From assembly GCF_015711645.1 (NCBI RefSeq), contig NZ_JABTEX010000006.1:124001-188000 (forward strand): a stretch of DNA of 64,000 nucleotides, in the 5' to 3' direction. The position numbers and the translations under genes were made by a program. The notes under the pieces were generated by a model. The model had not been told where the DNA came from and made no database searches. It worked only from the letters and a program-made list of their open reading frames with translations. The first letter of the stretch is position 1. Each line of letters opens with the position of its first letter. Shown here piece by piece: positions 1 through 64,000 of this stretch. Source of the DNA: Planomonospora sp. ID82291. GTDB taxonomy: Bacteria > Actinomycetota > Actinomycetes > Streptosporangiales > Streptosporangiaceae.

Positions 1-1063
1 CGTGCCGGGCCGCCGCCGCGTTTCCCTTGGCGTAGACCAGATGGCCCTGCGGGAGCCGTAACGCCGTGCAGTAGGCCAGCATCTGGTACAGGTCCGCGTC
101 AGGGTAGCCGGCGGATTTCTCCCGCTTGTACTTGGCGTCGGCCACCGCGGCGGGTCGCCCGTGCAGCTCCCACACCAGGTCCGGGCGCATCCGCACCGCC
201 AGCGCGTCATCGAGGTGACAGGGGTACTGCGGGCGGGCGGCCCCGCCGTGGCGAGCGTGCAGCTCCTCGGAGATCGCGACGGTCACGAAGTCTTCGAACA
301 CCTTGGGCAGGTTGAACAGGAACCCGTTGGCGGCGATGGCGCCGGGGGTGTGCTCGGGCGAGGTGGCCCGCCAGATGATCTCCGCCAGGCGCAGCGCCGC
401 CTGGTAGCGGGCATTGAGCCGGGACGGCTGCCAGTGCGGGAGCACCGTGCCGCCGACCAGGCTGGTCACTCCGGCCAGCCGTCCCCGCAGCGCGGTCAGG
501 CGCCGCCGGGATTCGGCGTCGATACCGGGGACGGTGAGCAGCCGGGTGATCGCGGCCAGCAGGATCCGGTTCTCGGCGACGTCCACGGTGAAGTCGTCGT
601 GGCGGATCTCCATCGGGATCACCCGCCCGTGATGGCGCCGCAGCTGCTCCCCTTCCCGCAGCCGCCCGCGCAGCACGTAGGAGGACTCCTCCACCGTCCG
701 GTATCCCTGCAGGAGTCCTTGGCGCAGCGCCTGCTCGGCCTGCCGCCACAGCGCTTGGGCCACCGCGGGCACCAGCCCGTCGCGGGCGTCCAATCCGATG
801 GTCTCCTGCCGCCATCCCTTGGGGTCGGCCGCGTACCCGACGAGGAACAGCAGTCGGTCGATGGCGAGTTTCGGCGTCACCCACACCTCAACGTCGCCGA
901 TCAGCGCGACTCCGACCCTGCCGCGCGGGGTGACCTCCCACACGCCTTCCTCGTACGGTGAGGGCCGGGCGTCGACCACGTCGGAGCCGGCCAGGTGCCG
1001 TCCCTGCTCGGCGGAGAGCCGGGCCAGGACCTGCCCGGTCTCGGGTACCTCGATCCGGGTCAT
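1..1063 (-). CDS. mcrC: McrC-like nuclease subunit, 3' end cut by the window
   Basis: The reading frame starts at an ATG at 1063 that overlaps the McrB stop codon by 4 nt (ATGA) and stays open to the window edge, giving about 354 visible residues. The protein begins MTRIEVPETGQ. Near residues 290-320 it shows MRPDLVW followed by VADAKYK, the D-(x)n-D-x-K core of a PD-(D/E)XK nuclease, then YPDADLYQMLAYC, a segment typical of McrC (PF10117, 5-methylcytosine restriction subunit). In the McrBC family McrC is the endonuclease driven by the McrB motor. Here it is the last gene seen of a five-gene operon and its best candidate effector nuclease. The family call is strong. The DNA substrate is unknown because the partner McrB has an unusual N-terminus. 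Confidence 0.85.
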   Translation of the reverse strand, partial: MTRIEVPETGQVLARLSAEQGRHLAGSDVVDARPSPYEEGVWEVTPRGRVGVALIGDVEVWVTPKLAIDRLLFLVGYAADPKGWRQETIGLDARDGLVPAVAQALWRQAEQALRQGLLQGYRTVEESSYVLRGRLREGEQLRRHHGRVIPMEIRHDDFTVDVAENRILLAAITRLLTVPGIDAESRRRLTALRGRLAGVTSLVGGTVLPHWQPSRLNARYQAALRLAEIIWRATSPEHTPGAIAANGFLFNLPKVFEDFVTVAISEELHARHGGAARPQYPCHLDDALAVRMRPDLVWELHGRPAAVADAKYKREKSAGYPDADLYQMLAYCTALRLPQGHLVYAKGNAAAARH

Positions 1064-3168
1064 TTCGGTACGGCGGCCGCCTGCCGCAGCGCCGACAGCC
1101 GGTAGCGGTCCAGGACGCTGGGCGGGCTGCCGTAGTGGTGTTCGGCCAGCAGCGGCAGGATCGAGGTCTCCCAGACCGTCTCCAGGCCGTCGACGCGATG
1201 GTAGATGCCGGGTTTCATCAGGTAGGACGGGCCGATCGCCAGGTCGTGGTCCTCGATGCGGGCGTTGAGCGCCTCCAGCAGCGCGGGGGCGTCCAGGTTG
1301 TGCACGGCCGAAGGATCGCTTTCGCGGAGCCGTTCCAGCCAGCGGCCCAGCAGGCCCCGCACCGGGACGAGGTCCGGGTGCAGCTCGACGAACCGGAACC
1401 GGCGCCGCATGGCGGCGTCGACCAGGGCGATGGAGCGGTCGGTGGTGTTCATCGTGCCGATGACGAAGATGTTCTCCGGCAGGGTGAAGTCCGCCTCGGC
1501 CGAGTACAGCAGGCTGATCGCGTCGTCGCGGTACTCCAGCAGGAAGTACAGCTCGCCGAAGACCTTGGCCAGGTTGGCGCGGTTGATCTCGTCGATGATG
1601 AGGATGTACGGGTCGGAGGGGTGCTGGCGGGCCGCCTCGACGAGCTGCCGGAACGGCCCCGGCCGCAGTTCGAAGGCGAGCTGGCCGTCGGCCCGCTGCA
1701 CCGGCCGGAACCCCTCGAAGAAGTCCTCGTAGGTGTAGGACGGGTGGAACTGCACGAGCTTGACCGCGCTCGGCTCGGCCAGCCGCCCGGCGAGCTTGCG
1801 GGCCAGGAACGTCTTGCCGGTGCCGGGCGGCCCGTACAGGATGATCTGCTTGTTCTCCCACAGCAGGTCGGCCAGGCGCTGAAGCTGCGCGCGGTCGATG
1901 AAGGTCTCCTCAGCGAGCTCCTCGCCGACCTCGCCGAAGGCGAGGTCCTTCGGCGGTCCGGCCTGGGCATCGTCGAGTTCGACGCCGAGCGCGGTCAGCA
2001 GCTCTTCGACCGCGGTGAGGTTCTCGGTGAGCTCGACCACGTCGGACTGGCTGTGCAGCTTCGCCGGCAGGGGGTGGGGCAGGTTCGCGAACGGCACCGG
2101 CCGGGTCTCGTTCAGCCACGCCACCGCGCGGCGCAGGTTGGAGCGCTGATCGGAGGAGTGCACGTAGACGGCTTCACCGGTGATCCGGCCGACGTACGCC
2201 TTGCCCTGGGTGGTGGTGAGCACGTAGTCACCGGGGCGCATCCGGTTGCAGAACGCGTCGAACTCCGCCAGCTTGGCCTGCCGCACCGCGTACGACTTGT
2301 GCTGGTAGTCCTCCTCGATGGCGGTCTTGAGGAGGTCACGTTCGATCGGTGAGGGGATCTCGCGAAGGCTGGAGGCGGCCAGCGACACCGACCCTCTGTG
2401 CAGCCACACCGGAACCAGATCCCGCCCGTCCACCGACGATCCGCGCACCAGCCAGGCCCGGCGGTTCCCCGGCTCGGGGTTCAGGGACGGGAGCTCCTCC
2501 AGCCGCTCCTTGATCTCCCAGCCCTGGACCCGATCCGTCTGGGAGAGACGGCCGCTGGGGTCGAAGGTCACGCTCTCCGATCGGAGCCGTTGAGCGATGT
2601 CGCCGCCCCGGTATCTGAAGTGGCGCATGCCTTCGCCGGGAAGCGTGCCGTCGTCGTAGGCCACGCGGTAGGCCCCGGGAACGTCGACTTGGGCGAGGAA
2701 GTGAGGCAGCTGGTCCTCGGGCAGGCCTGTCGCTTCTGCGAGGTCACGGTATGAGGTCCATGCGCCGGCCGGTACCGACCCGAGCGCCTCGACGAGCAGT
2801 TGCTCACTGCCGGACAGCTGCTTGAGGGCATGGGTGCGGTGGCGGCGGATCTCCTGATATCTGCGGAGGAGTTCGGCGAAGAGCTCCGATTCCGAATAGG
2901 TCGCCAGGGCTTCGATCCCGGCCTCAGTGAGGAACCAGTGTCCCCGCTTGATGATCCAGCCGATGGTCGCGGCATCACCGCTCCGCCAGCCGAGCGCCAC
3001 CTGCCAGCGTGGACGACCGCGTTCGTCGAGGTGGGCCTCGTAGGGCGTGAAGTCGAATCGTCCGGCGACGGCGTCTACGACCTGCTGCTTGGAGAGCGGC
3101 TCCACGCTGTCGCGCAGCACTTCCATCGCGGTACGAAAGATGGCTTCGATGCGGACGGAATCGGTCAC
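1060..3168 (-). CDS. McrB-like AAA+ NTPase with winged-helix and alkyltransferase-like DNA-binding N-terminus
   Basis: The protein has 702 residues from a GTG start 2 nt after the methylase stop codon. Residues about 445-452 hold GPPGTGKT (Walker A), about 522 has LIIDEINRAN (Walker B), and about 571 has GTMNTTDRS followed by AAMRRRFRF, the signature of the McrB branch of AAA+ proteins (AAA_5). The N-terminal half is not the E. coli McrB type. Residues 1-105 resemble a winged-helix Mrr_N-like domain. Residues 125-175 (VPAGAWTSYRDLAEATGLP) resemble the DNA-binding helix region of O6-alkylguanine alkyltransferase-like proteins, without the catalytic PCHR. Residues about 310-370 (GDYVLTTTQGKAYVGRITGE) resemble a small barrel common in restriction proteins. 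It probably powers and targets the McrC nuclease encoded next. The GTP or ATP preference cannot be read from sequence. Confidence 0.85.
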   Translation of the reverse strand: MTDSVRIEAIFRTAMEVLRDSVEPLSKQQVVDAVAGRFDFTPYEAHLDERGRPRWQVALGWRSGDAATIGWIIKRGHWFLTEAGIEALATYSESELFAELLRRYQEIRRHRTHALKQLSGSEQLLVEALGSVPAGAWTSYRDLAEATGLPEDQLPHFLAQVDVPGAYRVAYDDGTLPGEGMRHFRYRGGDIAQRLRSESVTFDPSGRLSQTDRVQGWEIKERLEELPSLNPEPGNRRAWLVRGSSVDGRDLVPVWLHRGSVSLAASSLREIPSPIERDLLKTAIEEDYQHKSYAVRQAKLAEFDAFCNRMRPGDYVLTTTQGKAYVGRITGEAVYVHSSDQRSNLRRAVAWLNETRPVPFANLPHPLPAKLHSQSDVVELTENLTAVEELLTALGVELDDAQAGPPKDLAFGEVGEELAEETFIDRAQLQRLADLLWENKQIILYGPPGTGKTFLARKLAGRLAEPSAVKLVQFHPSYTYEDFFEGFRPVQRADGQLAFELRPGPFRQLVEAARQHPSDPYILIIDEINRANLAKVFGELYFLLEYRDDAISLLYSAEADFTLPENIFVIGTMNTTDRSIALVDAAMRRRFRFVELHPDLVPVRGLLGRWLERLRESDPSAVHNLDAPALLEALNARIEDHDLAIGPSYLMKPGIYHRVDGLETVWETSILPLLAEHHYGSPPSVLDRYRLSALRQAAAVPK

Positions 3169-3170
3169 GG

Positions 3171-6100
3171 TCAGCTGCTCCCAGGTGCCTCGAGGGCCGG
3201 TCGGGCGGGATGGCGGGGCCCATGGCCGGGCGCGGGGTCAAGGACGGTCCGGTACGGCGCGCGCCCGGCGATCGCGTCGGCCATGGCGTCGTAGATCTCG
3301 CCGATCGCCTTCCTGGTCCGGGCGAACAGGTCCGGGGAGACGTTCTGGAAGGCGCGGAAGGTGCCCAGGATGTAGTCGACGTCGTCGCGGGTCACGCCGT
3401 ACAGGTGGAAGTAGGCGGCGTCCAGTTCGGCGCGGAGCCAGAACCTCCGCTCCTCGTCCCACCGGTACGGCGGGCCGTCGTCGCCGTGGTCGCGGGCGAA
3501 GGCCTCCATGTCGTAGGAGGTGTAGGTCAGCTCCAGCACCCGCGTCCGGACCCACCGGTCGAGGCGTTCGTCCGGGTACCACGGGCAGTCCCGTTCGTAG
3601 GCTTCAGGCGGCAGTACCGGAAGCTGCTTGAAGATGAAGTACTTGAGGGACGTGCCGGAGATCTTCTGACGAGCGCAGAAGTCGAGAACGAGCGAGGTCA
3701 GGTTGGCCTGAAGAAGAGCGCCGTCTCTTTCCGGTAGGGCGAGAAGAAACTTGTCACCTACCGCTGCCCTAGGGAGCGCTGTACTGATCACGGTACGGGT
3801 ATCGGCGCTGCGGCAGATGTCGCGCCAGCCCAGCAGCCAACCGTGCTCCCACCTCCGCTTTCGGCGGTCACCTCGAACAGCGTCCTGCGGGCAAAGACGA
3901 TCTTCAACTGCCTCCTCTGGCACCCAGTACTCGGGCATTCCAACGTAGGCCGGATCCTCTTTCTGCTCAGGCGTGGATCTGGGGAGCGTGCCCTTGTTGA
4001 GCTGGGCCTGGGTCGCGTTGAGGTAGGTGCTGAACCGGTGGTCGAAGTGGTGGAGCATCTTCGCCTCATACAGCGGCAGCAGCCGTTCGCCGTTCCGGAT
4101 GAGGACGTTGCCCTTCAGCTCCCATCCCTCGTCGAGCATGCCTGTCAGCGTCTCGCCGTTGGCGGCGCTGGGCCGGAACAGGCCTGAGTCATTCGCCATG
4201 TGCAACATGGCCATGAACGACAGACCCCACGGGTTGAGCCCCTCACCATCCTGGGTGGGTTCCCTCCACAGCACCGGCACGCGGCGGTAGATACCGACGG
4301 TGATGTCGGCGTTCCGCTTGTGGTCGAAGACCGGGCAGGTGCCGGTGTTCGGGTTGAGGAGGACGATGTCTCCGGGGGTGAGGACGAACTCGCGCTCGGT
4401 GATCTGTTGCTTCTTCCGGAGCCGGAACGCCAGGCGGATGTGCTCCTGCGGAGCGCGCCGGCCTGAGGCGCTCCATAGGCAGAACCGGAACTGGTTGTGG
4501 ACGTTCGGGAAGAGTTTCTCCTCGTTCTCGAAGTCGTAGAGCGAGGCGAGGGTTTTGGTCTCCACCATGTCCTTGAAGAAGAACTGGGTGGTGGCGTCGG
4601 TGGCGATGCCGGTGGGCAGCACCATGCCGACTCGGCCGTGCGGGGCCAGCAGGGTTCGGCCGGTCTCGGCGAATACCGCGTAGGTGTTGATGTCGCCCCG
4701 GCCGGTCAGCGGGTACCGTCCTGAGTCGCGCAGCAGCAGCGTCGCGCCGTCGGCCTGCCGCAGCTCGCCGACGAATTCGGCATACAGCCGCCGGTCGGCC
4801 TCCTCCTCGCTGTCCTTCAGCGCCGCGATCGCCTTCTTCCGCGCGGCGGCGTTCTTGGCGCTCGCGATGTCCTCGTTCCTCGCGGCGAAGAACTCCTTCT
4901 CCTGGATCTTCACCCGCTCCCACGGCGGGTTGCCGATGACGCAGGTGAACCCGCCGTCCCAGCCGGTCTGAGGGTCGGTCGGCCCGTTCTCCGGGACGCG
5001 GAACAGATGCGGGAACTCCACGTGCCAGTGGAAGAACCGGTAGTCGCGGGCCAGTTCGTCGACCTTCTCGGTCATCGTCCGCTGCCGCTCGTCGAGATCG
5101 TCGCCGCCGATCCAGGCCAGGGTGCCGTGCTTGATCGCCGACAGTCGGGTCTGGGAGGTCAGCTCCTGCACGAACGCGGCGCACCAGGCGTCGGCCACCC
5201 GCTTCATCGGTCGGCGTTCGGCGTCGAGGGCGCGGAGCCTGCGCCGCTGCACGACCAGACCGGCCAGATCCTCCGGCAGCTCACCGACGAGTTCGCGAGT
5301 GCGTGCCGCTAGGCGCGTGTTGGACCGGTCGATCGCCTCCTCACCGAACAGGCTGTCCTGGATGACGCCCTTGGCGGCTTGGGCTTTCTCGGTCTCGCTC
5401 TCTTTCGCCACCGCCGAGGCGACCTTCTTGTCGTCGCCCTCGATCGGCTTGAACGCCTCCTTCGGGATGCCCCGGCTGATCAGCGCAGGCGTCGCGCCGA
5501 GCAGGGCGTTGCCGACGCGGATGTTGGCGTCGAGGAACGCCAGTGGTCTGCCGGGCTCGACCGACTCCAGCCAGAGCGAAACCTTGGCCAGCTCGGCGGC
5601 CATCTCGTTGATGTCCACGCCGTAGATGCAGCGGGAGACGACCTCGCGCATCGCGTGCCGTACGAGATCCGGGGAGGGCTCGTCCTCACCCGAGCGGACC
5701 TCTGCGATGCGTCGCGCGATCCGGCGGGCCGCGGCGACCAGGAAGTGGCCCGAACCGCAGGCCGGGTCGCACACGGTGACACCCAGCAGGGCCTCGACCT
5801 TCGCTTCGGCGGGCTCGGCGCCGCGGGCAGCTTCGTCCAGCACCGGGTTGAGCGCGGTCTCGAGCAGCGCCTCGGTCAGGGACGACGGGGTGTAGTAGGA
5901 GCCGGTGGTCTTGCGTTCGTTGCCGGCCGCGCGCCGCAGCGTGAAGGTGCGGTCGTCGGCGTCGAGGTCGGGGTGAAGTTCCAGCAGCGATTCGTAGACG
6001 CTGCCGAGTTCCTCGGAGTCGAGCTCGCGGAAGTTGACCGGCCGCCGCTGCGTTCCCGAGTCGACCACGGCGAGGTGGCGCACGGCCTGCAGCAGGCGGC

Positions 6101-7412
6101 TGTTGGAGATCCGCATGCCCTCCAGGGGCGCGTCCAGCTCGTCCGGCAGGCTCGGCTCGCAGCGGGTGCCGTCGGGCAGCTCGGTGATCCGCTCGAACAG
6201 GCCGCCGATGCCGGGGACGGCGAGCTGCGAGAGTCCGGTCTGGGTTCCGAGGCCGTCGAAGACCAACTTGACCGCCTGCCACAGGTCGTCGTGGGGATCG
6301 GCGCCGCCGCGCAGGGCCCGGTCGCGCAGGCGCTGCGCCGAGAAGTACTTCGTGTACCGGTCGCGTGCGGCCAGCAGCATGGGAGCGGACTCGTCGGCGG
6401 TCACCGGCTCGAGTAGCACGTCGCGGTCTTCGGCGACGAACCAGAACAGCAGCCGGTAGACCAGGCGCAGGATCGCCCGGTTGTAGTCCTCCTTGCTCAG
6501 CGTGGTGAGCTTGTCGAGGTCGCCGTAAAAGTCGCGTTTCTGCTCGGTGCCGTAGAGCGGCGATGAGGAGAGGTCGTCTGCGGTGGCGTTCCCGGCGAGC
6601 CGCTTGCGGAGCAGGTCGTTGGCGGGATGCTGGAGGAACCCGGTGCCGAGCGTGTTGATCGCCAGCTCCACGCCCTTGCGCAGCCGCGCCAGCGCGCGTT
6701 CGCCGCTCTTTGCCGCGTCGGCGCGCCACTGCTCCAGGTAGCAGTCGGCCGAGGTCTTGCCTTCGGGGACGGCGAAGCGGGTGGCGTGGACGAGGCGGTA
6801 GAGCAGCACGAAGTCGGGGAAGAGCTGTTCGGAGAAGATCAGCTCCAGGTCGAACTCGACATACGCCGAGCCGGCCAGCGCGCGGGAGTCGTGCAGCAGC
6901 CGCAGCTTGCCGCCGTTGGCGAGGATCGCCCACAGGTGGTCGTCGCTGCGCTTGAGGAGATCTTGGACCATGGACTGCGGTGCCCTGTGCGCCGCACCGG
7001 CGACGCCCTTGGTGCGGTGGTCCAGATCGGCGTCCCAGCCGAGCAGGTGGATCGGCACGCGCCCCCAGCAGTGGCTGACCGGGAAATCGGTGTCGCCCAC
7101 GCTGAACCCGCCCGAAGGCTGCAGCACACCGTAGCCGAGCTTATCGAACAGCGGCAGCAGCCAGTGGCCGCGGGTGCGCGGTGAACGTCCCTCCTGGGCG
7201 GCTTTGCCTCGTTCCCGGGTGAAGGCCTGCCAGGCGCCGTTGAGGTAGTCGAACGCGCGGGCGGCGGCCTCGCGGACGCTCTCGTGCGGCGACAGGCCGT
7301 AGGCGTCTGGTTCGCGGCCGGGCAGGTCCTTGTCCGCCAGGGCCCGGGTGAACAGGTCGGGGGGCAGCAGGCCGCCCGCGATGCGCACGGCGGGGAAGGG
7401 GGAGCGGCTCAC
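3171..7412 (-). CDS. Eco57I-type N6-adenine DNA methyltransferase, DrmMI-like
   Basis: This is a 1413-residue protein from a GTG that overlaps the stop of the SNF2 gene (GTGA). SAM-binding motif I is VCDPACGSGHFLVAAARR near residue 547, with YGVDINEMAAELAKVSLWL downstream. The catalytic motif IV is CVIGNPPWERV near residue 824. NPPW marks N6-adenine methylases of the Eco57I/PglX class (PF07669). About 500 residues precede motif I and a long target-recognition part follows it, a size usual for DISARM DrmMI and BREX PglX. In DISARM the methylase marks host DNA so that the system spares it. Its place between a SNF2 helicase and an McrB-like motor supports the same self-marking job here. A fused type II restriction-methylase is less likely, because I see no PD-(D/E)XK motif in it. 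Confidence 0.85.
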   Translation of the reverse strand: MSRSPFPAVRIAGGLLPPDLFTRALADKDLPGREPDAYGLSPHESVREAAARAFDYLNGAWQAFTRERGKAAQEGRSPRTRGHWLLPLFDKLGYGVLQPSGGFSVGDTDFPVSHCWGRVPIHLLGWDADLDHRTKGVAGAAHRAPQSMVQDLLKRSDDHLWAILANGGKLRLLHDSRALAGSAYVEFDLELIFSEQLFPDFVLLYRLVHATRFAVPEGKTSADCYLEQWRADAAKSGERALARLRKGVELAINTLGTGFLQHPANDLLRKRLAGNATADDLSSSPLYGTEQKRDFYGDLDKLTTLSKEDYNRAILRLVYRLLFWFVAEDRDVLLEPVTADESAPMLLAARDRYTKYFSAQRLRDRALRGGADPHDDLWQAVKLVFDGLGTQTGLSQLAVPGIGGLFERITELPDGTRCEPSLPDELDAPLEGMRISNSRLLQAVRHLAVVDSGTQRRPVNFRELDSEELGSVYESLLELHPDLDADDRTFTLRRAAGNERKTTGSYYTPSSLTEALLETALNPVLDEAARGAEPAEAKVEALLGVTVCDPACGSGHFLVAAARRIARRIAEVRSGEDEPSPDLVRHAMREVVSRCIYGVDINEMAAELAKVSLWLESVEPGRPLAFLDANIRVGNALLGATPALISRGIPKEAFKPIEGDDKKVASAVAKESETEKAQAAKGVIQDSLFGEEAIDRSNTRLAARTRELVGELPEDLAGLVVQRRRLRALDAERRPMKRVADAWCAAFVQELTSQTRLSAIKHGTLAWIGGDDLDERQRTMTEKVDELARDYRFFHWHVEFPHLFRVPENGPTDPQTGWDGGFTCVIGNPPWERVKIQEKEFFAARNEDIASAKNAAARKKAIAALKDSEEEADRRLYAEFVGELRQADGATLLLRDSGRYPLTGRGDINTYAVFAETGRTLLAPHGRVGMVLPTGIATDATTQFFFKDMVETKTLASLYDFENEEKLFPNVHNQFRFCLWSASGRRAPQEHIRLAFRLRKKQQITEREFVLTPGDIVLLNPNTGTCPVFDHKRNADITVGIYRRVPVLWREPTQDGEGLNPWGLSFMAMLHMANDSGLFRPSAANGETLTGMLDEGWELKGNVLIRNGERLLPLYEAKMLHHFDHRFSTYLNATQAQLNKGTLPRSTPEQKEDPAYVGMPEYWVPEEAVEDRLCPQDAVRGDRRKRRWEHGWLLGWRDICRSADTRTVISTALPRAAVGDKFLLALPERDGALLQANLTSLVLDFCARQKISGTSLKYFIFKQLPVLPPEAYERDCPWYPDERLDRWVRTRVLELTYTSYDMEAFARDHGDDGPPYRWDEERRFWLRAELDAAYFHLYGVTRDDVDYILGTFRAFQNVSPDLFARTRKAIGEIYDAMADAIAGRAPYRTVLDPAPGHGPRHPARPALEAPGSS

Positions 7413-10285
7413 GGCAGGCCTCCGGCGGCGGCGGGCATGTAGACGTAGACGCCGAGCAGGTCAGCGGGTTTGTTCGCGATGACGGTGATCTTGCTGGTGC
7501 CGCTCTGCCGACTGGCCTCCCGGACGCGGGCGTGCGAGTCGCGTAGCTGCTCGGCTGCGGCGTCGGCCTCGGCGTCGAGTGCGTCTTCCAGGTGCCACAG
7601 CAGCCGGGGCTTGGTCGCGGGCTCGCGATCGGGTGCCTGGCGGGTCTCCAGGGCCAGCAGCCGCTCCAGGTCGTCGCGGGCCAGGTCGGGGGCGATGTTG
7701 CCGCTGGGTTCAGCAGCCAGCAGCGCCTCCACGTCCTGCGGCGGCAGCCACTCGGGGTTGTCCGGCCGGCCGCGGAAGGCCAGCACGCGGGCTTCCTCGG
7801 CGACCAGCGGCCGGGGCCCTTGCCGGCCGGGGAGGGTCAAGTGCATGCGGAAGCGGACCAGCAGCAGCGTGGTACGGCGCTGCACCGCATTGGTGCGCAT
7901 GACGCCGCAGCGCCGCGCGGGGCGCGGTCCGGGTGTCTTCGGGTCGAGTGCGGCATCCAGCACGTAGCGGGCGATGGCGCCCACAGCCGGGTCGGTGCGG
8001 TCCAGGTGGGCGTGGCGGCGCGGCACCGGCAGGTCGCGGTGGAACGGCAGCGGCTGGGGGTGGCCGGGCGGCAGCGCGTCGCGCAGCCCGGGCGGCAGGG
8101 TCGCGGTGACGGCCGCGAAACCGTCCTCCCGCGCGGTCATGGAGGAGCCGAGCGCGTCGAGCGCCTCGCGGGCGAAGGTCTCGATCTCGGTCGAGGAGCC
8201 GAGGCCGGCGCGGATCTCGGCCAGTTCCCGGGCGACCTCGTCGGGTTTGATGCCGGCCTGGGCGAACTTGGTGCGGGAGGTGCGTTCCTTGGCCGCGGAG
8301 CTGTCCCATTCGGCGTGCAGGTCGGTGGCGGTGAACCCCTCCAGCGGCACCTGCTCCCAGGTCTCGGTGCTGCTGGTGAGCAGCTCCTCCATCAGCGCCT
8401 CGACCAGCTGGTTGGAGAAGTTCGGCACCGGGACGCTGACGCCGAGGCTCCTTCGGATCTCCTCGTGCTTGCGGATCAGTACCCGCATGACGATCTCGTC
8501 GATCAGGTTGTCGGCGCCGAGCATCGTGACCGCGCGGACCTTCTCGGCGGTCTGGCCGAACCGGTCGACGCGGCCCTCGCGCTGCTCGTGCCGGGTGGGG
8601 TTCCACGCCAGGTCGTAGTGGACGACGGCCTGGAAGGCGTCTTGCAGGTTGACGCCTTCGGACAGGCAGTCGGTCGCGACCAGCACGTGGCGGCCCTCGA
8701 CGGCGCGCAGCTCGTCGATGCGGTTCTCGCGTTCGCTGGGCGGCAGCGTCCCGGTGACGCACGCGACGGTCGCGGCCGTGCCCAAAGCGGTGCGCAGGTG
8801 CTCGGCGACGTATTCGGCGGTGTCGATGAACCGGCAGAACACGATCGGGTCGTAGCCGTCGGCCAGCAGCCCCTGGACCACGCCGCCCAGCGCCTTCAGC
8901 TTGGTGTCCCCTCGTCCGGCCAGGGCGTCGGCGGCCTTGGCGAAGCGGACCAGGCGGGCCCGTTCGGTCTGGTCGTGCTCGTCGAGGTCGTCGGAGCCGG
9001 GGATCACGTCGACGGATTCGGCCGCCTCGTCTTCGGCCATGTCCAGGACGGTCGCGCGGCCGATCCGGTCGGCCTCCTGCGGGGTCTCGGTCTCCACGCC
9101 TTTGGCGCGGGTGCGCAGCGTGGCCGCGGCGGCGCGGGGCGAGGAGGCCAGGGCGCGCAGCAGCGCCAGCACCGACCAGTAGCGGACCCGCTGGCGCAGC
9201 TGCCCGCCGGAGGTGTCGCGGACCGTCTCGCGGGCGTAGGCGAGGACCTGCCGCAGCAGGGCGCGGTAGTCGTCGGTGAGGTGGTAGCGCTCCTCGCGGG
9301 TCTCGCGCGCGGAGGGGAACTTGGTGTCCTCTTTGAGGTAGGTGCGGATGTCGCCGCGGCGGCGCTGGACCATGTGCCGGGCGAGCTGCTCGCGGCCCTT
9401 GGCCTCGTCGAGGTTCAACTTCGCCAGGGTGGGGTCGAGCAGGCCGATCAGGTTGCGGAAGCTCTCGTCCTTGCCGCTGTGCGGGGTGGCGGTGACCAGC
9501 AGCAGGTGCCGGTCGGGGTCGGCGGCGAGTTTGCGGACCAGGTCGTAGCGGAGCATGCGGCCGCCGCCGGTCGAGTCGTCGGCGACGCAGGTGTGCGCCT
9601 CGTCCACGATCACCAGGTCGGGGCAGGCCCGCACGAAGTCGTCGCGGTGCCGGGGCGACTTGATGAAGTCGGTGGAGACCACCGTGTACCGGTAGAAGTC
9701 GAAGATCGACTGGTCGTCGCCGATGAGGTTCTTGTGCAACCGCTTGACGGTGGTCGGCAGCACCAGTTCGGCGTCGATGCGGAACTTGTCGGCGAGTTCC
9801 TGCTGCCACTGCTCGGCCAGCGCCGGGCTGCACAACACGGTCAGGCCGGTGGCGCTGCCCTGGGCGAGCAGTTCGGTGGCGATCAGGGACGCCTCGATGG
9901 TCTTGCCGATGCCGACGTCGTCGGCGATCAGCAGCCGCGCCGTCTCCTGGCGCAGCGCCATCAGCAGCGGCACCAGCTGGTAGGGGCGCGGTTCGACGGC
10001 CAGGCCGGCCAGGGACCGGAACGGTCCGGCAGTGGCGCGAAAACCGACGCGCAGCGCCGTGCGCAGCAGGCCCGCGCCGACCGCGTTGCCGGCGTCGCCG
10101 GGCGGGGGCGGCGGGAACGTCGCCTGGGTGACGTCTTCGACGCCGGTCAGGATGGCGGCGATCTCGTCGTCGCCTCCGCCGAGCGGTCGGGCGATGAGGA
10201 AGCCCTCGTCGCTGTCGGGCAGCACGACCCAGTCGCGGCCTCGGGCGTTGACCAGGGATCCGGGGGTGAAGACGGGCAACGTCAC
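7409..10285 (-). CDS. SNF2-family helicase, DrmD-like
   Basis: This is a 958-residue protein from GTG. The start is preceded by a perfect AGGAGG and overlaps the upstream helicase stop (GTGA). Motif I is DDVGIGKTIE near residue 123, motif II IVDEAHTC near 224, motif III VTATPHSG, and motif VI REGRVDRFGQ near 568, with the helicase C-terminal lobe between about 450 and 620. This is the DISARM DrmD / RapA-like layout of superfamily 2 translocases, in which a single large protein has a long C-terminal helical part (650-958) of no clear family. In class 1 DISARM, DrmD is the marker gene and lies beside drmMI, as here. Expected role: ATP-driven DNA translocation or remodelling during recognition of invading DNA. 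Confidence 0.85.
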   Translation of the reverse strand: MTLPVFTPGSLVNARGRDWVVLPDSDEGFLIARPLGGGDDEIAAILTGVEDVTQATFPPPPPGDAGNAVGAGLLRTALRVGFRATAGPFRSLAGLAVEPRPYQLVPLLMALRQETARLLIADDVGIGKTIEASLIATELLAQGSATGLTVLCSPALAEQWQQELADKFRIDAELVLPTTVKRLHKNLIGDDQSIFDFYRYTVVSTDFIKSPRHRDDFVRACPDLVIVDEAHTCVADDSTGGGRMLRYDLVRKLAADPDRHLLLVTATPHSGKDESFRNLIGLLDPTLAKLNLDEAKGREQLARHMVQRRRGDIRTYLKEDTKFPSARETREERYHLTDDYRALLRQVLAYARETVRDTSGGQLRQRVRYWSVLALLRALASSPRAAAATLRTRAKGVETETPQEADRIGRATVLDMAEDEAAESVDVIPGSDDLDEHDQTERARLVRFAKAADALAGRGDTKLKALGGVVQGLLADGYDPIVFCRFIDTAEYVAEHLRTALGTAATVACVTGTLPPSERENRIDELRAVEGRHVLVATDCLSEGVNLQDAFQAVVHYDLAWNPTRHEQREGRVDRFGQTAEKVRAVTMLGADNLIDEIVMRVLIRKHEEIRRSLGVSVPVPNFSNQLVEALMEELLTSSTETWEQVPLEGFTATDLHAEWDSSAAKERTSRTKFAQAGIKPDEVARELAEIRAGLGSSTEIETFAREALDALGSSMTAREDGFAAVTATLPPGLRDALPPGHPQPLPFHRDLPVPRRHAHLDRTDPAVGAIARYVLDAALDPKTPGPRPARRCGVMRTNAVQRRTTLLLVRFRMHLTLPGRQGPRPLVAEEARVLAFRGRPDNPEWLPPQDVEALLAAEPSGNIAPDLARDDLERLLALETRQAPDREPATKPRLLWHLEDALDAEADAAAEQLRDSHARVREASRQSGTSKITVIANKPADLLGVYVYMPAAAGGLP

Positions 10286-13200
10286 TTCCTCCTGCTGGCG
10301 CCGAAGACGCTCGGGTACTTGCTCACGATCTGCGTGTAGTCCTCACCGTAGGGGACGCGGATGACGCTCCAGCCGAGATCACGCAGCTCGTCCTCGGCGT
10401 CTGCGTCCCGGCCGGGCGCGCCGGCGTCGTCAGGGCCGTCGACGAAGACGGCCACGGTGCCGTAGAGCAGGTCCGGGCGGGCCGGGCAGCCGGCCGGCTC
10501 CGGGCTGATCCTGTCGGGGGCGCGGTACTCGTGCTCCTGCAACCAGGCGGTGAACGCGTGCCGCGGATCGTCGCCTTCGACGCCCAGCCGTACCGGCTCC
10601 CACGCCTCGTGCGGCTTGGTGAGGGCAGGTTCGGGGACGCGGGCGCGGGCGCAGGCCAGCAGCAGGTCGCGGACCAGGTGCCGGTCGATCAGCTGGTGGT
10701 AGCTCTGGTTGCCGTACGACAGCAGGCAGTCGTAGCAGGCCTTGGCGCAGCGCTCGTCGTTGATGGCGCCGCCGGTGTCGGCGCCGGTGTCGGGGTCGAA
10801 GTGGGCGATCTCCAGCGCCCGTCGCGCGGCCCGGGCCAGCGCGTCGTCTTCCATCACCAGGCGGCGCAGCACGCCGGCGCCGCCTTCGGAGCTCTCGATG
10901 AACAGCGCCCGCCCGCGGCTTTCATCATCGGGCAGCAGTTCGCTGACCAGCTCGCTGTCCTCCAGCTGGAACTCGGCCTCGATACCGCGTTCCAGCGCGT
11001 ACATGAAGCTGGTCGCCTCCTGCACGGTGACCGGGCGCTCCAGCCGGGTGATGAGGATGTTGCGGCGGTCCTCGACGTAGGGGATGACGAGCTGCTTGGT
11101 CTGCACCAGGCCCGCGTCGTCGACCGGGTGCGGGTCAGGGGTCAGCGCGTTGCTCTCCGACAGCCACCGGCCGGTCCGCACGTTGATCCAGAACCCGTCG
11201 GTGGTGTGCCGCTTGCGGCCCATGTTGGTGACCCGCACGGTGGCCGTGTCGCCGTACTGCAACTCCAGCGCCGCCCGCCCGCCGTGAACGGCCGCCGCGT
11301 CCAGGCGGCCGGGCCGCACTCCGTGGTCGTTGAACCGGTAGGAGGTGATGAGGTCGTAGCCGGCGCGGCGGCGCTCCTCCTCATCGGAGGAGATCCGGTC
11401 GCGGCGGATCGTCTTGACCGTCTGCAGGCGCAGCAGCCGGTGCATGGTCTTGCCCAGCCGGCCGCCGCAGGACTCGCAGACGTCGGTGCCGACCTGCGAA
11501 TCGTGCAGGTAGCCGCAGAACTCGCAGCGGCGCGCCGCCCGGGTGTCCAGGCCGCCCCCGCCCTGCTCGGTCGGGGTGAGCTGGACCTCCTTGACCTGGT
11601 AGCGCGAACCCTCGTGGTAGATGAGCGCGTCGGGGCCGAACTCGCGGATCGCGATGAACCGGGGGCGGTGGATGAACTCGACCTCGGTGTTCTTGCCCTT
11701 GCGCGCCGAGATGTAGGCCCGCAGCGGCAGGCGCGGGAAGGAGTAGCCCGGCAGGAACCCCTCGGAGGCCAGGTAGCGGTAGGAGTAGAAGTCGGTCTGG
11801 AAGTCGGAGGAGTCCTCGTTGCGCAGCAGCTTGAGCTGGTTTTCGGCTTCCCGGCGGCGCGCGGTCGCGATATCGCGGGCGCTCTTGCCGGTGGAGTGGT
11901 CGCCGATGATGCGGTGCTGCTCTTCGCGTTCGGCCTGCGCGGTCCGATACAGGTCGCGCCAGCGGTCGAAGGCCGCGCCGAACTCCCCGGGCGCGTCCTG
12001 GACGGCGCGGTCGATCCAGTCCGGATGCCACCAGGAGGTGGCCTCCAGCTCGCCGACGAGCTCGGCCAGGACGAACCGGGCCCGCTCAGCGGCCCGCGAG
12101 CGCGCATCGACGCGGACAGCGGCCGCGGCGACTTCCGCGAGCAGCGGGAACCCGGGAGCGTCGATGTCGAGGATGCCGGCGATGGAGCTGTCCAAGGCCA
12201 GGCCGGTCTCGGCCAGCCAGAGCGCGTGCACGTGCGAGCGGATCAGGTCCTCGTTGGTCAGATCCAGGCGCGGGGCGGCCACCGACCCGGCGACCATCTG
12301 GTCGCGCTTGCGGAAGTAGTACTGGTCGTGCGCGTTGCCGGTGGCGCAGTAGGTGACCACGAGCGCGGGCTGCCCGGACCGGCCGGCCCGCCCGGCGCGC
12401 TGGGCGTAGTTGGCCGGGGTGGGCGGCACGTTGCGCATGGCCACCGCACCCAGGCTGGCGATGTCGATGCCCAGCTCCATCGTGGGTGAGCAGTACAGCA
12501 CCTGCAGGTCACCGTCGCGGAACTGCTCCTCGCGCAGCGCGCGGGCCTCGTTGGTGACCTGGGCGGTGTGCTCGCGGGCCTGCAGCCCGGCCAGGTTCGC
12601 CGCTTTCTGCCGGTAGAGGTCCTGGAAGAACGGGTTGACCCGCGGCCCCTTGTCGGCGGCGACCTGCTTGCGCAACCGGTCCTCGGCACCCTTGCCGTCA
12701 CCGAGCCGCCACAGGATCGACGAGGCCTTGATCTGGTAGCCGTCCCGCTCCATGGTCAGCACCCCGCACCGTTCGGTGATGCTCAGCAGGTCGCGGATCA
12801 TCGCGGTGGCGTCGTCGCGGACCAGGCCGTGGCGGGCGAACTCTTTCTGCTTGAGCAGGTGCTTGCCGTACACGCCGTAACCCGTCAGGTGCAGGTCGCG
12901 GCTGCCCTGGCGGCCCGCGCGCGGGTAGGCGACCGCGGTCGGCACGACCTGCTCGGTCGGCTCCATCGACCACGGTTCCTTCAGATAATGGCGGCTTTCC
13001 TCCTTGATCTGCTCGAACCCGGTCGCCGTCAGGCTGTCGACGTCGATGGCCAACACCCGCCGCAGCTCGTCCAGCAGGATGCGCAGCAGCTCCTCGCGGT
13101 GCTCGGGCACATCGTCGCGCAGCGCGGGGTGCGCGCCGTCCCACAGGTCCTGAGCGGCGGCGATGTCGGGCAGGTCGAGGTAGTCGACCTTGAGCAGGCC

Positions 13201-15474
13201 GGTCTGCTCCAGGTTGGGCATGGTGATCCGCCAGCCGCGCTCCAGGTCCATGTACAGGCGGTAGCTGATCAGTTGGCGCAGCGCCTTCCACGTGTTGCGT
13301 TCGGCGGTGAAGCGCACCTCGGGGTTCTGCGCGAAATCGGCCAGGGTCAGGTTGAGCGCGTCGGTCACCTTCTGCGCGATCACCTCGTGGGTGAGGCCGT
13401 CGGGGGCGTTCAACAGGGCCCGGTACAGCGCGCCGCGCAGCTGGACGACCTGGACGAAGTCGTTGAAGTGCCCGGCCTGCAGGCTGGCGTCCTGGCGGTT
13501 GTCGGTGAAGGCCAGCAGCTTGCGCTGCTCCTTGTCCAAGACCGGGTCGTGCTCGCGCAGGGTGCGCACCACCGTGGAGCTGAGCACGCTGGTGGCCGAG
13601 CTGCGCCCCTCCACCGCCAGTGAGCCCAGCTTGGCGAAATCACTGCCGCGCACCTGCTCATACGAGGTGCGGCAGCGCAGGCAGAACGTGAACGGCGCAC
13701 GAACGTAGGCGGCCTTGGCGCCCTCGGCGTCGAGCCGGCCGTCGGGGGCGAGGTGCACCACCTCGGGCAGGTATCGCTTCTTCGCGCCCACCACATCAGG
13801 GGTGCCGTCCGACAGGGTCTCCAGCCAGGACTCGGGCAGCCGCTGCTCGTCGATGGCGATCTGCAGCGTGTCGGGCCAGGCGAAGTCCTCGGAGATGTAC
13901 AGGTAGCCGTTGAGCTCCTCGCCGCTGGCGTCGCTTTCGCGGCGGGAGGTGAAGCGGGTGGCGCCCGCCTCCTCGATCCGCCGCACCGTCAGGTACTCCT
14001 GGCCGCATTCGCGGCAGAACGAGACCGGGACCAGCAGGTGGTCCTCCTTGCCCGGCTCGGGGACGACCGTCTGGTAGCGGCTGGTGATGTAGCGGGTCGC
14101 CTCCGGCTCGATGCTCACATACACGTCGTCGCCCTTGGACAGGAACTGGTGCAGCCGGAACGCGAACACCGGCCGCCGGGTCCGCGGATGCGTCAGGGAC
14201 GCCCCCCGCTTCAGCGCGTCCTGGATCGCGGTGGCGCACTCCTGATGCGGGCGCCCGGTCAGCTCGGCAAGATCGCGGGCGGCCTCGGGCACGGTCCGCG
14301 GCCGGGGCGGACGGGTCAGCTCCTCGGTCACCCCGAACCGGGTCTCCACCCAGGAGGCCAGCGGGTCGGCGATGAACTCCTCGTAGCCGTCCGGGGTCGT
14401 CAGCGCCGTGACGGCCTCAGGGTCGCCGGTCGTGGCACGCTCCAGCGTCTCGCCGATCACGTGGGCGGGCGCCACCGGCACGCCGAACAGCCGACCGGCG
14501 ACCTCGGCCACCTTCTGCCGCCGGACGCTTTGGCTGCCCTCGGTCGTCATCGTCGCCGACGTGCCCACGCACTGGATCTGTGTGGCCCCGCATGCGTCAC
14601 GCACCCGGCGCACCAGCATCGCCACGTCCGCGCCCTGCCGCCCCCGGTAGGTGTGCAGCTCGTCCAGGACCAGCCAGTGCAGCCCTTGGGCGGCGGTGAT
14701 GAGGCTTTCGCGCTCGCCGGGGCGGGTCAGCACCAGGTCCAGCATCACGTAGTTGGTCAGCAGGACGTCCGGCGGGTCGGCGAGGATCCGCTTGCGCTCC
14801 TCCCCTTTTTCCTGGCCGGTGTAGCGGCGGAAGGTGACCGGCTCCCGGCCGGGCCCGTACCCGCGCTGAAGGAACTTCTCCAGCTCGTGCACCTGGCTGT
14901 TGGCGAGCGCGTTCATCGGGTACACGATGATCGCTTTCACGCCCGGCCGGTAGGCGCCGCTCTCCTTTTGCCGCAGCACCCAGTCGACGATCGGCACGAT
15001 GTAGCTCAGGCTCTTGCCCGAGCCGGTGCCGGTGGTCAGCACGTAGCTCGCGCCGGTGCGGGCGATCTCCACGGCCTGGCGCTGGTGCCGGTGCAGGTTG
15101 AGGATCTGCCCCGGGTTACCGTCGTCCTTGCCGACGCGGAAGATCCGCTCGCATTCGGCAGTGAGGAGACCGCGCTGCACCAGGTCGGAGACGGAGCCGC
15201 CGGGGGCGAAGTTCGGGTTCAGCGACAGGTAGGGGTCGGGCCACTGCTCGCCGGCGGCCTGCTGCCGCTCCACGTGCTCTCTGATCCGCCGGTTCTGGAT
15301 CTCCGTGAACCCCGAGGTGAACGCCGCATAGTCAGCGATCAGGTGCTCATGAACCTTGAAGACGTCCATCCCCGCCCGTATCTCACGATTTTTTTGGATC
15401 TCGTGGGAAAGCACGCTATCGGCCTGGCGCGCCGGCCGGTATGGATTCACTGATCGTTTCTTCTCGTTCATCAT
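10282..15474 (-). CDS. Giant DEAD/DEAH helicase with DUF1998 and a Vsr-like C-terminus (DrmA-DrmB / DruE-like)
   Basis: The protein has 1730 residues. Motif I TTGTGSGKSLSY lies near residue 143, motif II LVLDELHTYRGRQGADV near 267, motif III GTSATM near 300, and motif VI QRAGRAGRSGQ near 1023. A CxxC zinc ribbon (CEFCGY ... CESCGG) lies near 1311. The DUF1998 signature CAKACYDCLLSYGNQ lies near 1573. Residues about 1655-1730 read RPDLLYGTVAVFVDG ... LGWSVIRVP, resembling a Vsr/DUF559-type endonuclease fold. In DISARM, DrmA (helicase) and DrmB (DUF1998) are separate. In Druantia, DruE is one protein of about this size. This gene therefore has the fused layout but sits with DISARM-type partners. 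It is first in the operon, with two consecutive ATG codons at its start and no gene immediately upstream. Confidence 0.85.
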   Translation of the reverse strand: MMNEKKRSVNPYRPARQADSVLSHEIQKNREIRAGMDVFKVHEHLIADYAAFTSGFTEIQNRRIREHVERQQAAGEQWPDPYLSLNPNFAPGGSVSDLVQRGLLTAECERIFRVGKDDGNPGQILNLHRHQRQAVEIARTGASYVLTTGTGSGKSLSYIVPIVDWVLRQKESGAYRPGVKAIIVYPMNALANSQVHELEKFLQRGYGPGREPVTFRRYTGQEKGEERKRILADPPDVLLTNYVMLDLVLTRPGERESLITAAQGLHWLVLDELHTYRGRQGADVAMLVRRVRDACGATQIQCVGTSATMTTEGSQSVRRQKVAEVAGRLFGVPVAPAHVIGETLERATTGDPEAVTALTTPDGYEEFIADPLASWVETRFGVTEELTRPPRPRTVPEAARDLAELTGRPHQECATAIQDALKRGASLTHPRTRRPVFAFRLHQFLSKGDDVYVSIEPEATRYITSRYQTVVPEPGKEDHLLVPVSFCRECGQEYLTVRRIEEAGATRFTSRRESDASGEELNGYLYISEDFAWPDTLQIAIDEQRLPESWLETLSDGTPDVVGAKKRYLPEVVHLAPDGRLDAEGAKAAYVRAPFTFCLRCRTSYEQVRGSDFAKLGSLAVEGRSSATSVLSSTVVRTLREHDPVLDKEQRKLLAFTDNRQDASLQAGHFNDFVQVVQLRGALYRALLNAPDGLTHEVIAQKVTDALNLTLADFAQNPEVRFTAERNTWKALRQLISYRLYMDLERGWRITMPNLEQTGLLKVDYLDLPDIAAAQDLWDGAHPALRDDVPEHREELLRILLDELRRVLAIDVDSLTATGFEQIKEESRHYLKEPWSMEPTEQVVPTAVAYPRAGRQGSRDLHLTGYGVYGKHLLKQKEFARHGLVRDDATAMIRDLLSITERCGVLTMERDGYQIKASSILWRLGDGKGAEDRLRKQVAADKGPRVNPFFQDLYRQKAANLAGLQAREHTAQVTNEARALREEQFRDGDLQVLYCSPTMELGIDIASLGAVAMRNVPPTPANYAQRAGRAGRSGQPALVVTYCATGNAHDQYYFRKRDQMVAGSVAAPRLDLTNEDLIRSHVHALWLAETGLALDSSIAGILDIDAPGFPLLAEVAAAAVRVDARSRAAERARFVLAELVGELEATSWWHPDWIDRAVQDAPGEFGAAFDRWRDLYRTAQAEREEQHRIIGDHSTGKSARDIATARRREAENQLKLLRNEDSSDFQTDFYSYRYLASEGFLPGYSFPRLPLRAYISARKGKNTEVEFIHRPRFIAIREFGPDALIYHEGSRYQVKEVQLTPTEQGGGGLDTRAARRCEFCGYLHDSQVGTDVCESCGGRLGKTMHRLLRLQTVKTIRRDRISSDEEERRRAGYDLITSYRFNDHGVRPGRLDAAAVHGGRAALELQYGDTATVRVTNMGRKRHTTDGFWINVRTGRWLSESNALTPDPHPVDDAGLVQTKQLVIPYVEDRRNILITRLERPVTVQEATSFMYALERGIEAEFQLEDSELVSELLPDDESRGRALFIESSEGGAGVLRRLVMEDDALARAARRALEIAHFDPDTGADTGGAINDERCAKACYDCLLSYGNQSYHQLIDRHLVRDLLLACARARVPEPALTKPHEAWEPVRLGVEGDDPRHAFTAWLQEHEYRAPDRISPEPAGCPARPDLLYGTVAVFVDGPDDAGAPGRDADAEDELRDLGWSVIRVPYGEDYTQIVSKYPSVFGASRRK

Positions 15475-15567
15475 CGTGCGGCCACCGGCCGTTACACCCT
15501 CAAGTCAGAATATGTCACTGGCCAGCGAAGCAGCCTGGGGCCTCATCTCATCCCAGGTACTCACCGT

Positions 15568-15810
15568 TAAGCGGCGTCATTCGCCGAGCACTGGACGACG
15601 GCGGCGTCTGCTTGCTCATCCAGTCTGCTGACGCCCCCGCCGAGGTCACCGGCTGAGCCGGTACCCCCTTCCCTTTCTCCGGCCGAGGCGTCGCTGGCGC
15701 GGGCTGGCGCTGCTGAGGAAGAGGCCGTGGCCGCAATCGACGGAGTGGTCACCGAGGCGTTGGACGCCCTCGGCGACGAGGAGTACGCGCCTGCCCGCAC
15801 GGCCCGGTGA
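15568..15810 (+). pseudogene. Tail of a lost gene
   Basis: An open frame without a plausible start codon runs from just after a TAA near 15568 to a TGA ending at 15810. Its last third reads like a real protein end, with AIDGVVTEALDALGDEEY then APARTAR. Upstream the frame is low-complexity. I do not recognise the family. It looks like a 3' remnant left by deletion, next to another gene fragment at 15889. The stretch between 15475 and 15568 also has no gene and should hold the promoter of the defence operon, though I could not pick its boxes with confidence. Confidence 0.35.
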
Positions 15811-15888
15811 AAGCGCGCTCCGCACTGAGGATGGACGCCACGCAGCACGAGATAAGGCAGGGGCCGCGCGTCATGGCGACTCCAGCCG

Positions 15889-15975
15889 ATCAGGCCAAGA
15901 CCACGTTGTGGCGGGGCGTTCGTGCTGCCCCAGCGATCACCGGAGCAGCCAGGGAGCTCGTGGCTCTGGGTAAGA
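15889..15975 (+). pseudogene. Duplicated internal fragment of a phosphotransferase gene
   Basis: About 80 bases from GCCGATCAGGCC near 15892 through GTTGTGGCGGGG and GCGATCACCGG to GGAGCTC closely match the coding strand of the phosphotransferase at 18716-19597, around 18892-18972. I estimate roughly four of five bases identical by eye. The fragment has neither start nor motif region, so it is a relic of a second copy. The rest of 15811-16165 shows no gene I can support. Confidence 0.55.
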
Positions 15976-16165
15976 ACCAGCGATCACCCAGGTGAGGTCG
16001 CTATAGTTGCACTGGGCGGATCACGGCCGCCCGAGCCTGCGTCCATCGGTGCCACGCCGCCACCGGACGCGTCGGCCAAGGATCACCGATTCCCGTGACG
16101 TCGCTGACTGGTATGTGCTCTCGACCAACGGCGCAGTGCGTGGGCTGGCCGTGAAGGATCCGCAC

Positions 16166-17386
16166 ATGACCAGGGACAGAGCGCGTAAGCAGGCCATCCG
16201 GCGGCGAAGCCGCGCCAGCGGTGAACCCTACGCCGCCGCTCGCCGTCACCTCCAGCGGGCCGCGACTCCGGCCGCTAGAGAGATCGTCCGTGCTCGGGAC
16301 CTGCACACCGATCTGGCTGCAGCGTTCCGCATGGACGGTTGGCCGGTCGAGATGGAAGCGGCCGTCGAATTCGGCGAGTACCTGTCCTACTTCGGCCCGC
16401 TGTGCGTTGTGATCAGTCGCAACGATCAGCGCGTCTCCTGGTCCGGTGACGAGGATCCCGATGATGCGGCGCTTGATCTGACGCGGCCGCCGATGGTCTT
16501 CATGGCAGCTCCGTCCGAACCTTTCGCGCGCATCGTCGAGTTCACCCTGCCCGGTGATCTGCCGGCGGCTGAACTGGTCGCTCAAGCCCGGCAGCTGCTG
16601 GCCGCCGGCCGGAGCGCGGCGTTGGCCGCCGTCTGCGACGACAGCACCTGCTCCATCTGCGGTGAGGCCTACCCGCGAGCACACCTGCTGACGCCGAGCC
16701 GTGCCGTTGAGATGCTGCTGTGTCCGCTATGCATTTTCGACGGTGACGTCTTCGACGCCGACCTCGTCCACTTGGCCACGCAGATCAACGAGTTGGAGTT
16801 CGCCGATCTGGCCGTACCCGCCGGGTGGAGCGCCATGGGCGCGCTGCTGGCCTGTGCCGCCGGGGACGGGCTCGTTGAGCGCATGCACGCCACCGCCCAG
16901 CGCGGCGGGGTGGCCTTCCTCGCCTACGAGCGGTGGTCTGATCCCGGTGCGGCCTGGATCTGGCTTCCTGCGGCCGAGCAGCGGCCGGCCGCGCTGCGGC
17001 ATCTGGGACCGGGCGCCCGCCTGGACGTGCTCGTCGATGCCGTCGACGCCGCGTATCCGCACCTGCGCCAGCGTGTGCGCACAACCCAGAACGACAGCTG
17101 GCAAGAACTCATCGGAGCTGAGAAGGGGCCTGCCGTCGGGCCGGAGCCGGACCGGTTCATCGCCTCGCTGTGGCCGGTGATCATCGGGATCGTGGTTGCC
17201 TTCACTGCACAGGCGCTTGAGCGCCCGACCCGGCAGGCACCGCTGGCGCAAGACCGCGGAGCCCTTGACGCGCTGCGTCGCTACTGGCCGCAGATCGCCA
17301 GCCCTTACGAGGTCGAAGACGCCATGGCCATGGTGGAGATCGGGCTGGACATCGTGGCCGAGACGCTGTTCGGTACCCCGCAGTGA
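16166..17386 (+). CDS. Protein of unknown function with an internal zinc ribbon
   Basis: The protein has 406 residues. I chose the ATG at 16166 because its product starts MTRDRARKQAIRRRSR then ASGEPYAAARR, a basic opening seen on many small actinomycete proteins. The frame is open further upstream but is unconvincing there. Midway, near residues 155-185, two CxxC pairs (CSICGEAYPRAH and LLCPLCIFDGD) form a probable zinc ribbon. The remainder is mixed helix and strand, without membrane segments apart from a short hydrophobic stretch WPVIIGIVVAFTAQAL near residue 345. No family is recognised. It stands alone on the plus strand, facing the convergent membrane gene at 17545. Confidence 0.7.
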   Translation: MTRDRARKQAIRRRSRASGEPYAAARRHLQRAATPAAREIVRARDLHTDLAAAFRMDGWPVEMEAAVEFGEYLSYFGPLCVVISRNDQRVSWSGDEDPDDAALDLTRPPMVFMAAPSEPFARIVEFTLPGDLPAAELVAQARQLLAAGRSAALAAVCDDSTCSICGEAYPRAHLLTPSRAVEMLLCPLCIFDGDVFDADLVHLATQINELEFADLAVPAGWSAMGALLACAAGDGLVERMHATAQRGGVAFLAYERWSDPGAAWIWLPAAEQRPAALRHLGPGARLDVLVDAVDAAYPHLRQRVRTTQNDSWQELIGAEKGPAVGPEPDRFIASLWPVIIGIVVAFTAQALERPTRQAPLAQDRGALDALRRYWPQIASPYEVEDAMAMVEIGLDIVAETLFGTPQ

Positions 17387-17544
17387 TCGTCAGCGATCAG
17401 CCCTCGCCCGCTGCGGTACGGTCCCGCTCATGGCCGTATCGCGGGGGGGCGAAGGGTGGGTCATTTCGGATCGGTCAGGTAGAGGGCGGATCGCGTATGC
17501 GCCGAGAACGCGATGCGATGGGCCTGCTGCACTTTCCTGGCCTT

Positions 17545-18495
17545 CTACTGATCGGTGGGCGCCTGCGTCGTGGGTTCCCCGGGATCCTCCGCGGGGTCCT
17601 CTTCCGTCCCGCCCCACCAGGCCTCACCGTGGAGGCGCCACAGTTCCTCGTCCATGCCGGCCGGGTCCGGCGTCTGTGCGACGGGCGGCTCGTCGGCCTG
17701 GAGCATCTCCAGCGCAAGAGGGTACCGCATGGAGAATTCCCACGGCGGCGTGGCGACCTTCACGACGGCGACCCCCGCCGCAGGCAGGATTAGGAATACG
17801 GCGGGCTCGCCCCAGATGCGCAGCTCCACCACGGGCGCCATGCAGCACAGGACGAAGACGGGGGACGCGGCGGCCAGCACGTGCGCTGAGCGGGACCGGG
17901 TAGCGCTCACCGCAGTGAGCGCCTCAAGCGGGGCGAAGGGGATCGGACGCTCCCGCAGGGACCGGACCAGGAGTACCGCCATGCCCGCCCCTGCCACGCT
18001 CAGTCCGACCGGCAGCCCGTCCAGCAGCCCGGTACCGGAGGCCGCTCCGGCGGCCCACACCAGCAGGGAGGTTCCGGCGAGGGCCATCCCGGTGCGCAGC
18101 GACCAGGTCGCGGCAGGGGAGATGAGCGCGGGCAGGAAGGCCGGCGTCGCGCCGGGACCGGTGCGCCGCCGGCACGCGAGCACCAGCTCCGCGCCGATCG
18201 CGCCGAGGAACCAGCCGGTGAACGGGCTGATCGGCCAGGCGGCGAAAGCCAGGTGATCACCGACCGGAGGCAGGTCAGAGCCGAGCATCACGACGGGCAG
18301 GAGGATTCCAGCGGCCAGTCCCGTCGACCGCCACCTGCGGGTGAGCCGCAGGTAGTGTCGGATGACCGGTTCGGTGACCGGGGTGATCGCGACGTAGTGG
18401 CGGTGGGTGAAGGACTCGATCCGGTACGGCCGGACCCTGCCGGACCAGTGGACCGCCGCGGCGATTGTAGCCACGACGACGATGAGCAGTTTCAC
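17545..18495 (-). CDS. Integral membrane protein of unknown function
   Basis: The protein has 316 residues from a GTG start at 18495, which gives a clean N-terminal membrane helix (MKLLIVVVATIAAAVHW). Further hydrophobic segments include GLAAGILLPVVMLGS, WFLGAIGAELVLAC, LAGTSLLVWAAGAASG, VGLSVAGAGMAVLLV and PVFVLCCMAPVVE, giving about six to eight helices. The C-terminus (last 50 residues) is acidic, proline- and threonine-rich and probably cytoplasmic. I recognise no transporter or enzyme motif. It is convergent with the gene at 16166 and divergent from the phosphotransferase at 18716. Confidence 0.7.
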   Translation of the reverse strand: MKLLIVVVATIAAAVHWSGRVRPYRIESFTHRHYVAITPVTEPVIRHYLRLTRRWRSTGLAAGILLPVVMLGSDLPPVGDHLAFAAWPISPFTGWFLGAIGAELVLACRRRTGPGATPAFLPALISPAATWSLRTGMALAGTSLLVWAAGAASGTGLLDGLPVGLSVAGAGMAVLLVRSLRERPIPFAPLEALTAVSATRSRSAHVLAAASPVFVLCCMAPVVELRIWGEPAVFLILPAAGVAVVKVATPPWEFSMRYPLALEMLQADEPPVAQTPDPAGMDEELWRLHGEAWWGGTEEDPAEDPGEPTTQAPTDQ

Positions 18496-18715
18496 GTCAC
18501 TTCCCGGATGGCGGGGCTCGAAAAGGGTCAGGCCGGACATCGTCCGTGATGATTCGCCCGCGTACGCTACCCCTCCCCCACCGGGCTGCCCGCACGGGGC
18601 CGCAGGCCGCCTGCGTCTCTCTGGACTGCCGGATCGGAGCGGTGGCCGCGCCCCGGGGCGGCCACCGTGGGATTGTTCCGTTGAGTGCGGCGGCTGGCAG
18701 AAAGGTGGTCTCGGG

Positions 18716-19597
18716 GTGCGGATACCGGTGGCCGATGACCACCGGCGCATGCGGCGGGCCTTCGCCCGTGCCGCGGTGTGCTTCGCCTGTGTGCTCGCGG
18801 GAGACACGGTGGCCGGGTGGCGGGGCCGTGCGGTGAGCGGCCGCGTGGAGCGCGCGGGCGTCGCCCGGTGGCTGCGCGTTGTGGCGGCTGCGGCCGATCA
18901 GGCCGAGACCCGGTTGTGGCGGGGTGTGGAGGCCGCCCAGGCGATCACCGGGGTGGCCCGGCCGGAGCTGCTCGACGTCTGCGAGTGGTTCGATCACCGG
19001 CTGCGGTGGCGGGCGGAGCTGTCGACGTTCGTGACGGCCCGGTCGGTCTCCGCGGCTCCGGAGTTGCGGGCGCCGGTGCGGCTGGCGTCCGCCTGGTGGC
19101 GGGAACTGCGGGTGTCGCTGGCGGCCGTGGCCGCGACCCGAACCGACCGGGTCGCGATCCGTGAGGACCTGGTGGGGCGCCGGCTGGAGTGGATCAGCGG
19201 CGGGGCGCTCACCTCGAACGTCACCGCCTGGGAGTGCGGGCACGCCGATGTGCACTGGGCGAACCTGACCGCGCCCGGATGCGTGCTGCTGGACTGGGAA
19301 GGATGGGGAATGCAACCGGCGGGCACGGATGCGGCCATGCTGCGCGCCTACTCGCTGCTGCGTCCCGAGGTCGCCGATGAGGTCGCGGCAGTGTTCGCCG
19401 ATGAGCTGACCGGCTCGCACGGACGCCAAGTACAGGTGTTCGCCGCCGCGGAACTGCTGGTGGCGGCGGGCCGCGGTGACCATCCCGACCTCGTCGATCC
19501 GCTGCTGGCCTGGGCCGCCGGATTGCTTGGCGAGCCGGCCGGGGTGATCGCCCGCCGCCTGGCCGATACCGGATGGGAAGGCCGTCAAGGCATCTGA
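18716..19597 (+). CDS. Aminoglycoside-phosphotransferase-fold protein
   Basis: The protein has 293 residues from a GTG at 18716, chosen because an AAAGGTGG element lies just upstream. The frame is open for 300 further bases but gives unnatural sequence there. Near residue 180 it carries CGHADVHWANL (the H-x-D-x4-N catalytic loop of APH/choline kinases) and then LLDWEGWGMQPAGTD, the metal-binding D-W motif. The N-terminal lobe is short. Small-molecule phosphorylation is expected, but the substrate is not readable. A second, broken copy of its middle lies at 15889. The decayed dehydrogenase at 19620 follows directly. Confidence 0.75.
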   Translation: MRIPVADDHRRMRRAFARAAVCFACVLAGDTVAGWRGRAVSGRVERAGVARWLRVVAAAADQAETRLWRGVEAAQAITGVARPELLDVCEWFDHRLRWRAELSTFVTARSVSAAPELRAPVRLASAWWRELRVSLAAVAATRTDRVAIREDLVGRRLEWISGGALTSNVTAWECGHADVHWANLTAPGCVLLDWEGWGMQPAGTDAAMLRAYSLLRPEVADEVAAVFADELTGSHGRQVQVFAAAELLVAAGRGDHPDLVDPLLAWAAGLLGEPAGVIARRLADTGWEGRQGI

Positions 19598-19619
19598 TCG
19601 CCCGTGCGCGGTTCGGCGG

Positions 19620-20146
19620 TATCCGGCCCGCAAAGGCGCATTTCAGGCGGTGGTGCTGCGGCAGCTGGCCAGCAACACCGGTTACCACCTGCCGCTGCTG
19701 TCGGCCGTGATCAATGTCAACAACCTGCAAAAACGCCGGGCGATCCAGAGGCTCAAGGACGAGCTCGGCACGCTGACCGGCGCGCGGGTGGCGCTGCTGG
19801 GGACGGCCGTTCAAGCCGGGGACCGACGACATGCGGGAGGCGCCGAGCACGGTGCTGGCGGCCCGGCTGCTGGCCGAGGGGCGGGGTGCGGTGCTGGGAT
19901 CCGCTGGCCCGTCCCGCTGAGGTAGAGCCGTGGACGTCGACGACCCGTCACACGAGTCCGGAGGTGGTCCTGGAAGGTACGGATGCGGCGATCGTGGTGA
20001 CCGGGTGGCCGCAGCTCAAGGACGTGGACTGGGCGCGAGCCGCCACCGCGATGCGCCAGCCGGTGCTCTTCGGCGGGCGGAATCTGCTGGATCCGGCCCG
20101 GATGCGCGCGCTCGGCTTCACTTACCTCAGCGTCGGGCGGCCGTAG
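19620..20146 (+). pseudogene. UDP-glucose 6-dehydrogenase remnant with frameshifts
   Basis: Three frames must be joined to read the protein. From 19650: LRQLASNTGYHLPLLSAV, then QKRRAIQRLKDELGTLTG and ARVALLGTA. A shift near 19808 gives FKPGTDDMREAPSTVLAARL. Another near 19880 gives LEGTDAAIVVTGWPQLKDVD and NLLDPARMRALGFTYLSVGR to the stop at 20146. These are hallmark segments of the middle and C-terminal domains of the UDP-glucose/GDP-mannose dehydrogenase family (FKPGTDDxRxAPS and the xGRNLxDP... Y..IGR end). The N-terminal NAD domain and the catalytic Cys region are missing. It cannot make an active enzyme. Confidence 0.8.
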
Positions 20147-20213
20147 CCCCGCGGTCGCCGCTCCCGCTGCTGTCGCGGCCGCGACTCCGGGTCCGGGTCT
20201 GGTGCGGTCGCGG

Positions 20214-20849
20214 CTACAGCGGCAGGGGAAGCTGCTCGCCGACGTCGCCGTAGGGCATGCCCGCCAGGTGCCACAGGCCGGTGACGGTGAGGCGGCCGGC
20301 ATCGGGGAGATCACGGATGAGCGCGCCGAGCAGCAGGGCGGCACCCACGGCGTCCCATAGGGCGCGGTGCGGCTGTCGGCCGGGGACGAGCGCGGTCACC
20401 TCATCGGCCAGGCCGTAGTGGGCCAGCAGCGCGGTCAAGGTCAGCTGTCGGGTGCGGGCGTGGACGGCCCGGGCGAGACGGAGCGTGTCGATCAGTCCGG
20501 CCGGGCGCAGTTCGGGGCAGCGCAGCGCCAGCAGCCGCCCATCAGTGCCAACGTTGTGGCCGACGATCCATTTCCCGTCCAGGTGGGCGGCCAGATGCGG
20601 CCGGACGGCCTCCAAGGGGGCGCCGCATGCCAGGACGTCGTTGGTGAGACCGGGTGAGGACCAAGGGCGGCGGGCGATGGGTCGTCCAGGGTTCACGATT
20701 GTCTCGTAGGCATGCTGGACATTCGGGCGGCCCTGGGTGAGAGGAATGAACGCGACCTCCACAATCGCCTGGTGGTCGCGTTCATGGCTGCCGGAGCCTT
20801 CCAGATCGAGCGCGACCAGAGGCGCGCTCGTCCATGGCTGGGATGATAT
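20214..20849 (-). CDS. DEDDh 3'-5' exonuclease (DnaQ-like), start unclear
   Basis: The frame contains LVALDLEGSGSHERDHQAIV (DxE motif), WIVGHNVGTDGRLLAL (second Asp) and GRQPHRALWDAVGAALLL (HxxxxD), the full active-site set of DnaQ/RNase T-type exonucleases, followed by about 30 residues to the stop at 20214. The DxE motif lies upstream of the first in-frame ATG (20762), so the true start must be at about 20830-20850. There I find no ATG, GTG or TTG in frame, only a good GGAGGAG near 20862 followed by ATA/ATC codons. An ATG near 20830 lies one base out of frame. Either a rare start codon is used or a base is missing. About 205-212 residues. Single-strand DNA or RNA trimming is the family role. 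Confidence 0.7.
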   Translation of the reverse strand: MSSQPWTSAPLVALDLEGSGSHERDHQAIVEVAFIPLTQGRPNVQHAYETIVNPGRPIARRPWSSPGLTNDVLACGAPLEAVRPHLAAHLDGKWIVGHNVGTDGRLLALRCPELRPAGLIDTLRLARAVHARTRQLTLTALLAHYGLADEVTALVPGRQPHRALWDAVGAALLLGALIRDLPDAGRLTVTGLWHLAGMPYGDVGEQLPLPL

Positions 20850-20960
20850 GACGGGGATCTCCTCCAGAGGTGGCCGCGTGGCGGGCGGGTGTGCGGGTCT
20901 CGACGATGTGGGCTCCCGCCGGGCCGCTGCCGGCGGGGAAAGGGAGGCCGCCCGGCACGG

Positions 20961-21764
20961 TCAGGCCGCCTCGCGGCGGGCGAGCAGGATCTGGAACTCG
21001 GCAGGCTCGACCAGAGGGCCGGTGCAGGCCAACTCGTCCAGCAGGCGCCGGGCCGCGGTCTCGAACGCTGCCAGACGCTCACCGAACAAGTGCTGCGCGG
21101 CGAAGGAGGTGGAGTACAGGTAGCCGATCACCTGCTCCGGATTCCAGACCCGGCGCACCGGGATGACGATCTTCTCCACGCGGGGGAACGGCGAGTCGGC
21201 CAGCACGTCGGCATACGACCGGTCATGAGAGGTGAAGGTGCCGGTGCCGGCGCGGCGCTGCGGGCCGAGGTGGTCCTGGATGAGCTCGCGCAGGGCGTCG
21301 GTCCACCGGGTGCGGGCAGTCCATAGGCTGCCGTCGCCCATGACGGCGAGCACACCGGCCGGTGCCGTGTACCGATCCAAGGCGTCCAGCACGACGGGCT
21401 GGTCCATCCAGTGGAAGGCGCGGCAGATCGTCACCATATCGGCGCTCCAACCCGGATACGGGGGCGTGAAGTCCTCGGCGTGCTGGTGGTGCAGGCGCAG
21501 CACCGTGCGCTCCCCCACCGCGGCGCGCAGGACCGCATCCGCCTCAGTCAGCATGCCTGCGTCCGCTTCGACGGCGTCGATCTCGGTGAAGGCCGCGTGC
21601 AGCGCCGCGGGCACCTGCCCGGTCCCGGTGCCCAGGTCCAGCAGCCGGCGGACCGTACCGAGGCGGTCGGTCTCTGCGTTCAGCACGGCGACGGCCTCGG
21701 GCGGGATGCCGGGGCGGAACAGGCGGTAGTAGGGGGCGGCGCCGGTGAACCTGCTGGTGCTCAT
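20961..21764 (-). CDS. Class I SAM-dependent methyltransferase
   Basis: The protein has 267 residues. The ATG at 21764 has GGAGG five bases upstream. Motif I is LLDLGTGTGQVPAAL near residue 43, with an acidic residue after the second strand (IDAVEADAGML), and AEDF and FHWMDQPVVLDAL downstream. This is the Methyltransf_11/25 layout of small-molecule methyltransferases. The C-terminal 100 residues are helical with no known signature. It is followed upstream on the same strand by a second methyltransferase (21847-22509), 82 bases away, so the two may be co-transcribed. The substrate is unknown. Confidence 0.75.
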   Translation of the reverse strand: MSTSRFTGAAPYYRLFRPGIPPEAVAVLNAETDRLGTVRRLLDLGTGTGQVPAALHAAFTEIDAVEADAGMLTEADAVLRAAVGERTVLRLHHQHAEDFTPPYPGWSADMVTICRAFHWMDQPVVLDALDRYTAPAGVLAVMGDGSLWTARTRWTDALRELIQDHLGPQRRAGTGTFTSHDRSYADVLADSPFPRVEKIVIPVRRVWNPEQVIGYLYSTSFAAQHLFGERLAAFETAARRLLDELACTGPLVEPAEFQILLARREAA

Positions 21765-21846
21765 GAACACCTCCGTGATCTGAGAGTGGGCGGCCGGTCA
21801 CCGGCAGGGAGGGGACGCGTGGGTGAGCGGGGATGGACGGCACCCG

Positions 21847-22509
21847 TCATGGCCGGACGGCTTCCACCAGCAGAGTGCCGACGTGATCGGGTTCGGGCGC
21901 GGGCTCCACACGCGCGTGGACGCGGCGGAAGCCATGCCGGTGGAGGATCTCCGTCCAGGTCTCGGGTTCGTAGGCCCACCGGTAGATCCACACCTGCGGG
22001 CCGGCGTATCCCGCGCCGTAGGTGCCTTGGCAGCCGTAGCTGCCCGGGATGGCGGGCGCGTGGGAGAAGACGAGGCGGCCGCCGGGGGTGAGCCGGTCGT
22101 GGACCGCCGGCAGTAGTTGTTCGGGGTCGGTGAACCAGGCCGCGCCCCAGATGGAGTAGATCGCCTCCCAATGGCGAGAGGTGTCGGCGAGGTAGTCCAT
22201 GGCGTCGGCCTGCTGGAAGCGCGCCCTCGGCAGGTGTCCCCATGTCTCATAGGCGCTGGTGATGTGGGCCGCTGACAGGTCGAGACCGGTTGTCTCCACG
22301 CCGTTGAGGGTCAGCGCGGCGACGGCGTCGCCGTGGCCGCAGCCGAGTTCCAGCGCGGTGACCGGATCCCCCAACAGTTCGGCGCCCGGGCCGTGGCCGG
22401 GGTACTGCGTCCAGCCGAAGGCGCCCTCGAGGGCATCTTGGGGCGTCCGGTCGGAGGTCTTGGCCGCGTACCGGTCCCAGTAGGTGGTGTGGTCGGCGAT
22501 GGCGGTCAT
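21847..22509 (-). CDS. Class I SAM-dependent methyltransferase
   Basis: The protein has 220 residues, starting MTAIADHTTYWDRYAAKTSD. SAM-binding motif I is ALELGCGHGDAVAALTLNG with GLDLSAAHI after strand 2, then FQQADAMDYL (motif II) and LTPGGRLVFSHA (post-II). The opening with YWDRYAAKTSDRTPQ resembles actinomycete small-molecule methyltransferases that lie beside phosphotransferases and NUDIX proteins. The upstream region toward the divergent exonuclease at 22639 is about 130 bases and should hold both promoters. Confidence 0.75.
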   Translation of the reverse strand: MTAIADHTTYWDRYAAKTSDRTPQDALEGAFGWTQYPGHGPGAELLGDPVTALELGCGHGDAVAALTLNGVETTGLDLSAAHITSAYETWGHLPRARFQQADAMDYLADTSRHWEAIYSIWGAAWFTDPEQLLPAVHDRLTPGGRLVFSHAPAIPGSYGCQGTYGAGYAGPQVWIYRWAYEPETWTEILHRHGFRRVHARVEPAPEPDHVGTLLVEAVRP

Positions 22510-22638
22510 GGGCTGCGTCGTTTCGGTGAGGGAACAGATCGGGTGAGGCTATGGTGCTGCATGACCGTGGCGCTGTCTGGCTGAATCCCGCAGATCACAC
22601 CTGCCCGCTCGCCCGGCGGTGCGGAGGACGAAAGCCTG

Positions 22639-23496
22639 ATGGGTGATCACATGTCTGATGTTCCCTTGCTGCTGGTCGATGGTCACGGGCTGCTGTGGCG
22701 TGCCGAGTTCGGCTTCCCCACTCGCGTCCTCAGTCGTGACCGCAGCCGGGACATTACCGGCGGGTTCGGGTTCATGGCGCTGTTGCGGGTCGCGATCCGC
22801 TCCGAGTTGCCTGCGCCGCCGGAGGTCATCGTTGTCTTCGACGGCGAGCACGGCGTGGCCGGGCGGCGCGCACTCGACCCCGCCTACAAGGCGCACCGGC
22901 CGGCTGATGAGGCGGCGCTGGCGCCGATCCGGACGCTGCCGGACGTCAAACGGGCCCTGGAAGTCGTGGGTGTGCCGTGGGTGGAGTTCGACGACGCCGA
23001 GGCCGATGACGTGATCGCCACGCTGGCGGCGGCCGCCGGTCCCGACCGGGATGTGTGGGTCATGGCCTCCGATCGGGACTTCTACCAGTTGGTCACCGAC
23101 CGCATTCGCGTGCTCAACACCGCGATGCACCCCGGATGCCGGGTGATCGGCCCCAAGGAGATCGAGGCCCGTTATGGGGTGGCTCCGCGCCGCTGGTGCG
23201 ATCGGGTCGCGCTGGTCGGCGACCCATCCGACGGGATCGCCGGGGTGCGCGGGATCGGAACGAAGACCGCCGCCCGCCTGCTGGAAGGCGGTCTCGGCAT
23301 CGAGGATCTTCCGGACTCGGACCGCCTGACCGGCCGCGCCGGACGGCTGGTCAGAGAGCATTTCGCCCAGGTGCTCACCTGGCGGGACATGGTGCGGCTG
23401 CGCACCGACCTGGTCGTGTCACTGCTGCCGTGCGGGCATCCTGCTTCCGACCTACCGAAACCCGCCGAGGTGATGACCGCGCTGGACCTGTGGTGA
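22639..23496 (+). CDS. 5'-3' exonuclease / flap endonuclease-like protein
   Basis: The protein has 285 residues. The ATG at 22639 has GGAGG upstream. A second ATG at 22651 is possible. LLLVDGHGLLWRA and VVFDGEHGVAGRRALDPAYK give the N-terminal acidic metal ligands. VEFDDAEADDVIATLA and VWVMASDRDFYQL give the second set, and GDPSDGIAGVRGIGTKTAARL is the helix-hairpin-helix DNA grip. This is the full 5_3_exonuc domain set of DNA polymerase I-type 5' nucleases without the polymerase. Expected role: removal of 5' flaps or RNA. A degraded copy of its last 40 codons lies at about 26640-26758. Confidence 0.85.
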   Translation: MGDHMSDVPLLLVDGHGLLWRAEFGFPTRVLSRDRSRDITGGFGFMALLRVAIRSELPAPPEVIVVFDGEHGVAGRRALDPAYKAHRPADEAALAPIRTLPDVKRALEVVGVPWVEFDDAEADDVIATLAAAAGPDRDVWVMASDRDFYQLVTDRIRVLNTAMHPGCRVIGPKEIEARYGVAPRRWCDRVALVGDPSDGIAGVRGIGTKTAARLLEGGLGIEDLPDSDRLTGRAGRLVREHFAQVLTWRDMVRLRTDLVVSLLPCGHPASDLPKPAEVMTALDLW

Positions 23497-23793
23497 CCGC
23501 GCCTATCCTGCGGAGCGGTCACCAGGTGGGCCAGGTCACTGTTGATGCCGGGCAACCGGCACCACACGGTGATAGCGGCCAGCGTGTGGCTCTGCGCCGC
23601 CGAATCGGGCCGCCGTTGTCAGGGCGGTGCGCCGCCTATGTGCTTGCATCTACATCCCCGCCCATCTCGGTGCCCGCCTCGCCGTCCTGCTGCCGGTTGC
23701 CTTCTACTGGAACAGTTACACGGTATCGCCACCGCTTCTTCGTCACGGGACAGGAAACTATGCCGCTCCAACACCTGTCGATCTTCTTGTTTT

Positions 23794-23813
23794 CCTCCCT
23801 CATTTGAGGGAGG
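23794..23813. promoter_or_regulatory. Palindrome, likely operator of the HTH/ImmA cassette
   Basis: CCTCCCTCA-TT-TGAGGGAGG is a perfect 20-base palindrome 30 bases before the GTG of the gene at 23844, in an otherwise AT-richer stretch. A repressor site is the simplest reading, with the HTH protein at 24518 as candidate ligand. On RNA it would also fold into a hairpin. The rest of 23497-23843 shows no gene I can support. Confidence 0.45.
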
Positions 23814-23843
23814 ATTTCATGAAGCCGATACCAGGGAGGGCCT

Positions 23844-24491
23844 GTGGTCATCCGTCAGGGAGATGGAAGCGCCAAGCGGCTTGGAGAGCTTGGGCTGACG
23901 GTGGAAGACATCCACGCCGCGCTGAGCGCTGGCCAAGGTGAAGCGCGGTCATGGTCGGAAGCCGCTCCCCGGGTGATGCCCGGAATGGCTCGCTGGGGAC
24001 GGATCAACGAGCATTTCCGCATCCGCAAAGGCCGCGACGGGTGGACGTATGACAACCCCGGCGGTCTTCCGCTCACGGTCCATCCTTCGGTCGGGTTCGC
24101 CATCGTCGCGACCACCGGTGACGCGCAGACCGGCAAGGAGGAGGGGCCGGCCCCCACGACCAAGTACGCTAAGGGGGCGACGTATCACAAGGTCGTAGAG
24201 GACAACGGCCAGCTGCCGCTTTTCGTTGACGCCGAGGTCGGTCCCAAGCTCCACGACGTCGTCGAGGCGAAACGCGCCACCTGGATTCTGCTATATCACG
24301 TCACGGTGCTCGGCATCGCCGCAGAACTCTCCCTCGCCGGATCGATCACGCCGCAAGGGTACGTTGACCGCTGGAGGGAGCGGATCTTGATCCCGTTCCT
24401 TCCCTTCGAGGACGTGCGCGACGAACGCATCGACAAAGACCTGCCCGGCGAGGACGGACAGGGCTTCGACGTTGCTGTTGAGCGCCGCTGA
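23844..24491 (+). CDS. Protein of unknown function, partner of the HTH/ImmA protein
   Basis: The protein has 215 residues from a GTG at 23844 with AGGGAGGG immediately upstream. The sequence is soluble and mixed, with a central segment VVEAKRATWILLYHVTVLGI and an acidic C-terminus. No family is recognised. It ends 26 bases before the start of the HTH/metallopeptidase gene, so the two form a short operon that ends in the terminator at 25652. Genes at this position in such cassettes are often the toxin or a second regulator, but nothing in the sequence proves that here. Confidence 0.65.
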   Translation: MVIRQGDGSAKRLGELGLTVEDIHAALSAGQGEARSWSEAAPRVMPGMARWGRINEHFRIRKGRDGWTYDNPGGLPLTVHPSVGFAIVATTGDAQTGKEEGPAPTTKYAKGATYHKVVEDNGQLPLFVDAEVGPKLHDVVEAKRATWILLYHVTVLGIAAELSLAGSITPQGYVDRWRERILIPFLPFEDVRDERIDKDLPGEDGQGFDVAVERR

Positions 24492-24517
24492 CGCCCACGA
24501 GGGTGAAAGACGGCACC

Positions 24518-25642
24518 ATGACAGAAAAATACCCATATACCCCATCCCGGCTGAAGCTGGCTCGAAAGCGGCGAGGCATGACCTTGGTGCGCCTGGAACA
24601 GGTCACCGGCATCACCACCCGCACGCTGTCGGACTACGAAAACGGCCGGGTCAAGGAACTACGAGTTACCGCCGCGGCGCTGAAGACGCTGGCTGGCGCC
24701 CTTGAGGTGCCGGTGGCCTTCCTCACTGCGGAAGAGATCGAGGAGGTCCCCGCAGAGGCGGTGAGTTTCCGGGCGCCTAGCAAACTCACCGCTGGCCAGC
24801 GAGACGCCGCCTTAGCCGCGGCCCGCATCGCCATCATGATCAACGAGTGGATCGAGGACCGGTTCCGGCTTCCGCTCGCCGATCTGCCGAGCCTTCCCGG
24901 GCGGGATCCAGAATGGGCCGCGCAACATGTACGCGACCAGTGGGGGCTGGGTGTGGCTCCCATCAGCAACATGGTGCACCTGCTCGAAGCCCGCGGGATA
25001 CGGGTGTTCTCCCTGGCGGAGGAGTGCTTGGAGGTCGACGCGTTCTCCTTTTACTGGAAGAGCACCCCGTATGTGATCCTCAACACCAGGAAGTCGGGTG
25101 AGCGTGGCCGGTTCGACGCCGCCCATGAACTCGGCCACCTGGTGCTTCATGCCCAGCATGAGATTCCGCACGGCAAGGATGCCGAGCAGCAGGCCCAGCG
25201 TTTCGCCTCCGCGTTCCTGATGCCCGAACCAGCGGTGATCGCCAGACGGCTTCACAATGCGACTGTGGATCGCGTCCTGGCGGCCCGATCCGTTTGGAAG
25301 GTGTCAGCGATGGCGCTGACCTACCGGCTTCAAGAGCTCAATCTGGTGACCGAGTGGGGATATCGCACGCTGGCGACCAACCTGTCCCGCATGGGATATC
25401 GCCGCGGAGAACCCGAGGGCATCGCCCGGGAGTCCTCTCAGCTGCTCTCCAAGGTCTTCGCGGCTCTGCGTACCGAGGGCGTCACCCCCGTGCAGATCGC
25501 CGACGCGCTGCACATCAGGCTGAACGAGCTCAGCGACGAGGTATTCGGCCTAACGCCGGCGATACCGGTGAAAGCGCTCCCGGGTGAGACCGTTTTCCAG
25601 ACGACCTCACCGGCGCATCCGCCGCTGCAACTAGTGAAGTAA
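24518..25642 (+). CDS. XRE-type HTH fused to an ImmA/IrrE metallopeptidase
   Basis: The protein has 374 residues from ATG 24518. A GTG five codons earlier is possible. Residues 10-70 are a helix-turn-helix (RLKLARKRRGMTLVRLEQVT, ITTRTLSDYENG). Residues about 195-235 hold RFDAAHELGHLVLHAQ, the HExxH-like zinc site of ImmA/IrrE peptidases (PF06114), with DAEQQAQRFASAFLMPE downstream. This COG2856 layout occurs in phage repressor-cleaving systems and in toxin-antitoxin-like cassettes. Known ImmA proteins cleave a repressor, but this fusion carries its own HTH and may be autoregulated through the palindrome at 23794. Confidence 0.85.
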   Translation: MTEKYPYTPSRLKLARKRRGMTLVRLEQVTGITTRTLSDYENGRVKELRVTAAALKTLAGALEVPVAFLTAEEIEEVPAEAVSFRAPSKLTAGQRDAALAAARIAIMINEWIEDRFRLPLADLPSLPGRDPEWAAQHVRDQWGLGVAPISNMVHLLEARGIRVFSLAEECLEVDAFSFYWKSTPYVILNTRKSGERGRFDAAHELGHLVLHAQHEIPHGKDAEQQAQRFASAFLMPEPAVIARRLHNATVDRVLAARSVWKVSAMALTYRLQELNLVTEWGYRTLATNLSRMGYRRGEPEGIARESSQLLSKVFAALRTEGVTPVQIADALHIRLNELSDEVFGLTPAIPVKALPGETVFQTTSPAHPPLQLVK

Positions 25643-25651
25643 AGCAACGTG

Positions 25652-25678
25652 AAAGCCCCGCCTCGGAGTGGGGCTTTT
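25652..25678 (+). terminator. Rho-independent terminator of the HTH/ImmA operon
   Basis: AAAGCCCC and GGGGCTTT pair around a 10-base loop that itself contains CTC/GAG pairs, followed by a T run. It lies 10 bases after the stop codon at 25642. Confidence 0.8.
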
Positions 25679-26222
25679 GCGTCTGTTCCTCACCGGGATG
25701 TTTTCCCACCCGTCCGGTCATGCCTGCTTGGAGCGTCCGTCTGCTCGCGCATGTCGCCCTCTGGAGGAGGGGCGTGGCCGCGATTCTCCACCACCGGCCG
25801 TAACGCTTTTGCGCCAAGTCAGCGGCGACAGAGTCGGTGTGGGCGAGCGGTTGGTCAGCGGGGTCGCTGAGGCGGAGCGCGGTGTGGTCGGCCAGTAGCT
25901 CACCCACCTCGGCGCCTTCGATCGTCAGGTGGTGGCGATGGTTTTGAGCGAGAGCACCCGTCGTATGGCATCCGCAGCACCATGCGCGCCCCGACCTGGT
26001 ACAGCTCGCGCGGGATGCCCGTCGGCGATGGTCGGCCCCTTGCCCCTGAGTGTCCCCAGCGTGCGGGTTCCGCAGCTGCCATGCTCAGGGACCGAGAGCT
26101 GGACTGGTAGTCCTCGACTCTCGGCCTTCCGCCCCAGGTCCAGGCTCTTCAAGCGATCCCTGGAACGGGTACGGCTTGCGCGTCTAGCCTGGAACCCGGA
26201 CCCACGGAAGGCGGACGACGAC
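25679..26222. other. Gene-poor stretch
   Basis: No gene is supported here. A short minus-strand open stretch near 25765-25907 (GELLADHTALRLSDPADQPL) has plausible composition but no proper start or end, and may be another gene fragment. Confidence 0.4.
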
Positions 26223-26564
26223 ATGGATGTCTGGATCACCTACCGCCTGCTCGGAGACGACGCCCCAGTCGGTGAATGCGTCACCGGCCCGGCGCAGGAG
26301 CCCATCCGAGAGCTATTCACCCTGCCAGACCTGCCGCCGGAAGACGCCGGATTCGAGCTGGCTGGCAAATGGATCTCCTGCGGCCCCAGCATCGGGCAGA
26401 TGCTCACCGCGCTCCGTGACCGTCACGGCGACGACGAGGCCGTCATCCTGCGCACCGAGATCATCCGGGAACCAGCCGACTTCAGGCCTGCCGCTCCGCA
26501 CCGTCCGGCCGTCCCTGGAAATAGGCGCAGCCAGGGAGGTTCCCGGCGCACCGACCAGGGCTGA
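26223..26564 (+). CDS. Small protein of unknown function
   Basis: The protein has 113 residues. The ATG at 26223 follows GGAAGGCGG and is the first to give natural sequence: MDVWITYRLLGDDAPVGECV, then an acidic middle (FTLPDLPPEDAGFELAGKW). The last 30 residues are basic and serine/arginine-rich and may be read-through of a decayed end. No family is recognised. It lies between the ImmA cassette and the exonuclease-tail relic. Confidence 0.5.
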   Translation: MDVWITYRLLGDDAPVGECVTGPAQEPIRELFTLPDLPPEDAGFELAGKWISCGPSIGQMLTALRDRHGDDEAVILRTEIIREPADFRPAAPHRPAVPGNRRSQGGSRRTDQG

Positions 26565-26639
26565 TCACTCCTGGGACCACTCGGGTGCGAGGAATCGAGT
26601 CTCGCCACCGCACACGAACCAGCAGGTGTCCACGCCCCG

Positions 26640-26758
26640 GGGGGAACGCCCAGGGGATGGATGCGCACCGGCCTGACGGTGCCGGTTGCGTCATGCGGGC
26701 ACCCCGCGCAGGCGCTGGCGCAGCCCTCCGATGTGATAGCCATGCTGGGCCTGTGGTG
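26640..26758 (+). pseudogene. C-terminal remnant of a second 5'-3' exonuclease gene
   Basis: In one frame the sequence reads WMRTGLTVPVASCGHPAQAL then AQPSDVIAMLGLW and a TGA ending at 26758. It lines up with the end of the exonuclease at 22639-23496 (MVRLRTDLVVSLLPCGHPAS, DLPKPAEVMTALDLW, stop). Only the last 35-40 codons are present. The remainder of 26565-26934 has no gene. Confidence 0.65.
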
Positions 26759-26934
26759 ATGCCCCCGCTGGGAACTCACCTGGACGCAGACGATCACCGA
26801 CGGGCCCGCGGTAGGGGCACGCCCGAGGAGGTCACCGCGCTCGTCAAGCGGAACCGGCTCCCCCGATCTACGCCCCGCTGAGCGGCGGGGCATCGATCGG
26901 TTGGTGCCGTCTCAGCGCACTGCGGTGGGTGATG

Positions 26935-27870
26935 TCATGCCCAGCGGCGTTGGAGCCAGCTGATCGTCGCCTGCCGGGAGTACTCGCGTCGGTTGCGCAG
27001 ATGCGGGGCGTGCGCCAGTCCCGGAAGGGCGGCCGTGTGGGTCCAGTAACTGGCCAGCGCGACAAGGAACCCGTCGACGTGCATGGGGTCGGCGGTTTGA
27101 CCGACCGGGTGAGCGGCGAAGATCTCTGCGGGGTCGGCGTCACCGAGATCGGACTGCAGCAGCAGGCAGACCAGGTCGCTCCAGGCCGGGCCGGTGCAGG
27201 CGCGTCCCCAGTCGACCAGCTGCGCGGTGCCGCCGGGGCTGATGAGGATGTTGTCGAAGCGGGGATCGAAGTGCAGGAGCGTCTCGCCGACGGCGAGCTC
27301 GGCCCATGTCGCCTCCATTGCGGCGAGCCGGGGCAGGTGGGCGCGTTCCCAGCCGCCGATGCCGTCGATGGTGAGCCTGTCCCAGACGCCGTGGCGTTCC
27401 AGCGCCCGCCACGTCTCGCACCGTCCGGCCATCCGCTCGGCCAGCGTCGGCAGGCCGCCGATCGGTGCCGGTGTCAGCTGCCGGGTGCACACGGCCAGCG
27501 CTTCCAGCGCGGCGGACAGCTCGCCGGGCCGCCACGGTTCGTGCGGCAGCCCGCCGGGCGCCAGGTCGAAGCAGAGCAGCAGCCATCCGGCTTGCTCGCA
27601 GGTGAATCGCAGCCGGGGCGTGGGCACCGTGTTCGGCAACGCCGCCGCGACGACCGCCTCGGTCCGGTAGTCGTCCGCGTTGGCCGTATCGTCGGTGACG
27701 GCCTTGATGAACACCTGCTCGCTGGTGGACAGCGTGGCGACTCCGAGAACGCCGAAGGAGAACCCGCCCGGGCGCTCCTCGAAGCTCTGCACGGCGGCGC
27801 CCAGCCGGTGTTCGACGTCCTGCCTCACGATCTCCGGCAGCTCGGTCCAATCACGCCGCTGGGTTCTCAT
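26935..27870 (-). CDS. Aminoglycoside-phosphotransferase-fold protein
   Basis: The protein has 311 residues from ATG 27870, which overlaps the stop of an upstream frame (ATGA). The catalytic loop HFDPRFDNILIS (H-x-D-x4-N) lies near residue 200 and LVDWGRACTGPAWSDLVCLL follows, matching the APH family (PF01636). The N-lobe has FGVLGVATLSTSEQVFIKAV, with the ATP-binding lysine in VFIKAV. The substrate is unknown. It is one of three APH-fold genes in the window; the others are at 18716 and 34150. Confidence 0.8.
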   Translation of the reverse strand: MRTQRRDWTELPEIVRQDVEHRLGAAVQSFEERPGGFSFGVLGVATLSTSEQVFIKAVTDDTANADDYRTEAVVAAALPNTVPTPRLRFTCEQAGWLLLCFDLAPGGLPHEPWRPGELSAALEALAVCTRQLTPAPIGGLPTLAERMAGRCETWRALERHGVWDRLTIDGIGGWERAHLPRLAAMEATWAELAVGETLLHFDPRFDNILISPGGTAQLVDWGRACTGPAWSDLVCLLLQSDLGDADPAEIFAAHPVGQTADPMHVDGFLVALASYWTHTAALPGLAHAPHLRNRREYSRQATISWLQRRWA

Positions 27871-28240
27871 GTGTTCCAGCCAACCAGGAGCCGCCGGCCG
27901 GTGGCTAGCCATTTGCTTGGGCAGGGGCCCTCTGTGGAGCCATCGGCCTGGTCGCTCGCGGCTGTGCACCGATCCGACGGCCTCGAGCTGGCCAACGAAC
28001 AGCCGATGCCGCTGAGCATTCGTTCCACATGGCGAGGCCCGCGAGCGCAGATGTGGTTGGCGTTGCGGTAGGCGCCCTGCAGTGGAGACCCGCACTCGGC
28101 GCACAGAGATCATCGCGGCGATGAGCCGGCCACTGGATTCGCGCTGGGATCAGATGGTCGACGGCGGGCTCGCCGCCGCCGGATGGCCGCGCATCCCCTT
28201 CCTTCCCGGGGGCGGCCGCGTCCCGGGAAGTGCGGTTCAA
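27867..28240 (-). pseudogene. Possible frameshifted small zinc/HNH-like gene
   Basis: One frame gives GGGEPAVDHLIPARIQWPAH then RRDDLCA. At about 28105 the next frame continues the same residues as DLCAECGSPLQGAYRNANHI then CARGPRHVERML and runs to a TGA overlapping the phosphotransferase ATG. The VDHLIPA and CAEC segments recall HNH or zinc-finger proteins. Neither frame alone has both a start and the conserved middle. This may be a broken gene or a single-base error. Confidence is low. Confidence 0.3.
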
Positions 28241-28254
28241 AACGTTCCTTGATC

Positions 28255-28380
28255 ATGGCTGATGCGCCGGGTTCCCCCGCAGCCGAACCGATTCGCCAAG
28301 CGATCCAGGCCCTCGTTCACCTGGTCGGTAACCACCAGCAAGGCACGGTGTGCGGGTGTCGGGACCGGTTCACGGGCTGA
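28255..28380 (+). CDS. Possible 41-residue protein
   Basis: The ATG at 28255 opens a 41-codon frame: MADAPGSPAAEPIRQAIQAL, then VHLVGNHQQGTVCGCRDRFT and a final Gly. Composition is natural and one amphipathic helix is likely. The stop overlaps the end of the convergent gene at 28370. There is no family match and no strong ribosome site. Confidence 0.35.
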   Translation: MADAPGSPAAEPIRQAIQALVHLVGNHQQGTVCGCRDRFTG

Positions 28381-29164
28381 TGACGGCCGCGGTGATGAGG
28401 CCGCCGCACAGGTTCCCGGCGCGGGCGGCGGCGAAGATCGCCCGCGCCACCGTCATCATGTCCCGGTCACGGGTCTGGCGTAGTCCGATGAGTCCGGCAT
28501 ACAGGGCGAGCTCGCCGGTGGCGGCTGCGGCCTGCCGCCACTGCGGTCCTGGCCGGACCACAAGATCGGAGATGACGGCGAGAGGCTGGTGCTCCTCGCC
28601 GGGACGCTCGCACAGGATCGTCACCCGGGTTTCCTCTGGCGACTCCCCGGGGGCCAGGACCGCTCGCCAGTCGGGCACCGTCGCCAGGTACTCCATATCA
28701 ACGTCATACGGTCCCAGGAGCGGAAGGCCGTGGCTCAAGAACGTCTGCAGGTAGGCGTTGGCTGGAGCTTCGACGGCTTCCACGATAGGGATCAGCGGTT
28801 CCATCAGCAGCCCGGTGATGACAGGGCCGTTGGGCTGGCGGTGGGCCAGGGTGGGGATCAGGTGCATGCGCGTCATCACCTGTTCGACGTCGACGGGCAC
28901 GTCACTGTCGGACAGCGTGGACGGTGAACACTCGGCATGGGCGAACACGATGTTGGTGACCGTGCCGCCGCCGGGGGTGGGGTGCCGGATGACCACGACG
29001 CTGATCGGGTCGAGGTCGGCGTCGGCGATCTGCTCGCAGCGCACGCACTGGGTGCGTCCCGGCTCCGGGCCTGCGCGCAGGGCGCGGACCTTGTCCGGGG
29101 TGAGGGCGGCCAGAACCTCGGCGCTGATCCGTACATCCCGCATGCTCATGGAGGCTACGGCCAT
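28370..29164 (-). CDS. Protein of unknown function
   Basis: The protein has 264 residues from ATG 29164. ATGs at 29149 and 29143 are equally possible. The N-terminal part carries a CVRCEQIADADLDPISVVVI segment and VFAHAECSPSTL, which may bind a metal. The C-terminal half has strand-rich sequence and an alanine-rich end. No family is recognised. It lies downstream of the two C39-like peptidase genes on the same strand, 138 bases after the nearer one, and may belong to their transcription unit. Confidence 0.6.
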   Translation of the reverse strand: MAVASMSMRDVRISAEVLAALTPDKVRALRAGPEPGRTQCVRCEQIADADLDPISVVVIRHPTPGGGTVTNIVFAHAECSPSTLSDSDVPVDVEQVMTRMHLIPTLAHRQPNGPVITGLLMEPLIPIVEAVEAPANAYLQTFLSHGLPLLGPYDVDMEYLATVPDWRAVLAPGESPEETRVTILCERPGEEHQPLAVISDLVVRPGPQWRQAAAATGELALYAGLIGLRQTRDRDMMTVARAIFAAARAGNLCGGLITAAVISP

Positions 29165-29302
29165 CGTCGCGCCGCCGCTACCGTCTCGCCGCTGATCCGG
29201 AGCGGGCTCGACCGGCCGGAAATGGCGAGGCGGGATGCCCATCCTGTACGTGGGCAGCTGACGATCCGTGAGGTCCTCGCCTTCAAGGTCTTCAGGGGTC
29301 TC

Positions 29303-29914
29303 CTATCGCGGTGCCAGGGCGATGCCCCGGCCGCCGAAGAACGTCTCGAACACCTTGATGGGTACGACGGCGCGGCGGGCAGTCGGGGTGTGGCCCGAGG
29401 GGTTGTTCAGCTGTAGGACGCCGCATCCGTGGCCGGTGAGGAGCACCAGGTGTCCGCCTCGGCCGGGGGCGGGCCGCTCGGGGCGGCGGATCTCCTTGTG
29501 CACCGAGGCCATCACCAGGTGGCCGCTGGCCAGCAGTTCACCAATCTCTGCCATGGTCAGGTGCGGGTGAACCTCAGCGTCCAGGCCGTACTCGGCGCGG
29601 ACGAACGCGGTGAACGGCGCGTAGAACAAGCCCCGGATGCCGCCAGAGCCGTCGTCGATGTACCCGCCGTAGGCCGTGCAGGTGCGGGCCAGCTCCAGCA
29701 ACGGCGGCGCGTGTCCGTCGCGGTGGTGCAGGACCATCTGCAGGCACGCCATGCCGCAGCAGTGCCGGCACCAGCGGCCGTACTCCTCGCGAGAGTGGGC
29801 GCCGGAGGCCTCCCAGCGCGGATCGTCGGCCGCATCGGCGCCCTGGTAGGCGATGGCCGCGATTTTCTCTGGGCTCATGTATTGGGTGAAGACCGCCACG
29901 TCGTCATGACGCAC
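29303..29914 (-). CDS. C39-like cysteine peptidase
   Basis: The protein has 203 residues from GTG 29914. WCRHCCGMACLQMVLHHRDG supplies the nucleophile Cys in a CGMAxxxM setting, and GGHLVLLTGHGCGVLQLNNP supplies His and the following Asn/Asp. Together these are the papain-like triad of peptidase_C39_2/BtrH-like proteins. No signal peptide or transmembrane part is seen, so it is probably cytoplasmic. A related protein lies just upstream (30026), with a 41-codon frame coupled to both. The substrate is unknown; the family includes leader-peptide proteases and acyl-transferring enzymes. Confidence 0.7.
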   Translation of the reverse strand: MRHDDVAVFTQYMSPEKIAAIAYQGADAADDPRWEASGAHSREEYGRWCRHCCGMACLQMVLHHRDGHAPPLLELARTCTAYGGYIDDGSGGIRGLFYAPFTAFVRAEYGLDAEVHPHLTMAEIGELLASGHLVMASVHKEIRRPERPAPGRGGHLVLLTGHGCGVLQLNNPSGHTPTARRAVVPIKVFETFFGGRGIALAPR

Positions 29915-30029
29915 TGGTCCGTGCCCGTTCGCGGGAGTTACTGGCGCTGCGGCCGCTCACCCACGGCTGGGAGGCGGGAGCGGTGCCGCGGGCCGCTTTG
30001 GTTATCTCAGCGTGCGTCAGCGTGATCAT
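29904..30029 (-). CDS. Candidate 41-residue peptide gene between two C39-like peptidases
   Basis: The ATG at 30029 overlaps the stop of the upstream peptidase (ATGA), and the stop lies 10 bases inside the start region of the next. The peptide is MITLTHAEITKAARGTAPAS then QPWVSGRSASNSRERARTSA and Ser. It is a helical opening followed by a Ser/Arg-rich tail. It fits translational coupling in a three-gene unit. A substrate or regulator of the peptidases is possible, and chance is not excluded. Confidence 0.35.
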   Translation of the reverse strand: MITLTHAEITKAARGTAPASQPWVSGRSASNSRERARTSAS

Positions 30030-30580
30030 GCGGTAGTCCTTCCGGCAGGCAGAGGGGCGAAGGTGATGGCCCGCCCGGTGTAGGAGGCGGCTACCCGGCG
30101 CAGCGGCACCCGGTCGCGGGTCTGTCCCCAGGCGGATGGGTCACGGATGAGGATGTCCGGGTCAGGGCCGTCGTTGGTGTAGCCGCGGGCGATGACGAGG
30201 TGGCCGCCTTTGCGGCCGTCTTCGGGGAACTGCTCGGTGATCGAGATGATCAGGGGGGCGGCGTCGAGAGCGCCGGTCAGGGTCTCGGCTGCCACGGGTT
30301 CGGCGCGGCCGGGGACTCCGAAGCCGGTGGCCATCTCGGCGATGCCGGAGTGCAGCCAGCCTCTTTCGGTCAGGGCTTCGTGCTTGACGCCGAGCTTCAG
30401 CAGTTCGGTGACCGACGGTGCGTCGCGGCCGTAGGCCAGCAGGATCATCCGTAGCGCTGCCATGCCGCAGGCCCGGTTGGACCACTCCATCCGGTCGCCC
30501 AGCACCCATCCTCCGTGCAGGTCCCATTCGGCGGGATCGACGAGCTGGCGGCACATGGGCACATCGTGGGCGTAGGGCAC
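30026..30580 (-). CDS. C39-like cysteine peptidase
   Basis: The protein has 184 residues from GTG 30580, chosen for the GAGGAG nine bases upstream. The frame is open for 290 more bases but with no natural sequence. SNRACGMAALRMILLAYG carries the nucleophile Cys, and GGHLVIARGY with ILIRDPSAWG carries His and Asp, as in peptidase_C39_2. It is a paralogue of the next gene (29303). A hallmark shared by both is the short N-terminal segment with a tryptophan-rich approach to the Cys. It is probably the first gene of its operon. Confidence 0.7.
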   Translation of the reverse strand: MPYAHDVPMCRQLVDPAEWDLHGGWVLGDRMEWSNRACGMAALRMILLAYGRDAPSVTELLKLGVKHEALTERGWLHSGIAEMATGFGVPGRAEPVAAETLTGALDAAPLIISITEQFPEDGRKGGHLVIARGYTNDGPDPDILIRDPSAWGQTRDRVPLRRVAASYTGRAITFAPLPAGRTTA

Positions 30581-30833
30581 GGCAGCGGGCTCCTCATGTC
30601 GCGTCAGGCAGCGGTCTCCTACGTGCCCGTCGAGAGCACGGGAACAGGCAGGGGGACATCGTATGCGGGGCGCCTCAGCGCCTCGCGGACAAAGGCCCGG
30701 ACGACGCGGGTACAGCTCAACCCGTACAGGGCCGCACGTCAGCGACGAAGGTGGGCTGAGATCGACGCGAACCGCCCGCAGCGCCCCTACTCGATCAAGT
30801 ACGGTCATGGCTTGAAGGGCCGTGACCGCGCAC

Positions 30834-31805
30834 TCAGTCGATTGAGGCTTTCTCATACGGAGTGTGTGCCTCAACGGGCGACAGCAGGTCGCGCAGCCCT
30901 TGATTGTCCGCAGGGTTGATCCACAGGCTCGTCCTCAGGACCGTGCTGGCGTTGTCGAAGTCGCCGAGTCGCCACAAAGCGAGCGCGAGGCCGTGGCGGG
31001 CGCGGAGGAAGGGGCGATTCTGGATCAATGACCAGGGCAGAACGCCGGTGAAGCAGGTTGGAAGGCTCAGCTCGCCAACGGCGACCCCGGTCTGGTAGTA
31101 GCCCAGTGCCTCCTTGAGCGCGGCGGAACGCCGGCGCTTGGCCGTGGGGGAGGTGCCGGTGACGGCGTTCGCGCGGGCGAGCGCTTCGTGTCCGGAGTGC
31201 GCCCAGGCGTCGATGTCCCGGTAGTTCGCGTTACAGATCTGCTGCAGCGCCGTCCGGTAGGCGGCCTCGTCACCGGTACGGTCGCGCTCGTCCAGGGCCC
31301 GATCGAGCGGGACATCGCTGTCGGCTCCAACGTACGGCTCCGGCATCTGCCAGATCTCGCGCGCGCCGGCTGCCTTCACGTGTTTCCACCAGGTCCACTG
31401 CTGCGCGGCCCGGACGAGTTCGTCGTCGTAGTCTTCCGGGTCCAGGTCCCAGCCGTCGGTCAGCGGGTCGTAGACGTCGCCTGGCGATCGCCGGGCCGGC
31501 ATCTCACCGGCGCTGCTGATGCGGAGGATGACCAGGCGGGTCTGCGCGGAGGCGTAGTACGGGGTCATCTCGTGCAGCGATACATACCGTGATGCCGGAT
31601 CGGCCTCGGTGGCAGACCCGAGGGGGATCACCCGGGTCAGGTCCTCGACGATTCGGCGCACGACGTCTTCGATCTCATCGTCGTGCAGGGGATAGGAGAA
31701 CGCCCCTTGGATGCGGGTTCCCGTCACGGGCATGAACAGGGCGTCGCGGGTAAGTCCGGTTCGCTCGGCCAGTATGGCGATCAGCTGGTCATCCACTGTG
31801 ATCAT
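30834..31805 (-). CDS. Protein of unknown function with a TPR-like C-terminus
   Basis: The protein has 323 residues from ATG 31805, preceded by AAAGGGAG. The N-terminal 60 residues (DDQLIAILAERTGLTRDALF ... IEDVVRRIVEDLTRV) are helical. The C-terminal part, ARHGLALALWRLGDFDNAST then VLRTSLWINPADNQ, is one clear tetratricopeptide-like repeat with a second weaker one before it. No enzyme motif is seen. It stands apart from the peptidase genes by 253 bases. Confidence 0.6.
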   Translation of the reverse strand: MITVDDQLIAILAERTGLTRDALFMPVTGTRIQGAFSYPLHDDEIEDVVRRIVEDLTRVIPLGSATEADPASRYVSLHEMTPYYASAQTRLVILRISSAGEMPARRSPGDVYDPLTDGWDLDPEDYDDELVRAAQQWTWWKHVKAAGAREIWQMPEPYVGADSDVPLDRALDERDRTGDEAAYRTALQQICNANYRDIDAWAHSGHEALARANAVTGTSPTAKRRRSAALKEALGYYQTGVAVGELSLPTCFTGVLPWSLIQNRPFLRARHGLALALWRLGDFDNASTVLRTSLWINPADNQGLRDLLSPVEAHTPYEKASID

Positions 31806-32116
31806 GATGTGGCTCCCTTTTCCGGCGCGGCCGCTGTTCGTGGTGAGCCTACGGGCCTGGAAGGCGCGGCCGACATCGAACACACGATGAGGTCATTGCC
31901 CGGGCGGTATCCAGCGGCCCCGCCGGGACTGGACTCTAGGATGGGCGCAGGGCAAGCCACACATGCCCCCGGGCCGTCGATGAGGTCCCACGCCTTCGCC
32001 GACACCGCTTCCCGGTTTTAAGGGCTTTCGAGTCCCGCGCAGATTGCGTGCTGCCCGGATTCGGATCTGACGATCCGGCAGTCGGCGTGGGGGACCGCCA
32101 GGGACGTGAGTCGATC
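31806..32116. other. Intergenic, no gene seen
   Basis: The stretch lies between the divergent genes at 30834 and 32117. It should hold their promoters. I could not identify boxes or repeats that I would defend. Confidence 0.5.
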
Positions 32117-32440
32117 ATGCCCAAGAAGAGGACCACCGCCGCGCAGAAGGCCCGTCGGCCGCAAGCCATAAGCGGCGGCGCGTACACCGACGTGTTACAC
32201 AATCTCGCCGTCCCGATCGCCGCGAGCGCGACGCTGCGCGCGGACGCCTGGCTGACGACCATCCTGGACCATCTGCAGGCCCATGGCGGGCGGATCGACG
32301 TGGCGGGGCGGTCGCCTTCCGCCCGGCCTAACTGGCCGCGACGCCGCCGTGGTGGCCGCACGCATCAGGGTCGTGCTGAAGACCAGGCCCGTACGCCCGC
32401 GCTCACCATCCGGGCGGGGCCTCGGCGCCCTCGTCGGGGC
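32117..32440 (+). CDS. Small basic protein, C-terminal end uncertain
   Basis: The ATG at 32117 opens MPKKRTTAAQKARRPQAISG then GAYTDVLHNLAVPIAASATL, an N-terminus common on small actinomycete proteins (KARxxQAxTGxxYTxxL). After about residue 65 (HLQAHGGRIDVAG) the frame becomes arginine-rich and unnatural. Switching frame near 32310 gives GRDAAVVAARIRVVLKTRPV, which looks like the real continuation, or an early TAA would end the protein at about residue 70. The true end is therefore unsettled. It overlaps the 3' end of the convergent kinase pseudogene. I recognise no function. Confidence 0.4.
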
Positions 32441-32920
32441 CGGGAGGCTCGAAGCGGGCGTAGAAGTCCTCCAACGCCTCGGGCGTCACCGTCAAGGCGT
32501 TGGCGTCATCGCGCAGGTTGCGTTCAGTCAGCCGCCGCAGCAGTTCGCAACGGGGCAGATCGAAGTACAACAGCCGCCACCGGCCCCCGGCCTGCTCCAC
32601 CAGCCTCTTCCATGCCTCGCGGTCGCACCGCAGCCACAATCCGTGGTCGACGACGACGTCCTGGCCAGCTTCCAGCAGGCTGGCCAGGCGCTGGCGAACC
32701 TCAGCGAGCACCGGCGCCTCTCGGGCGAAGTCTCCTGCTCGGGATAGTCCACGCCGTAGCGGCCGTGACGCTCGTAGACGAGCTCGTCCACCGGCAGCCG
32801 CACCGCCCCGGCCGGCTCCAGCCGCCGGCGGGCATAGGTGGTCTTGCCCGAACCGGTCGGCCCGACCAGCAGGTACGCCACTGGCCGCGTATCACCGCCG
32901 CCAGCCTTCGGCCCGCCCAT
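32403..32920 (-). pseudogene. P-loop kinase (AAA_33 type) broken by one frameshift
   Basis: The first frame, from ATG 32920, has VAYLLVGPTGSGKTTYARRR (Walker A), LPVDELVYERHGRYGVDYPE and Q. At about 32730 the next frame continues as GDFAREAPVLAEVRQRLASL then LEAGQDVVVDHGLWLR and RWRLLYFDLPRCELLRRLTE to the stop at 32403. Joined, this is a complete 170-residue kinase of the kind that phosphorylates small molecules or nucleosides, with a lid and an ENLRDDAN-like region. One base is missing or extra. A real mutation and an assembly error are both possible. Confidence 0.7.
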
Positions 32921-33146
32921 CCTCCGCCCCCGTTGTCTTTTCGTCGATCCGCCCGATGCGGCGCTCTCCTTACGTCCAGCTTGCCGCGATCCCCAGCTCG
33001 GTCGGCGTGAGCAGCGCATCCCCACCGAACGGAGCCCCCAGTCATGCCTGGCCGCCGCTGCCGCCAGAGGTCGCCGTTGAGCCCAAGCAGAAATCACAAG
33101 CACGATAGGCCCGCGCTAGCCTGCCCGGGTGCTGGATCGGCACCCC

Positions 33147-34073
33147 TCAAATTTCCGGGTCGGTGATGGTGAGGAGGACCGGGTGGCCTTGGCGGATGCC
33201 GAGAAATCCGGCGCGTAGCCGCTGCGTGCGCGCCGGGCCGAGGAGGTGCTCCGCCTCCTCGGGGTGAGCCCAGCGGTGCTCGGCGATATCGGGATCGTGT
33301 GCGGTGATCCGGGCTGCGGCCGAGTCGATGATCCCGAGGTCGAACAGCAGGATCTGGGTCGGATGGTCCCACCCGGGGCTCGGGTGCTCGAACGAGATCG
33401 CAAGCAGCGCCCCCACGGGAAGACCCAGCCCGGTTTCCTCCCGCAGCTCCCGGCCGGCCGCGTCCTGGGGCGTCTCGTGCGCATCGACCTGGCCGCCGGG
33501 CAGCTGCCAGGTGCGGCTGCGGGTGGGCCGCACGATCAGGATCCGGCCGTGCTGGTCGCGGACGAGCGCGTTGGCGCCGACGTGCCAGCGCGGCAGAGCA
33601 TTCTGCCATTCCTCAGGGTCCAGCAGCGGCTTCGGCGGGGCGATGCGGCGGATCAGGTCGAGGGCGTGCGCGCTGACGGCCGGAAGGGCGTCGGCGTGCC
33701 GCCAGGTGGAGGCATCGTGTCCGGGCGGCAGGGTGATGCCGGTCGAACGGAGGTGATGGGCTTCGACACGCGTGGTGACCACCACCTGCCGAGTGCTGTC
33801 GGTGGGGGTGAGGTAGTCGAGGTGTCCGGCGTAGGTGGCCGCCTGGACGTCGGCCAGGCCGATGTCCCGCAGTGCGCGTCGTGCCGCCTGCTCGGGGGAC
33901 TGTCCGGCGGCCACGGGCCCCTGCGGTATCTCCCACAGGCCGGGCAGGATGTTGCCGGGCGCTTGGCGCAGCAGCAGGATGCGGCCCTTGGCGTCGAAGG
34001 CCGCGACGCCCACGGTCACGCCCGCGGTCGTGTCACCGGTGGCCGTATCAGAGGGTGAAGCGGCATCGGTCAT
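33147..34073 (-). CDS. Tandem NUDIX protein, first domain degenerate
   Basis: The protein has 308 residues. The second domain (about 165-300) has a full NUDIX box: GGQVDAHETPQDAAGRELRE then ETGL. The first domain (about 20-150) keeps the fold, with GLWEIPQGPVAAGQSPEQAA then RRALRDIGL, but the REx2EE acids that bind metal are replaced by RALRDIG, so it is probably inactive or binds without hydrolysis. Duplication and decay of one half is the simplest origin. It likely hydrolyses a nucleoside diphosphate linked to a small group. A phosphotransferase gene lies 76 bases upstream on the same strand. Confidence 0.8.
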   Translation of the reverse strand: MTDAASPSDTATGDTTAGVTVGVAAFDAKGRILLLRQAPGNILPGLWEIPQGPVAAGQSPEQAARRALRDIGLADVQAATYAGHLDYLTPTDSTRQVVVTTRVEAHHLRSTGITLPPGHDASTWRHADALPAVSAHALDLIRRIAPPKPLLDPEEWQNALPRWHVGANALVRDQHGRILIVRPTRSRTWQLPGGQVDAHETPQDAAGRELREETGLGLPVGALLAISFEHPSPGWDHPTQILLFDLGIIDSAAARITAHDPDIAEHRWAHPEEAEHLLGPARTQRLRAGFLGIRQGHPVLLTITDPEI

Positions 34074-34149
34074 GGTTCCTCCACTTCAGGCCGCGACGGG
34101 GTGGCCGATGCCGCTGCGGCCACCGGACCGCCCTGTCTGGCTGCGGGTT

Positions 34150-35193
34150 CTACCGGCTTTCCGTGAACGCGGATCTGACCTGCTCCCGGCGCTGACTCCA
34201 CCAGTGCAGCAACCGCTCCCCCGGCGCCCACAGGTGGTCAGGGCCGTGATCGCCTTTGTCGTAGTGCCAGTGGAGCTGCCAGAACTCGGTCATGCACGCC
34301 CACCACTGGCGCTCGACCGCGTCCGCGACCTGCGCGGCGGAGATCGGCACCACGGACCGGTACCCGGTCGTGAACGCCGCCACCCTCTCCAGGTCCCAGC
34401 CGTCGCCGGTGGCGAACTGCACCCGCGCCGTCCGCACGACCTCCTCACCGTAGGGGCGGATCCGCAGCCGGTCCCAGTCGAGCACCGCGGTGATCACCCC
34501 GTTGTCCCACAGGAGGTTCAGCGGCTGCAGGTCCCCGTGGGTCCAGCCCGCCGGCCCTCGCGCGATCGCGCTTTCAGGACGCTGCCCGGCGTGAGTGATG
34601 ATCAGCTTTTTGCGCCCGCGCAATGCGGCGTCCGCCGCGGCGTCGAACGCATCCGGGGTGGTGCGGCCAGCGATGATCGCCAGGAAGCGGTCGGCTTCGG
34701 CCAGCGCGTCCTGCGGTGTGCGCGCCTTCACCCGCAGCCCGTCGGCGGCGGGGTCCAGGCCTGCGGCGGGGGCGGCCAGCGCGTGGTGGACGCGGCCGAC
34801 GAGCGCCCCGAGATCAAAGACCTCCCCGGCCGCCAGGTCGGTCCCGGCGCGGTGCTCCCCGCCGGCCCAGGGCAGCAGGCAGTAGGCGCGGCCGCCGGTT
34901 TCCGCCACCGCCTGCCCTGTCGTGGTGCGCCGGGGCGCGCACACCGGCAGGCCGGCGGCGGCCAGCGCCTGCTGCACGCCCAGGCTGCGCCGGGCGTGCT
35001 CTACCGGCACGTCGGTGATCTGCTTGAGCGCGAACGTCCCGTGCGGGGTCTCCAGTCGCCAGTTGCGGTTCATCATCCCCGCGGGCAGGAACACCGCCTC
35101 GAGGATCTCCCCGAGCCCGAACGCCTCCGCAAGATGGACGAGATCACCGGCGACGCCGCCGGGCACCTGTCTGCTTGCCGCCTGAGCAGTCAC
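34150..35193 (-). CDS. Aminoglycoside-phosphotransferase-fold protein
   Basis: The protein has 347 residues from GTG 35193; a start 15 codons earlier is possible. WTHGDLQPLNLLWDNGVITA then VLDWDRLRIRPYGEEVVR provides the H-x-D-x4-N loop and D-W-D motif of the APH/homoserine kinase-type II family (PF01636). The N-lobe is MMNRNWRLETPHGTFALKQI with the ATP-binding Lys. Homoserine-kinase-like paralogues use the same core, so the substrate is open. It is followed by the NUDIX gene and preceded, after 92 bases, by the conservon end. Confidence 0.8.
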   Translation of the reverse strand: MTAQAASRQVPGGVAGDLVHLAEAFGLGEILEAVFLPAGMMNRNWRLETPHGTFALKQITDVPVEHARRSLGVQQALAAAGLPVCAPRRTTTGQAVAETGGRAYCLLPWAGGEHRAGTDLAAGEVFDLGALVGRVHHALAAPAAGLDPAADGLRVKARTPQDALAEADRFLAIIAGRTTPDAFDAAADAALRGRKKLIITHAGQRPESAIARGPAGWTHGDLQPLNLLWDNGVITAVLDWDRLRIRPYGEEVVRTARVQFATGDGWDLERVAAFTTGYRSVVPISAAQVADAVERQWWACMTEFWQLHWHYDKGDHGPDHLWAPGERLLHWWSQRREQVRSAFTESR

Positions 35194-35285
35194 TCTGCGA
35201 AGAGTACGCCGCTCGGGTGAGGTCGACCGGCCGATCACTGCTCCTGGGGTCGGGCTGATCGGCCCGACCCCAGGAACGCGCGGGA

Positions 35286-36551
35286 TTACCGGTGAGGGTC
35301 GGTGCCGAGCGTCAGGACGACCGGCAGGGCGCGGTGGCCGTTGGCGATGAAGGAGGCCAGCGGCTGCAGGTCCTCGGCAGCAACGGCGAAGGCCAGGTCG
35401 GGGAAGCGCGCGAACAGCGACGACAGGGCGATGCCGGCCTCCAGGCGGGCCAGGGAGGTGCCCAGGCAGTAGTGGGCGCCATAGCCGAAGGCCAGGTGCT
35501 CGCGGCGGGTCGCGCGGGCGGGGTCGAACTGGTCGGCGTCGCTGCCGTGCAGGGCCGCATCCCGGCCGACGGCGGCGTAGCCCGCGAGGATCGGCTCACC
35601 CTTGCCGATCACGATGCCGTGGTCGTCGAGAGTGATGTCTTCGACGGCGTAGCGCAGCGGCAGGTTGGCCACCGGTGCCCGCCAGCGCAGCGCCTCCTCG
35701 ATCACGTCCTCCCAGGTGGTCTTTCCCGCGAGGACGGACTGGAGCTCCTCGGGGTGGGTGAGCAGCGCGTACAGGGCGTTGTCGATGAGGTTGACGGTGG
35801 TCTCGTGTCCGGCGGCGATCATGAGGAAGAGCGTGTCGACGAGCTCTTCCTCGCTGAGGCGGGAGTCGCCGTCGTCGTCGCGGGCGGCGATCAGGTCACT
35901 GGTCATGTCATCGCCGGGGTTTTCCCGTTTGGCGGCGACCAGGCCGCTGAGGATGGCGTAGGCGTCGCGCTGGGTGGCGAGGATCTCCTCGGCGTCGGCG
36001 GAGGTGTGAAAGACGCTGTCGACGACGCGGCGGATGTCATCTTGCGCGCTGTCGGGCAGGCCGAACAGCTCGGCGATGACCCGCATCGGCACCTGGTAGG
36101 CGAATGCCTCGCGCAGGTCCACGGTCTGGCCGGGCGGAACGGCCGCCAGGTCATCGAGGAGAGCGTCGGTGATCTGCTGGACGCGCGGCCGTAGCGCTTC
36201 CGTGCGGCGCGGGGTGAACGCCGGGGAGATCAGGCGGCGCAGCCGCCGGTGTTCGTCACCGTAGGCGGTGAACATGTTCTTCACGGCGACCCAGGTGAAC
36301 AGCGGCCAGTCCTGCGGGATCTCACCGGCGGCGAAGGCGGGCCAGTGCCGGCTGGGGTCCTTGGAGACGCGCGGGTCGGCCAGCAGGGTGCGCAGCAGCT
36401 CGTAGTCGGTTACCGCCCACGCCTGAACGCCGCCCGGAAGTTCCACCCGCGTGGCCGGTCCGGCGGCGCGGAGGCGGGCGGCCTCGCCGTGGATGTCGGC
36501 GCCGGTGGGGTCGATGCGGAAGGGGCAGGCGGGAGCGGGGACGGTGTCCAC
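35286..36551 (-). CDS. Cytochrome P450, CYP154-like, last gene of the conservon
   Basis: The protein has 421 residues from GTG 36551, with GGAG upstream. The I-helix is [13 protein letters not shown], the K-helix is EEALRWR (intact E-x-x-R), and the haem loop is [20 protein letters not shown] with the axial Cys. This is a complete bacterial P450. In Streptomyces conservons 9 and 10 a CYP157 and a CYP154 gene follow cvnD, and the order is the same here. The start lies 142 bases inside the end of the preceding P450 frame. Ferredoxin and reductase are not in the window. Confidence 0.85.
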
Positions 36552-37849
36552 GTGGGGTCTCCAATGGCAGGGGGATGGACCGGAGTGAAGTGCACGGGCA
36601 GAGCGGTCAGGGCGCGCTGGAACGGCCCCATGCGCCATTGCAGGTCGGTGGCGGGCACGGTCAGCCGTACGTCCGACAGGGTGTCCAGGAGTCGTTCGAT
36701 GGCGATGGTGGCGATCCGGCGGGCGGGGTCTTTGGCGGGGCAGGCGTGCGGGCCTGCGCTGAAGGCCAGGTGGGCGCGGTTGCCTGCCCGGCTGGCGGCC
36801 GGATTCAGCGCTGGGTCGATGTTGGCGGCGGCGAGGCTGACGACGACCGGATCCCCGGCGCGCAGCGTGGCGCCGCGCAGGACGAGGTCGCGGCGGGGGT
36901 AGTGGACGGCGTAGTTGGCCATCGGCGGTTCCTGCCACAGCACCTGTTCCAGGGCGGCCTCGATCGACATGATGCCGCCGGACAGGTCACCGGCGAAGCG
37001 GTCGTCGGCCAGCAGCAGCCGCAGCGCGTTGCCGATGAGGTTCTGCACCGGTTCGGCAGAGGCCGCGATCAGCAGGGTGCACTGGTGGATCATCTCCTCG
37101 TCACTCAGCCGGGCCGGGTGCGCCATCAGCCAGGAGGTCACATCCGGGCCCGGCCGATCACGCTTGGAGGCGATCAGGTCGATCATGTACCGGGTGAACA
37201 GCCGGTCGCCCTCGATGGCGTCCTCGCCGCCCTCGAACATCTTCGCCAGGGCGGCCACCAGCCGCGGGCCGGCGTCGTCGGCCTGGCCGAACAGGGCGTT
37301 GACGGTCAGCACCGGCAGCACGGCGGCGTACTCAATCAGCAGGTCGGCGCGGCCGCGGGAGGCAAAGGAGGCGATCAGCCGGTCGGCGGTGCGTGCGACG
37401 GAGGTGTGCAGCACGTGGTCGTCGATGCGGGCGAGGCTGTCGGCGATGGCCTGGCGGTAGCGGTCATGCGCTGGCGGATCGGAGAACAAGGCGTTGGGCC
37501 GATAGCCCATCATCGGGATGACGGAGCTGTCGGCGGGCACCTCACCGCAGGCCAGGGCGCGCCAGGTGCGCGGGTCCTTGGAGTACAGGTGCGGGCTGCG
37601 CAGCACCTCCAGCGCGGCGTAGTAGCCGAGCACCAGCCAAGCGTGCACGCCGGGGGCGAGCTCGACCGGCGCCACCTCCCCGTAGTGGCGGCGCAGCCGG
37701 TCGTAGAGGTCGTGGGGGTCGGCGGCGAATTCGGGCCCGTACAGCGGCACCCCGGCTCGGTGGCCGGCCTCGCGGGTGGTCGCCGGTGGGCCGGTGCCGG
37801 CGGGCGGGGCGGCCTCGGTGCCGGGGAGGCGGTGGCGGGCGGGTGTCAT
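36410..37849 (-). CDS. Cytochrome P450, CYP157-like, lacking the E-x-x-R motif
   Basis: The protein has 479 residues from ATG 37849 overlapping the GTPase stop (ATGA). The haem loop [20 protein letters not shown] keeps the axial Cys, but the K-helix reads [17 protein letters not shown] instead of E-x-x-R, and the I-helix reads [13 protein letters not shown] without the usual A-G-x-x-T. Loss of E-x-x-R is the reported hallmark of CYP157. The C-terminus extends about 50 residues past the normal P450 end in Pro/Ser-rich sequence that overlaps the next gene by 142 bases. It probably has altered haem-pocket or redox-partner behaviour, and may act in conservon signalling. Confidence 0.85.
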
Positions 37850-38454
37850 ACGGGCTCCTTGACGGCGCGGGTCAGCAGGTACTGCACGAGGGTGATGAGG
37901 GCCTGGCCGGCGGAGGCGCGGTGGCGGGCGTCGCAGACGACCAGCGGGGTCTCCTCCAGCAGGTCCAAGGCCCGGCGCAGGACCGGCAGGTCGACGGCGG
38001 GGGCGTCGTCGAACTGGTTGACCGCCACCACGTAGGGCAGGCCGTGTTCTTCGACCATGTCCATGACCGGGAAGGACTCCTGAAGGCGGCGCGTGTCGGC
38101 CAGGACCAGCGCCCCGAGCGCGCCGTAGGCCAGGTCGCGCCACAGCGGCTGGAAGCGTTTTTGCCCGGGGGCGCCGAACAGGTACAGCACCAGGTGAGGG
38201 TTGAGGGTCAGGCGGCCGAAGTCCATCGCCACGGTGGTGGTGGCCTTGTCGCTCACCCCGGCCAGGTCGTCGACGCCGGCGCCGGCCTGGGTCATGACCT
38301 CCTCGGTGCGCAGCGGCGGGATCTCTGACAGAGCGCCGACCAGGGTGGTCTTGCCGACGGCGAAGTGCCCGGCGATGAGGATCTTCACCGAGCGTTCTAC
38401 CGTGGCGCCGAGATAGGCCGCCTGGGGGCGTTCAGACCAGGGCGCGGAGCCCAT
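37846..38454 (-). CDS. cvnD: Conservon GTP-binding protein CvnD
   Basis: The protein has 202 residues. The P-loop is LIAGHFAVGKTTLVGALSEI, switch and G3 are AMDFGRLTLNPHLVLYLFGA (an FGAPGQ region replaces the classic DxxG), and AVNQFDD is the NKxD equivalent. This is the ATP/GTP-binding family that occurs in every conservon. It starts 23 bases inside the end of cvnC and its stop overlaps the first P450. CvnD is thought to act downstream of CvnA as a small-GTPase-like switch at the membrane. Confidence 0.9.
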   Translation of the reverse strand: MGSAPWSERPQAAYLGATVERSVKILIAGHFAVGKTTLVGALSEIPPLRTEEVMTQAGAGVDDLAGVSDKATTTVAMDFGRLTLNPHLVLYLFGAPGQKRFQPLWRDLAYGALGALVLADTRRLQESFPVMDMVEEHGLPYVVAVNQFDDAPAVDLPVLRRALDLLEETPLVVCDARHRASAGQALITLVQYLLTRAVKEPV

Positions 38455-38797
38455 CCAGTACCTCCTGTAAGAGTTCGACGCTGGGTCCGGTGACCACGGG
38501 TGCGGGCGCGCGGGTGGCTACGAGCCCGGCCTCGGTCAGGTCGCCGAGCACGACCTTGGTGACGCTGGTGGGCAGGTGCAGGTAGGCGGAGATCTCCGCC
38601 ACCGACAGGGCGCCGCCGCGGCACAGCGCCAGCATCCGGCGTTCTTCCGGGCTTGCGTGCGCGTCATGGCCTGCGGCGGGTGCGCCGGCGACGGTGACCA
38701 CCAGCGTCACCACGTCGAAGGAGATGCGGCTGCGGGCCCGGCCGCCGGTCACCACATACGGCCGCACCAGATCGTCATCGCGCCCGGCCCCGGTCAT
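38432..38797 (-). CDS. cvnC: Conservon DUF742 protein CvnC
   Basis: The protein has 121 residues from ATG 38797, overlapping the cvnB stop by 4 nt. LVRPYVVTGGRARSR opens the DUF742 family, and the second half, RMLALCRGGALSVAEISAYL then HLPTSVTKVVLGDLTEAGLV, is its winged-helix-like core. The family is found only with cvnA, B and D, and it probably bridges the complex or contacts DNA. The start was chosen because it gives the conserved RPYVVTGGR opening. Confidence 0.9.
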   Translation of the reverse strand: MTGAGRDDDLVRPYVVTGGRARSRISFDVVTLVVTVAGAPAAGHDAHASPEERRMLALCRGGALSVAEISAYLHLPTSVTKVVLGDLTEAGLVATRAPAPVVTGPSVELLQEVLDGLRALV

Positions 38798-39198
38798 GAG
38801 TGAATCGGGGCGCCGTTGCGTGGCGGGCTGGTCATCTCCTGGCCGAGCCGGCCGACGTGGTGGTGCACGCGGAAGAGAATCATCTCCAGGTCCGCCTCGC
38901 TGGTGCAGGAGACCACCAGGTAGGAGCCGGGGCCTGCGGCCACGGCGATCAGGTAGCCGCTGTCGAACTCCACCAGGGTTTGCCGCCACAGGGCGTTCGG
39001 GCTGTCGGCGCTGAAGGGTGCGGCGGCGCGGCTGAGGGACTGCAGGCCGGTGGCGGCCGCGGCGAAGGTGTCGGCCGCATCCCGGGTGATCCCGGCCGAG
39101 TGCGCCTGCATCAGGCCGTCGGCGCTGAAGACGACCGCGTGCCGGACGCCCGGCAGGTTCACCAGATCGTCGAGCATCCAAACGGGGGTGTTGGTCAT
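38794..39198 (-). CDS. cvnB: Conservon roadblock/LC7 protein CvnB
   Basis: The protein has 134 residues, starting MTNTPVWMLDDLVNLPGVRH. The AVVFSADGLMQAHSAGI segment and the GYLIAVAAGPGSYLVVSC strand pair are those of the roadblock/LC7 family (PF03259). In bacteria these proteins act as partners or activators of CvnD-type GTPases. Its stop overlaps cvnC (ATGA), and its start overlaps cvnA by 4 nt. Confidence 0.9.
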   Translation of the reverse strand: MTNTPVWMLDDLVNLPGVRHAVVFSADGLMQAHSAGITRDAADTFAAAATGLQSLSRAAAPFSADSPNALWRQTLVEFDSGYLIAVAAGPGSYLVVSCTSEADLEMILFRVHHHVGRLGQEMTSPPRNGAPIHS

Positions 39199-40436
39199 GA
39201 CGGATTCCCTTCCGGTGACGGCGAGACGGTGGTGCGGGCCTCGCGCGGAGCCCGTTGAAAAGCACCCGCGACGGCGGCGGCCTGCTGCGGCGAGCGCGGC
39301 GGCGCGGCGGCGGCGGGTGGCTGGGCCTGCTGAAGCGCCGGGTCGGCGGCCCGGCGCCGCCGCTGCGGGTAGAGGCCCGCCGCCGGGGCGGCCAAGGCGG
39401 CCGGGGCGGGAGTCGGGGGCGGCAAGGTGGGCACCTCGGGGACGCTGGGGTGGGCGAGCAGCTCGGTGGGCAGCAGGATGACGGCGCGCACACCGCCATA
39501 GGGCGAGGGTGAATCCACGCTGACCTGGAAGCCGTAGCGGTGGGCCAGCGCCCCGATGGCGGCGAACCCGATCTTCGGAGGATCGCCGAGCCGGGTGACG
39601 TCGACCGGCTGCGCGCCGGACAGGATCTCGGTGGCGTGCCGGTGCTCGTGCTCATGCATACCGATGCCGCCGTCGTCGATCATGATGACTGCCCCGGTGT
39701 GCACCGGGTAGACGCTGACCTCCACACCGGTGGTAGGCGGCGAATGGCGGGCGGCGTTGTCCAGCAGCTCGGCCACGGCCAGCACCACGGGTTCGACCAC
39801 CCGGCCGAGGAGCGCCAGGTCGGGCCGTGCGGTGGTGCGCACGCGCGGATAGTCGCGGATGCGGGAGGTGGCGCCGCGCACCACGTTCTCCAGGGGGACA
39901 TCGCCGCGCTGCTGGCCCGGCCAGGCTCCGCACAAGACCGCGATCGCTTGGGCGCGTCGGCCGAGCTGGGCGTTCATGTGGTCGATTCCCAGCAGGTCAC
40001 TGAGGATGTCCGGGTGGTCGTAGCGGCGCTGCATGGCGGAGATGGCGTGGCGCTGCTCGCCGGCCAGGCTCTGCATGCCGCGCATCGTGGCCGCCAGTGT
40101 GGCGCGTGCCGCCTGGTCGGCGCGGCCCAGCGCGGCGCGGACGTGGTGCTCCAGCAGCCCCATCGCCGCCTGCACGCTGCGGCCGAACGTTGAGGACTCC
40201 AGATGGGGATGCAGCAGCCCGGGCACCGGCACCGACGGCTGGATCAGAGACTCGGCCAGCGCGGGAAGCCGGGTCTCGACCAGGTGGCGGGTTTCCTCAT
40301 CGCGGGCACGCAGCTCGCCGAGCAGTTCGGCGTGCCGGCGGTGCAGGGCGGCGGACAGGCGCCACTGGCGCACCGCGACCACTGCGGTGACCACCAGGCA
40401 CAGCGTGAGGAGCACCTCGATCAGGAGATGTGACAT
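39195..40436 (-). CDS. cvnA: Conservon membrane sensor-kinase-like protein CvnA
   Basis: The protein has 413 residues. One N-terminal membrane helix (LIEVLLTLCLVVTAVVAVRQ) is followed by a coiled-coil-like linker to about residue 180, then a histidine-kinase-type ATPase: ELLDNAARHSPP (N box) and VIMIDDGGIGMHEHEH (G1). I see no standard H box. The last 80 residues are Pro/Ala-rich. CvnA proteins resemble eukaryotic-type sensors and anchor the CvnB-C-D complex. It is the first gene of a six-gene operon and lies 100 bases downstream of a strong hairpin at 40537. Confidence 0.9.
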   Translation of the reverse strand: MSHLLIEVLLTLCLVVTAVVAVRQWRLSAALHRRHAELLGELRARDEETRHLVETRLPALAESLIQPSVPVPGLLHPHLESSTFGRSVQAAMGLLEHHVRAALGRADQAARATLAATMRGMQSLAGEQRHAISAMQRRYDHPDILSDLLGIDHMNAQLGRRAQAIAVLCGAWPGQQRGDVPLENVVRGATSRIRDYPRVRTTARPDLALLGRVVEPVVLAVAELLDNAARHSPPTTGVEVSVYPVHTGAVIMIDDGGIGMHEHEHRHATEILSGAQPVDVTRLGDPPKIGFAAIGALAHRYGFQVSVDSPSPYGGVRAVILLPTELLAHPSVPEVPTLPPPTPAPAALAAPAAGLYPQRRRRAADPALQQAQPPAAAAPPRSPQQAAAVAGAFQRAPREARTTVSPSPEGNPS

Positions 40437-40536
40437 GGGAGGTCCTCGGGGTCGAGAGCGGATGGGCCGGGCGCGGTGTCATGCCTGCCGCGGCTGGTGC
40501 TTGGGGGGTGATGCCGTCCTGGTGCGGCGGGGTTAC

Positions 40537-40578
40537 GCGGGCCGGCCGACACCATGGGGGAGGTGTCGGCCGGCCCGC
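40537..40578. promoter_or_regulatory. Perfect 17-bp stem hairpin upstream of cvnA
   Basis: GCGGGCCGGCCGACACC pairs base for base with GGTGTCGGCCGGCCCGC across an 8-base loop (ATGGGGGA). It is 101 bases before the cvnA start. With no T run on either side it is not a typical intrinsic terminator, although actinomycete terminators often lack one. It could also be an operator or a leader attenuator. Confidence 0.6.
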
Positions 40579-41099
40579 ACGCGCACGCCCTGAGAGCCGA
40601 ACTTGTCGGGGGCGTGCGAGCGGGAAGCGCGGCGGCCGCGCCGGGCCCCGTGGGGTCCGTCCGCCGCGCTGGTCTGGAGGTCAGGCTGCCGTGGTGAGGC
40701 GGCAGCCGGGAAGCTCGGGGACGCGAAGAGGGGAGTCAATCTCCCGTTTACCGCCACTTACCGGCGCTTTCGGCGTTTTCAGGTTCAATATCTTGTCGGT
40801 CATTCGTATCCCATGCGCAGAGCAGTCGGGCGTCCACCGGCCTGCGTGATGATGGTGGATGAAGCCGCACCGGCATCACGCCCGGCAGCCGTGTCAGGAC
40901 AGGGGATAGCTCAGGGTGATGAGGCTGTCGCTGAAAAGCGTCCACCGGGCTGCCCCTGCCGTGCATCTGGTAACGCGCTCTTCCTGTTACCGCACGTCAT
41001 CTCCGCCTCCCGGCGCATGCCCTGACGCGCTGCGAGATAGTTCATGCGGGCAACTCCCATGGCTAACGAAAACCACCTGATCGTCCGTACGGGTGGCAA
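40579..41099. other. Gene-free stretch
   Basis: No coding frame here has convincing composition. AT content rises around 40745-40815 and 41095-41250. The stretch separates the methyltransferase operon end from the conservon control region. Confidence 0.5.
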
Positions 41100-41375
41100 T
41101 TATGGACCATGTGCAAAGCCATATGAAAGGTGAGTGCACAAGAAAATCAGGATGGTTTCGACATCTCGTCTCAAAGAGTCAGCGAGCGGGCACCCAAGCG
41201 ACGGGCATGATGGTTCGCCCTCAGCGCTAATTCCCACAGCAATCCATGTCAGAGCGCATAGAGTCAATATCACAGTCAACCCGCTGAGGCGGCGGTGCGG
41301 CATGGCGTCCGCGGGCGGAGCCCGGACCGCGCCTCGGAGGTCATGCGCCCGGCCCGAGACGCGCCGGGCGGTCAC
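41100..41375 (-). CDS. Small membrane protein
   Basis: The protein has 91 residues from a GTG overlapping the upstream methyltransferase stop (GTGA). Two hydrophobic stretches, LTVILTLCALTWIAVGIS and VETILIFLCTHLSYGFA, flank a Cys-containing loop (EPSCPSLGCPLAD). An internal ATG at 41303 would keep both. The function is unknown. Coupling to the preceding gene is the main support. Confidence 0.45.
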   Translation of the reverse strand: MTARRVSGRAHDLRGAVRAPPADAMPHRRLSGLTVILTLCALTWIAVGISAEGEPSCPSLGCPLADSLRRDVETILIFLCTHLSYGFAHGP

Positions 41376-42127
41376 GGCTCTCGCCTGCCGATGGCACCGA
41401 CGACCCGGTAGTGCCGATGAGTCGACGTGCTCGGCCGGTAGCCGGGCATCCGCCAGACGCGCACGTCGGTCATGCCCGGGCGCGGCAGCGCCCAGCCCGC
41501 CATCAGTTCCCGGACGTACTTACGGGTGTGGGGTTCGGCAGAGGGGGCGGGCAGGGCGTTGACCGTCCTGGCCGACGATTCGGCCGATGACTCGGCGTCG
41601 TTGTGGACCGCCTGGGAGACCACCAGCCGGCTGCCGGGTGCCGCACGCTCGTGCAGCGCCGCGGCGATCGCGCGCGGCTCGGGCTCGTGGGCGGTGATCC
41701 CGCCCAGGATGATTCCGATAGGCCGGAGAAAGTCCAGCACCGTCGCTGCGTCCTCGCGCGCCAGCGCCGCGGCGATGTCACCGAGACCACCCGGCACCAT
41801 ATGCACGTACGGCGTGGCCGCCGGAGTCAGGTAGGCCAGGCCGTAGCGCAGCGGTTCGGCCTCGTCGTCAAGGTAGAGCATCCGGGCGGCCGGGCGGCGC
41901 CGCTGGACGATCTCGTGCACGCTGGTGCCGTCCAGCAGCCCGGACGGGACCTGCAGGTACTGCTCGATGCCGGAGTCGACCAGAAGGGCGGCGGCGTATC
42001 GCAGGAAGTCGCGGTGCGCTCTGAACAGGGTCGTCGACACCAGCGGGGGCTCGCGGTAGGGCCAGCTGCGCGGGCGGCGTGTCGCGGCGGTGGGCCAGGC
42101 AGGCGCGGACGCCTCACCATTGATCAT
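41372..42127 (-). CDS. Methyltransf_19 (DUF574) SAM-dependent methyltransferase
   Basis: The protein has 251 residues. The segments ARMLYLDDEAEPLRYGLAYL, VLDFLRPIGIILGGITAHEP and a final strand (GMTDVRVWRMPG) match the actinomycete S-adenosyl methyltransferase family PF04672. The usual IRQFLDIGTGLP motif I is replaced by a weaker SGIEQYLQVPSGL segment, so SAM binding may be reduced compared with the paralogue at 43686. It is the fifth gene of a minus-strand operon that runs from 44507. Confidence 0.75.
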   Translation of the reverse strand: MINGEASAPAWPTAATRRPRSWPYREPPLVSTTLFRAHRDFLRYAAALLVDSGIEQYLQVPSGLLDGTSVHEIVQRRRPAARMLYLDDEAEPLRYGLAYLTPAATPYVHMVPGGLGDIAAALAREDAATVLDFLRPIGIILGGITAHEPEPRAIAAALHERAAPGSRLVVSQAVHNDAESSAESSARTVNALPAPSAEPHTRKYVRELMAGWALPRPGMTDVRVWRMPGYRPSTSTHRHYRVVGAIGRREP

Positions 42128-42144
42128 CGTGTCTCCTTCCGCGG

Positions 42145-42858
42145 TCAGGCGGCGGAGGTGAGGGAACGCTCCTGCCGGTTGATGGCGGTGGCGCAGGCAG
42201 GACAGGTGCGCTCCAGGTCAGGGTCGAACGGCGGTGACCACTCCCCGATCAGGATCAGGTTCGCGCGGGTGCCGCAGGCGGCGGTCACGGGTCCGTTGCG
42301 GTGCCGGAGCGGGAGCCCCGCGGCGTGCCGGAGGCGGTCGCCGGTCAGGGCGGTGCCGTACTCGGGCGGGCGCGCGGGCTCAGGCGCGGCGGGCGTGATG
42401 GCCAAGTCCTCCAGGTGGAAGGTGAAGCGGTGCGCTCGGCCACCCGGAGCGGGAACCGACTCCTCCAGCTCCACCAGGGCGTGGGTGCCGCCGCGCAGCG
42501 CGACGATCTTTCCGCACTGGCCCACGAGGTAGGTTCTCAGCGCGTACAGGTCGCCGTGGCTGAGGAAGATCCGCTCGACCCGGGCACAGTCGCCCAACCG
42601 CGGCTTTCGCCCGGACGCGCCCGCGGTGATCAGCTCCAGACCGGAGACCGCCAGCGTCCAGGTGCTCTGCCGACCGGTCACCGACGGCGGGCCGGTCGTA
42701 TCGACGGCCACCTCGGCATGCTGGCCGCCGGCCAGGACGGCGGTCACCGTCCCGGTGCGGCCGATGATCCACTGCCCCTTGCGCCCGTCGATGAAGCCGC
42801 CCTTCAGCGAGTGGATGTAGACGGTGTCGCCTGCGGCCAGCGGGCGCGCGGGCGTCAC
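42145..42858 (-). CDS. Protein of unknown function with two barrel-like repeats
   Basis: The protein has 237 residues. Two similar halves carry GDTVYIHSLKGGFIDGRKGQ then WIIGRTGTVTAVLAGGQHAE, and GQCGKIVALRGGTHALVELE, resembling small beta-barrel (KOW-like) modules. The end has C-P-A-C with a nearby C (ERTCPACATAINRQ), a possible zinc site. It overlaps its upstream neighbour by 4 nt (GTGA). No function is known. Confidence 0.6.
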   Translation of the reverse strand: MTPARPLAAGDTVYIHSLKGGFIDGRKGQWIIGRTGTVTAVLAGGQHAEVAVDTTGPPSVTGRQSTWTLAVSGLELITAGASGRKPRLGDCARVERIFLSHGDLYALRTYLVGQCGKIVALRGGTHALVELEESVPAPGGRAHRFTFHLEDLAITPAAPEPARPPEYGTALTGDRLRHAAGLPLRHRNGPVTAACGTRANLILIGEWSPPFDPDLERTCPACATAINRQERSLTSAA

Positions 42859-43151
42859 CGGGCTTTCCTCTGCACGCGCCAGGCCCGTGCCTGCCAGCGG
42901 TGGCAGGCGGCCGTCAGGTCCGCCAGGGCGCGGGCGGTGACGGTGAAGGTCCAGGCGCCGTCATCGGTGCGCGAGAAGGTGACGGCGCCGGGCCGGGCGA
43001 GCTGATGCAGGCGCAGGAGCTGTACCTGGACGACGGTCAGGCGGCCGTGCCAGGTCGCCACCCATGCGCCGGCGTCGTGCGGGCCGGGCCGATGGTGGAA
43101 GCTGAAGCCGAGGTCGGGTCGTACATAAGCGGGGGCGGTACCGCTGAACAT
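42855..43151 (-). CDS. Small protein of unknown function
   Basis: The protein has 98 residues from ATG 43151, starting MFSGTAPAYVRPDLGFSFHH. It is strand-rich, and Trp-containing segments (GAWVATWHGRLTVVQVQLLR, DGAWTFTVTARALADLTAAC) suggest a compact alpha/beta fold. The stop overlaps the following gene (GTGA), so the two are translated together. No family is recognised. Confidence 0.55.
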   Translation of the reverse strand: MFSGTAPAYVRPDLGFSFHHRPGPHDAGAWVATWHGRLTVVQVQLLRLHQLARPGAVTFSRTDDGAWTFTVTARALADLTAACHRWQARAWRVQRKAR

Positions 43152-43296
43152 GACAGTGGTTCTCCTCGTGGCGGTCGTGCGGGCCGACCGGGCCTCGTGG
43201 GGAGGGCCGCGGCCGGCCCGCATCACGCGTCCAGGGGTGCGGGCGCGCGTGGGAGCCGGCGGACAGACGGTGGTCCGCGCCTGCCCGCCGGCCGTC

Positions 43297-43689
43297 TCAT
43301 GGCCTCACCGGCGGCGGAGGCGCAGGCGAGGTGGGCGGGGATGGGGAAAGCGTCGCGAGCACGATCTCGGTGACGCGGTGGGAGATCCGCACGGCCGCCC
43401 GGTCGACCTGGTCGGCTGGGTGGTGGGCGATGAGCTCGCGGCCCGGTCGGCGGCTGCGGGGGTCGGTGGTGCGTCCGGTCGGCCAGAAGAACACCGTCCC
43501 GTCCGCGTCGGCCGCCACCATCAGCAGCTCCCCGATGCGCAGTCGCGGGCCGTCGTGGTCGTCGACGAGGTGCGGGCGGACGCGGTGCGGCTCCAGGGCG
43601 GTCAGCAGATGCCGCAGGGCGGTCCGGTCCCGCGGTGGACGGGCGGCTCGGCGCAGCATGTCCGCGGCGGGGCCGGTGAGCGGGATCAC
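43297..43689 (-). CDS. Small protein of unknown function
   Basis: The protein has 130 residues, starting MIPLTGPAADMLRRAARPPR, with LRIGELLMVAADADGTVFFW then PTGR in the middle and a proline-rich end. It starts 4 nt inside the upstream methyltransferase stop (ATGA). It is probably soluble. The 145 bases to the next gene hold nothing I can identify. Confidence 0.55.
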   Translation of the reverse strand: MIPLTGPAADMLRRAARPPRDRTALRHLLTALEPHRVRPHLVDDHDGPRLRIGELLMVAADADGTVFFWPTGRTTDPRSRRPGRELIAHHPADQVDRAAVRISHRVTEIVLATLSPSPPTSPAPPPPVRP

Positions 43690-44507
43690 GGCTTCACCCC
43701 CACGGCGGCTAGACCCGCCGGTGGGCCGGGCGGCACACCTTCCTCAGGCGGTTTCGGCCAGGCGTGCACGGACACCAGGCCGGGGTTGAGCAGCTCCAGG
43801 CCGGGACCGTGCGGTCCCGGGTCGGTGAGCAGGCGCTGGATCTGCGCGGCGGTGCGCGGGTGGACATCGACGGGGTAGATGTCCTTGGCGGCGGCGATCT
43901 GCTCGGGGTCGTGCCCGTCGCTGGTGGCGTGCGAGAAGATCAGCATGCTTCCGGCGGTCAGCGCCTCCATGTAGGAGGTGATCGTCTTCGCTGCGGTGCC
44001 GTCATCCCAGAAGTGGGCCAGCGCCCCCATGATCAGCCCTGTCGGCTGCGCCGGGTCGATGAGCCCGCACGCCTGCGACAGGGCCAGCGCCTCGTCGGGG
44101 TGCAGCGCGTCGCCCAGGACGGCGGCCAGCCCTGCGCCGTGCTCGCCGTACAGCAGCCCCTGCCAGTGGGTGATGACCGCTTTTTCGTGGTCGAGGTAGA
44201 CGAACCGGATGTCCTCCTCGATCGTGCGGGCCACGTCGTGCAGGTTGCGGTCGGGCCGGGGCAGGCCGGCGCCCAGGTCGAGGAACTGGCGCACGCCGCG
44301 CTGGGACGCGGCGCGGACGGCCGCTTCCAGGAAGGCGAGGTTGGCGCGGGCGGCCTGCCGCACCGCCGGTATCAGCACGGTGAGCTGCGCGGCGACCTCC
44401 CGGTCTGCGGCGAAGGCGTCTTTCCCGTCGCTGGACAGTCCTTGATAGACCCGGTAGACGGCGGGCGTGTGCGGGTCGAATCCGCTGGTGCTCGTGTGCT
44501 CGGTCAT
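43686..44507 (-). CDS. Methyltransf_19 (DUF574) SAM-dependent methyltransferase
   Basis: The protein has 273 residues from ATG 44507. GVRQFLDLGAGLPRPDRNLH is the family motif I, IRFVYLDHEKAVITHWQGLL motif II, and GLIMGALAHFWDDGTAAKTI follows. This is the PF04672 family that in actinomycetes usually lies beside XRE or TPR regulators, as here. It opens the minus-strand operon. The palindrome at 44605 lies about 100 bases upstream and the regulator gene at 45004 is divergent. Confidence 0.8.
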   Translation of the reverse strand: MTEHTSTSGFDPHTPAVYRVYQGLSSDGKDAFAADREVAAQLTVLIPAVRQAARANLAFLEAAVRAASQRGVRQFLDLGAGLPRPDRNLHDVARTIEEDIRFVYLDHEKAVITHWQGLLYGEHGAGLAAVLGDALHPDEALALSQACGLIDPAQPTGLIMGALAHFWDDGTAAKTITSYMEALTAGSMLIFSHATSDGHDPEQIAAAKDIYPVDVHPRTAAQIQRLLTDPGPHGPGLELLNPGLVSVHAWPKPPEEGVPPGPPAGLAAVGVKP

Positions 44508-44604
44508 CTCGAAGGACCTTCGGACGCGGGGGCAAGGCGTGATCTGATCATGGTGGGTGACGTGGTGACATGGGGATGTCGCAGATGGTGACTTCTGAAG
44601 GTGT

Positions 44605-44627
44605 CCCGTGTCCGTTTCGGACACGGG
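44605..44627. promoter_or_regulatory. Palindromic operator-like site shared with 46927
   Basis: CCCGTGTCCG-TTT-CGGACACGGG is a perfect inverted repeat with 10-base arms. A further half site CGGACATCC follows at about 44630. A near-identical palindrome precedes the regulator at 46978. A dimeric DNA-binding protein is the likely ligand. Confidence 0.65.
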
Positions 44628-44833
44628 ATCGGACATCCCGGGGGCGCCGCATCGGAAGCCCGCGGCTCCGCCGCAACGGAGCCGCAAGGCATCCGGCCGG
44701 GCCTGGCGGCCGTCGCTGCGGTGGACCCGGATGGAGCCCTCATCGGTTCCCCCCTTCGGGCGGATGTCATCGGCGGACATCTTCCAGCGAACCGTGATCA
44801 AGGCCGGATGAGTATGGGGTCAAGACCTGCAGG

Positions 44834-45007
44834 GTGGTCAAAGTGGTCAAAGATCATCTGCGGGCCGGATGGGAGCTTGTGGCCATTCGCCCCGACAGCG
44901 CCGATGCTGGCGACTACGGTGAGCTGCACGACGTGGCAGCGGCCCCGCCGCCCACGCACGCCGGTCAAAGTGGTCAAAGATCCGTCTGGCACGGAGGCGC
45001 CCCATGA
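44834..45007 (+). CDS. Possible 57-residue protein coupled to the regulator
   Basis: The frame from GTG 44834 ends in a TGA overlapping the regulator's ATG (ATGA). It reads VVKVVKDHLRAGWELVAIRP then DSADAGDYGELHDVAAAPPP and THAGQSGQRSVWHGGAP. The middle has natural, acidic composition. Both 20-base direct repeats lie within it, so part of the sequence may serve as operator as well. No family match. Confidence 0.4.
   Translation: MVKVVKDHLRAGWELVAIRPDSADAGDYGELHDVAAAPPPTHAGQSGQRSVWHGGAP
44836..44982. repeat. Pair of perfect 20-base direct repeats
   Basis: GGTCAAAGTGGTCAAAGATC occurs at 44836-44855 and again at 44963-44982. Each copy contains GGTCAAAG twice (second as GGTCAAAGATC), so four tandem-type sites lie in 147 bases between the divergent methyltransferase and regulator genes. 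The spacing of repeats within a copy is 9-10 bases, one helical turn, which suits cooperative protein binding on one face of the DNA. Confidence 0.7.
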
Positions 45008-46386
45008 CGCGCGAACGAAACGAGCGCCTTGCCGCGCTGCTGAGTGAAGCGGGCTGGTCACGGGCGCAGGCCGCGAGTGCGTTCAACCGCGTCGCCCAGG
45101 AGAACAACCTGCTCGGCTACACCTGCGTCGGCCGTTCCCACATCAGCATGTGGGTCGCCGGGACGCAGCCATCAGGCGCGGCCCCCATAATCTTGTGCCA
45201 GGCACTGTCCCGCCGCCTGAAGCGTGTCGTCACCCCCGATGAGCTCGGGTTCGCCGTTCCCAACGCGTCCGCGCAGCAGGTGCTGGAATGGCGCGTCGAC
45301 CCGCTGATCGCGCTGACCGACGTGGAGAGAACGGACGTGGACGCAGACCGCAGAAGCCTGTTGAGCGGCGCGGTGTACTCGGTGGCCGCCTTGGCGCTGC
45401 CCGACCAGGAATGGTGGGAAGCCATGGCCGCCCGCTCCCCCGCGCCGACCAAGCATCAGCGGGTCGGGCGCGGTGACGTGACCACCGTTCAGGAGCTCAC
45501 CGCGGCCTTCTCCCGGATCGACCAGCGGCGCGGCGGCGGCCACGGCAGGAAGGCGCTGGTGCAGTACCTGCATACCGACGTCGCCGCGTTCCTGCACGGG
45601 ACATTCCCCGACGAGCAGGTCCGGCGGGACATGTTCTCCGCCGCCGCGGAGCTGGCCTACCTGTCCGGCTGGATGGCTTTCGACAGCGGCGAGCACGCCC
45701 TGGCCCAGCAGTACTTCACTCTGGCCGTGAAGCTGGCGGCGCGCGCCGATGACCCTCCGCTGGCCGGCCACATCCTGCGCGCCATGGCGCACCAAGCCAT
45801 CGACCTGGGGTTCGCCGCCCAAGGCCTCAGCCTGGCGACGGCCTCGATGGAAGGCCGGCGCTACACCTGCGCCACCCCCCGGGAGCGGGCGCTGCTCGGG
45901 GTCGTGCGCGCCCGCGCCCTGGCCGCGAGCGGCAGCAAGCAGGCCGCGGCCAAGGCGCTGCTGAAGGCCGAGGATGATCTCGCCTCGGCCAGCGCCGACA
46001 TCGAGGAACCACAGCGCACCTTCTTCTTCGCCGAGGCCTCGCTGGCCCATGAGACCGCCTGCACGTTGCGGGACTGCGGTGACCGCCAAGGCGCCATCCG
46101 CCAGTTCCGGCGCAGCGTCCGCACCCGCGGGTCCGCTTTCCGCCGCACCCATGTCGTGACGCTCGGATACCTGGGCGCCACGCAGATCGCCGCCGGCAGC
46201 GTGGACGAAGCCTGCGTCAGCTGGAGCACCGCCCTGGACGCGATGGAGGAGGGCATCTACTCGGGGCGGGCCCGGCAAGCGGTCGTCGACATGCGCCACC
46301 TGCTGTCGCCGTACCGGCACCGCAAGATCGCGGCCATCACCGAACTGGACGCGCGAGCCGCCTCGTACCTGGCCCACGTAGATTGA
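45004..46386 (+). CDS. Large TPR-type actinomycete regulator
   Basis: The protein has 460 residues. Residues 5-75 form a helix-turn-helix-like start (RNERLAALLSEAGWSRAQAA ... VGRSHISMWVAGTQPSG), followed by a short linker, and residues about 160-450 form tetratricopeptide-like repeats (YLSGWMAFDSGEHALAQQYF, LAVKLAARADDPPLAGHIL). This layout matches NsdA/BldR-type regulators of antibiotic production and development in actinomycetes. It is divergent from a Methyltransf_19 gene, a common pairing. The neighbouring repeats and palindrome suggest auto- or cross-regulation. Confidence 0.75.
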   Translation: MTRERNERLAALLSEAGWSRAQAASAFNRVAQENNLLGYTCVGRSHISMWVAGTQPSGAAPIILCQALSRRLKRVVTPDELGFAVPNASAQQVLEWRVDPLIALTDVERTDVDADRRSLLSGAVYSVAALALPDQEWWEAMAARSPAPTKHQRVGRGDVTTVQELTAAFSRIDQRRGGGHGRKALVQYLHTDVAAFLHGTFPDEQVRRDMFSAAAELAYLSGWMAFDSGEHALAQQYFTLAVKLAARADDPPLAGHILRAMAHQAIDLGFAAQGLSLATASMEGRRYTCATPRERALLGVVRARALAASGSKQAAAKALLKAEDDLASASADIEEPQRTFFFAEASLAHETACTLRDCGDRQGAIRQFRRSVRTRGSAFRRTHVVTLGYLGATQIAAGSVDEACVSWSTALDAMEEGIYSGRARQAVVDMRHLLSPYRHRKIAAITELDARAASYLAHVD

Positions 46387-46418
46387 TCACCTCACGACGA
46401 AGGGACGAGGGCACACCC

Positions 46419-46895
46419 ATGGCAGACTCACTGACGATCCTGCCCATCGGCACCGTGGTCGGCGGGCGGACCGAGCCGACCGACGACCACTGGAGCGGCA
46501 CGGCGATCATCCGCCTGAACGCCGACTTCCCCCTCGAGGTCGTCCAAGGCCTGGAGGAGTTCTCCCACCTGCTGGTCGTCTGGCACTTCCACCGGGCCGC
46601 ACCTGAGGATGTCGCTCTGCACGCCCGCAGCCCGCGGGGCAATCCCGCCTGGCCGGCCACCGGCACGTTCGTGCACCGCAACCACCGCCGGCCCAACCAG
46701 CTCGCACAGTCCTTCCCCCGGCTGGTGAAGGTCGACGGCCTGGACTTGCACGTGACCGACCTGGACGCGATCGACGGCACCCCGGTCTACGATCTGGCGC
46801 CCTACTTCATCGAGATGGGCCCCCGGGGCGCGGTACGCGAACCCGCGTGGCCGGGCGAGATGCTCACCGACTACTGGGGCGAGGCGCAGGACTGA
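46419..46895 (+). CDS. TrmO/TsaA-like (UPF0066) protein
   Basis: The protein has 158 residues from ATG 46419. PIGTVVGGRTEPTDDHWSGT, LEEFSHLLVVWHFHRA, ARSPRGNPAWPATGTFVHRN and LDLHVTDLDAIDGTPVYDLA trace the whole UPF0066/TsaA domain, whose studied members methylate N6-threonylcarbamoyladenosine in tRNA using SAM. Compared with E. coli TrmO it lacks the C-terminal part. Its place between two regulators rather than near tRNA genes suggests another substrate may be possible. Confidence 0.8.
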   Translation: MADSLTILPIGTVVGGRTEPTDDHWSGTAIIRLNADFPLEVVQGLEEFSHLLVVWHFHRAAPEDVALHARSPRGNPAWPATGTFVHRNHRRPNQLAQSFPRLVKVDGLDLHVTDLDAIDGTPVYDLAPYFIEMGPRGAVREPAWPGEMLTDYWGEAQD

Positions 46896-46926
46896 AACAC
46901 CCGCCGGGGACCGCAGGTGCGCGCCG

Positions 46927-46951
46927 CCCCGTGTCCGCTTCGGACATGGGG
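46927..46951. promoter_or_regulatory. Palindromic operator-like site shared with 44605
   Basis: CCCCGTGTCCG-CTT-CGGACATGGGG has 11-base arms with one mismatch. It lies 27 bases before the ATG of the regulator at 46978, and another half site (CGGACATCTG) lies between. Apart from the loop and one arm base it equals the site at 44605. Confidence 0.65.
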
Positions 46952-46977
46952 CGGACGTCTGCCCGGACATCTGCCGC

Positions 46978-48459
46978 ATGACGCTTCCACCCGCCGAGGC
47001 GGCGGCTTACGCTGCGGTCGACAAGCACCCGCCGGAAAGGGTCGGTTACACCGTGGAGCAGGTGGAGGAGACCTACCTCAAACAGCTTGCGCGCGCCCGC
47101 GGACTGCTGAAGTACGCCAAGTTCCTGGAGTCCTACCGGCGCACCGGGGTCGGGCTCGGCCTGCGAAACCCGGATGTCACCACCCGTCAGTACCGGCGGT
47201 GGCTGGCCGGGGATGTGAAAACCGCCCCGAACCCGGACGCGTGCCGGATTCTGCACGACATGTTCAACTGCCAGGTGGAGGACCTGTTCCGGCTGGTTCC
47301 GGTCACCGCACCCACCCCGGTCGGCGCGGATGAGGTCATCGACCTGTCCCCGGCCGCAGGCGCCATCTGGAGCACCTATGAGCCCCCGCCCGCCGCACGC
47401 ACCCTGCACGAGTTGATGATGAGCGCCGCTGAGCAATCCCGACAGTCCGCCGCCCAGGCCGAGGCCGCGATCGGCCGCAGCACCCTGGAGCTTTTGGAAG
47501 CGGACGTGGTCCGCACCGCCCGCACCTACCTGTCGCAGTCCCCGGTCGTGATGTTCCCCAAGGTCAACGCGTTGCGGACCCAGGTGGAGACGCTGACCGG
47601 CCAGACCCGGCAACCTGAGCAGGTGCGCACCTTGACGTTCCTCAACGGGCTGCTGTGCGCGCTGCTCGCCGAGGCCAGCATCGACCTGGGCGAGCACCGG
47701 TGGGCGCACGATCACGCCACTGCGGCGTGGACGCACGCCAACAACATCGGCCACGGGCCGCTGGCGGTGTGGGCGCGCGGGATGCAGGCGACCAGCTCGT
47801 ACTGGTCCGATGCTCCCTCCGACGCGCTGGTCGCGGTGCACCGCGGTGAAGAGCACCGCCCGACCGGGGTACCGAGCGCCCGGCTGAACAGCATCAAGGC
47901 CCGCACCTGGTCGCATCTGGGCGACGCCGACCAGGTGCTGCAGGCGGTGCGGGCCGCCCAGGACGCCCGGGCCGCCGCCTCAGGCGAGGACGACGACCTG
48001 GCCTACGTCGGCGGCGTGTTCGAGTGGGACCGCATCCGGGAGGAGCGGTGCGCCTCCACCGCGTTCCTGGAGCTCACCCAGCGCCGCCACAGCGAGCTGG
48101 AGGCGGCGGCGCTGCGCTACTTCACCGGCCTGATCATCGAGCACGCCGGGCAGGCGCTGGAGCTGTCGCGGGCCGCGCCGGCCGATCAGCGTTCACCCAT
48201 CGTCGAGGCGACCATCCTGCTCGACATGAGCACCGCCCAGCTGCTGCTGGGGGATGTGGCCGGCGCGCACGCCACGCTGCGCCCGGTGTTCGCGCTGCCG
48301 GCGGACATGCGCACGTTCCCGGTACTGCACCGGCTGCGCGGCCTGCGGGCCCCGCTGGCCGCGATGCCGACCATCCGCGCGGTGCACGACCTGCGCGAGA
48401 ACCTGGCCGTCTTCGCCGCCGCCTCCACCGTGCGGGCGCTTCCCCCGGGCGGTGCCTAG
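46978..48459 (+). CDS. Large helix-turn-helix/TPR-type regulator
   Basis: The protein has 493 residues. The N-terminal region (ARGLLKYAKFLESYRRTGVG ... TTRQYRRWLAGDVKTAPNPD, ACRILHDMFNCQVEDLFRLV) is an XRE-like DNA-binding start, as in other actinomycete regulators with an RRWLxG motif. From about residue 160 on it is all helical with TPR-like units (LLCALLAEASIDLGEHRWAH, NSIKARTWSHLGDADQVLQA). It is probably the partner of the shared palindromes. It converges with the epimerase at 48456, which it overlaps by 4 nt. Confidence 0.75.
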   Translation: MTLPPAEAAAYAAVDKHPPERVGYTVEQVEETYLKQLARARGLLKYAKFLESYRRTGVGLGLRNPDVTTRQYRRWLAGDVKTAPNPDACRILHDMFNCQVEDLFRLVPVTAPTPVGADEVIDLSPAAGAIWSTYEPPPAARTLHELMMSAAEQSRQSAAQAEAAIGRSTLELLEADVVRTARTYLSQSPVVMFPKVNALRTQVETLTGQTRQPEQVRTLTFLNGLLCALLAEASIDLGEHRWAHDHATAAWTHANNIGHGPLAVWARGMQATSSYWSDAPSDALVAVHRGEEHRPTGVPSARLNSIKARTWSHLGDADQVLQAVRAAQDARAAASGEDDDLAYVGGVFEWDRIREERCASTAFLELTQRRHSELEAAALRYFTGLIIEHAGQALELSRAAPADQRSPIVEATILLDMSTAQLLLGDVAGAHATLRPVFALPADMRTFPVLHRLRGLRAPLAAMPTIRAVHDLRENLAVFAAASTVRALPPGGA

Positions 48460-49466
48460 TCGCCGCCGCGGCGGGCGTCCCACGCGGCGAGGATCTGCTC
48501 CTCCCGCTGCCGGGAGATGCCCAGCTCGGCGAACCGCTCCCCTTCCAGGGCGATGCCGCCGCGCACCCACTCCCACGTGTCGGCGACGGTCGCGGCCAGC
48601 GGCCGGCACACCAGGCCGGCGCCGCGGGCGCGGGCGGCGTCCACGTGCCAGGTGCCCGGGTAGTCGCGCCACAGCGGCAGGCCCACCCATTCGGGGACGC
48701 CCTGCTCGCGAAGGAACGCATCAGCCACCCATTCCAGTTCGCCCTTGACCCCGGTCACCTCCTGGCACAAGCCGAGGAGTTCACCGATGGTGGAACTGCC
48801 GATCGGCGCGGTCAGGTTGTAGGAGCCCGCCAGGTCGCGTTCGGCGGCATCGAGGGCGAAGCGGGCGACGTCGCGCACGTCGATCGGCTGGATCGGCCAA
48901 TCCGGCCGTCCGGGCGCCAGGATGCGGCCGCCATCCTGGACGCGGTTCAGCCACCACGGCAGGCGGCCGACGTTCTCGTGCGGGCCCAGGATCACTCCGG
49001 GCCGCAGCAGGGTCGCCCGGGAGGCGTAGGTGGTGGTGACGGCCAGCTCGGCGCCCGCCTTCAGCCGGCCGTACTCATCGGCGCCGGACTCGCCCGGCGG
49101 GCCGACCGGCGTGTACTCCCGCACCGGGGAGTCATCATCCAGCGGGTCGGTGGGCCAGCCGGTATAGACGTTCACGGTACTGATCAGGATGTACCGGCCG
49201 ACGCTGCGGGCCAGGGCGCGCGTGGAGGCCTCCACCAGCGGGGTGGTCATGCCGCTGGTGTCGATCACCGCGTCCCACGGGCCGCGGGCGGCGAGCACTT
49301 CCAGGTCCTCGTCACTGGTGCGGTCTCCGCGGATCGCCGTCACCCGGGGAAGATCAGGGCCGGAGCGGCCGCGGTTGAACGTGGTGACGTCGTAGCCGCG
49401 CTGCAGGGCGTCGGCGGCCAGTGCCCGCCCGAGAAAGACGGTGCCGCCGAGGAGGAGGATGCGCAT
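48456..49466 (-). CDS. NAD-dependent epimerase/dehydratase-like protein
   Basis: The protein has 336 residues from ATG 49466. ILLLGGTVFLGRALAADALQ is the dinucleotide-binding glycine motif, STVNVYTG marks the catalytic strand, and DEYGRLKAGAELAV contains the tyrosine/lysine pair (YxxxK). This is an extended short-chain dehydrogenase of the type that modifies nucleotide sugars. It is single-copy and convergent with the regulator. The far end (AAWDARRGGD) is conserved-looking. Confidence 0.8.
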   Translation of the reverse strand: MRILLLGGTVFLGRALAADALQRGYDVTTFNRGRSGPDLPRVTAIRGDRTSDEDLEVLAARGPWDAVIDTSGMTTPLVEASTRALARSVGRYILISTVNVYTGWPTDPLDDDSPVREYTPVGPPGESGADEYGRLKAGAELAVTTTYASRATLLRPGVILGPHENVGRLPWWLNRVQDGGRILAPGRPDWPIQPIDVRDVARFALDAAERDLAGSYNLTAPIGSSTIGELLGLCQEVTGVKGELEWVADAFLREQGVPEWVGLPLWRDYPGTWHVDAARARGAGLVCRPLAATVADTWEWVRGGIALEGERFAELGISRQREEQILAAWDARRGGD

Positions 49467-49694
49467 GCTCTGATCCTGGCGTGACGGGATTTCTCCGTCC
49501 AGGCCGGGCGAATCGGTAAGTCCGCCGACAGCGCGAATCCGCGTGGCTCGTCCCGCTGGGTCCGTGCATCCCTTCGGGTGAGGCCGGATGGCCCCGCCCG
49601 GTTGCCCTCCCGTCCGATGAGGAGCTCTTCGTCGGCTATGGCGCACCGCGCCTTGCCGCAGGACCCCTCCCGACCCTGAACAGGAGCCGCTGAC

Positions 49695-51614
49695 GTGGCT
49701 GATGAGACCGCGGTCACCGACACCGACGCCACCCCCCGGCAGCACAGCGAAGAGCTGACATTCAACTTCAGCGGTGGTGACAGCGCCGAACTGGCCCGGC
49801 ATCTGACCGGGCGCAGCCTCGCCGCCCGCCTGCCGTCGCTGGTGCGCCGCTCCTTCGTCCTGGCCTGGGCAGTGGATCGGCGCTCGACGATCATCCTGCT
49901 GGCCTGCCAGGTCGTCTCCGGTCTGCTGGAGGCGCTCGGCCTGCTGGCCACCACGGCGGCGCTGGCCGCGCTGATCCAGTCCGCCCGCGATCCGGCGAAC
50001 CTGGTCGCGGCCCTGCCGTCGGTGGCGGTCCTGGCCGGGGCGGCCGGGCTGCGCGCGGTGCTCGGGATCGCGATCCAGAGCTTGTCGAACCGGCTCGGGC
50101 CGCGGATCGCCCGGGAGGCCGAATACCGCATGCTCCATGCGGCCACGAACGCCGAGATGGCCGCCTACGACCACCCCGGGTTCAACGACCGCTACGACAA
50201 GGCCGACCGGGGCGTCGAGGTCAGCCGGAGCATGATCGGCCAGTCGCAGAACCTGGTGTCCTCGGCGGCCACGCTGATCGCCGCGGCCGTGGTCGTCACC
50301 GCGCTGGCGCCGCTCCTGCTGCCGCTGCTGGTGCTGACCGCGGTGCCGCAGGCGCTGGCGTCGGTCGCGGGCGAGCGCGTCACCTACCTGGCGACGCTGC
50401 GGACCTTCCACGACCGGCGGATGCTGAGCATGCTGCGCTGGCACCTGTCCCACAAGGACCAGGCCGACCAGATCCGCACCGACACCCTGGCTCCCTACCT
50501 GCTGGGCAAGTACCGGGCCAGCGGCGCCCGGGTGGACCGCACCGTCGACGAGGCCACCTGGCAGCGCGCCAAGATCAGCCTGCTGGGATCGGCGGTCAGC
50601 GGCCTGGCCGCGGCGCTGATGTGGGCCGGGGTGATGGTGCTGCTCGGCACCGGCACCATCGGTGCGGCCGTCGCCGGCACGTTGGTGTTCGCGCTGCGCT
50701 CGGCCGCCGGCGGGCTGCACGGCATCGTCGGCTACGGCACCGAGCTCATGCGCACCGGCCGGTACATGGACGACTGGGAGGACTTCATCGACGAGGCGGC
50801 CGGGCAACGTCTGGACCGCGGCGACATCGTCCCGGGCCGCCCCCGGCACGTGGCCCTGCACCAGGTCACCTACCGTTACCCCGAAGCCGAGTCCGACACC
50901 TTGCGCGAGGTGGATTTCGAGGTCCGCCGGGGAGAGATCGTCGCCGTGGTGGGCGAGAACGGGTCCGGCAAGACCACCCTGATGAAGCTGCTGTCGGGCT
51001 TGAACCTGCCCACGCACGGGGTGGTCACCTGGGACGGCATCAGCACCCGCGACCTGGATGCGCACGCGGTGTGGAAGCAGTGCGCGGTCGTGCCGCAGGA
51101 GTTCGCCCGCTGGCCGATGACCGCCCGAGAGAACATCACCCTCGGCCAGCCCTGCCCCGAGGCCGATGACGCGGTACGGCGGGCGGCCGCCGCCAGCGGC
51201 GCCGACGCGGTGATCGCGGTGCTGCGCAGCGGCCTGGACACACTGCTGGCCCGCGAATGGTGGGGCGGGGTGGCCCTGTCGTCGGGGCAGTGGCAGCGCA
51301 TCGCGGGCGCCCGGGCGATCCACCGGGATGCCGGGCTGCTGGTGATGGACGAACCCACCTCCGACCTCGATGCCCGCGCCGAGCACCGCATCTTCACCGG
51401 GCTGCGTGAGCTCGCCAAGGACCGGGCGGTCGTGCTGGTCACTCACAACCTTTCCAACACCGCGGTCGCCGACCGGATCGTGGTCATGGAAGCCGGGCGC
51501 GTCATCGACGAGGGGACGTTCACCGAGCTGACGGCCCGGCCGGGACTGTTCCGTGACCTGTGGCTGTTGCAGCACGATCGCGTCAGCTCTGCCGGGTCGG
51601 AGGGCGCGCCGTGA
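49695..51614 (+). CDS. ABC exporter half-transporter (membrane + ATPase)
   Basis: The protein has 639 residues from GTG 49695, with CAGGAG upstream. The membrane domain (about 60-360) has helices such as IILLACQVVSGLLEALGLLA, TLIAAAVVVTALAPLLLPLL and ALMWAGVMVLLGTGTIGAAV. The ATPase has GENGSGKTTLMKLLSGL (Walker A), LSSGQWQRIAGARAI (signature) and GLLVMDEPTSDLDARA (Walker B). It probably works as a homodimer exporting a small molecule or peptide. The stop overlaps the start of the methyltransferase at 51611 (GTGA), so the two are co-translated. Confidence 0.85.
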   Translation: MADETAVTDTDATPRQHSEELTFNFSGGDSAELARHLTGRSLAARLPSLVRRSFVLAWAVDRRSTIILLACQVVSGLLEALGLLATTAALAALIQSARDPANLVAALPSVAVLAGAAGLRAVLGIAIQSLSNRLGPRIAREAEYRMLHAATNAEMAAYDHPGFNDRYDKADRGVEVSRSMIGQSQNLVSSAATLIAAAVVVTALAPLLLPLLVLTAVPQALASVAGERVTYLATLRTFHDRRMLSMLRWHLSHKDQADQIRTDTLAPYLLGKYRASGARVDRTVDEATWQRAKISLLGSAVSGLAAALMWAGVMVLLGTGTIGAAVAGTLVFALRSAAGGLHGIVGYGTELMRTGRYMDDWEDFIDEAAGQRLDRGDIVPGRPRHVALHQVTYRYPEAESDTLREVDFEVRRGEIVAVVGENGSGKTTLMKLLSGLNLPTHGVVTWDGISTRDLDAHAVWKQCAVVPQEFARWPMTARENITLGQPCPEADDAVRRAAAASGADAVIAVLRSGLDTLLAREWWGGVALSSGQWQRIAGARAIHRDAGLLVMDEPTSDLDARAEHRIFTGLRELAKDRAVVLVTHNLSNTAVADRIVVMEAGRVIDEGTFTELTARPGLFRDLWLLQHDRVSSAGSEGAP

Positions 51615-52327
51615 CGGCTGAGACCCGATCAGTCAACGGCCGGGCGTGGGAGCGGTACGGCGGCCATCACCTGCGCCGGGGAACGGTGATGCAACCGGCC
51701 TCGGATATCCGGTGGGGGTTCGGCAGCGCGGGGCCCGGCACGCGGGTGCTGGGCCCGCTGGCGGGCCGCCGGGTGCTGGATCTGGGCTGCGGCACCGGCC
51801 GGTACGCCGCCCATCTGGCCCGCCACCATCACGCGCATGTCACCGGCGTCGAAAGCGCACCGGCTCAGCACGAGCGGGCCGTCTCCTCCTACGGATCGAT
51901 CCCGGGCCTGACGCTGGTGCAGGCTGACGCCGTCGACTACCTCCAGGAAACCGCCCCGTTCGATGTGATCATCAGCGTTCACGGGGCGTTGTGCTTCACC
52001 CCTCCGGCGGTGCTGCTGCCCGGCATCTTCACCGCGTTGCGGCCGGGCGGTCTGCTGGCCGTTTCCGTGCTGCACACCAACTACCTCGGCGAGGGCCCGG
52101 CGGAGACGGTCGAACCATCGCCGCAGCGGCTGCAGATCGCCGGCCACGACCCCGACACGGTGTACCGGTGGGTGCTCGAGCCCGCGCTGTGGTGTCGGCT
52201 CCTGGGCGAGCACGGCTTGACCGTCACCACCATCGACCGTATCGACAGCGAGGTCGACGGCGACCCGACCTCCTGCCGGCTCATCCGGGCCACCCGCGCC
52301 CCCGCGGACGGGCGGGATCTGCGGTGA
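51611..52327 (+). CDS. Class I SAM-dependent methyltransferase
   Basis: The protein has 238 residues from GTG overlapping the ABC stop. RVLDLGCGTGRYAAHLARHH is motif I, HVTGVESAPAQHERAVSSYG strand 2, and LVQADAVDYLQETAPFDVII motif II and post-II. The opening AWERYGGHHLRRGTV resembles methyltransferases of small peptides or nucleoside-like products. It could modify the cargo of the linked exporter. The 223 bases after it have no gene. Confidence 0.8.
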   Translation: MTAETRSVNGRAWERYGGHHLRRGTVMQPASDIRWGFGSAGPGTRVLGPLAGRRVLDLGCGTGRYAAHLARHHHAHVTGVESAPAQHERAVSSYGSIPGLTLVQADAVDYLQETAPFDVIISVHGALCFTPPAVLLPGIFTALRPGGLLAVSVLHTNYLGEGPAETVEPSPQRLQIAGHDPDTVYRWVLEPALWCRLLGEHGLTVTTIDRIDSEVDGDPTSCRLIRATRAPADGRDLR

Positions 52328-52550
52328 CCGCGGCCCCTTCGCCTGATGGTCGCGGCACCGCATCGGAGGTGGCCGTTCGACGAGGCGCCGGAACAGTGGC
52401 TTCACTGAGTCCGGAAGTTTTCATGGCAGCTACGGCGTGTCACAGGTCCGCTGATCGTGGACGTGCTAGATTCCGCGACTGGAGGAGTCCAAGGTCCGAT
52501 GAAACTGTTTCTTTCGGGCCGTGGCCACAGCTGAAGGAGGAGGGTGCGGG

Positions 52551-53072
52551 ATGCCTCAGAATCATCTGGGGGAGCGGGTGCAGACGATGATCCGCCCTGG
52601 CCCGGGCCTGCGTAAGCGGCTGGACGCCGGCGCTCTGAGAAAGGGCTACGGCACCCGCAAGACCAGCCGTTACCTCGTTGACCTGCTCCGTGTCCTGCAC
52701 CCGGATCCGGAGGTCTACGGTGCGGCGGCCGCGGCTGGAGCGTCGCTGGTGGACTCCCTGCTGGAGGCGGCTTCCATCGTGGAGGACAACGACCGCCAGG
52801 ATCCGGTGCCGACGATGATTCGTCCCACCCCGGCGCTTCGCAAGCGGCTGGACAACGGCGCTCGAAGCTGCGGATACAGCAACCTGAATCGTTACCTGGT
52901 CACCTTGCTCAGTGCCCTGCATCCGGACCCGGAGGCTCATGGCCCTGCGGCTGAAGCCGGGGCGTCGCTGGTGGACGTCCTGCTGGAGGTGGCTCGGAAC
53001 ATGCACGACCGGCAGATGCTGCTGGACTTCGAGCTTGCGTCGATGCGGGCCAAAAGCACCGTCGCAGCTTGA
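52551..53072 (+). CDS. Tandem-duplicated ribbon-helix-helix-like protein
   Basis: The protein has 173 residues from ATG 52551, with AAGGAGGAGGG upstream. Residues about 10-80 and 85-155 are two copies of one unit: QTMIRPGPGLRKRLDAGALR / PTMIRPTPALRKRLDNGARS, then RYLVDLLRVLHPDPEVYG / RYLVTLLSALHPDPEAHG and AGASLVDSLLEAA / AGASLVDVLLEVA. A strand followed by two helices per unit recalls a ribbon-helix-helix fold, which normally needs two chains. Two units in one chain would make a single-chain dimer. It is probably a DNA-binding partition or copy-control protein of the element to the right. The fold is an inference. Confidence 0.65.
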   Translation: MPQNHLGERVQTMIRPGPGLRKRLDAGALRKGYGTRKTSRYLVDLLRVLHPDPEVYGAAAAAGASLVDSLLEAASIVEDNDRQDPVPTMIRPTPALRKRLDNGARSCGYSNLNRYLVTLLSALHPDPEAHGPAAEAGASLVDVLLEVARNMHDRQMLLDFELASMRAKSTVAA

Positions 53073-53164
53073 CCTGTTCAGCTAGCTGACGCACCTCAGG
53101 AGGACGAGAAGGAGGAACCCCGCTCAGGCCGGATAGCTCACCGGCTCTAGGCGACAACGACAGA

Positions 53165-53217
53165 CCCGCAAAATGAAGCGGGCCCTCGCGCAACTACTTG
53201 GCGGTTGCGGCGCGAGG
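53165..53217 (+). terminator. Two adjacent hairpins after the duplicated DNA-binding-like gene
   Basis: CCCGC/GCGGG pair over an 8-base loop at 53165-53182. CCTCGCGC/GCGCGAGG pair at 53184-53217 with CAAC/GTTG inside. The second is the stronger. A transcription end or a leader structure of the next gene is possible. Confidence 0.5.
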
Positions 53218-53330
53218 ACCCTCTACAGAACCCCGGCCCGGCGCGTGTCGGCTGGCGAGCTCTCGCGTGCCTGGCCGGTCCTTCAGGTCTGGAGACCACG
53301 ATAGACGATGGACTCCCGGCTCTGCCAGTC

Positions 53331-55799
53331 ATGCCCTTGTGCGGCGTGTCGCATTCGGGTGATTCTGGCGTTGCCGACACGCATAACTGCATATGTGGGC
53401 GCGCTTCTTCCCTTGACGGGCAAGACGCCCATCCCGAACCCGCGCGGCAGGAGCGGCCTACGCTCGATGCCGGCCCGACCGGTGGGGCGTCGGCGCGCAC
53501 CCTGGAAGCCGAGGCCGTCGAGACGTGGGCGCGCATCGCGCCACTGATCGCCGGGCGTCTGCGCGTGCGCGTCTCCCCTGACGGCGGTCACAGCTTCCCC
53601 GACGGCCTGCATTCGCGGCCGCTGGCGCCGTACCACCCGCAGTTGCCCAACCGGCCGGCCACCGTGTCGATCTACGGCGACGACGGCCAGGGCCGCGTGC
53701 TCGTCGCGGACCTGGACGTCGGCCGCGCTCTGACCGGCGGCGCGACGCCAGCCGAAGCAGCGGCGCAGGTCGCCGCCGAAGCGGATGCGCTGGTTGAACT
53801 GGTTGAACGGTGCGGCGGCCGCGCGATCACCGACCTCAGCCCGTCCGGCGGCCGCCACGTGTACATCCGCTGGTCGCGGCGCCTGCCCTGGCAGGAGCTG
53901 CGCCGCGTGACCCGGGCCCTGGCCCGCCGGTTCCCCACGATCGACGTCAAGCCGATGTCCGGGCCCGCCGGCCAGATCCGCCCGCCCGGCGCCATGCACA
54001 AGATCAAGGACGGCCGGCCGACCGGGTACATGCGCCTAACGGTGCCGGTGGAGGAAGCCGAGCAGATCCTGAAGCGGCCGTGCGGCGCGAAGGTCTGGGC
54101 CGCGCTGCAGCAGGAGCTGACCGCCGAGCTCGCCGCGGTGGAAGCCGTCTCCCCCGGCGCCGCAGCCGACGGGCCGGCGCTGGCTGAGGCCGGCCGTACC
54201 TGCCCGGCTTGTGGCACCGTCGTCGACGTCGCCCTCGATGCCGACGGCTACCCCTGGCTGCCCAGGCCCTCCGGTCGGCGTCCCCTGCCCTCGCGCATGC
54301 AGCGCCTGGCCGGCGACGGCGACTGGCAGGCCCTCGGCTACGCCTCCGCCTCCGAGGCCCGCTTGGGGCTGCTGAACTCTATCGCCGCTGCTGGTGTCCG
54401 CTTCGACGAAGTCATCGCCGGCATCCGCTCCGGAGCGTGGGCGGGCCTTGAGGTGCTTCTCGACTCCCGCACGACCCGGCCGCGTTCCCTTCACGAGCGC
54501 AAGAGACGGCTGCGCTGGGACTGGCACAAATCGGTCACCGACATCGCCGCTCACCGGCATGCCCGCAGATGCAACACAAGCCCGAACCACCCCTCCACAG
54601 CCCCCCGCACCCTCCCCTCTCCCGCTGCGCCTGGAGGTCCTGGCGTCACACGGGATCGATCACTCTTCAAGGGCGGTGTGCGGAGTCCGGTCCTATACAA
54701 AGTAGATTCCGGAGGTCTTCCCGTCGGCGGTGGAGATAACCCTCTGCTGGCGGTGGCTCAGGTCCACGACCAGAACCTGTGGGGGGTTGCGACGGTTGAC
54801 CCGCAGATCGCCGACGAGCGGGTGCTGGACTGCTGGCAGGAGATCCTCCAGTGGAGGACGTGCGTGTGGCTGGCCGAGCGCGACCCCGAGCGCGTCGCCG
54901 GGTGGGGTCGCGCGGCCGCGTCCATCAGGCTGCTCCTGCGGGCGATGGCGGTCGCGGCGCGGATGGACGGTTCGACGCAGCCGGCGTTCGGTGTGCGGTC
55001 GCTGTCGGAGATGTGCGGCCTGGACTACACCGTCGTGGCACGGCACCTGCAGAGGCTGAGAGACGAGGAGGACGCCCTCGTCGAACGGGTGGAGGCCGGG
55101 CGGGGCAAGCTGGCCGACCGCTACCGGCTGCGCGTTCCGGCGGAGTACCGGGCGCAGGCGCGGTGGATCCGCTGGAGGGGCGGCCGCATCGATGTGCTTC
55201 ATCCGGCGCTGCACATGCTGGGCCCGGTCGTGGCGCTGGTGTACGAGGCGCTGTGCAGCGAGCCGACCGGGTCGACGGAGGTCGCGAGGGCGGCGCTTGT
55301 GTCGAGATCGGCCACGAGTGAGGCGTTGCGTGTGCTGGCCGCCTACCAGCTGGCCGAGCGTGCCCCGGACGGGTGGGTACGCGGGAGGCGGGGCTTGGAT
55401 GCGGCCGCGGCCGAACTCGGAGGGGATGTTGCGGCGGCCGAGCGGCGGGCCCTGTACCGGGAGCATCGGCGCATCTGGCATCGGCTGGTCGATTCCTGGG
55501 AGCGGGACCCGGTTGAACGGGATCACGCCGACTGGAACCCGGACATTCCGTGGCCGACCGCGCCGTCCCCGGAATCGGTCGACGAGGCGTTCGACGGTGT
55601 GGACATGCTCGGCCGCGGCCCGGCCGAGGCCGAGGTTCCCTGGCCGACCGAGCCATGGGATCGCCCGGATGAGGGTGTCGCCCGCAGTCCTCGCCGGCTG
55701 CGTGCCTGGCCTGAGTCGGTCCCCCGCCGGCGGAGGTACCGGCCGGACGCCGTCGAGCAGTTGGAGTTGTTTTCTGCGGCCCGGGCGGGGGCGGCGTGA
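53331..55799 (+). CDS. Primase/replication-initiator-like protein, start uncertain
   Basis: The protein has up to 822 residues. The ATG at 53331 is my choice. An ATG at 53307 in another frame lies nearer a repeated GGAGACCACGATAG element, so a start error or frameshift is possible. Residues about 120-230 resemble an archaeo-eukaryotic primase: VLVADLDVGRAL (acidic pair), DLSPSGGRHVYIRWSRRLPW, and DVKPMSGPAGQIRPPGAMHK. A winged-helix segment follows near residue 560 (LSEMCGLDYTVVARHLQRLR), with another near 660, and an acidic-to-basic tail. This matches replication proteins of actinomycete plasmids and integrative elements. Confidence 0.6.
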   Translation: MPLCGVSHSGDSGVADTHNCICGRASSLDGQDAHPEPARQERPTLDAGPTGGASARTLEAEAVETWARIAPLIAGRLRVRVSPDGGHSFPDGLHSRPLAPYHPQLPNRPATVSIYGDDGQGRVLVADLDVGRALTGGATPAEAAAQVAAEADALVELVERCGGRAITDLSPSGGRHVYIRWSRRLPWQELRRVTRALARRFPTIDVKPMSGPAGQIRPPGAMHKIKDGRPTGYMRLTVPVEEAEQILKRPCGAKVWAALQQELTAELAAVEAVSPGAAADGPALAEAGRTCPACGTVVDVALDADGYPWLPRPSGRRPLPSRMQRLAGDGDWQALGYASASEARLGLLNSIAAAGVRFDEVIAGIRSGAWAGLEVLLDSRTTRPRSLHERKRRLRWDWHKSVTDIAAHRHARRCNTSPNHPSTAPRTLPSPAAPGGPGVTRDRSLFKGGVRSPVLYKVDSGGLPVGGGDNPLLAVAQVHDQNLWGVATVDPQIADERVLDCWQEILQWRTCVWLAERDPERVAGWGRAAASIRLLLRAMAVAARMDGSTQPAFGVRSLSEMCGLDYTVVARHLQRLRDEEDALVERVEAGRGKLADRYRLRVPAEYRAQARWIRWRGGRIDVLHPALHMLGPVVALVYEALCSEPTGSTEVARAALVSRSATSEALRVLAAYQLAERAPDGWVRGRRGLDAAAAELGGDVAAAERRALYREHRRIWHRLVDSWERDPVERDHADWNPDIPWPTAPSPESVDEAFDGVDMLGRGPAEAEVPWPTEPWDRPDEGVARSPRRLRAWPESVPRRRRYRPDAVEQLELFSAARAGAA

Positions 55800-56228
55800 G
55801 ACGGCCGCGCCGCGCTGGCCCGGGCCGTTCGCCGCACGCCCGGGGAAGGCCTCTCCGTGCCGCGGCGGAGTGTTCCCCCAGGAGGGGGGAGCGGCAGGTG
55901 GGGCCCGGTACGGCCTGTACCGGTCGGCGCACGCGGGCCGCCGGAGGGAACCGACGTTGATCCCATGCCCCATGTCTCGTATTGTTCAATCCAAGATGGT
56001 TAATGACGTGCGTGTTTTTCGTCATTCGGCCATGCCCTGACCAGCGAAGTCCCGAGGAAGAGCCCAAGGAGCCCAAGCGGCCGCGCTCGCGCGGCACCCG
56101 CACAAACGAAAAGGCCCCCGCGCTCAGTGGCCTGGAAACCCGCGCGGAGACCTCCCGTGAGACCAGCTCGACGGCGCGCCGTTCGAGGGCTTTGTCGTGC
56201 TGGTCGATAGCTCTCGGAGACCACGATA
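55800..56228. other. Intergenic with an AT-rich patch
   Basis: There is no gene I can support. An AT-rich island at about 55975-56035 (TATTGTTCAATCCAAGATGG) is the likely promoter of the gene at 56229. The 14-mer GGAGACCACGATAG at 56216-56229 also occurs at 53291-53304. Confidence 0.5.
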
Positions 56229-57419
56229 GTGGACAAGTCTTCGGGTCGGCTAGTCACGCCTCGACCCAGAACGATCACCGGTGGCCGCGAGCCGCTCCCC
56301 TCCCCCTCGACGGCACGCGCCGCCGCGCTGGCCGCGCTGCCCGACGGCCTGGTGTGCGCCGCGTCGCGCGCCCTGTGGCTGCGCATCACCGAATCCCACC
56401 CTGATGCCGGCCACCGCCGCGCCGACTGGCGGCGCGGCCTGCAGCGCATCGTGTGGCAGCTGGCCACGCGCACCGGCTCCGACATGGTGACCGCTCCCCG
56501 CAAGGGCGCCACGTGGGCGGTGATGGCCGCCGAGGCCGGCGTGTCGCGTTCGGTGCTCGCCGACCGCCTCGCCTGGCTGCGCGAGCGCGGCCTGCTGGTG
56601 ACCGCCGTCACCGGGTCGACGCCCCGCTACCGTCCCGGCACCCGCCAAGGGCTGCTGGAAGACGGCTGGGACAACATGGCCGCCGAGTACATCCTCACCG
56701 TGCCGGCCGACTTGCTGGAAGCCGCCGCCGACGAGCTCGACGCCAGCCCGTCCCTGCTGCCCGCCCCGGCTGCCGACCCCGCCGGCGAGCACTGGACGCA
56801 GGTGCCGTGGCCTGTGGAAACGCTGCCTGTGGACGTAACTCGGACCCCCTCAAGCCTTCCTCCACCTTCTGTAGGAGGAAAGACTTCCCCTTACGCGGGC
56901 GCGCGCGAGAGCGCCGTACCCGCGGCACCGGCCGAGTCGTGGCCGGCCGCCGTCACGCCGCGAACCAAGCTCCAGATGCTCGCGGCGTGCGAGCGGCTCC
57001 GCGCCGAGGACCTGGTGCTGCGCCGGGTGCGGGCGCGGCACCTGCGGTCGCTGCTGCGGCCCGCCTTTGCCCTGGGCGCCACCATCGACGACGTCCGGCA
57101 CGCGCTCAACCACCGCGGCGACGGCACCCCGTGGCCGTACACCGACCGGCCCCGCTGGGTGCCGTCGTGGCTGCGCTCCCGGCTGGCCACCTGGATCAGC
57201 GCCGACGGCGACCTGCTGGCCACCTGGCCGTCTCAGCAGCGCGCGGCCGCCAGTGCCCGCAGCCGGGCAGAGCAGGAGCGCCGCGGCCGCGAGTACGCCG
57301 CCGCCCGTGCCGACCGCGGCGACGCCACCCGCAACGCCGCCCGGGCGCGCGAACTGCTCATGGCGGCCAGCCCGGCCGCGCGGACCCGCATCGAGCGCTC
57401 CCGGATTGGAGCCGCATGA
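56229..57419 (+). CDS. Winged-helix replication-like protein
   Basis: The protein has 396 residues from GTG 56229, the last base of the shared 14-mer, with GGAG nine bases upstream. Residues 60-160 are a winged helix: WRRGLQRIVWQLATRTGSDM, then WAVMAAEAGVSRSVLADRLA and WLRERGLLV. The middle is proline-rich and disordered. The C-terminal 150 residues (LRAEDLVLRRVRARHLRSLL ... WPYTDRPRWVPSWLRSRLAT) are helical and basic. Actinomycete plasmids often carry a gene of this layout beside the rep gene. The exact role is not known to me. Confidence 0.65.
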   Translation: MDKSSGRLVTPRPRTITGGREPLPSPSTARAAALAALPDGLVCAASRALWLRITESHPDAGHRRADWRRGLQRIVWQLATRTGSDMVTAPRKGATWAVMAAEAGVSRSVLADRLAWLRERGLLVTAVTGSTPRYRPGTRQGLLEDGWDNMAAEYILTVPADLLEAAADELDASPSLLPAPAADPAGEHWTQVPWPVETLPVDVTRTPSSLPPPSVGGKTSPYAGARESAVPAAPAESWPAAVTPRTKLQMLAACERLRAEDLVLRRVRARHLRSLLRPAFALGATIDDVRHALNHRGDGTPWPYTDRPRWVPSWLRSRLATWISADGDLLATWPSQQRAAASARSRAEQERRGREYAAARADRGDATRNAARARELLMAASPAARTRIERSRIGAA

Positions 57420-57493
57420 TCACCCTCGCCGTAAAACTCGAACACGTGTATGAATTCATGGCCGGTGTCGGCGCCCACCCTCGGCGCGGCTGA
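57416..57493 (+). CDS. Possible 25-residue peptide
   Basis: The ATG at 57416 overlaps the preceding stop (ATGA) and opens MITLAVKLEHVYEFMAGVGA then HPRRG. The coupling and the natural sequence are the only support. The next gene starts 30 bases later. Confidence 0.3.
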   Translation: MITLAVKLEHVYEFMAGVGAHPRRG

Positions 57494-57522
57494 CGCCAAC
57501 TGACGACCACCGAGGGGGACGC

Positions 57523-58185
57523 ATGACGAACATCGCCATCAACCAGACCTGCGGCGACGGCAACAGCGCCGAGCCGGTGACGGTCACCGTGAGCTGCACC
57601 TGCACGCCGGGGACGCCCGGCCCGGCCACCGACCGGCTGGCCGAAGCGGCACTGCACGGTTTCGCGGCGGCCACCGTTCTTCCGCAGTACTGCGACCGGG
57701 CGGTCAAGCACACCGGCCCGCTCGTGATCGGTGCCACCGCCATCCTGCCGGCGGGTGCCTCGATCGCCGCGGTCGGCGTCGCCGTCGCCGCACCCGGCGA
57801 CGGCGAGACCGGCACGGACTCGCGCGTGGCCGTCTACATCGGCGGCATCGCCGAGAAGGCCGGCCAGAGCCTCCACAAGGCCACCCTGTACACCGCGGCG
57901 GGCTGGCGGTGGGCGAACCTGGAACAGCCCGTCACGGCAGCCGACGACGACCGGATCGTGTGGCTGGTGGCCCAGGTCCCGAACTTCACCGGGACTCCGC
58001 CCAGCATCCTCGCCGCGGGCCAGCCCGGGGAACCGGGAATGCTCAACGGCCTCCGCTACCGCAGTGTCATCGTCAACGGGCTCGAGGAGCTGCCGCTGAT
58101 CTTCGACGGCGACGCCATCCCCTTCTCGGGCCGCCTGGAGGTCCCCGCGCTGGCCGCTTCCTCTGTGCCCGTCTCCCAGCCGTAG
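57523..58185 (+). CDS. Protein of unknown function, strand-rich, possibly structural
   Basis: The protein has 220 residues from ATG 57523, with GAGGGGG upstream. It is strand-rich, with repeated small residues (VTVTVSCTCTPGTPGPATDR, AILPAGASIAAVGVAVAAPG, RVAVYIGGIAEKAG) and no membrane segment or signal peptide. The sequence resembles phage minor tail or surface-lattice proteins in feel, but I cannot name a family. It converges with the gene at 58270 across a strong terminator. Confidence 0.6.
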   Translation: MTNIAINQTCGDGNSAEPVTVTVSCTCTPGTPGPATDRLAEAALHGFAAATVLPQYCDRAVKHTGPLVIGATAILPAGASIAAVGVAVAAPGDGETGTDSRVAVYIGGIAEKAGQSLHKATLYTAAGWRWANLEQPVTAADDDRIVWLVAQVPNFTGTPPSILAAGQPGEPGMLNGLRYRSVIVNGLEELPLIFDGDAIPFSGRLEVPALAASSVPVSQP

Positions 58186-58213
58186 CTCGAGCGGCCCATG
58201 CCGGGGCCATGAC

Positions 58214-58254
58214 ATGCAGGTGCCCTGCCTCCGCGATCGGGAGGCAGGGCACCT
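58214..58254. terminator. Bidirectional terminator, 17-bp stem
   Basis: GCAGGTGCCCTGCCTCC pairs fully with GGAGGCAGGGCACCTGC around a GCGATC-containing loop, between the ends of two convergent genes (58185 and 58270). It has no T run, as is frequent in actinomycetes. Confidence 0.75.
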
Positions 58255-58269
58255 GCGATCGAGATCCGG

Positions 58270-58746
58270 TCAAGGCAGGGCGGGCATAGCCTCTCCGCTC
58301 AGCGTGGCGGCCAGGCCGGACACCTCCCACGCCAGCATGTCGCCACGCCCCGCCCGATCGCTGACGCGGGTCTCGAGATCATTGCCGAGAGCTGTCCGCT
58401 GAACGAGGGTGAACGCCCCGGACGGCTCGCCGGCGACGACGACGCGGACACGCTGCCGCTCCGGGTGGGCGTCCATCGCCACCCAGGTCTCATGGACGAC
58501 AACGGCGGCGGCCAAGCCGGGCGCGGGCGCGGGTTCCTGATGGAACGCGGCGCCGACTGCCCGCCGGTAGAAGCGAACGCTGTCGAACACCTCGCCGCGC
58601 AGCCACGATGCGAGCTGAACCTCGCGGACCTCGTGCCGGTCGTTGGTAGGCGCGACGGTGAACAGGTAGAGGGCTGGGGGCTGGTCCCAGCCGCGCTTGT
58701 TGTGGATGTCCTCCAGGAACAGTGCAGACTGCAAAAGCGGGTGCAT
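58270..58746 (-). CDS. Protein of unknown function
   Basis: The protein has 158 residues from ATG 58746, with GAAAGGTG upstream. It opens MHPLLQSALFLEDIHNKRGW and has strands such as ALYLFTVAPT, VREVQLASWLRGEVFDSVRF and AAAVVVHETWVAMDAHPERQ. It is soluble. It follows the small membrane gene (58825) on the same strand, 78 bases away, and probably shares its leader-hairpin promoter. No family is recognised. Confidence 0.6.
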   Translation of the reverse strand: MHPLLQSALFLEDIHNKRGWDQPPALYLFTVAPTNDRHEVREVQLASWLRGEVFDSVRFYRRAVGAAFHQEPAPAPGLAAAVVVHETWVAMDAHPERQRVRVVVAGEPSGAFTLVQRTALGNDLETRVSDRAGRGDMLAWEVSGLAATLSGEAMPALP

Positions 58747-58824
58747 GATCACCTTTCTCGGAAGGGCGCTGAAGGTCAGGTGGGCAGGTGGGCGGCGGCT
58801 TCCGCCGCCCACCTGCCGCGTGGT

Positions 58825-58980
58825 CTACGAGTGAGGCGCGGAGCCGTTCGCCGCCGCCTTGTCCGCGCGGCTGAGCACGAAGTGCGTCAGGGCGGTAACG
58901 GTGGCACCAGCGGCCGCGCCGCCGATCATGACGGCGGGCTGGGATGCGAAGTTCATGACCTCGTTAAACAGGTTCAGCAT
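58825..58980 (-). CDS. Small membrane protein under a leader-hairpin promoter
   Basis: The protein has 51 residues from ATG 58980, with AGGAGG upstream, starting MLNLFNEVMNFASQPAVMIG. One membrane helix (PAVMIGGAAAGATVTALTHF then VLS) and a short charged tail give the look of a holin, a membrane-anchored peptide or a small phage coat protein. It is transcribed from the leader at 59000-59062, which faces the divergent leader at 59117. Confidence 0.6.
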   Translation of the reverse strand: MLNLFNEVMNFASQPAVMIGGAAAGATVTALTHFVLSRADKAAANGSAPHS

Positions 58981-58999
58981 GGGTCCTCCTGTAGGCCGG

Positions 59000-59062
59000 G
59001 CAAGGGATCGCGTCCCCTTGCTCACAAGCAAAACAGTATAGGAGAGTTTCTATAGAGTCCAT
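59000..59062 (-). promoter_or_regulatory. Leader 1: promoter with 5' hairpin (minus strand)
   Basis: On the minus strand a -35-like ATGGAC (59062-59057) and -10 TACTGT (59038-59033) are followed, 11 bases later, by the hairpin GCAAGGG-GACGCGAT-CCCTTGC (59021-59000). The spacer contains AAACTCTCCTA. The same arrangement precedes four other genes. The stem sequence differs from leaders 2 and 3 but pairs perfectly. Confidence 0.7.
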
Positions 59063-59116
59063 TCCGGGATAGTTGGGGGGCGACCGAGTTGGGCGCGCCC
59101 CCCGACCACCCGCGAC

Positions 59117-59184
59117 TTGCGCCATCTATTAACTTTCCTGTACTGTTTTTCTTGTTCGGGCGGGAGGGGTGCGATCCTCCCGCC
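59117..59184 (+). promoter_or_regulatory. Leader 2: promoter with 5' hairpin
   Basis: -35-like TTGCGC (59117-59122), 18-base spacer with TATTAACTTTCCTG, -10 TACTGT (59141-59146), then the hairpin GGCGGGAGG-GGTGCGAT-CCTCCCGCC (59159-59184). A GTG in the loop is in frame with the gene and could in principle start a longer form. The SD AGGAAGGG lies at about 59194. Confidence 0.7.
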
Positions 59185-59207
59185 ACCCCCACCAGGAAGG
59201 GCCCACC

Positions 59208-60167
59208 ATGGCTTTCCGTCTCCTGACCGCCGCGCTCCTCGCGGCGCTCGCGCTGCTCGGTCTCGCCCTGCCCGCCCACGCGGGCAACGGCACGCTCACC
59301 GCCCCCGCCTCCACCACCGAAGGCGGCGCGGTCACCGTCACCGCGACCACGGCGGGCACCTGCACCGCCGCCCTCACCGTCACCACCCCCGACGGCACCA
59401 GCGCCCCGATCGGCACCGCCCCCGCCGACCCCCTGTGCGGCGGCGGCTCCTTCTCCGCCTCCTTCACCGCCGAGAAGGCGGGCACCTACACCGTGACCCT
59501 GACCAGCGACGGCGCGACCCTCGACACCGCGACCGTCACCGCCACCGCCAAGCCCCAGCCCAAGCCCACCGAGCCCGCCCCGACCGCGACCGCGACCCCC
59601 AAGGCCACCGCGACCGCTGAGGCCACCCCTGAGGCCACCGCCACCGCGACCGCGACCGCCAAGCCCAAGGCCACGGTGACCGTCACCGCGACCCCCAAGC
59701 CCAAGACCACCCCCACCACCAAGGCGACCGCGACCGCGACCGCCAAGCCCAAGACCAGCACCGCCAAGGCCACCCCCACCGCGACCCCCGCGCCCGCCCC
59801 GACCGTCACCGTGACCAGCGACCCCGCGCCCGTCTACGTCGCCCCCGCCGACACCGCCGACACCGCCGACACCACCGCGACCGACAGCACGCCCACGCAG
59901 GAGGCCACCCCCACCGCCGACACCACCCCGAACACCGACCCGAGCACGGACACCGCGCCGAGCACCGACCCGAACGCGGGCGCGGTCAACCTCAACGCCG
60001 CCCACGTCGCCGACACCTCCGCCCTCGCCGCGCTCGCCCCGATCGGTAACGGCCTGATCTGGGCACTCGCGGGCGTCGCGGTCCTGATGATCGCCCAGAA
60101 GGCCACCACCGCCCGCACCACCCGCAAGAACGCCAAGCAGACGGGACGCCACCACCGCGCCGCCTGA
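59208..60167 (+). CDS. Secreted surface protein with stalk and C-terminal membrane anchor
   Basis: The protein has 319 residues from ATG 59208. Residues 1-26 are a signal peptide (LLTAALLAALALLGLALPAH then AG). Residues 27-115 are one Ig-like strand-rich domain with two Cys. Residues about 120-225 are a low-complexity stalk of Lys, Pro, Thr and Ala (ATATPKATATAEATPEATAT), next Asp/Thr-rich repeats. Residues 280-305 are a membrane helix (GNGLIWALAGVAVLMIAQ), followed by a basic tail. This is a cell-surface adhesin- or pilus-like build without an LPxTG motif. It is expressed from leader 2 and ends in the terminator at 60177. Confidence 0.75.
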   Translation: MAFRLLTAALLAALALLGLALPAHAGNGTLTAPASTTEGGAVTVTATTAGTCTAALTVTTPDGTSAPIGTAPADPLCGGGSFSASFTAEKAGTYTVTLTSDGATLDTATVTATAKPQPKPTEPAPTATATPKATATAEATPEATATATATAKPKATVTVTATPKPKTTPTTKATATATAKPKTSTAKATPTATPAPAPTVTVTSDPAPVYVAPADTADTADTTATDSTPTQEATPTADTTPNTDPSTDTAPSTDPNAGAVNLNAAHVADTSALAALAPIGNGLIWALAGVAVLMIAQKATTARTTRKNAKQTGRHHRAA

Positions 60168-60176
60168 CCCCTGCCC

Positions 60177-60200
60177 GCCCGCCCCGCACACGGGGCGGGC
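60177..60200 (+). terminator. Terminator of the surface-protein gene
   Basis: GCCCGCCCCG-CACA-CGGGGCGGGC, a perfect 10-bp stem 9 bases after the stop codon. Confidence 0.75.
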
Positions 60201-60384
60201 ACCCCACCCCGCACGAGGGGAACCCACCCCCAGCACCGCCCCAGCACCGCCCGAGCCCCGGCCCGACAACCACGGGCGGGGGCTCCCCCGTCCCCGCACC
60301 ACCCCGCCCCGCCCCGCCGCCCACGCCGCCCCGCACAGCGGAACCCACCGCGCCGCCCCGCACCGTCCCCCCGAGTCCTCCGCC

Positions 60385-61090
60385 GCGCCGTACGGCAGGC
60401 ACCACCCCGCCGCCCGAGATCCACCGCCCCGCCGCCCGAGATCCACCGCCCCGCCCCGTGCCGCGCCGCACGGCAGGCACCGCACCGTACGGCGGCGCGC
60501 TCGAGGCGGTCCTCTCCCGCCCCGCCTGCCGTAGGCAGGCACCGCGCCGCCCCGTACGGCGGAGCCCTCGAGGCGGTCCTCTCCCCCGCTGCACCGCGCC
60601 GTACGGCGGCGCGCTCGAGGCACGGGTGTCCGCCGACCGCCGCGCACCGCCGTACGGCGGACACCACCCCAGCCGCCCGAGAATCACGGACGGAGGCTCC
60701 CCCCGCCGCCGCACCGCATAGCGGAACCCACCGCGCACGGCGGAACGCACCGCGCCGCGCTCGAGGTACGGGTGCTCGCCGCGCCGTAGGCAGGCACCGC
60801 GCCGCCCCGTACGACGGAGCCCTCGAGGCGGTCCTCTCCCCCGCCCCGCCTGCCGTGCAGCGGACACCATCCCGCCGCGCCGTACGGCGGCGCGCTCGAG
60901 GCGGTGCTCCCCGCGCCGCGACGGACACCACCCGGCGCGGCCGGCCAGAGGTGCCGGGCGGCCGAGCTGCCCGGCACGGCCCGCGCCAGCACGTACGGCC
61001 GGGCGGCCGAGCTGCCCGGTACGACCCTCGAGGCACGGATGTCACCCACGCCCACCGCGCTGTCCCGACGCGCCGTACGGCGGAGCCATC
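60385..61090. repeat. Interspersed array of CCGTACGG / CTCGAG repeats
   Basis: The palindrome CCGTACGG occurs at 60388, 60485, 60552, 60599, 60650, 60880 and 61073, with a one-base variant at 60807. Most copies continue as GCGGxGCxCTCGAGGC, putting CTCGAG 7-8 bases downstream (60500, 60567, 60614, 60822, 60895), and further CTCGAG-type units occur near 61027 and 61087. Intervals are about 50-100 bases. The region 60201-61165 has no gene I would support. Long frames across it are repetitive Arg/Gly/Ala sequence. A set of protein-binding sites, e.g. for partition or replication, is the likeliest use. Confidence 0.65.
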
Positions 61091-61165
61091 GAGGCGGCGC
61101 TCGCCCGGCCGCCGGATGCGGTGCTTCACCCCGGTGAGCTGCGCTTTCCCCGTGCTCTCGTAGAT

Positions 61166-61233
61166 TTGCCTCTCTAATTAACTCCCCTGTACTGTTTTAA
61201 TTGTTCAGGCGGGAGGGGTGCGATCCTCCCGCC
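61166..61233 (+). promoter_or_regulatory. Leader 3: promoter with 5' hairpin
   Basis: -35-like TTGCCT (61166-61171), 18-base spacer with AATTAACTCCCCTG, -10 TACTGT (61190-61195), then GGCGGGAGG-GGTGCGAT-CCTCCCGCC (61208-61233). The hairpin is identical to leader 2 and begins 12 bases after the -10 box. Confidence 0.7.
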
Positions 61234-61254
61234 GCAACCAGGAAGGGGCTCACC

Positions 61255-61533
61255 GTGGCCGTTCGTTCGTTCTTCACCTTCATCCTTCTCGTGGGTGCGG
61301 CTATCGCCGCTTTCGCCTTCGCTCCCGCCGAGACCATCCCCGCCGAGGCCGTCGCCATCGCGGCGGGCGAGGTTCAGGCGGATGCCGCCGCCTTCAGTGA
61401 GGGGCTCGCAATCGTCGGGGGTAAGACCCTGGCCTTCATCCTCGCGGCACTCGCGGCCACGGCTGGAGCGTTCTGGATGATCACGCTGCGCCACCCTGTC
61501 CGCCAGGGGCGCCACCACGCCGACCGCTTCTGA
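61255..61533 (+). CDS. Small secreted or membrane protein
   Basis: The protein has 92 residues from GTG 61255. A signal-peptide-like or membrane helix (SFFTFILLVGAAIAAFAFAP) is followed by an Ala/Glu-rich helix (AEAVAIAAGEVQADAAAFSE), then a second hydrophobic helix (LAFILAALAATAGAFWMITL) and a basic tail. The build resembles small phage major coat or pilin-like proteins, which span the membrane before assembly; that is an inference. A strong terminator at 61539 follows. Confidence 0.65.
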   Translation: MAVRSFFTFILLVGAAIAAFAFAPAETIPAEAVAIAAGEVQADAAAFSEGLAIVGGKTLAFILAALAATAGAFWMITLRHPVRQGRHHADRF

Positions 61534-61538
61534 TGGAT

Positions 61539-61568
61539 GGAGCCCCCGCCCTTGCGGGCGGGGGCTCC
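61539..61568 (+). terminator. Terminator with 13-bp stem
   Basis: GGAGCCCCCGCCC-TTGC-GGGCGGGGGCTCC, six bases after the stop codon at 61533. Confidence 0.8.
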
Positions 61569-61570
61569 AC

Positions 61571-61634
61571 TCGACTCCTTAATTAACTGTCTTGTATTAT
61601 TTAACACAGAGCAAGGGGGGTGCGATCCCCTCGC
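61571..61634 (+). promoter_or_regulatory. Leader 4: promoter with 5' hairpin
   Basis: -35-like TCGACT (61571-61576), spacer with AATTAACTGTCTTG, -10 TATTAT (61595-61600), then GCAAGGGG-GGTGCGAT-CCCCTCGC (61611-61634), with one A/C mismatch in the stem. The GTG in the loop starts a 12-codon frame (MRSPRLTALEDP) whose stop overlaps the real start at 61655. Confidence 0.7.
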
Positions 61635-61654
61635 CTGACTGCCCTGGAGGACCC

Positions 61655-61933
61655 GTGAGCGCCACCTGCACCCTGCCCCCGCTGCCCGTCCGCTCGATCA
61701 TCGCCACCCGCCCTGTCCTGGCGGATCAGGGCTACTTCGCCGCGAGGCTCGCCACCCTCACCGAACTGCGCGAGATCATCGCCGACGCGCTCTCGTGCGG
61801 CGACCTGCGGATCTGCGACCACTGCTGCCGGCGTCTCACCACCGACCGCCACACCGCCCCGCAGAGCGGCGACACCTTCTCCCTCTGCGACGACTGCGCC
61901 GACACCCGCTTCGACGTCGGCAACCTCTTCTGA
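61655..61933 (+). CDS. Small zinc-ribbon-like protein
   Basis: The protein has 92 residues from GTG 61655, with GGAGG upstream. A long helix (LTELREIIADALSCGDLRI) is followed by CDHCCRRLTTDRH and later SLCDDCADTRFDV, which gives a C-x2-C ... C-x2-C zinc site. It may bind DNA, RNA or protein. No family is recognised. It ends before the hairpin at 61939. Confidence 0.65.
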   Translation: MSATCTLPPLPVRSIIATRPVLADQGYFAARLATLTELREIIADALSCGDLRICDHCCRRLTTDRHTAPQSGDTFSLCDDCADTRFDVGNLF

Positions 61934-61938
61934 CGCCC

Positions 61939-61968
61939 GCGGGGAGGGCGGCAGCCCGCCCTCCCCGC
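61939..61968 (+). terminator. Hairpin with 13-bp stem after the zinc-ribbon gene
   Basis: GCGGGGAGGGCGG-CAGC-CCGCCCTCCCCGC. It lies between the gene at 61655 and the next at 61987 and could end or attenuate transcription. Confidence 0.7.
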
Positions 61969-61986
61969 CCGTGAAAGGCCCCGCCA

Positions 61987-62274
61987 TTGCCTCCATTGCC
62001 CGACTCGCACTCATCCGACCGGCTGTTCGCCAGTCCTCTTGGCCGCCTGGCCAGAACGGCCTACGCCGCCGAGTCCGGCAGCGCCCTGCTCATCAGCCTC
62101 GGCTTGGACCGCGTCGCCCGCCTGACCGGGCGTGGCGACCATGACGGCGCCCAGCACGCCCTCGAGGTGACTTTCGCCGACGCCGCCGCCACCTACGCCG
62201 ACCCGCACAGCCCCGCCTCCGTACAACGCCTCATCGACGCGCTCGACCGCGCCCACCCCGACGACAGGACCTAG
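61987..62274 (+). CDS. Small protein of unknown function
   Basis: The protein has 95 residues, apparently from a TTG at 61987 with GAAAGG upstream. A TTG three codons on is also possible. Two helices are likely (LFASPLGRLARTAYAAESG, HDGAQHALEVTFADAAATYA), followed by SVQRLIDALDRAHPDDRT. It ends 2 bases before the next gene, so the pair is co-translated. Function unknown. Confidence 0.55.
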   Translation: MPPLPDSHSSDRLFASPLGRLARTAYAAESGSALLISLGLDRVARLTGRGDHDGAQHALEVTFADAAATYADPHSPASVQRLIDALDRAHPDDRT

Positions 62275-62276
62275 CC

Positions 62277-62981
62277 GTGCTGAATGAAGGCCACATCCGC
62301 CGCCTCCTGGACCTCGGCCCAGGCCGCTACGTCACATGGCTCGCCGGCGGCGAGCATGCATGGAATCCCAACAACCCCGGCGAGCCCTACGCCGGGCCCG
62401 CCGTCATCCTCTACGAACGCAGCGACCGCTTCCGCGAGGTGATAACCGGCGAAGCGTTCTTGCGCCGCTACAGCACGCTGCAGGGCGCGCAGGAAGCCGT
62501 CGAACAGTGGAAGCGAGCCGGTATCGAGGTGGTGATCGCACCCGGTGGCCCCCGTCTGGACACGGACGGCAAGGAGTTCTGGGGCCTTCAGCACCCGCCC
62601 GCCGCGGACACCTCCGAGCAGCCTCCGCGCGGAAGCGACGCGCCCACGTGCCCGAGCTGCGAGGAGCCGTGCCAGATCATCACCCGCGGCGACAGCTACG
62701 GCACCGAAGTATCGGCCTGCTGTGAAAAGCCGCTGGAACTGCGTGAGACGCGGCGGGACGGGGTGACAGCGCTTCACCTGCACGCCGTCCGGGCCGGTCT
62801 CACCGATACCCCCGACGAGCAGGTCGCCGAGGAGCTGATCGCCGGCATCCTCACGACCGTCCCCAGCGACCAATGGCCCGACCTTCTGCAGGAGGCGGTC
62901 AGCCGCGCCGCACGCCTGGCCTACTTCGACGACGACGCCCCGGTGACGGTCGAAGTGGAAGGGCTGCCCGGGATGCCGTGA
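62277..62981 (+). CDS. Protein of unknown function with Cys pairs
   Basis: The protein has 234 residues from GTG 62277. The N-terminal half is alpha/beta (GRYVTWLAGGEHAWNPNNPG, VILYERSDRFREVITGEAFL). The middle carries TCPSCEEPCQII and SACCEKPL, possible zinc ligands. The C-terminal helix region reads DEQVAEELIAGILTTVPSDQ then WPDLLQEAVSRAARLAYF. Its start lies 2 bases after the preceding stop. No family is recognised. Confidence 0.6.
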   Translation: MLNEGHIRRLLDLGPGRYVTWLAGGEHAWNPNNPGEPYAGPAVILYERSDRFREVITGEAFLRRYSTLQGAQEAVEQWKRAGIEVVIAPGGPRLDTDGKEFWGLQHPPAADTSEQPPRGSDAPTCPSCEEPCQIITRGDSYGTEVSACCEKPLELRETRRDGVTALHLHAVRAGLTDTPDEQVAEELIAGILTTVPSDQWPDLLQEAVSRAARLAYFDDDAPVTVEVEGLPGMP

Positions 62982-63009
62982 CGAGCCCGGGGCGGGCGCC
63001 AACCGTCAA

Positions 63010-63074
63010 CTGGACACATTTATTAACTCTCTTATATTTTTTTATGTGCAAGCAAGGGAGTGCGATTCCTTTGC
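63010..63074 (+). promoter_or_regulatory. Leader 5: promoter with 5' hairpin
   Basis: -35-like CTGGAC (63010-63015), 17-base spacer with TATTAACTCTCT, -10 TATATT (63033-63038), then GCAAGGGA-GTGCGAT-TCCTTTGC (63052-63074), whose stem has one G-T wobble. It begins 13 bases after the -10. Confidence 0.7.
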
Positions 63075-63102
63075 GGTGCCCGCCCCACCAGGAAGGACCC
63101 TC

Positions 63103-63447
63103 ATGCCCCAGACCAGCACCTCCGCCGACAACCAGGCCGCCATCACTGACGCCGACCTGCTCGCCGCCGCTACCCGTTTCTCCTTCAACGTCGATCCCGG
63201 CGCCCACCCCATCTACACCGTGAACGTCGTCCGATGCTGCGCCTCCGGCGCCTGGCGCATCATGTGGACCGACAGCTACGTCCTGGACCACCTTGCACCC
63301 GCGCAGGCCGAAGCCCGCTGGGTTCCCACGCCCGCCGCCAAGCACTTCAGCACCGAGGGCGACGCGCACCGCTACCACTTCACCGACCTGCGCCAGGCCG
63401 CCGCCCGCGCCCGCCGCGAAGCCGCAGCTGTCCTTCCCCCCTGGTAG
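63103..63447 (+). CDS. Protein of unknown function under leader 5
   Basis: The protein has 114 residues from ATG 63103, with AGGAAGG upstream, starting MPQTSTSADNQAAITDADLL. The middle, HPIYTVNVVRCCASGAWRIM then WTDSYVLDHL, is strand-rich, and the end, LRQAAARARREAAAVLPPW, is a basic helix. It is soluble. No family is recognised. The next gene starts 66 bases later and may share the transcript. Confidence 0.6.
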   Translation: MPQTSTSADNQAAITDADLLAAATRFSFNVDPGAHPIYTVNVVRCCASGAWRIMWTDSYVLDHLAPAQAEARWVPTPAAKHFSTEGDAHRYHFTDLRQAAARARREAAAVLPPW

Positions 63448-63513
63448 TTCCACCTCTTCCGCCGCCGGGGCGCCCGCCCCGGCCCCACCCTCTACTCCAG
63501 GAGCTCCACGCCC

Positions 63514-64000
63514 ATGGGCGCACACAACTTCACCGACTACATCCTCGGCACCGACGTCCGAGAGGCCTACGACCGCGCCGTGGACGACGCCGTCGCCGAG
63601 TACGGCAGCAGCAGCAACAACGGAACGATCTCCACCACCGACGGGTACCTCGTGCTCAGCGACACCCCGCTCCCGCTGCAGGAGGCCATCGACCAGCACC
63701 GCACCCTCTGGGACAGGGAGCCCCGCATCGAGAAGCGGGGATACTGCGGCGCGATCCCGGTCCTCGACACCAAGCGGCGCGTCGCCGCTCCGATCCCCGC
63801 CACCCCCGGCGGCTACAGCACCCGTCCCCAGGCCGTCGAGGCCGCCCTCGCCTCCCTCATCCAGCAGGGCGAGCACATCGCCGACTTCGCGCGCGACGTC
63901 CAGGGCGGCTTCGTCTACGACGAGGCCGGCCGGATCACCTCCGGCTCTGTGACCGTCACCCTCACCGGAACCCAGCTCGTTCACGCGGGCTGGCTGTTCT
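63514..64000 (+). CDS. Protein of unknown function, 3' end cut by the window
   Basis: The frame from ATG 63514, with CCAGGAG upstream, is open to the window edge (162 residues visible). It opens MGAHNFTDYILGTDVREAYD and continues with strand-rich, acidic sequence (TISTTDGYLVLSDTPLPLQE). Polar residues dominate and no membrane segment is visible. No family is recognised. It is in the same orientation as the other small genes of the element. Confidence 0.6.
   Translation, partial: MGAHNFTDYILGTDVREAYDRAVDDAVAEYGSSSNNGTISTTDGYLVLSDTPLPLQEAIDQHRTLWDREPRIEKRGYCGAIPVLDTKRRVAAPIPATPGGYSTRPQAVEAALASLIQQGEHIADFARDVQGGFVYDEAGRITSGSVTVTLTGTQLVHAGWLF

Follow-up and report, generated by a model that had tools for sequence, protein, structure and literature searches.

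The two near-identical palindromes in the 64-kb window (the whole stretch of DNA analysed here) are best read as copies of an operator for an NsdA-family regulator encoded at 47053-48459. This regulator would activate its own gene from one copy and act on a neighbouring Methyltransf_19 (MT19) operon from the other, and we give that full reading, with autoactivation and the methyltransferase operon both included, a probability of roughly 60%. The locus also illustrates how a conspicuous palindrome can mislead, as what evolution has kept at the promoters of related regulators is a direct repeat. The features on which the argument draws are as follows.

41372-43689, minus strand: remainder of the leftward gene set, with open reading frames at about 43297-43689, 42855-43151 and 42145-42858
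41372-42127, minus strand: second Methyltransf_19 gene, part of the leftward set
43686-44507, minus strand: Methyltransf_19 gene (S-adenosyl methyltransferase, MT19; PF04672, 5.8e-48), first gene of the leftward set
44605-44627: palindrome 1, CCCGTGTCCGTTTCGGACACGGG, with perfect 10-bp arms and a 3-nt centre, between the divergent MT19 and 45004 genes
44630-44637, plus strand: half-site CGGACATC following palindrome 1, at a distance of 12 bp from the unit within it
44705-44726, plus strand: apparent degenerate copy of the core promoter of the 46978 regulator (GGCGGC..CGCTGCGGTGGAC), alignment score 27
44774-44781, plus strand: isolated CGGACATC
44836-44852, plus strand: GGTCAAAGTGGTCAAAG, upstream 9-bp direct repeat of the 45004 gene
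44963-44979, plus strand: GGTCAAAGTGGTCAAAG, downstream copy adjoining the 45004 start
45004-46386, plus strand: second NsdA-family TPR protein, the 45004 regulator (406 bits, cut-off 75)
46419-46895, plus strand: TrmO-like gene, found beside the 45004 ortholog in 12 of 12 loci
46928-46950: palindrome 2, CCCGTGTCCGCTTCGGACATGGG, with an extended form at 46924-46954 that has one mismatched pair
46941-46971, plus strand: three same-direction units CGGACATG, CGGACGTC and CGGACATC, with GAC at 46943, 46954 and 46966
47008-47013, plus strand: putative -10 box TACGCT, with the three units at distances of 42, 54 and 65 bp
47053-48459, plus strand: NsdA-family regulator (the 46978 regulator, after its originally predicted start), with a predicted N-terminal four-helix region followed by a TPR superhelix
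48456-49466, minus strand: NAD-dependent epimerase gene, convergent neighbour of the 46978 regulator

The regulator gene originally taken to begin at 46978 more likely starts with the GTG at 47053, from which homologs align onward; in one relative (L160) GTGs at the equivalent place are the closest start codons to the conserved part. Measured from this start, palindrome 2 lies upstream at a distance of about 100 bp. The 46978 product matches the NsdA-family TPR-like regulatory protein profile NF053720 at 79.9 bits (2.7e-22; cut-off 75), residues 9-449 aligning to profile positions 3-431, and the 45004 product passes the same cut-off at 405.9 bits (3.1e-121). Both fall below the NsdA equivalog cut-off of 830 bits (NF050130; 161.5 bits for 45004 and 25.5 for 46978), and 45004 also falls below the 700 bits of the NsdB equivalog (NF050135; 142.4 bits), for which the 46978 product has no match up to E 0.1. 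Neither regulator matches a Pfam family. A locus-level search for related loci returned no relative. The epimerase gene also adjoins a 46978-type regulator in L088, L089, L090 and L159. On the other side, the leftward genes are assumed to be co-transcribed. The reading frame of MT19 is open back to 44801, so that a start upstream of 44507 that takes in palindrome 1 is conceivable, but in the 44507 version the Pfam match already sets in at residue 8.

That the two palindromes are nearly identical, as first proposed, is confirmed: 21 of their 23 bases are common to both, the copy at 44605-44627 is perfect, and the second site is real, although it begins at 46928 instead of the 46927 first given. 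Their flanks have drifted apart while those 21 bases still agree. The half-site first noted 3' of each palindrome is present as well, with CGGACATC at 44630 and at 46964, the latter preceded by CGGACGTC at 46952. By itself CGGACATC is not rare, occurring 7 times in the window against 4.0 expected, a number that 10 of 100 shuffles reach. The palindrome is a different matter: at up to 3 mismatches the original search pattern finds these two sites alone in the 64-kb window, each on both strands, against a shuffle mean of 0.08 (4 matches in none of 100 shuffles). In the genome itself (7,576,605 bases, 15 contigs) the same pattern at up to 2 mismatches gives 2 forward and 2 reverse matches, the number expected from the window's two sites read on both strands, and 1 and 0 matches when reversed as a control. 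The genome scan that the original prediction called for thus speaks for it as far as the full pattern goes, since the many coding-region copies that would have refuted it did not turn up. A third exact copy of the shorter core TGTCCGNNTCGGACA is present in the genome at C7:1935026, within an open reading frame, and cores with one mismatch (27 loci from the search and 7 further places were examined) lie nearly always within open reading frames, two of them (L008 and L015) judged coding by eye. Outside the window's second site, L017 alone avoids a decent open reading frame, overlapping nothing but a poor one of 106 residues, and a genome-wide palindrome regulon is not supported; the test is mechanical, and also places palindrome 1 (L002) in the long open frame before MT19.

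A rival reading takes the palindromes as RNA hairpins, either a terminator or an mRNA end, instead of operators. The 46-nt plus-strand stretches fold at -23.6 and -33.4 kcal/mol (values given without a shuffle control), palindrome 2 lies about 30 bases past the TrmO stop, and one of 12 relatives (L169) has a comparable structure after TrmO (-40.9 against -38.2 kcal/mol over 60 nt). In the 11 remaining TrmO relatives, however, the value ranges only from -9.9 to -29.2 kcal/mol, palindrome 1 is upstream of two divergent genes where no operon ends, neither palindrome has a T-tract or is listed by a terminator scan, and the half-sites outside the fold are left unexplained. A role as RNA structure therefore seems very unlikely.

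To see what is conserved, we turn to the promoters of the 46978 subfamily. A search of 295 genomes of the family kept 12 matches with E below 1e-140, that of the window included (the next match is at 3e-95, and weaker rows were left out), together with a truncated member from G287 (2.8e-64, profile 1-216); 297 genomes drawn from the order added L226 and L227, for a total of 15 promoters. These are not independent, as L088/L159, L157/L161 and L162/L163 align; a set of one promoter per group, grouped by reading the sequences, holds 7 of the 15. An occurrence of CGGACATTTGCCGGACAT in G003 was rejected, its neighbouring open reading frames, judged by eye, not being a 46978-type regulator. The palindrome of the window is absent from all 14 subfamily relatives and is rejected as a conserved element; L160 has a short TGTCCGGGACA only, and L226 a palindrome of different sequence.

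What recurs is a repeat in one direction. A count that makes no assumption about the unit sequence finds an 11-bp direct repeat in 14 of the 15 promoters (shuffle mean 5.7; equalled in 0 of 200 shuffles) and a 22-bp repeat in 12 (again 0 of 200), and with one promoter per group both are found in 7 of 7. The upstream regions of 29 MT19 relatives, taken as a control, have no excess at 11 or 22 bp. Nine of the first 13 members have, at the regulator promoter and oriented like the gene, a chain of at least three GAC[AGT]T units spaced by 10-12, 21-23 or 31-33 bp, against a Markov sequence baseline of 3 chains in 3.84 M strand-nt; L157, L158, L161 and L165 have no three-unit chain there, that of L165 lying elsewhere. 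Among the same 13 members (L226 and L227 being outside this count), the distance from a unit to a -10-like box, TA[CG]NNT or TTACT, is 42-45 bp in 10 and 52-54 bp in 7, one or the other being found in 12, with further peaks at 63-65 bp (4) and 74-77 bp (7) and single counts at 17, 26, 33, 36, 48, 56 and 59; the unit and box patterns were picked after inspecting the first promoters, and the box is merely TACTAG or TACTGG in L157, L158, L161 and L164 and missing in L162.

The window follows this arrangement. The array at 46941-46971, with spacings of 11 and 12, is the sole chain of at least three units in the window, and palindrome 2 is built upon it, its right arm being the first unit and its left arm an inverted copy. 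A sigma-70 consensus scan found no promoter. Across the subfamily the unit itself differs (GGACAT, GGACTT, TGACTT and, in L226, the CTGCCTTCT type) while the spacing stays, the pattern to be expected of regulators that each recognise a repeat of their own. Applied to the later members L226 and L227, the GAC[AGT]T test finds a three-unit chain in neither, yet L226 keeps an 11-bp repeat of its other unit (CTGCCTTCT, CTGCCTTCT, CTGACGTCT) and L227 has a weak one; spacing generalises better than unit sequence.

Because subfamily promoters keep the same kind of unit, phased and at a fixed register with respect to a -10-like box, both palindromes are most likely read by the 46978 product. The original prediction that one regulator serves both sites thus survives as the best reading, with control of the methyltransferase genes proposed from the sequence that the two sites share in this single genome. 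It is conceivable, though unlikely, that another DNA-binding protein uses the GGACAT arrays and that NsdA-family genes are mere targets, as binding by the regulator is deduced from position and conservation alone. The tight array CGGACRTNTNC-CGGACRT, however, occurs just once in its own genome, at the 46978-regulator promoter (the loose form GGACNT-N4-6-GGACNT is not enriched there, with 64 and 65 occurrences against 76 and 55 in the control), and the change of unit from member to member is unlike what a single shared factor would predict.

We hypothesize that the 46978 regulator occupies its units in a row along a single face of the DNA helix and, when bound, contacts RNA polymerase to activate its own gene, with the TPR domain taking in a signal. 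Since the units are found upstream of where the -35 region is expected, activation seems likelier than repression. The copy at 44605 would let the same protein also act on the methyltransferase operon, and its inverted pairing may allow binding in both directions, so that the divergent MT19 promoter might be served as well. Of all steps in the proposal, this last is the weakest.

The 45004 product is the nearest regulator to palindrome 1 by gene position and belongs to the same broad family, and might itself be thought to bind both palindromes. Its orthologs argue otherwise. Twelve ortholog loci (49-86% identity) all retain the TrmO neighbour, none has an MT19 or 46978 relative in flanks of about 1.5 kb, and none of their 560-bp upstream regions contains a TGTCC-N0-8-GGACA palindrome. 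A pair GTCAAA-N3-GTCAAA is instead exact in 5 of the 12 and present as a close variant in 5 more; L171 and L177 have no match to this pattern, L177 having, by eye, TGCCAAAG and a partner that resembles it. Close orthologs have the repeat at two places, on either side of a -10-like TACGGT or TATGGT, the equivalents of which in the window are at 44836 and 44963. Of 13 upstream regions of the 45004 type, that of the window included, 12 have a 9-bp repeat (5.4 expected; none of 200 shuffles). Among 17 relatives further removed, whose units are very different, 13 have one (7.3 expected; again none of 200), although lag 9 is also raised in the MT19 control (19 of 29 against 12.8), so that the sequence evidence for 45004 outweighs the lag-9 number. 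We conclude that the 45004 product probably reads its own 9-bp repeat, the GGTCAAAG repeats being its likely own element and candidate operator, and binding of both palindromes by this protein is highly improbable.

The window's MT19 has no close relative in the 295 genomes, the best (L197) being 48% identical and without a unit upstream. Among the best 29 MT19 relatives, L212 alone has a loosely similar site, the inverted pair TGTCC-N9-GGACA, which lies some 115-133 bp upstream; just downstream of the pair another CGACAT unit can be read by eye. The two gene types also meet elsewhere: a convergent Methyltransf_19 gene adjoins the regulator in L162 and L163, with no unit array in front of it. 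Perhaps the 46978 product controls the methyltransferase operon via the site at 44605.

Alternatively, the 44605 copy may be a functionless relic, a decaying piece of a duplicated regulator promoter that stayed next to MT19 as the 45004-TrmO pair and the 46978 regulator were brought together. The absence of MT19 and 46978 relatives around the pair in all 12 ortholog loci (within the flanks noted above) is consistent with such a joining. The copy moreover includes the degenerate core promoter at 44705-44726, whose alignment score of 27 compares with 17.6 +/- 2.2 in shuffles and is reached by 0 of 500. That core promoter lies 78 bp beyond palindrome 1 against 51 bp at palindrome 2, and with these 27 bp of extra spacing there is no good -10-like box in register: around 44605 a TANNNT or CANNNT box is absent from the 42-45 bp register on both strands, and at 53-54 bp there are just CATGAT (minus strand) and CAGGGT (plus strand, from the unit at 44774). 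Against a relic, no part of the copy is better preserved than the palindrome with its half-site (21 of 23 bases), as if under selection, while the rest has drifted. We consider a relic the less probable outcome, and the 44605 site may be a working second operator, to which we give about twice the weight.

A broader reading, which we offer tentatively and would not yet favour, is that NsdA-family TPR regulators as a class exercise autocontrol via short same-direction repeats, with a spacing fixed within each subfamily (11 bp for the 46978 type and 9 bp for the 45004 type) and a unit that tracks the protein. If true, the family would gain its first operator code, the TPR domain would be a signal receptor, and the palindrome of the window would be a recent addition that also reaches the methyltransferase operon. 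In practical terms, the register-fixed repeat array offers short DNA fragments for binding tests, with two family members at one locus.

NsdA proteins are described as repressors of antibiotic production in several Streptomyces (PMC5567329), and binding of promoter regions by NsdA of S. rimosus is reported from ChIP-seq and EMSA (PMC12243394), in a paper whose main text mentions predicted binding sequences and does not contain the words 'motif' or 'footprint'. In the library searched we found no DNA motif or operator for the NsdA family. Unlike NsdA and NsdB of Streptomyces, the window's regulators pass NF053720 while remaining far below the equivalog cut-offs. In 15 upstream regions of NsdA equivalogs (from one genus, inferred to be Streptomyces, with unrefined start sites) lags 9 and 11 are not enriched, and extension to NsdA itself is thus unsupported.

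In predicted architecture the 46978 regulator resembles the RRNPP receptors (Rap, NprR, AimR), with an N-terminal helical region that leads into a TPR superhelix. Its model (mean pLDDT 85.4) has helices at 8-15, 21-34, 44-52 and 61-71 and then TPR helices, residues 44-52 being the predicted recognition helix; that of the 45004 regulator is poor (pLDDT 70.8). The TPR part superimposes on Rap (4gyo; Z 20.1, rmsd 3.8, 272 residues), NprR (5dbk; Z 16.1, rmsd 4.4, 268 residues) and MalT domain III (1hz4; Z 18.8, rmsd 3.6, 259 residues), in a comparison that barely covers residues before 138. An unrelated TPR protein (8jaq) scores as high as Rap (Z 20.3, rmsd 4.0, 287 residues) and identity in these matches is 9-12%, so the resemblance is evidence of a TPR fold and not of kinship with RRNPP receptors. 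A sequence search of the PDB (query A3) gave nothing better than E 0.4.

The closest parallel on the DNA side is with SARP operators such as those of AfsR and PimR, described as same-direction 11-bp repeats, one helical turn apart, on which monomers are thought to sit side by side on one face (PMC5930380). Unlike SARPs, which combine an OmpR-like winged helix with a BTAD domain, the 46978 regulator has no Pfam match up to E 1, to SARP or BTAD included. Classical SARP sites are said to overlap the -35 box, that of PimR being an exception (PMC5930380), whereas in the 46978 subfamily the -10-like box is preceded by the units at 42-45 bp and more. In its repeats, however, the subfamily is like the SARP operators, with 11-bp same-direction repeats in 14 of 15 promoters and spacings of 11 and 12 in the window.

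The probable promoter of the NsdA-family regulator gene at 45004-46386 (plus strand) is flanked on either side by one copy of a repeat:

44836-44852, GGTCAAAGTGGTCAAAG, copy 1, on one side of the likely promoter
44963-44979, GGTCAAAGTGGTCAAAG, copy 2, on the other side

The repeat is present again in most orthologs of this regulator when their upstream regions are compared, and the pair is, as read from sequence, a candidate second and independent repeat operator. The regulator gene is paired with a TrmO-like gene in all 12 ortholog loci (L167-L178; 45004-46895 for the pair in the window), this partner being a tRNA methyltransferase-like gene. At L178 (G160:C1:4316403-4317781) the regulator ortholog occurs in two overlapping pieces, with a TGA within the second.

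Between palindrome 1 (44605-44627) and the degenerate core promoter (44705-44726, plus strand) lies a further element:

44663-44682, GC-rich hairpin GGCTCCGCCGCAACGGAGCC

It falls within a segment 27 bp longer than its counterpart at the second site (46928-46950). Upstream of a 40% identical relative of the Methyltransf_19 gene (L212), by about 115-133 bp, is an inverted pair, GTGTCC-N9-GGACAC, followed by CGACAT and looser than the window palindrome.

Two relatives of the second NsdA-family regulator (47053-48459, plus strand) are followed downstream, on the same strand, by a LOG-like gene:

L157:2860-3336, SLOG cluster4 (LOG-like) gene
L164:2568-3038, SLOG cluster4 (LOG-like) gene

In other members of this subfamily the convergent neighbour is an epimerase or Methyltransf_19 gene.

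Elsewhere in the window, the minus-strand stretch at 1063-15474 is possibly a composite anti-phage defence island: four large genes there match best, in PADLOC, a restriction enzyme of type II and the proteins DrmMI, DpdE and DruE.
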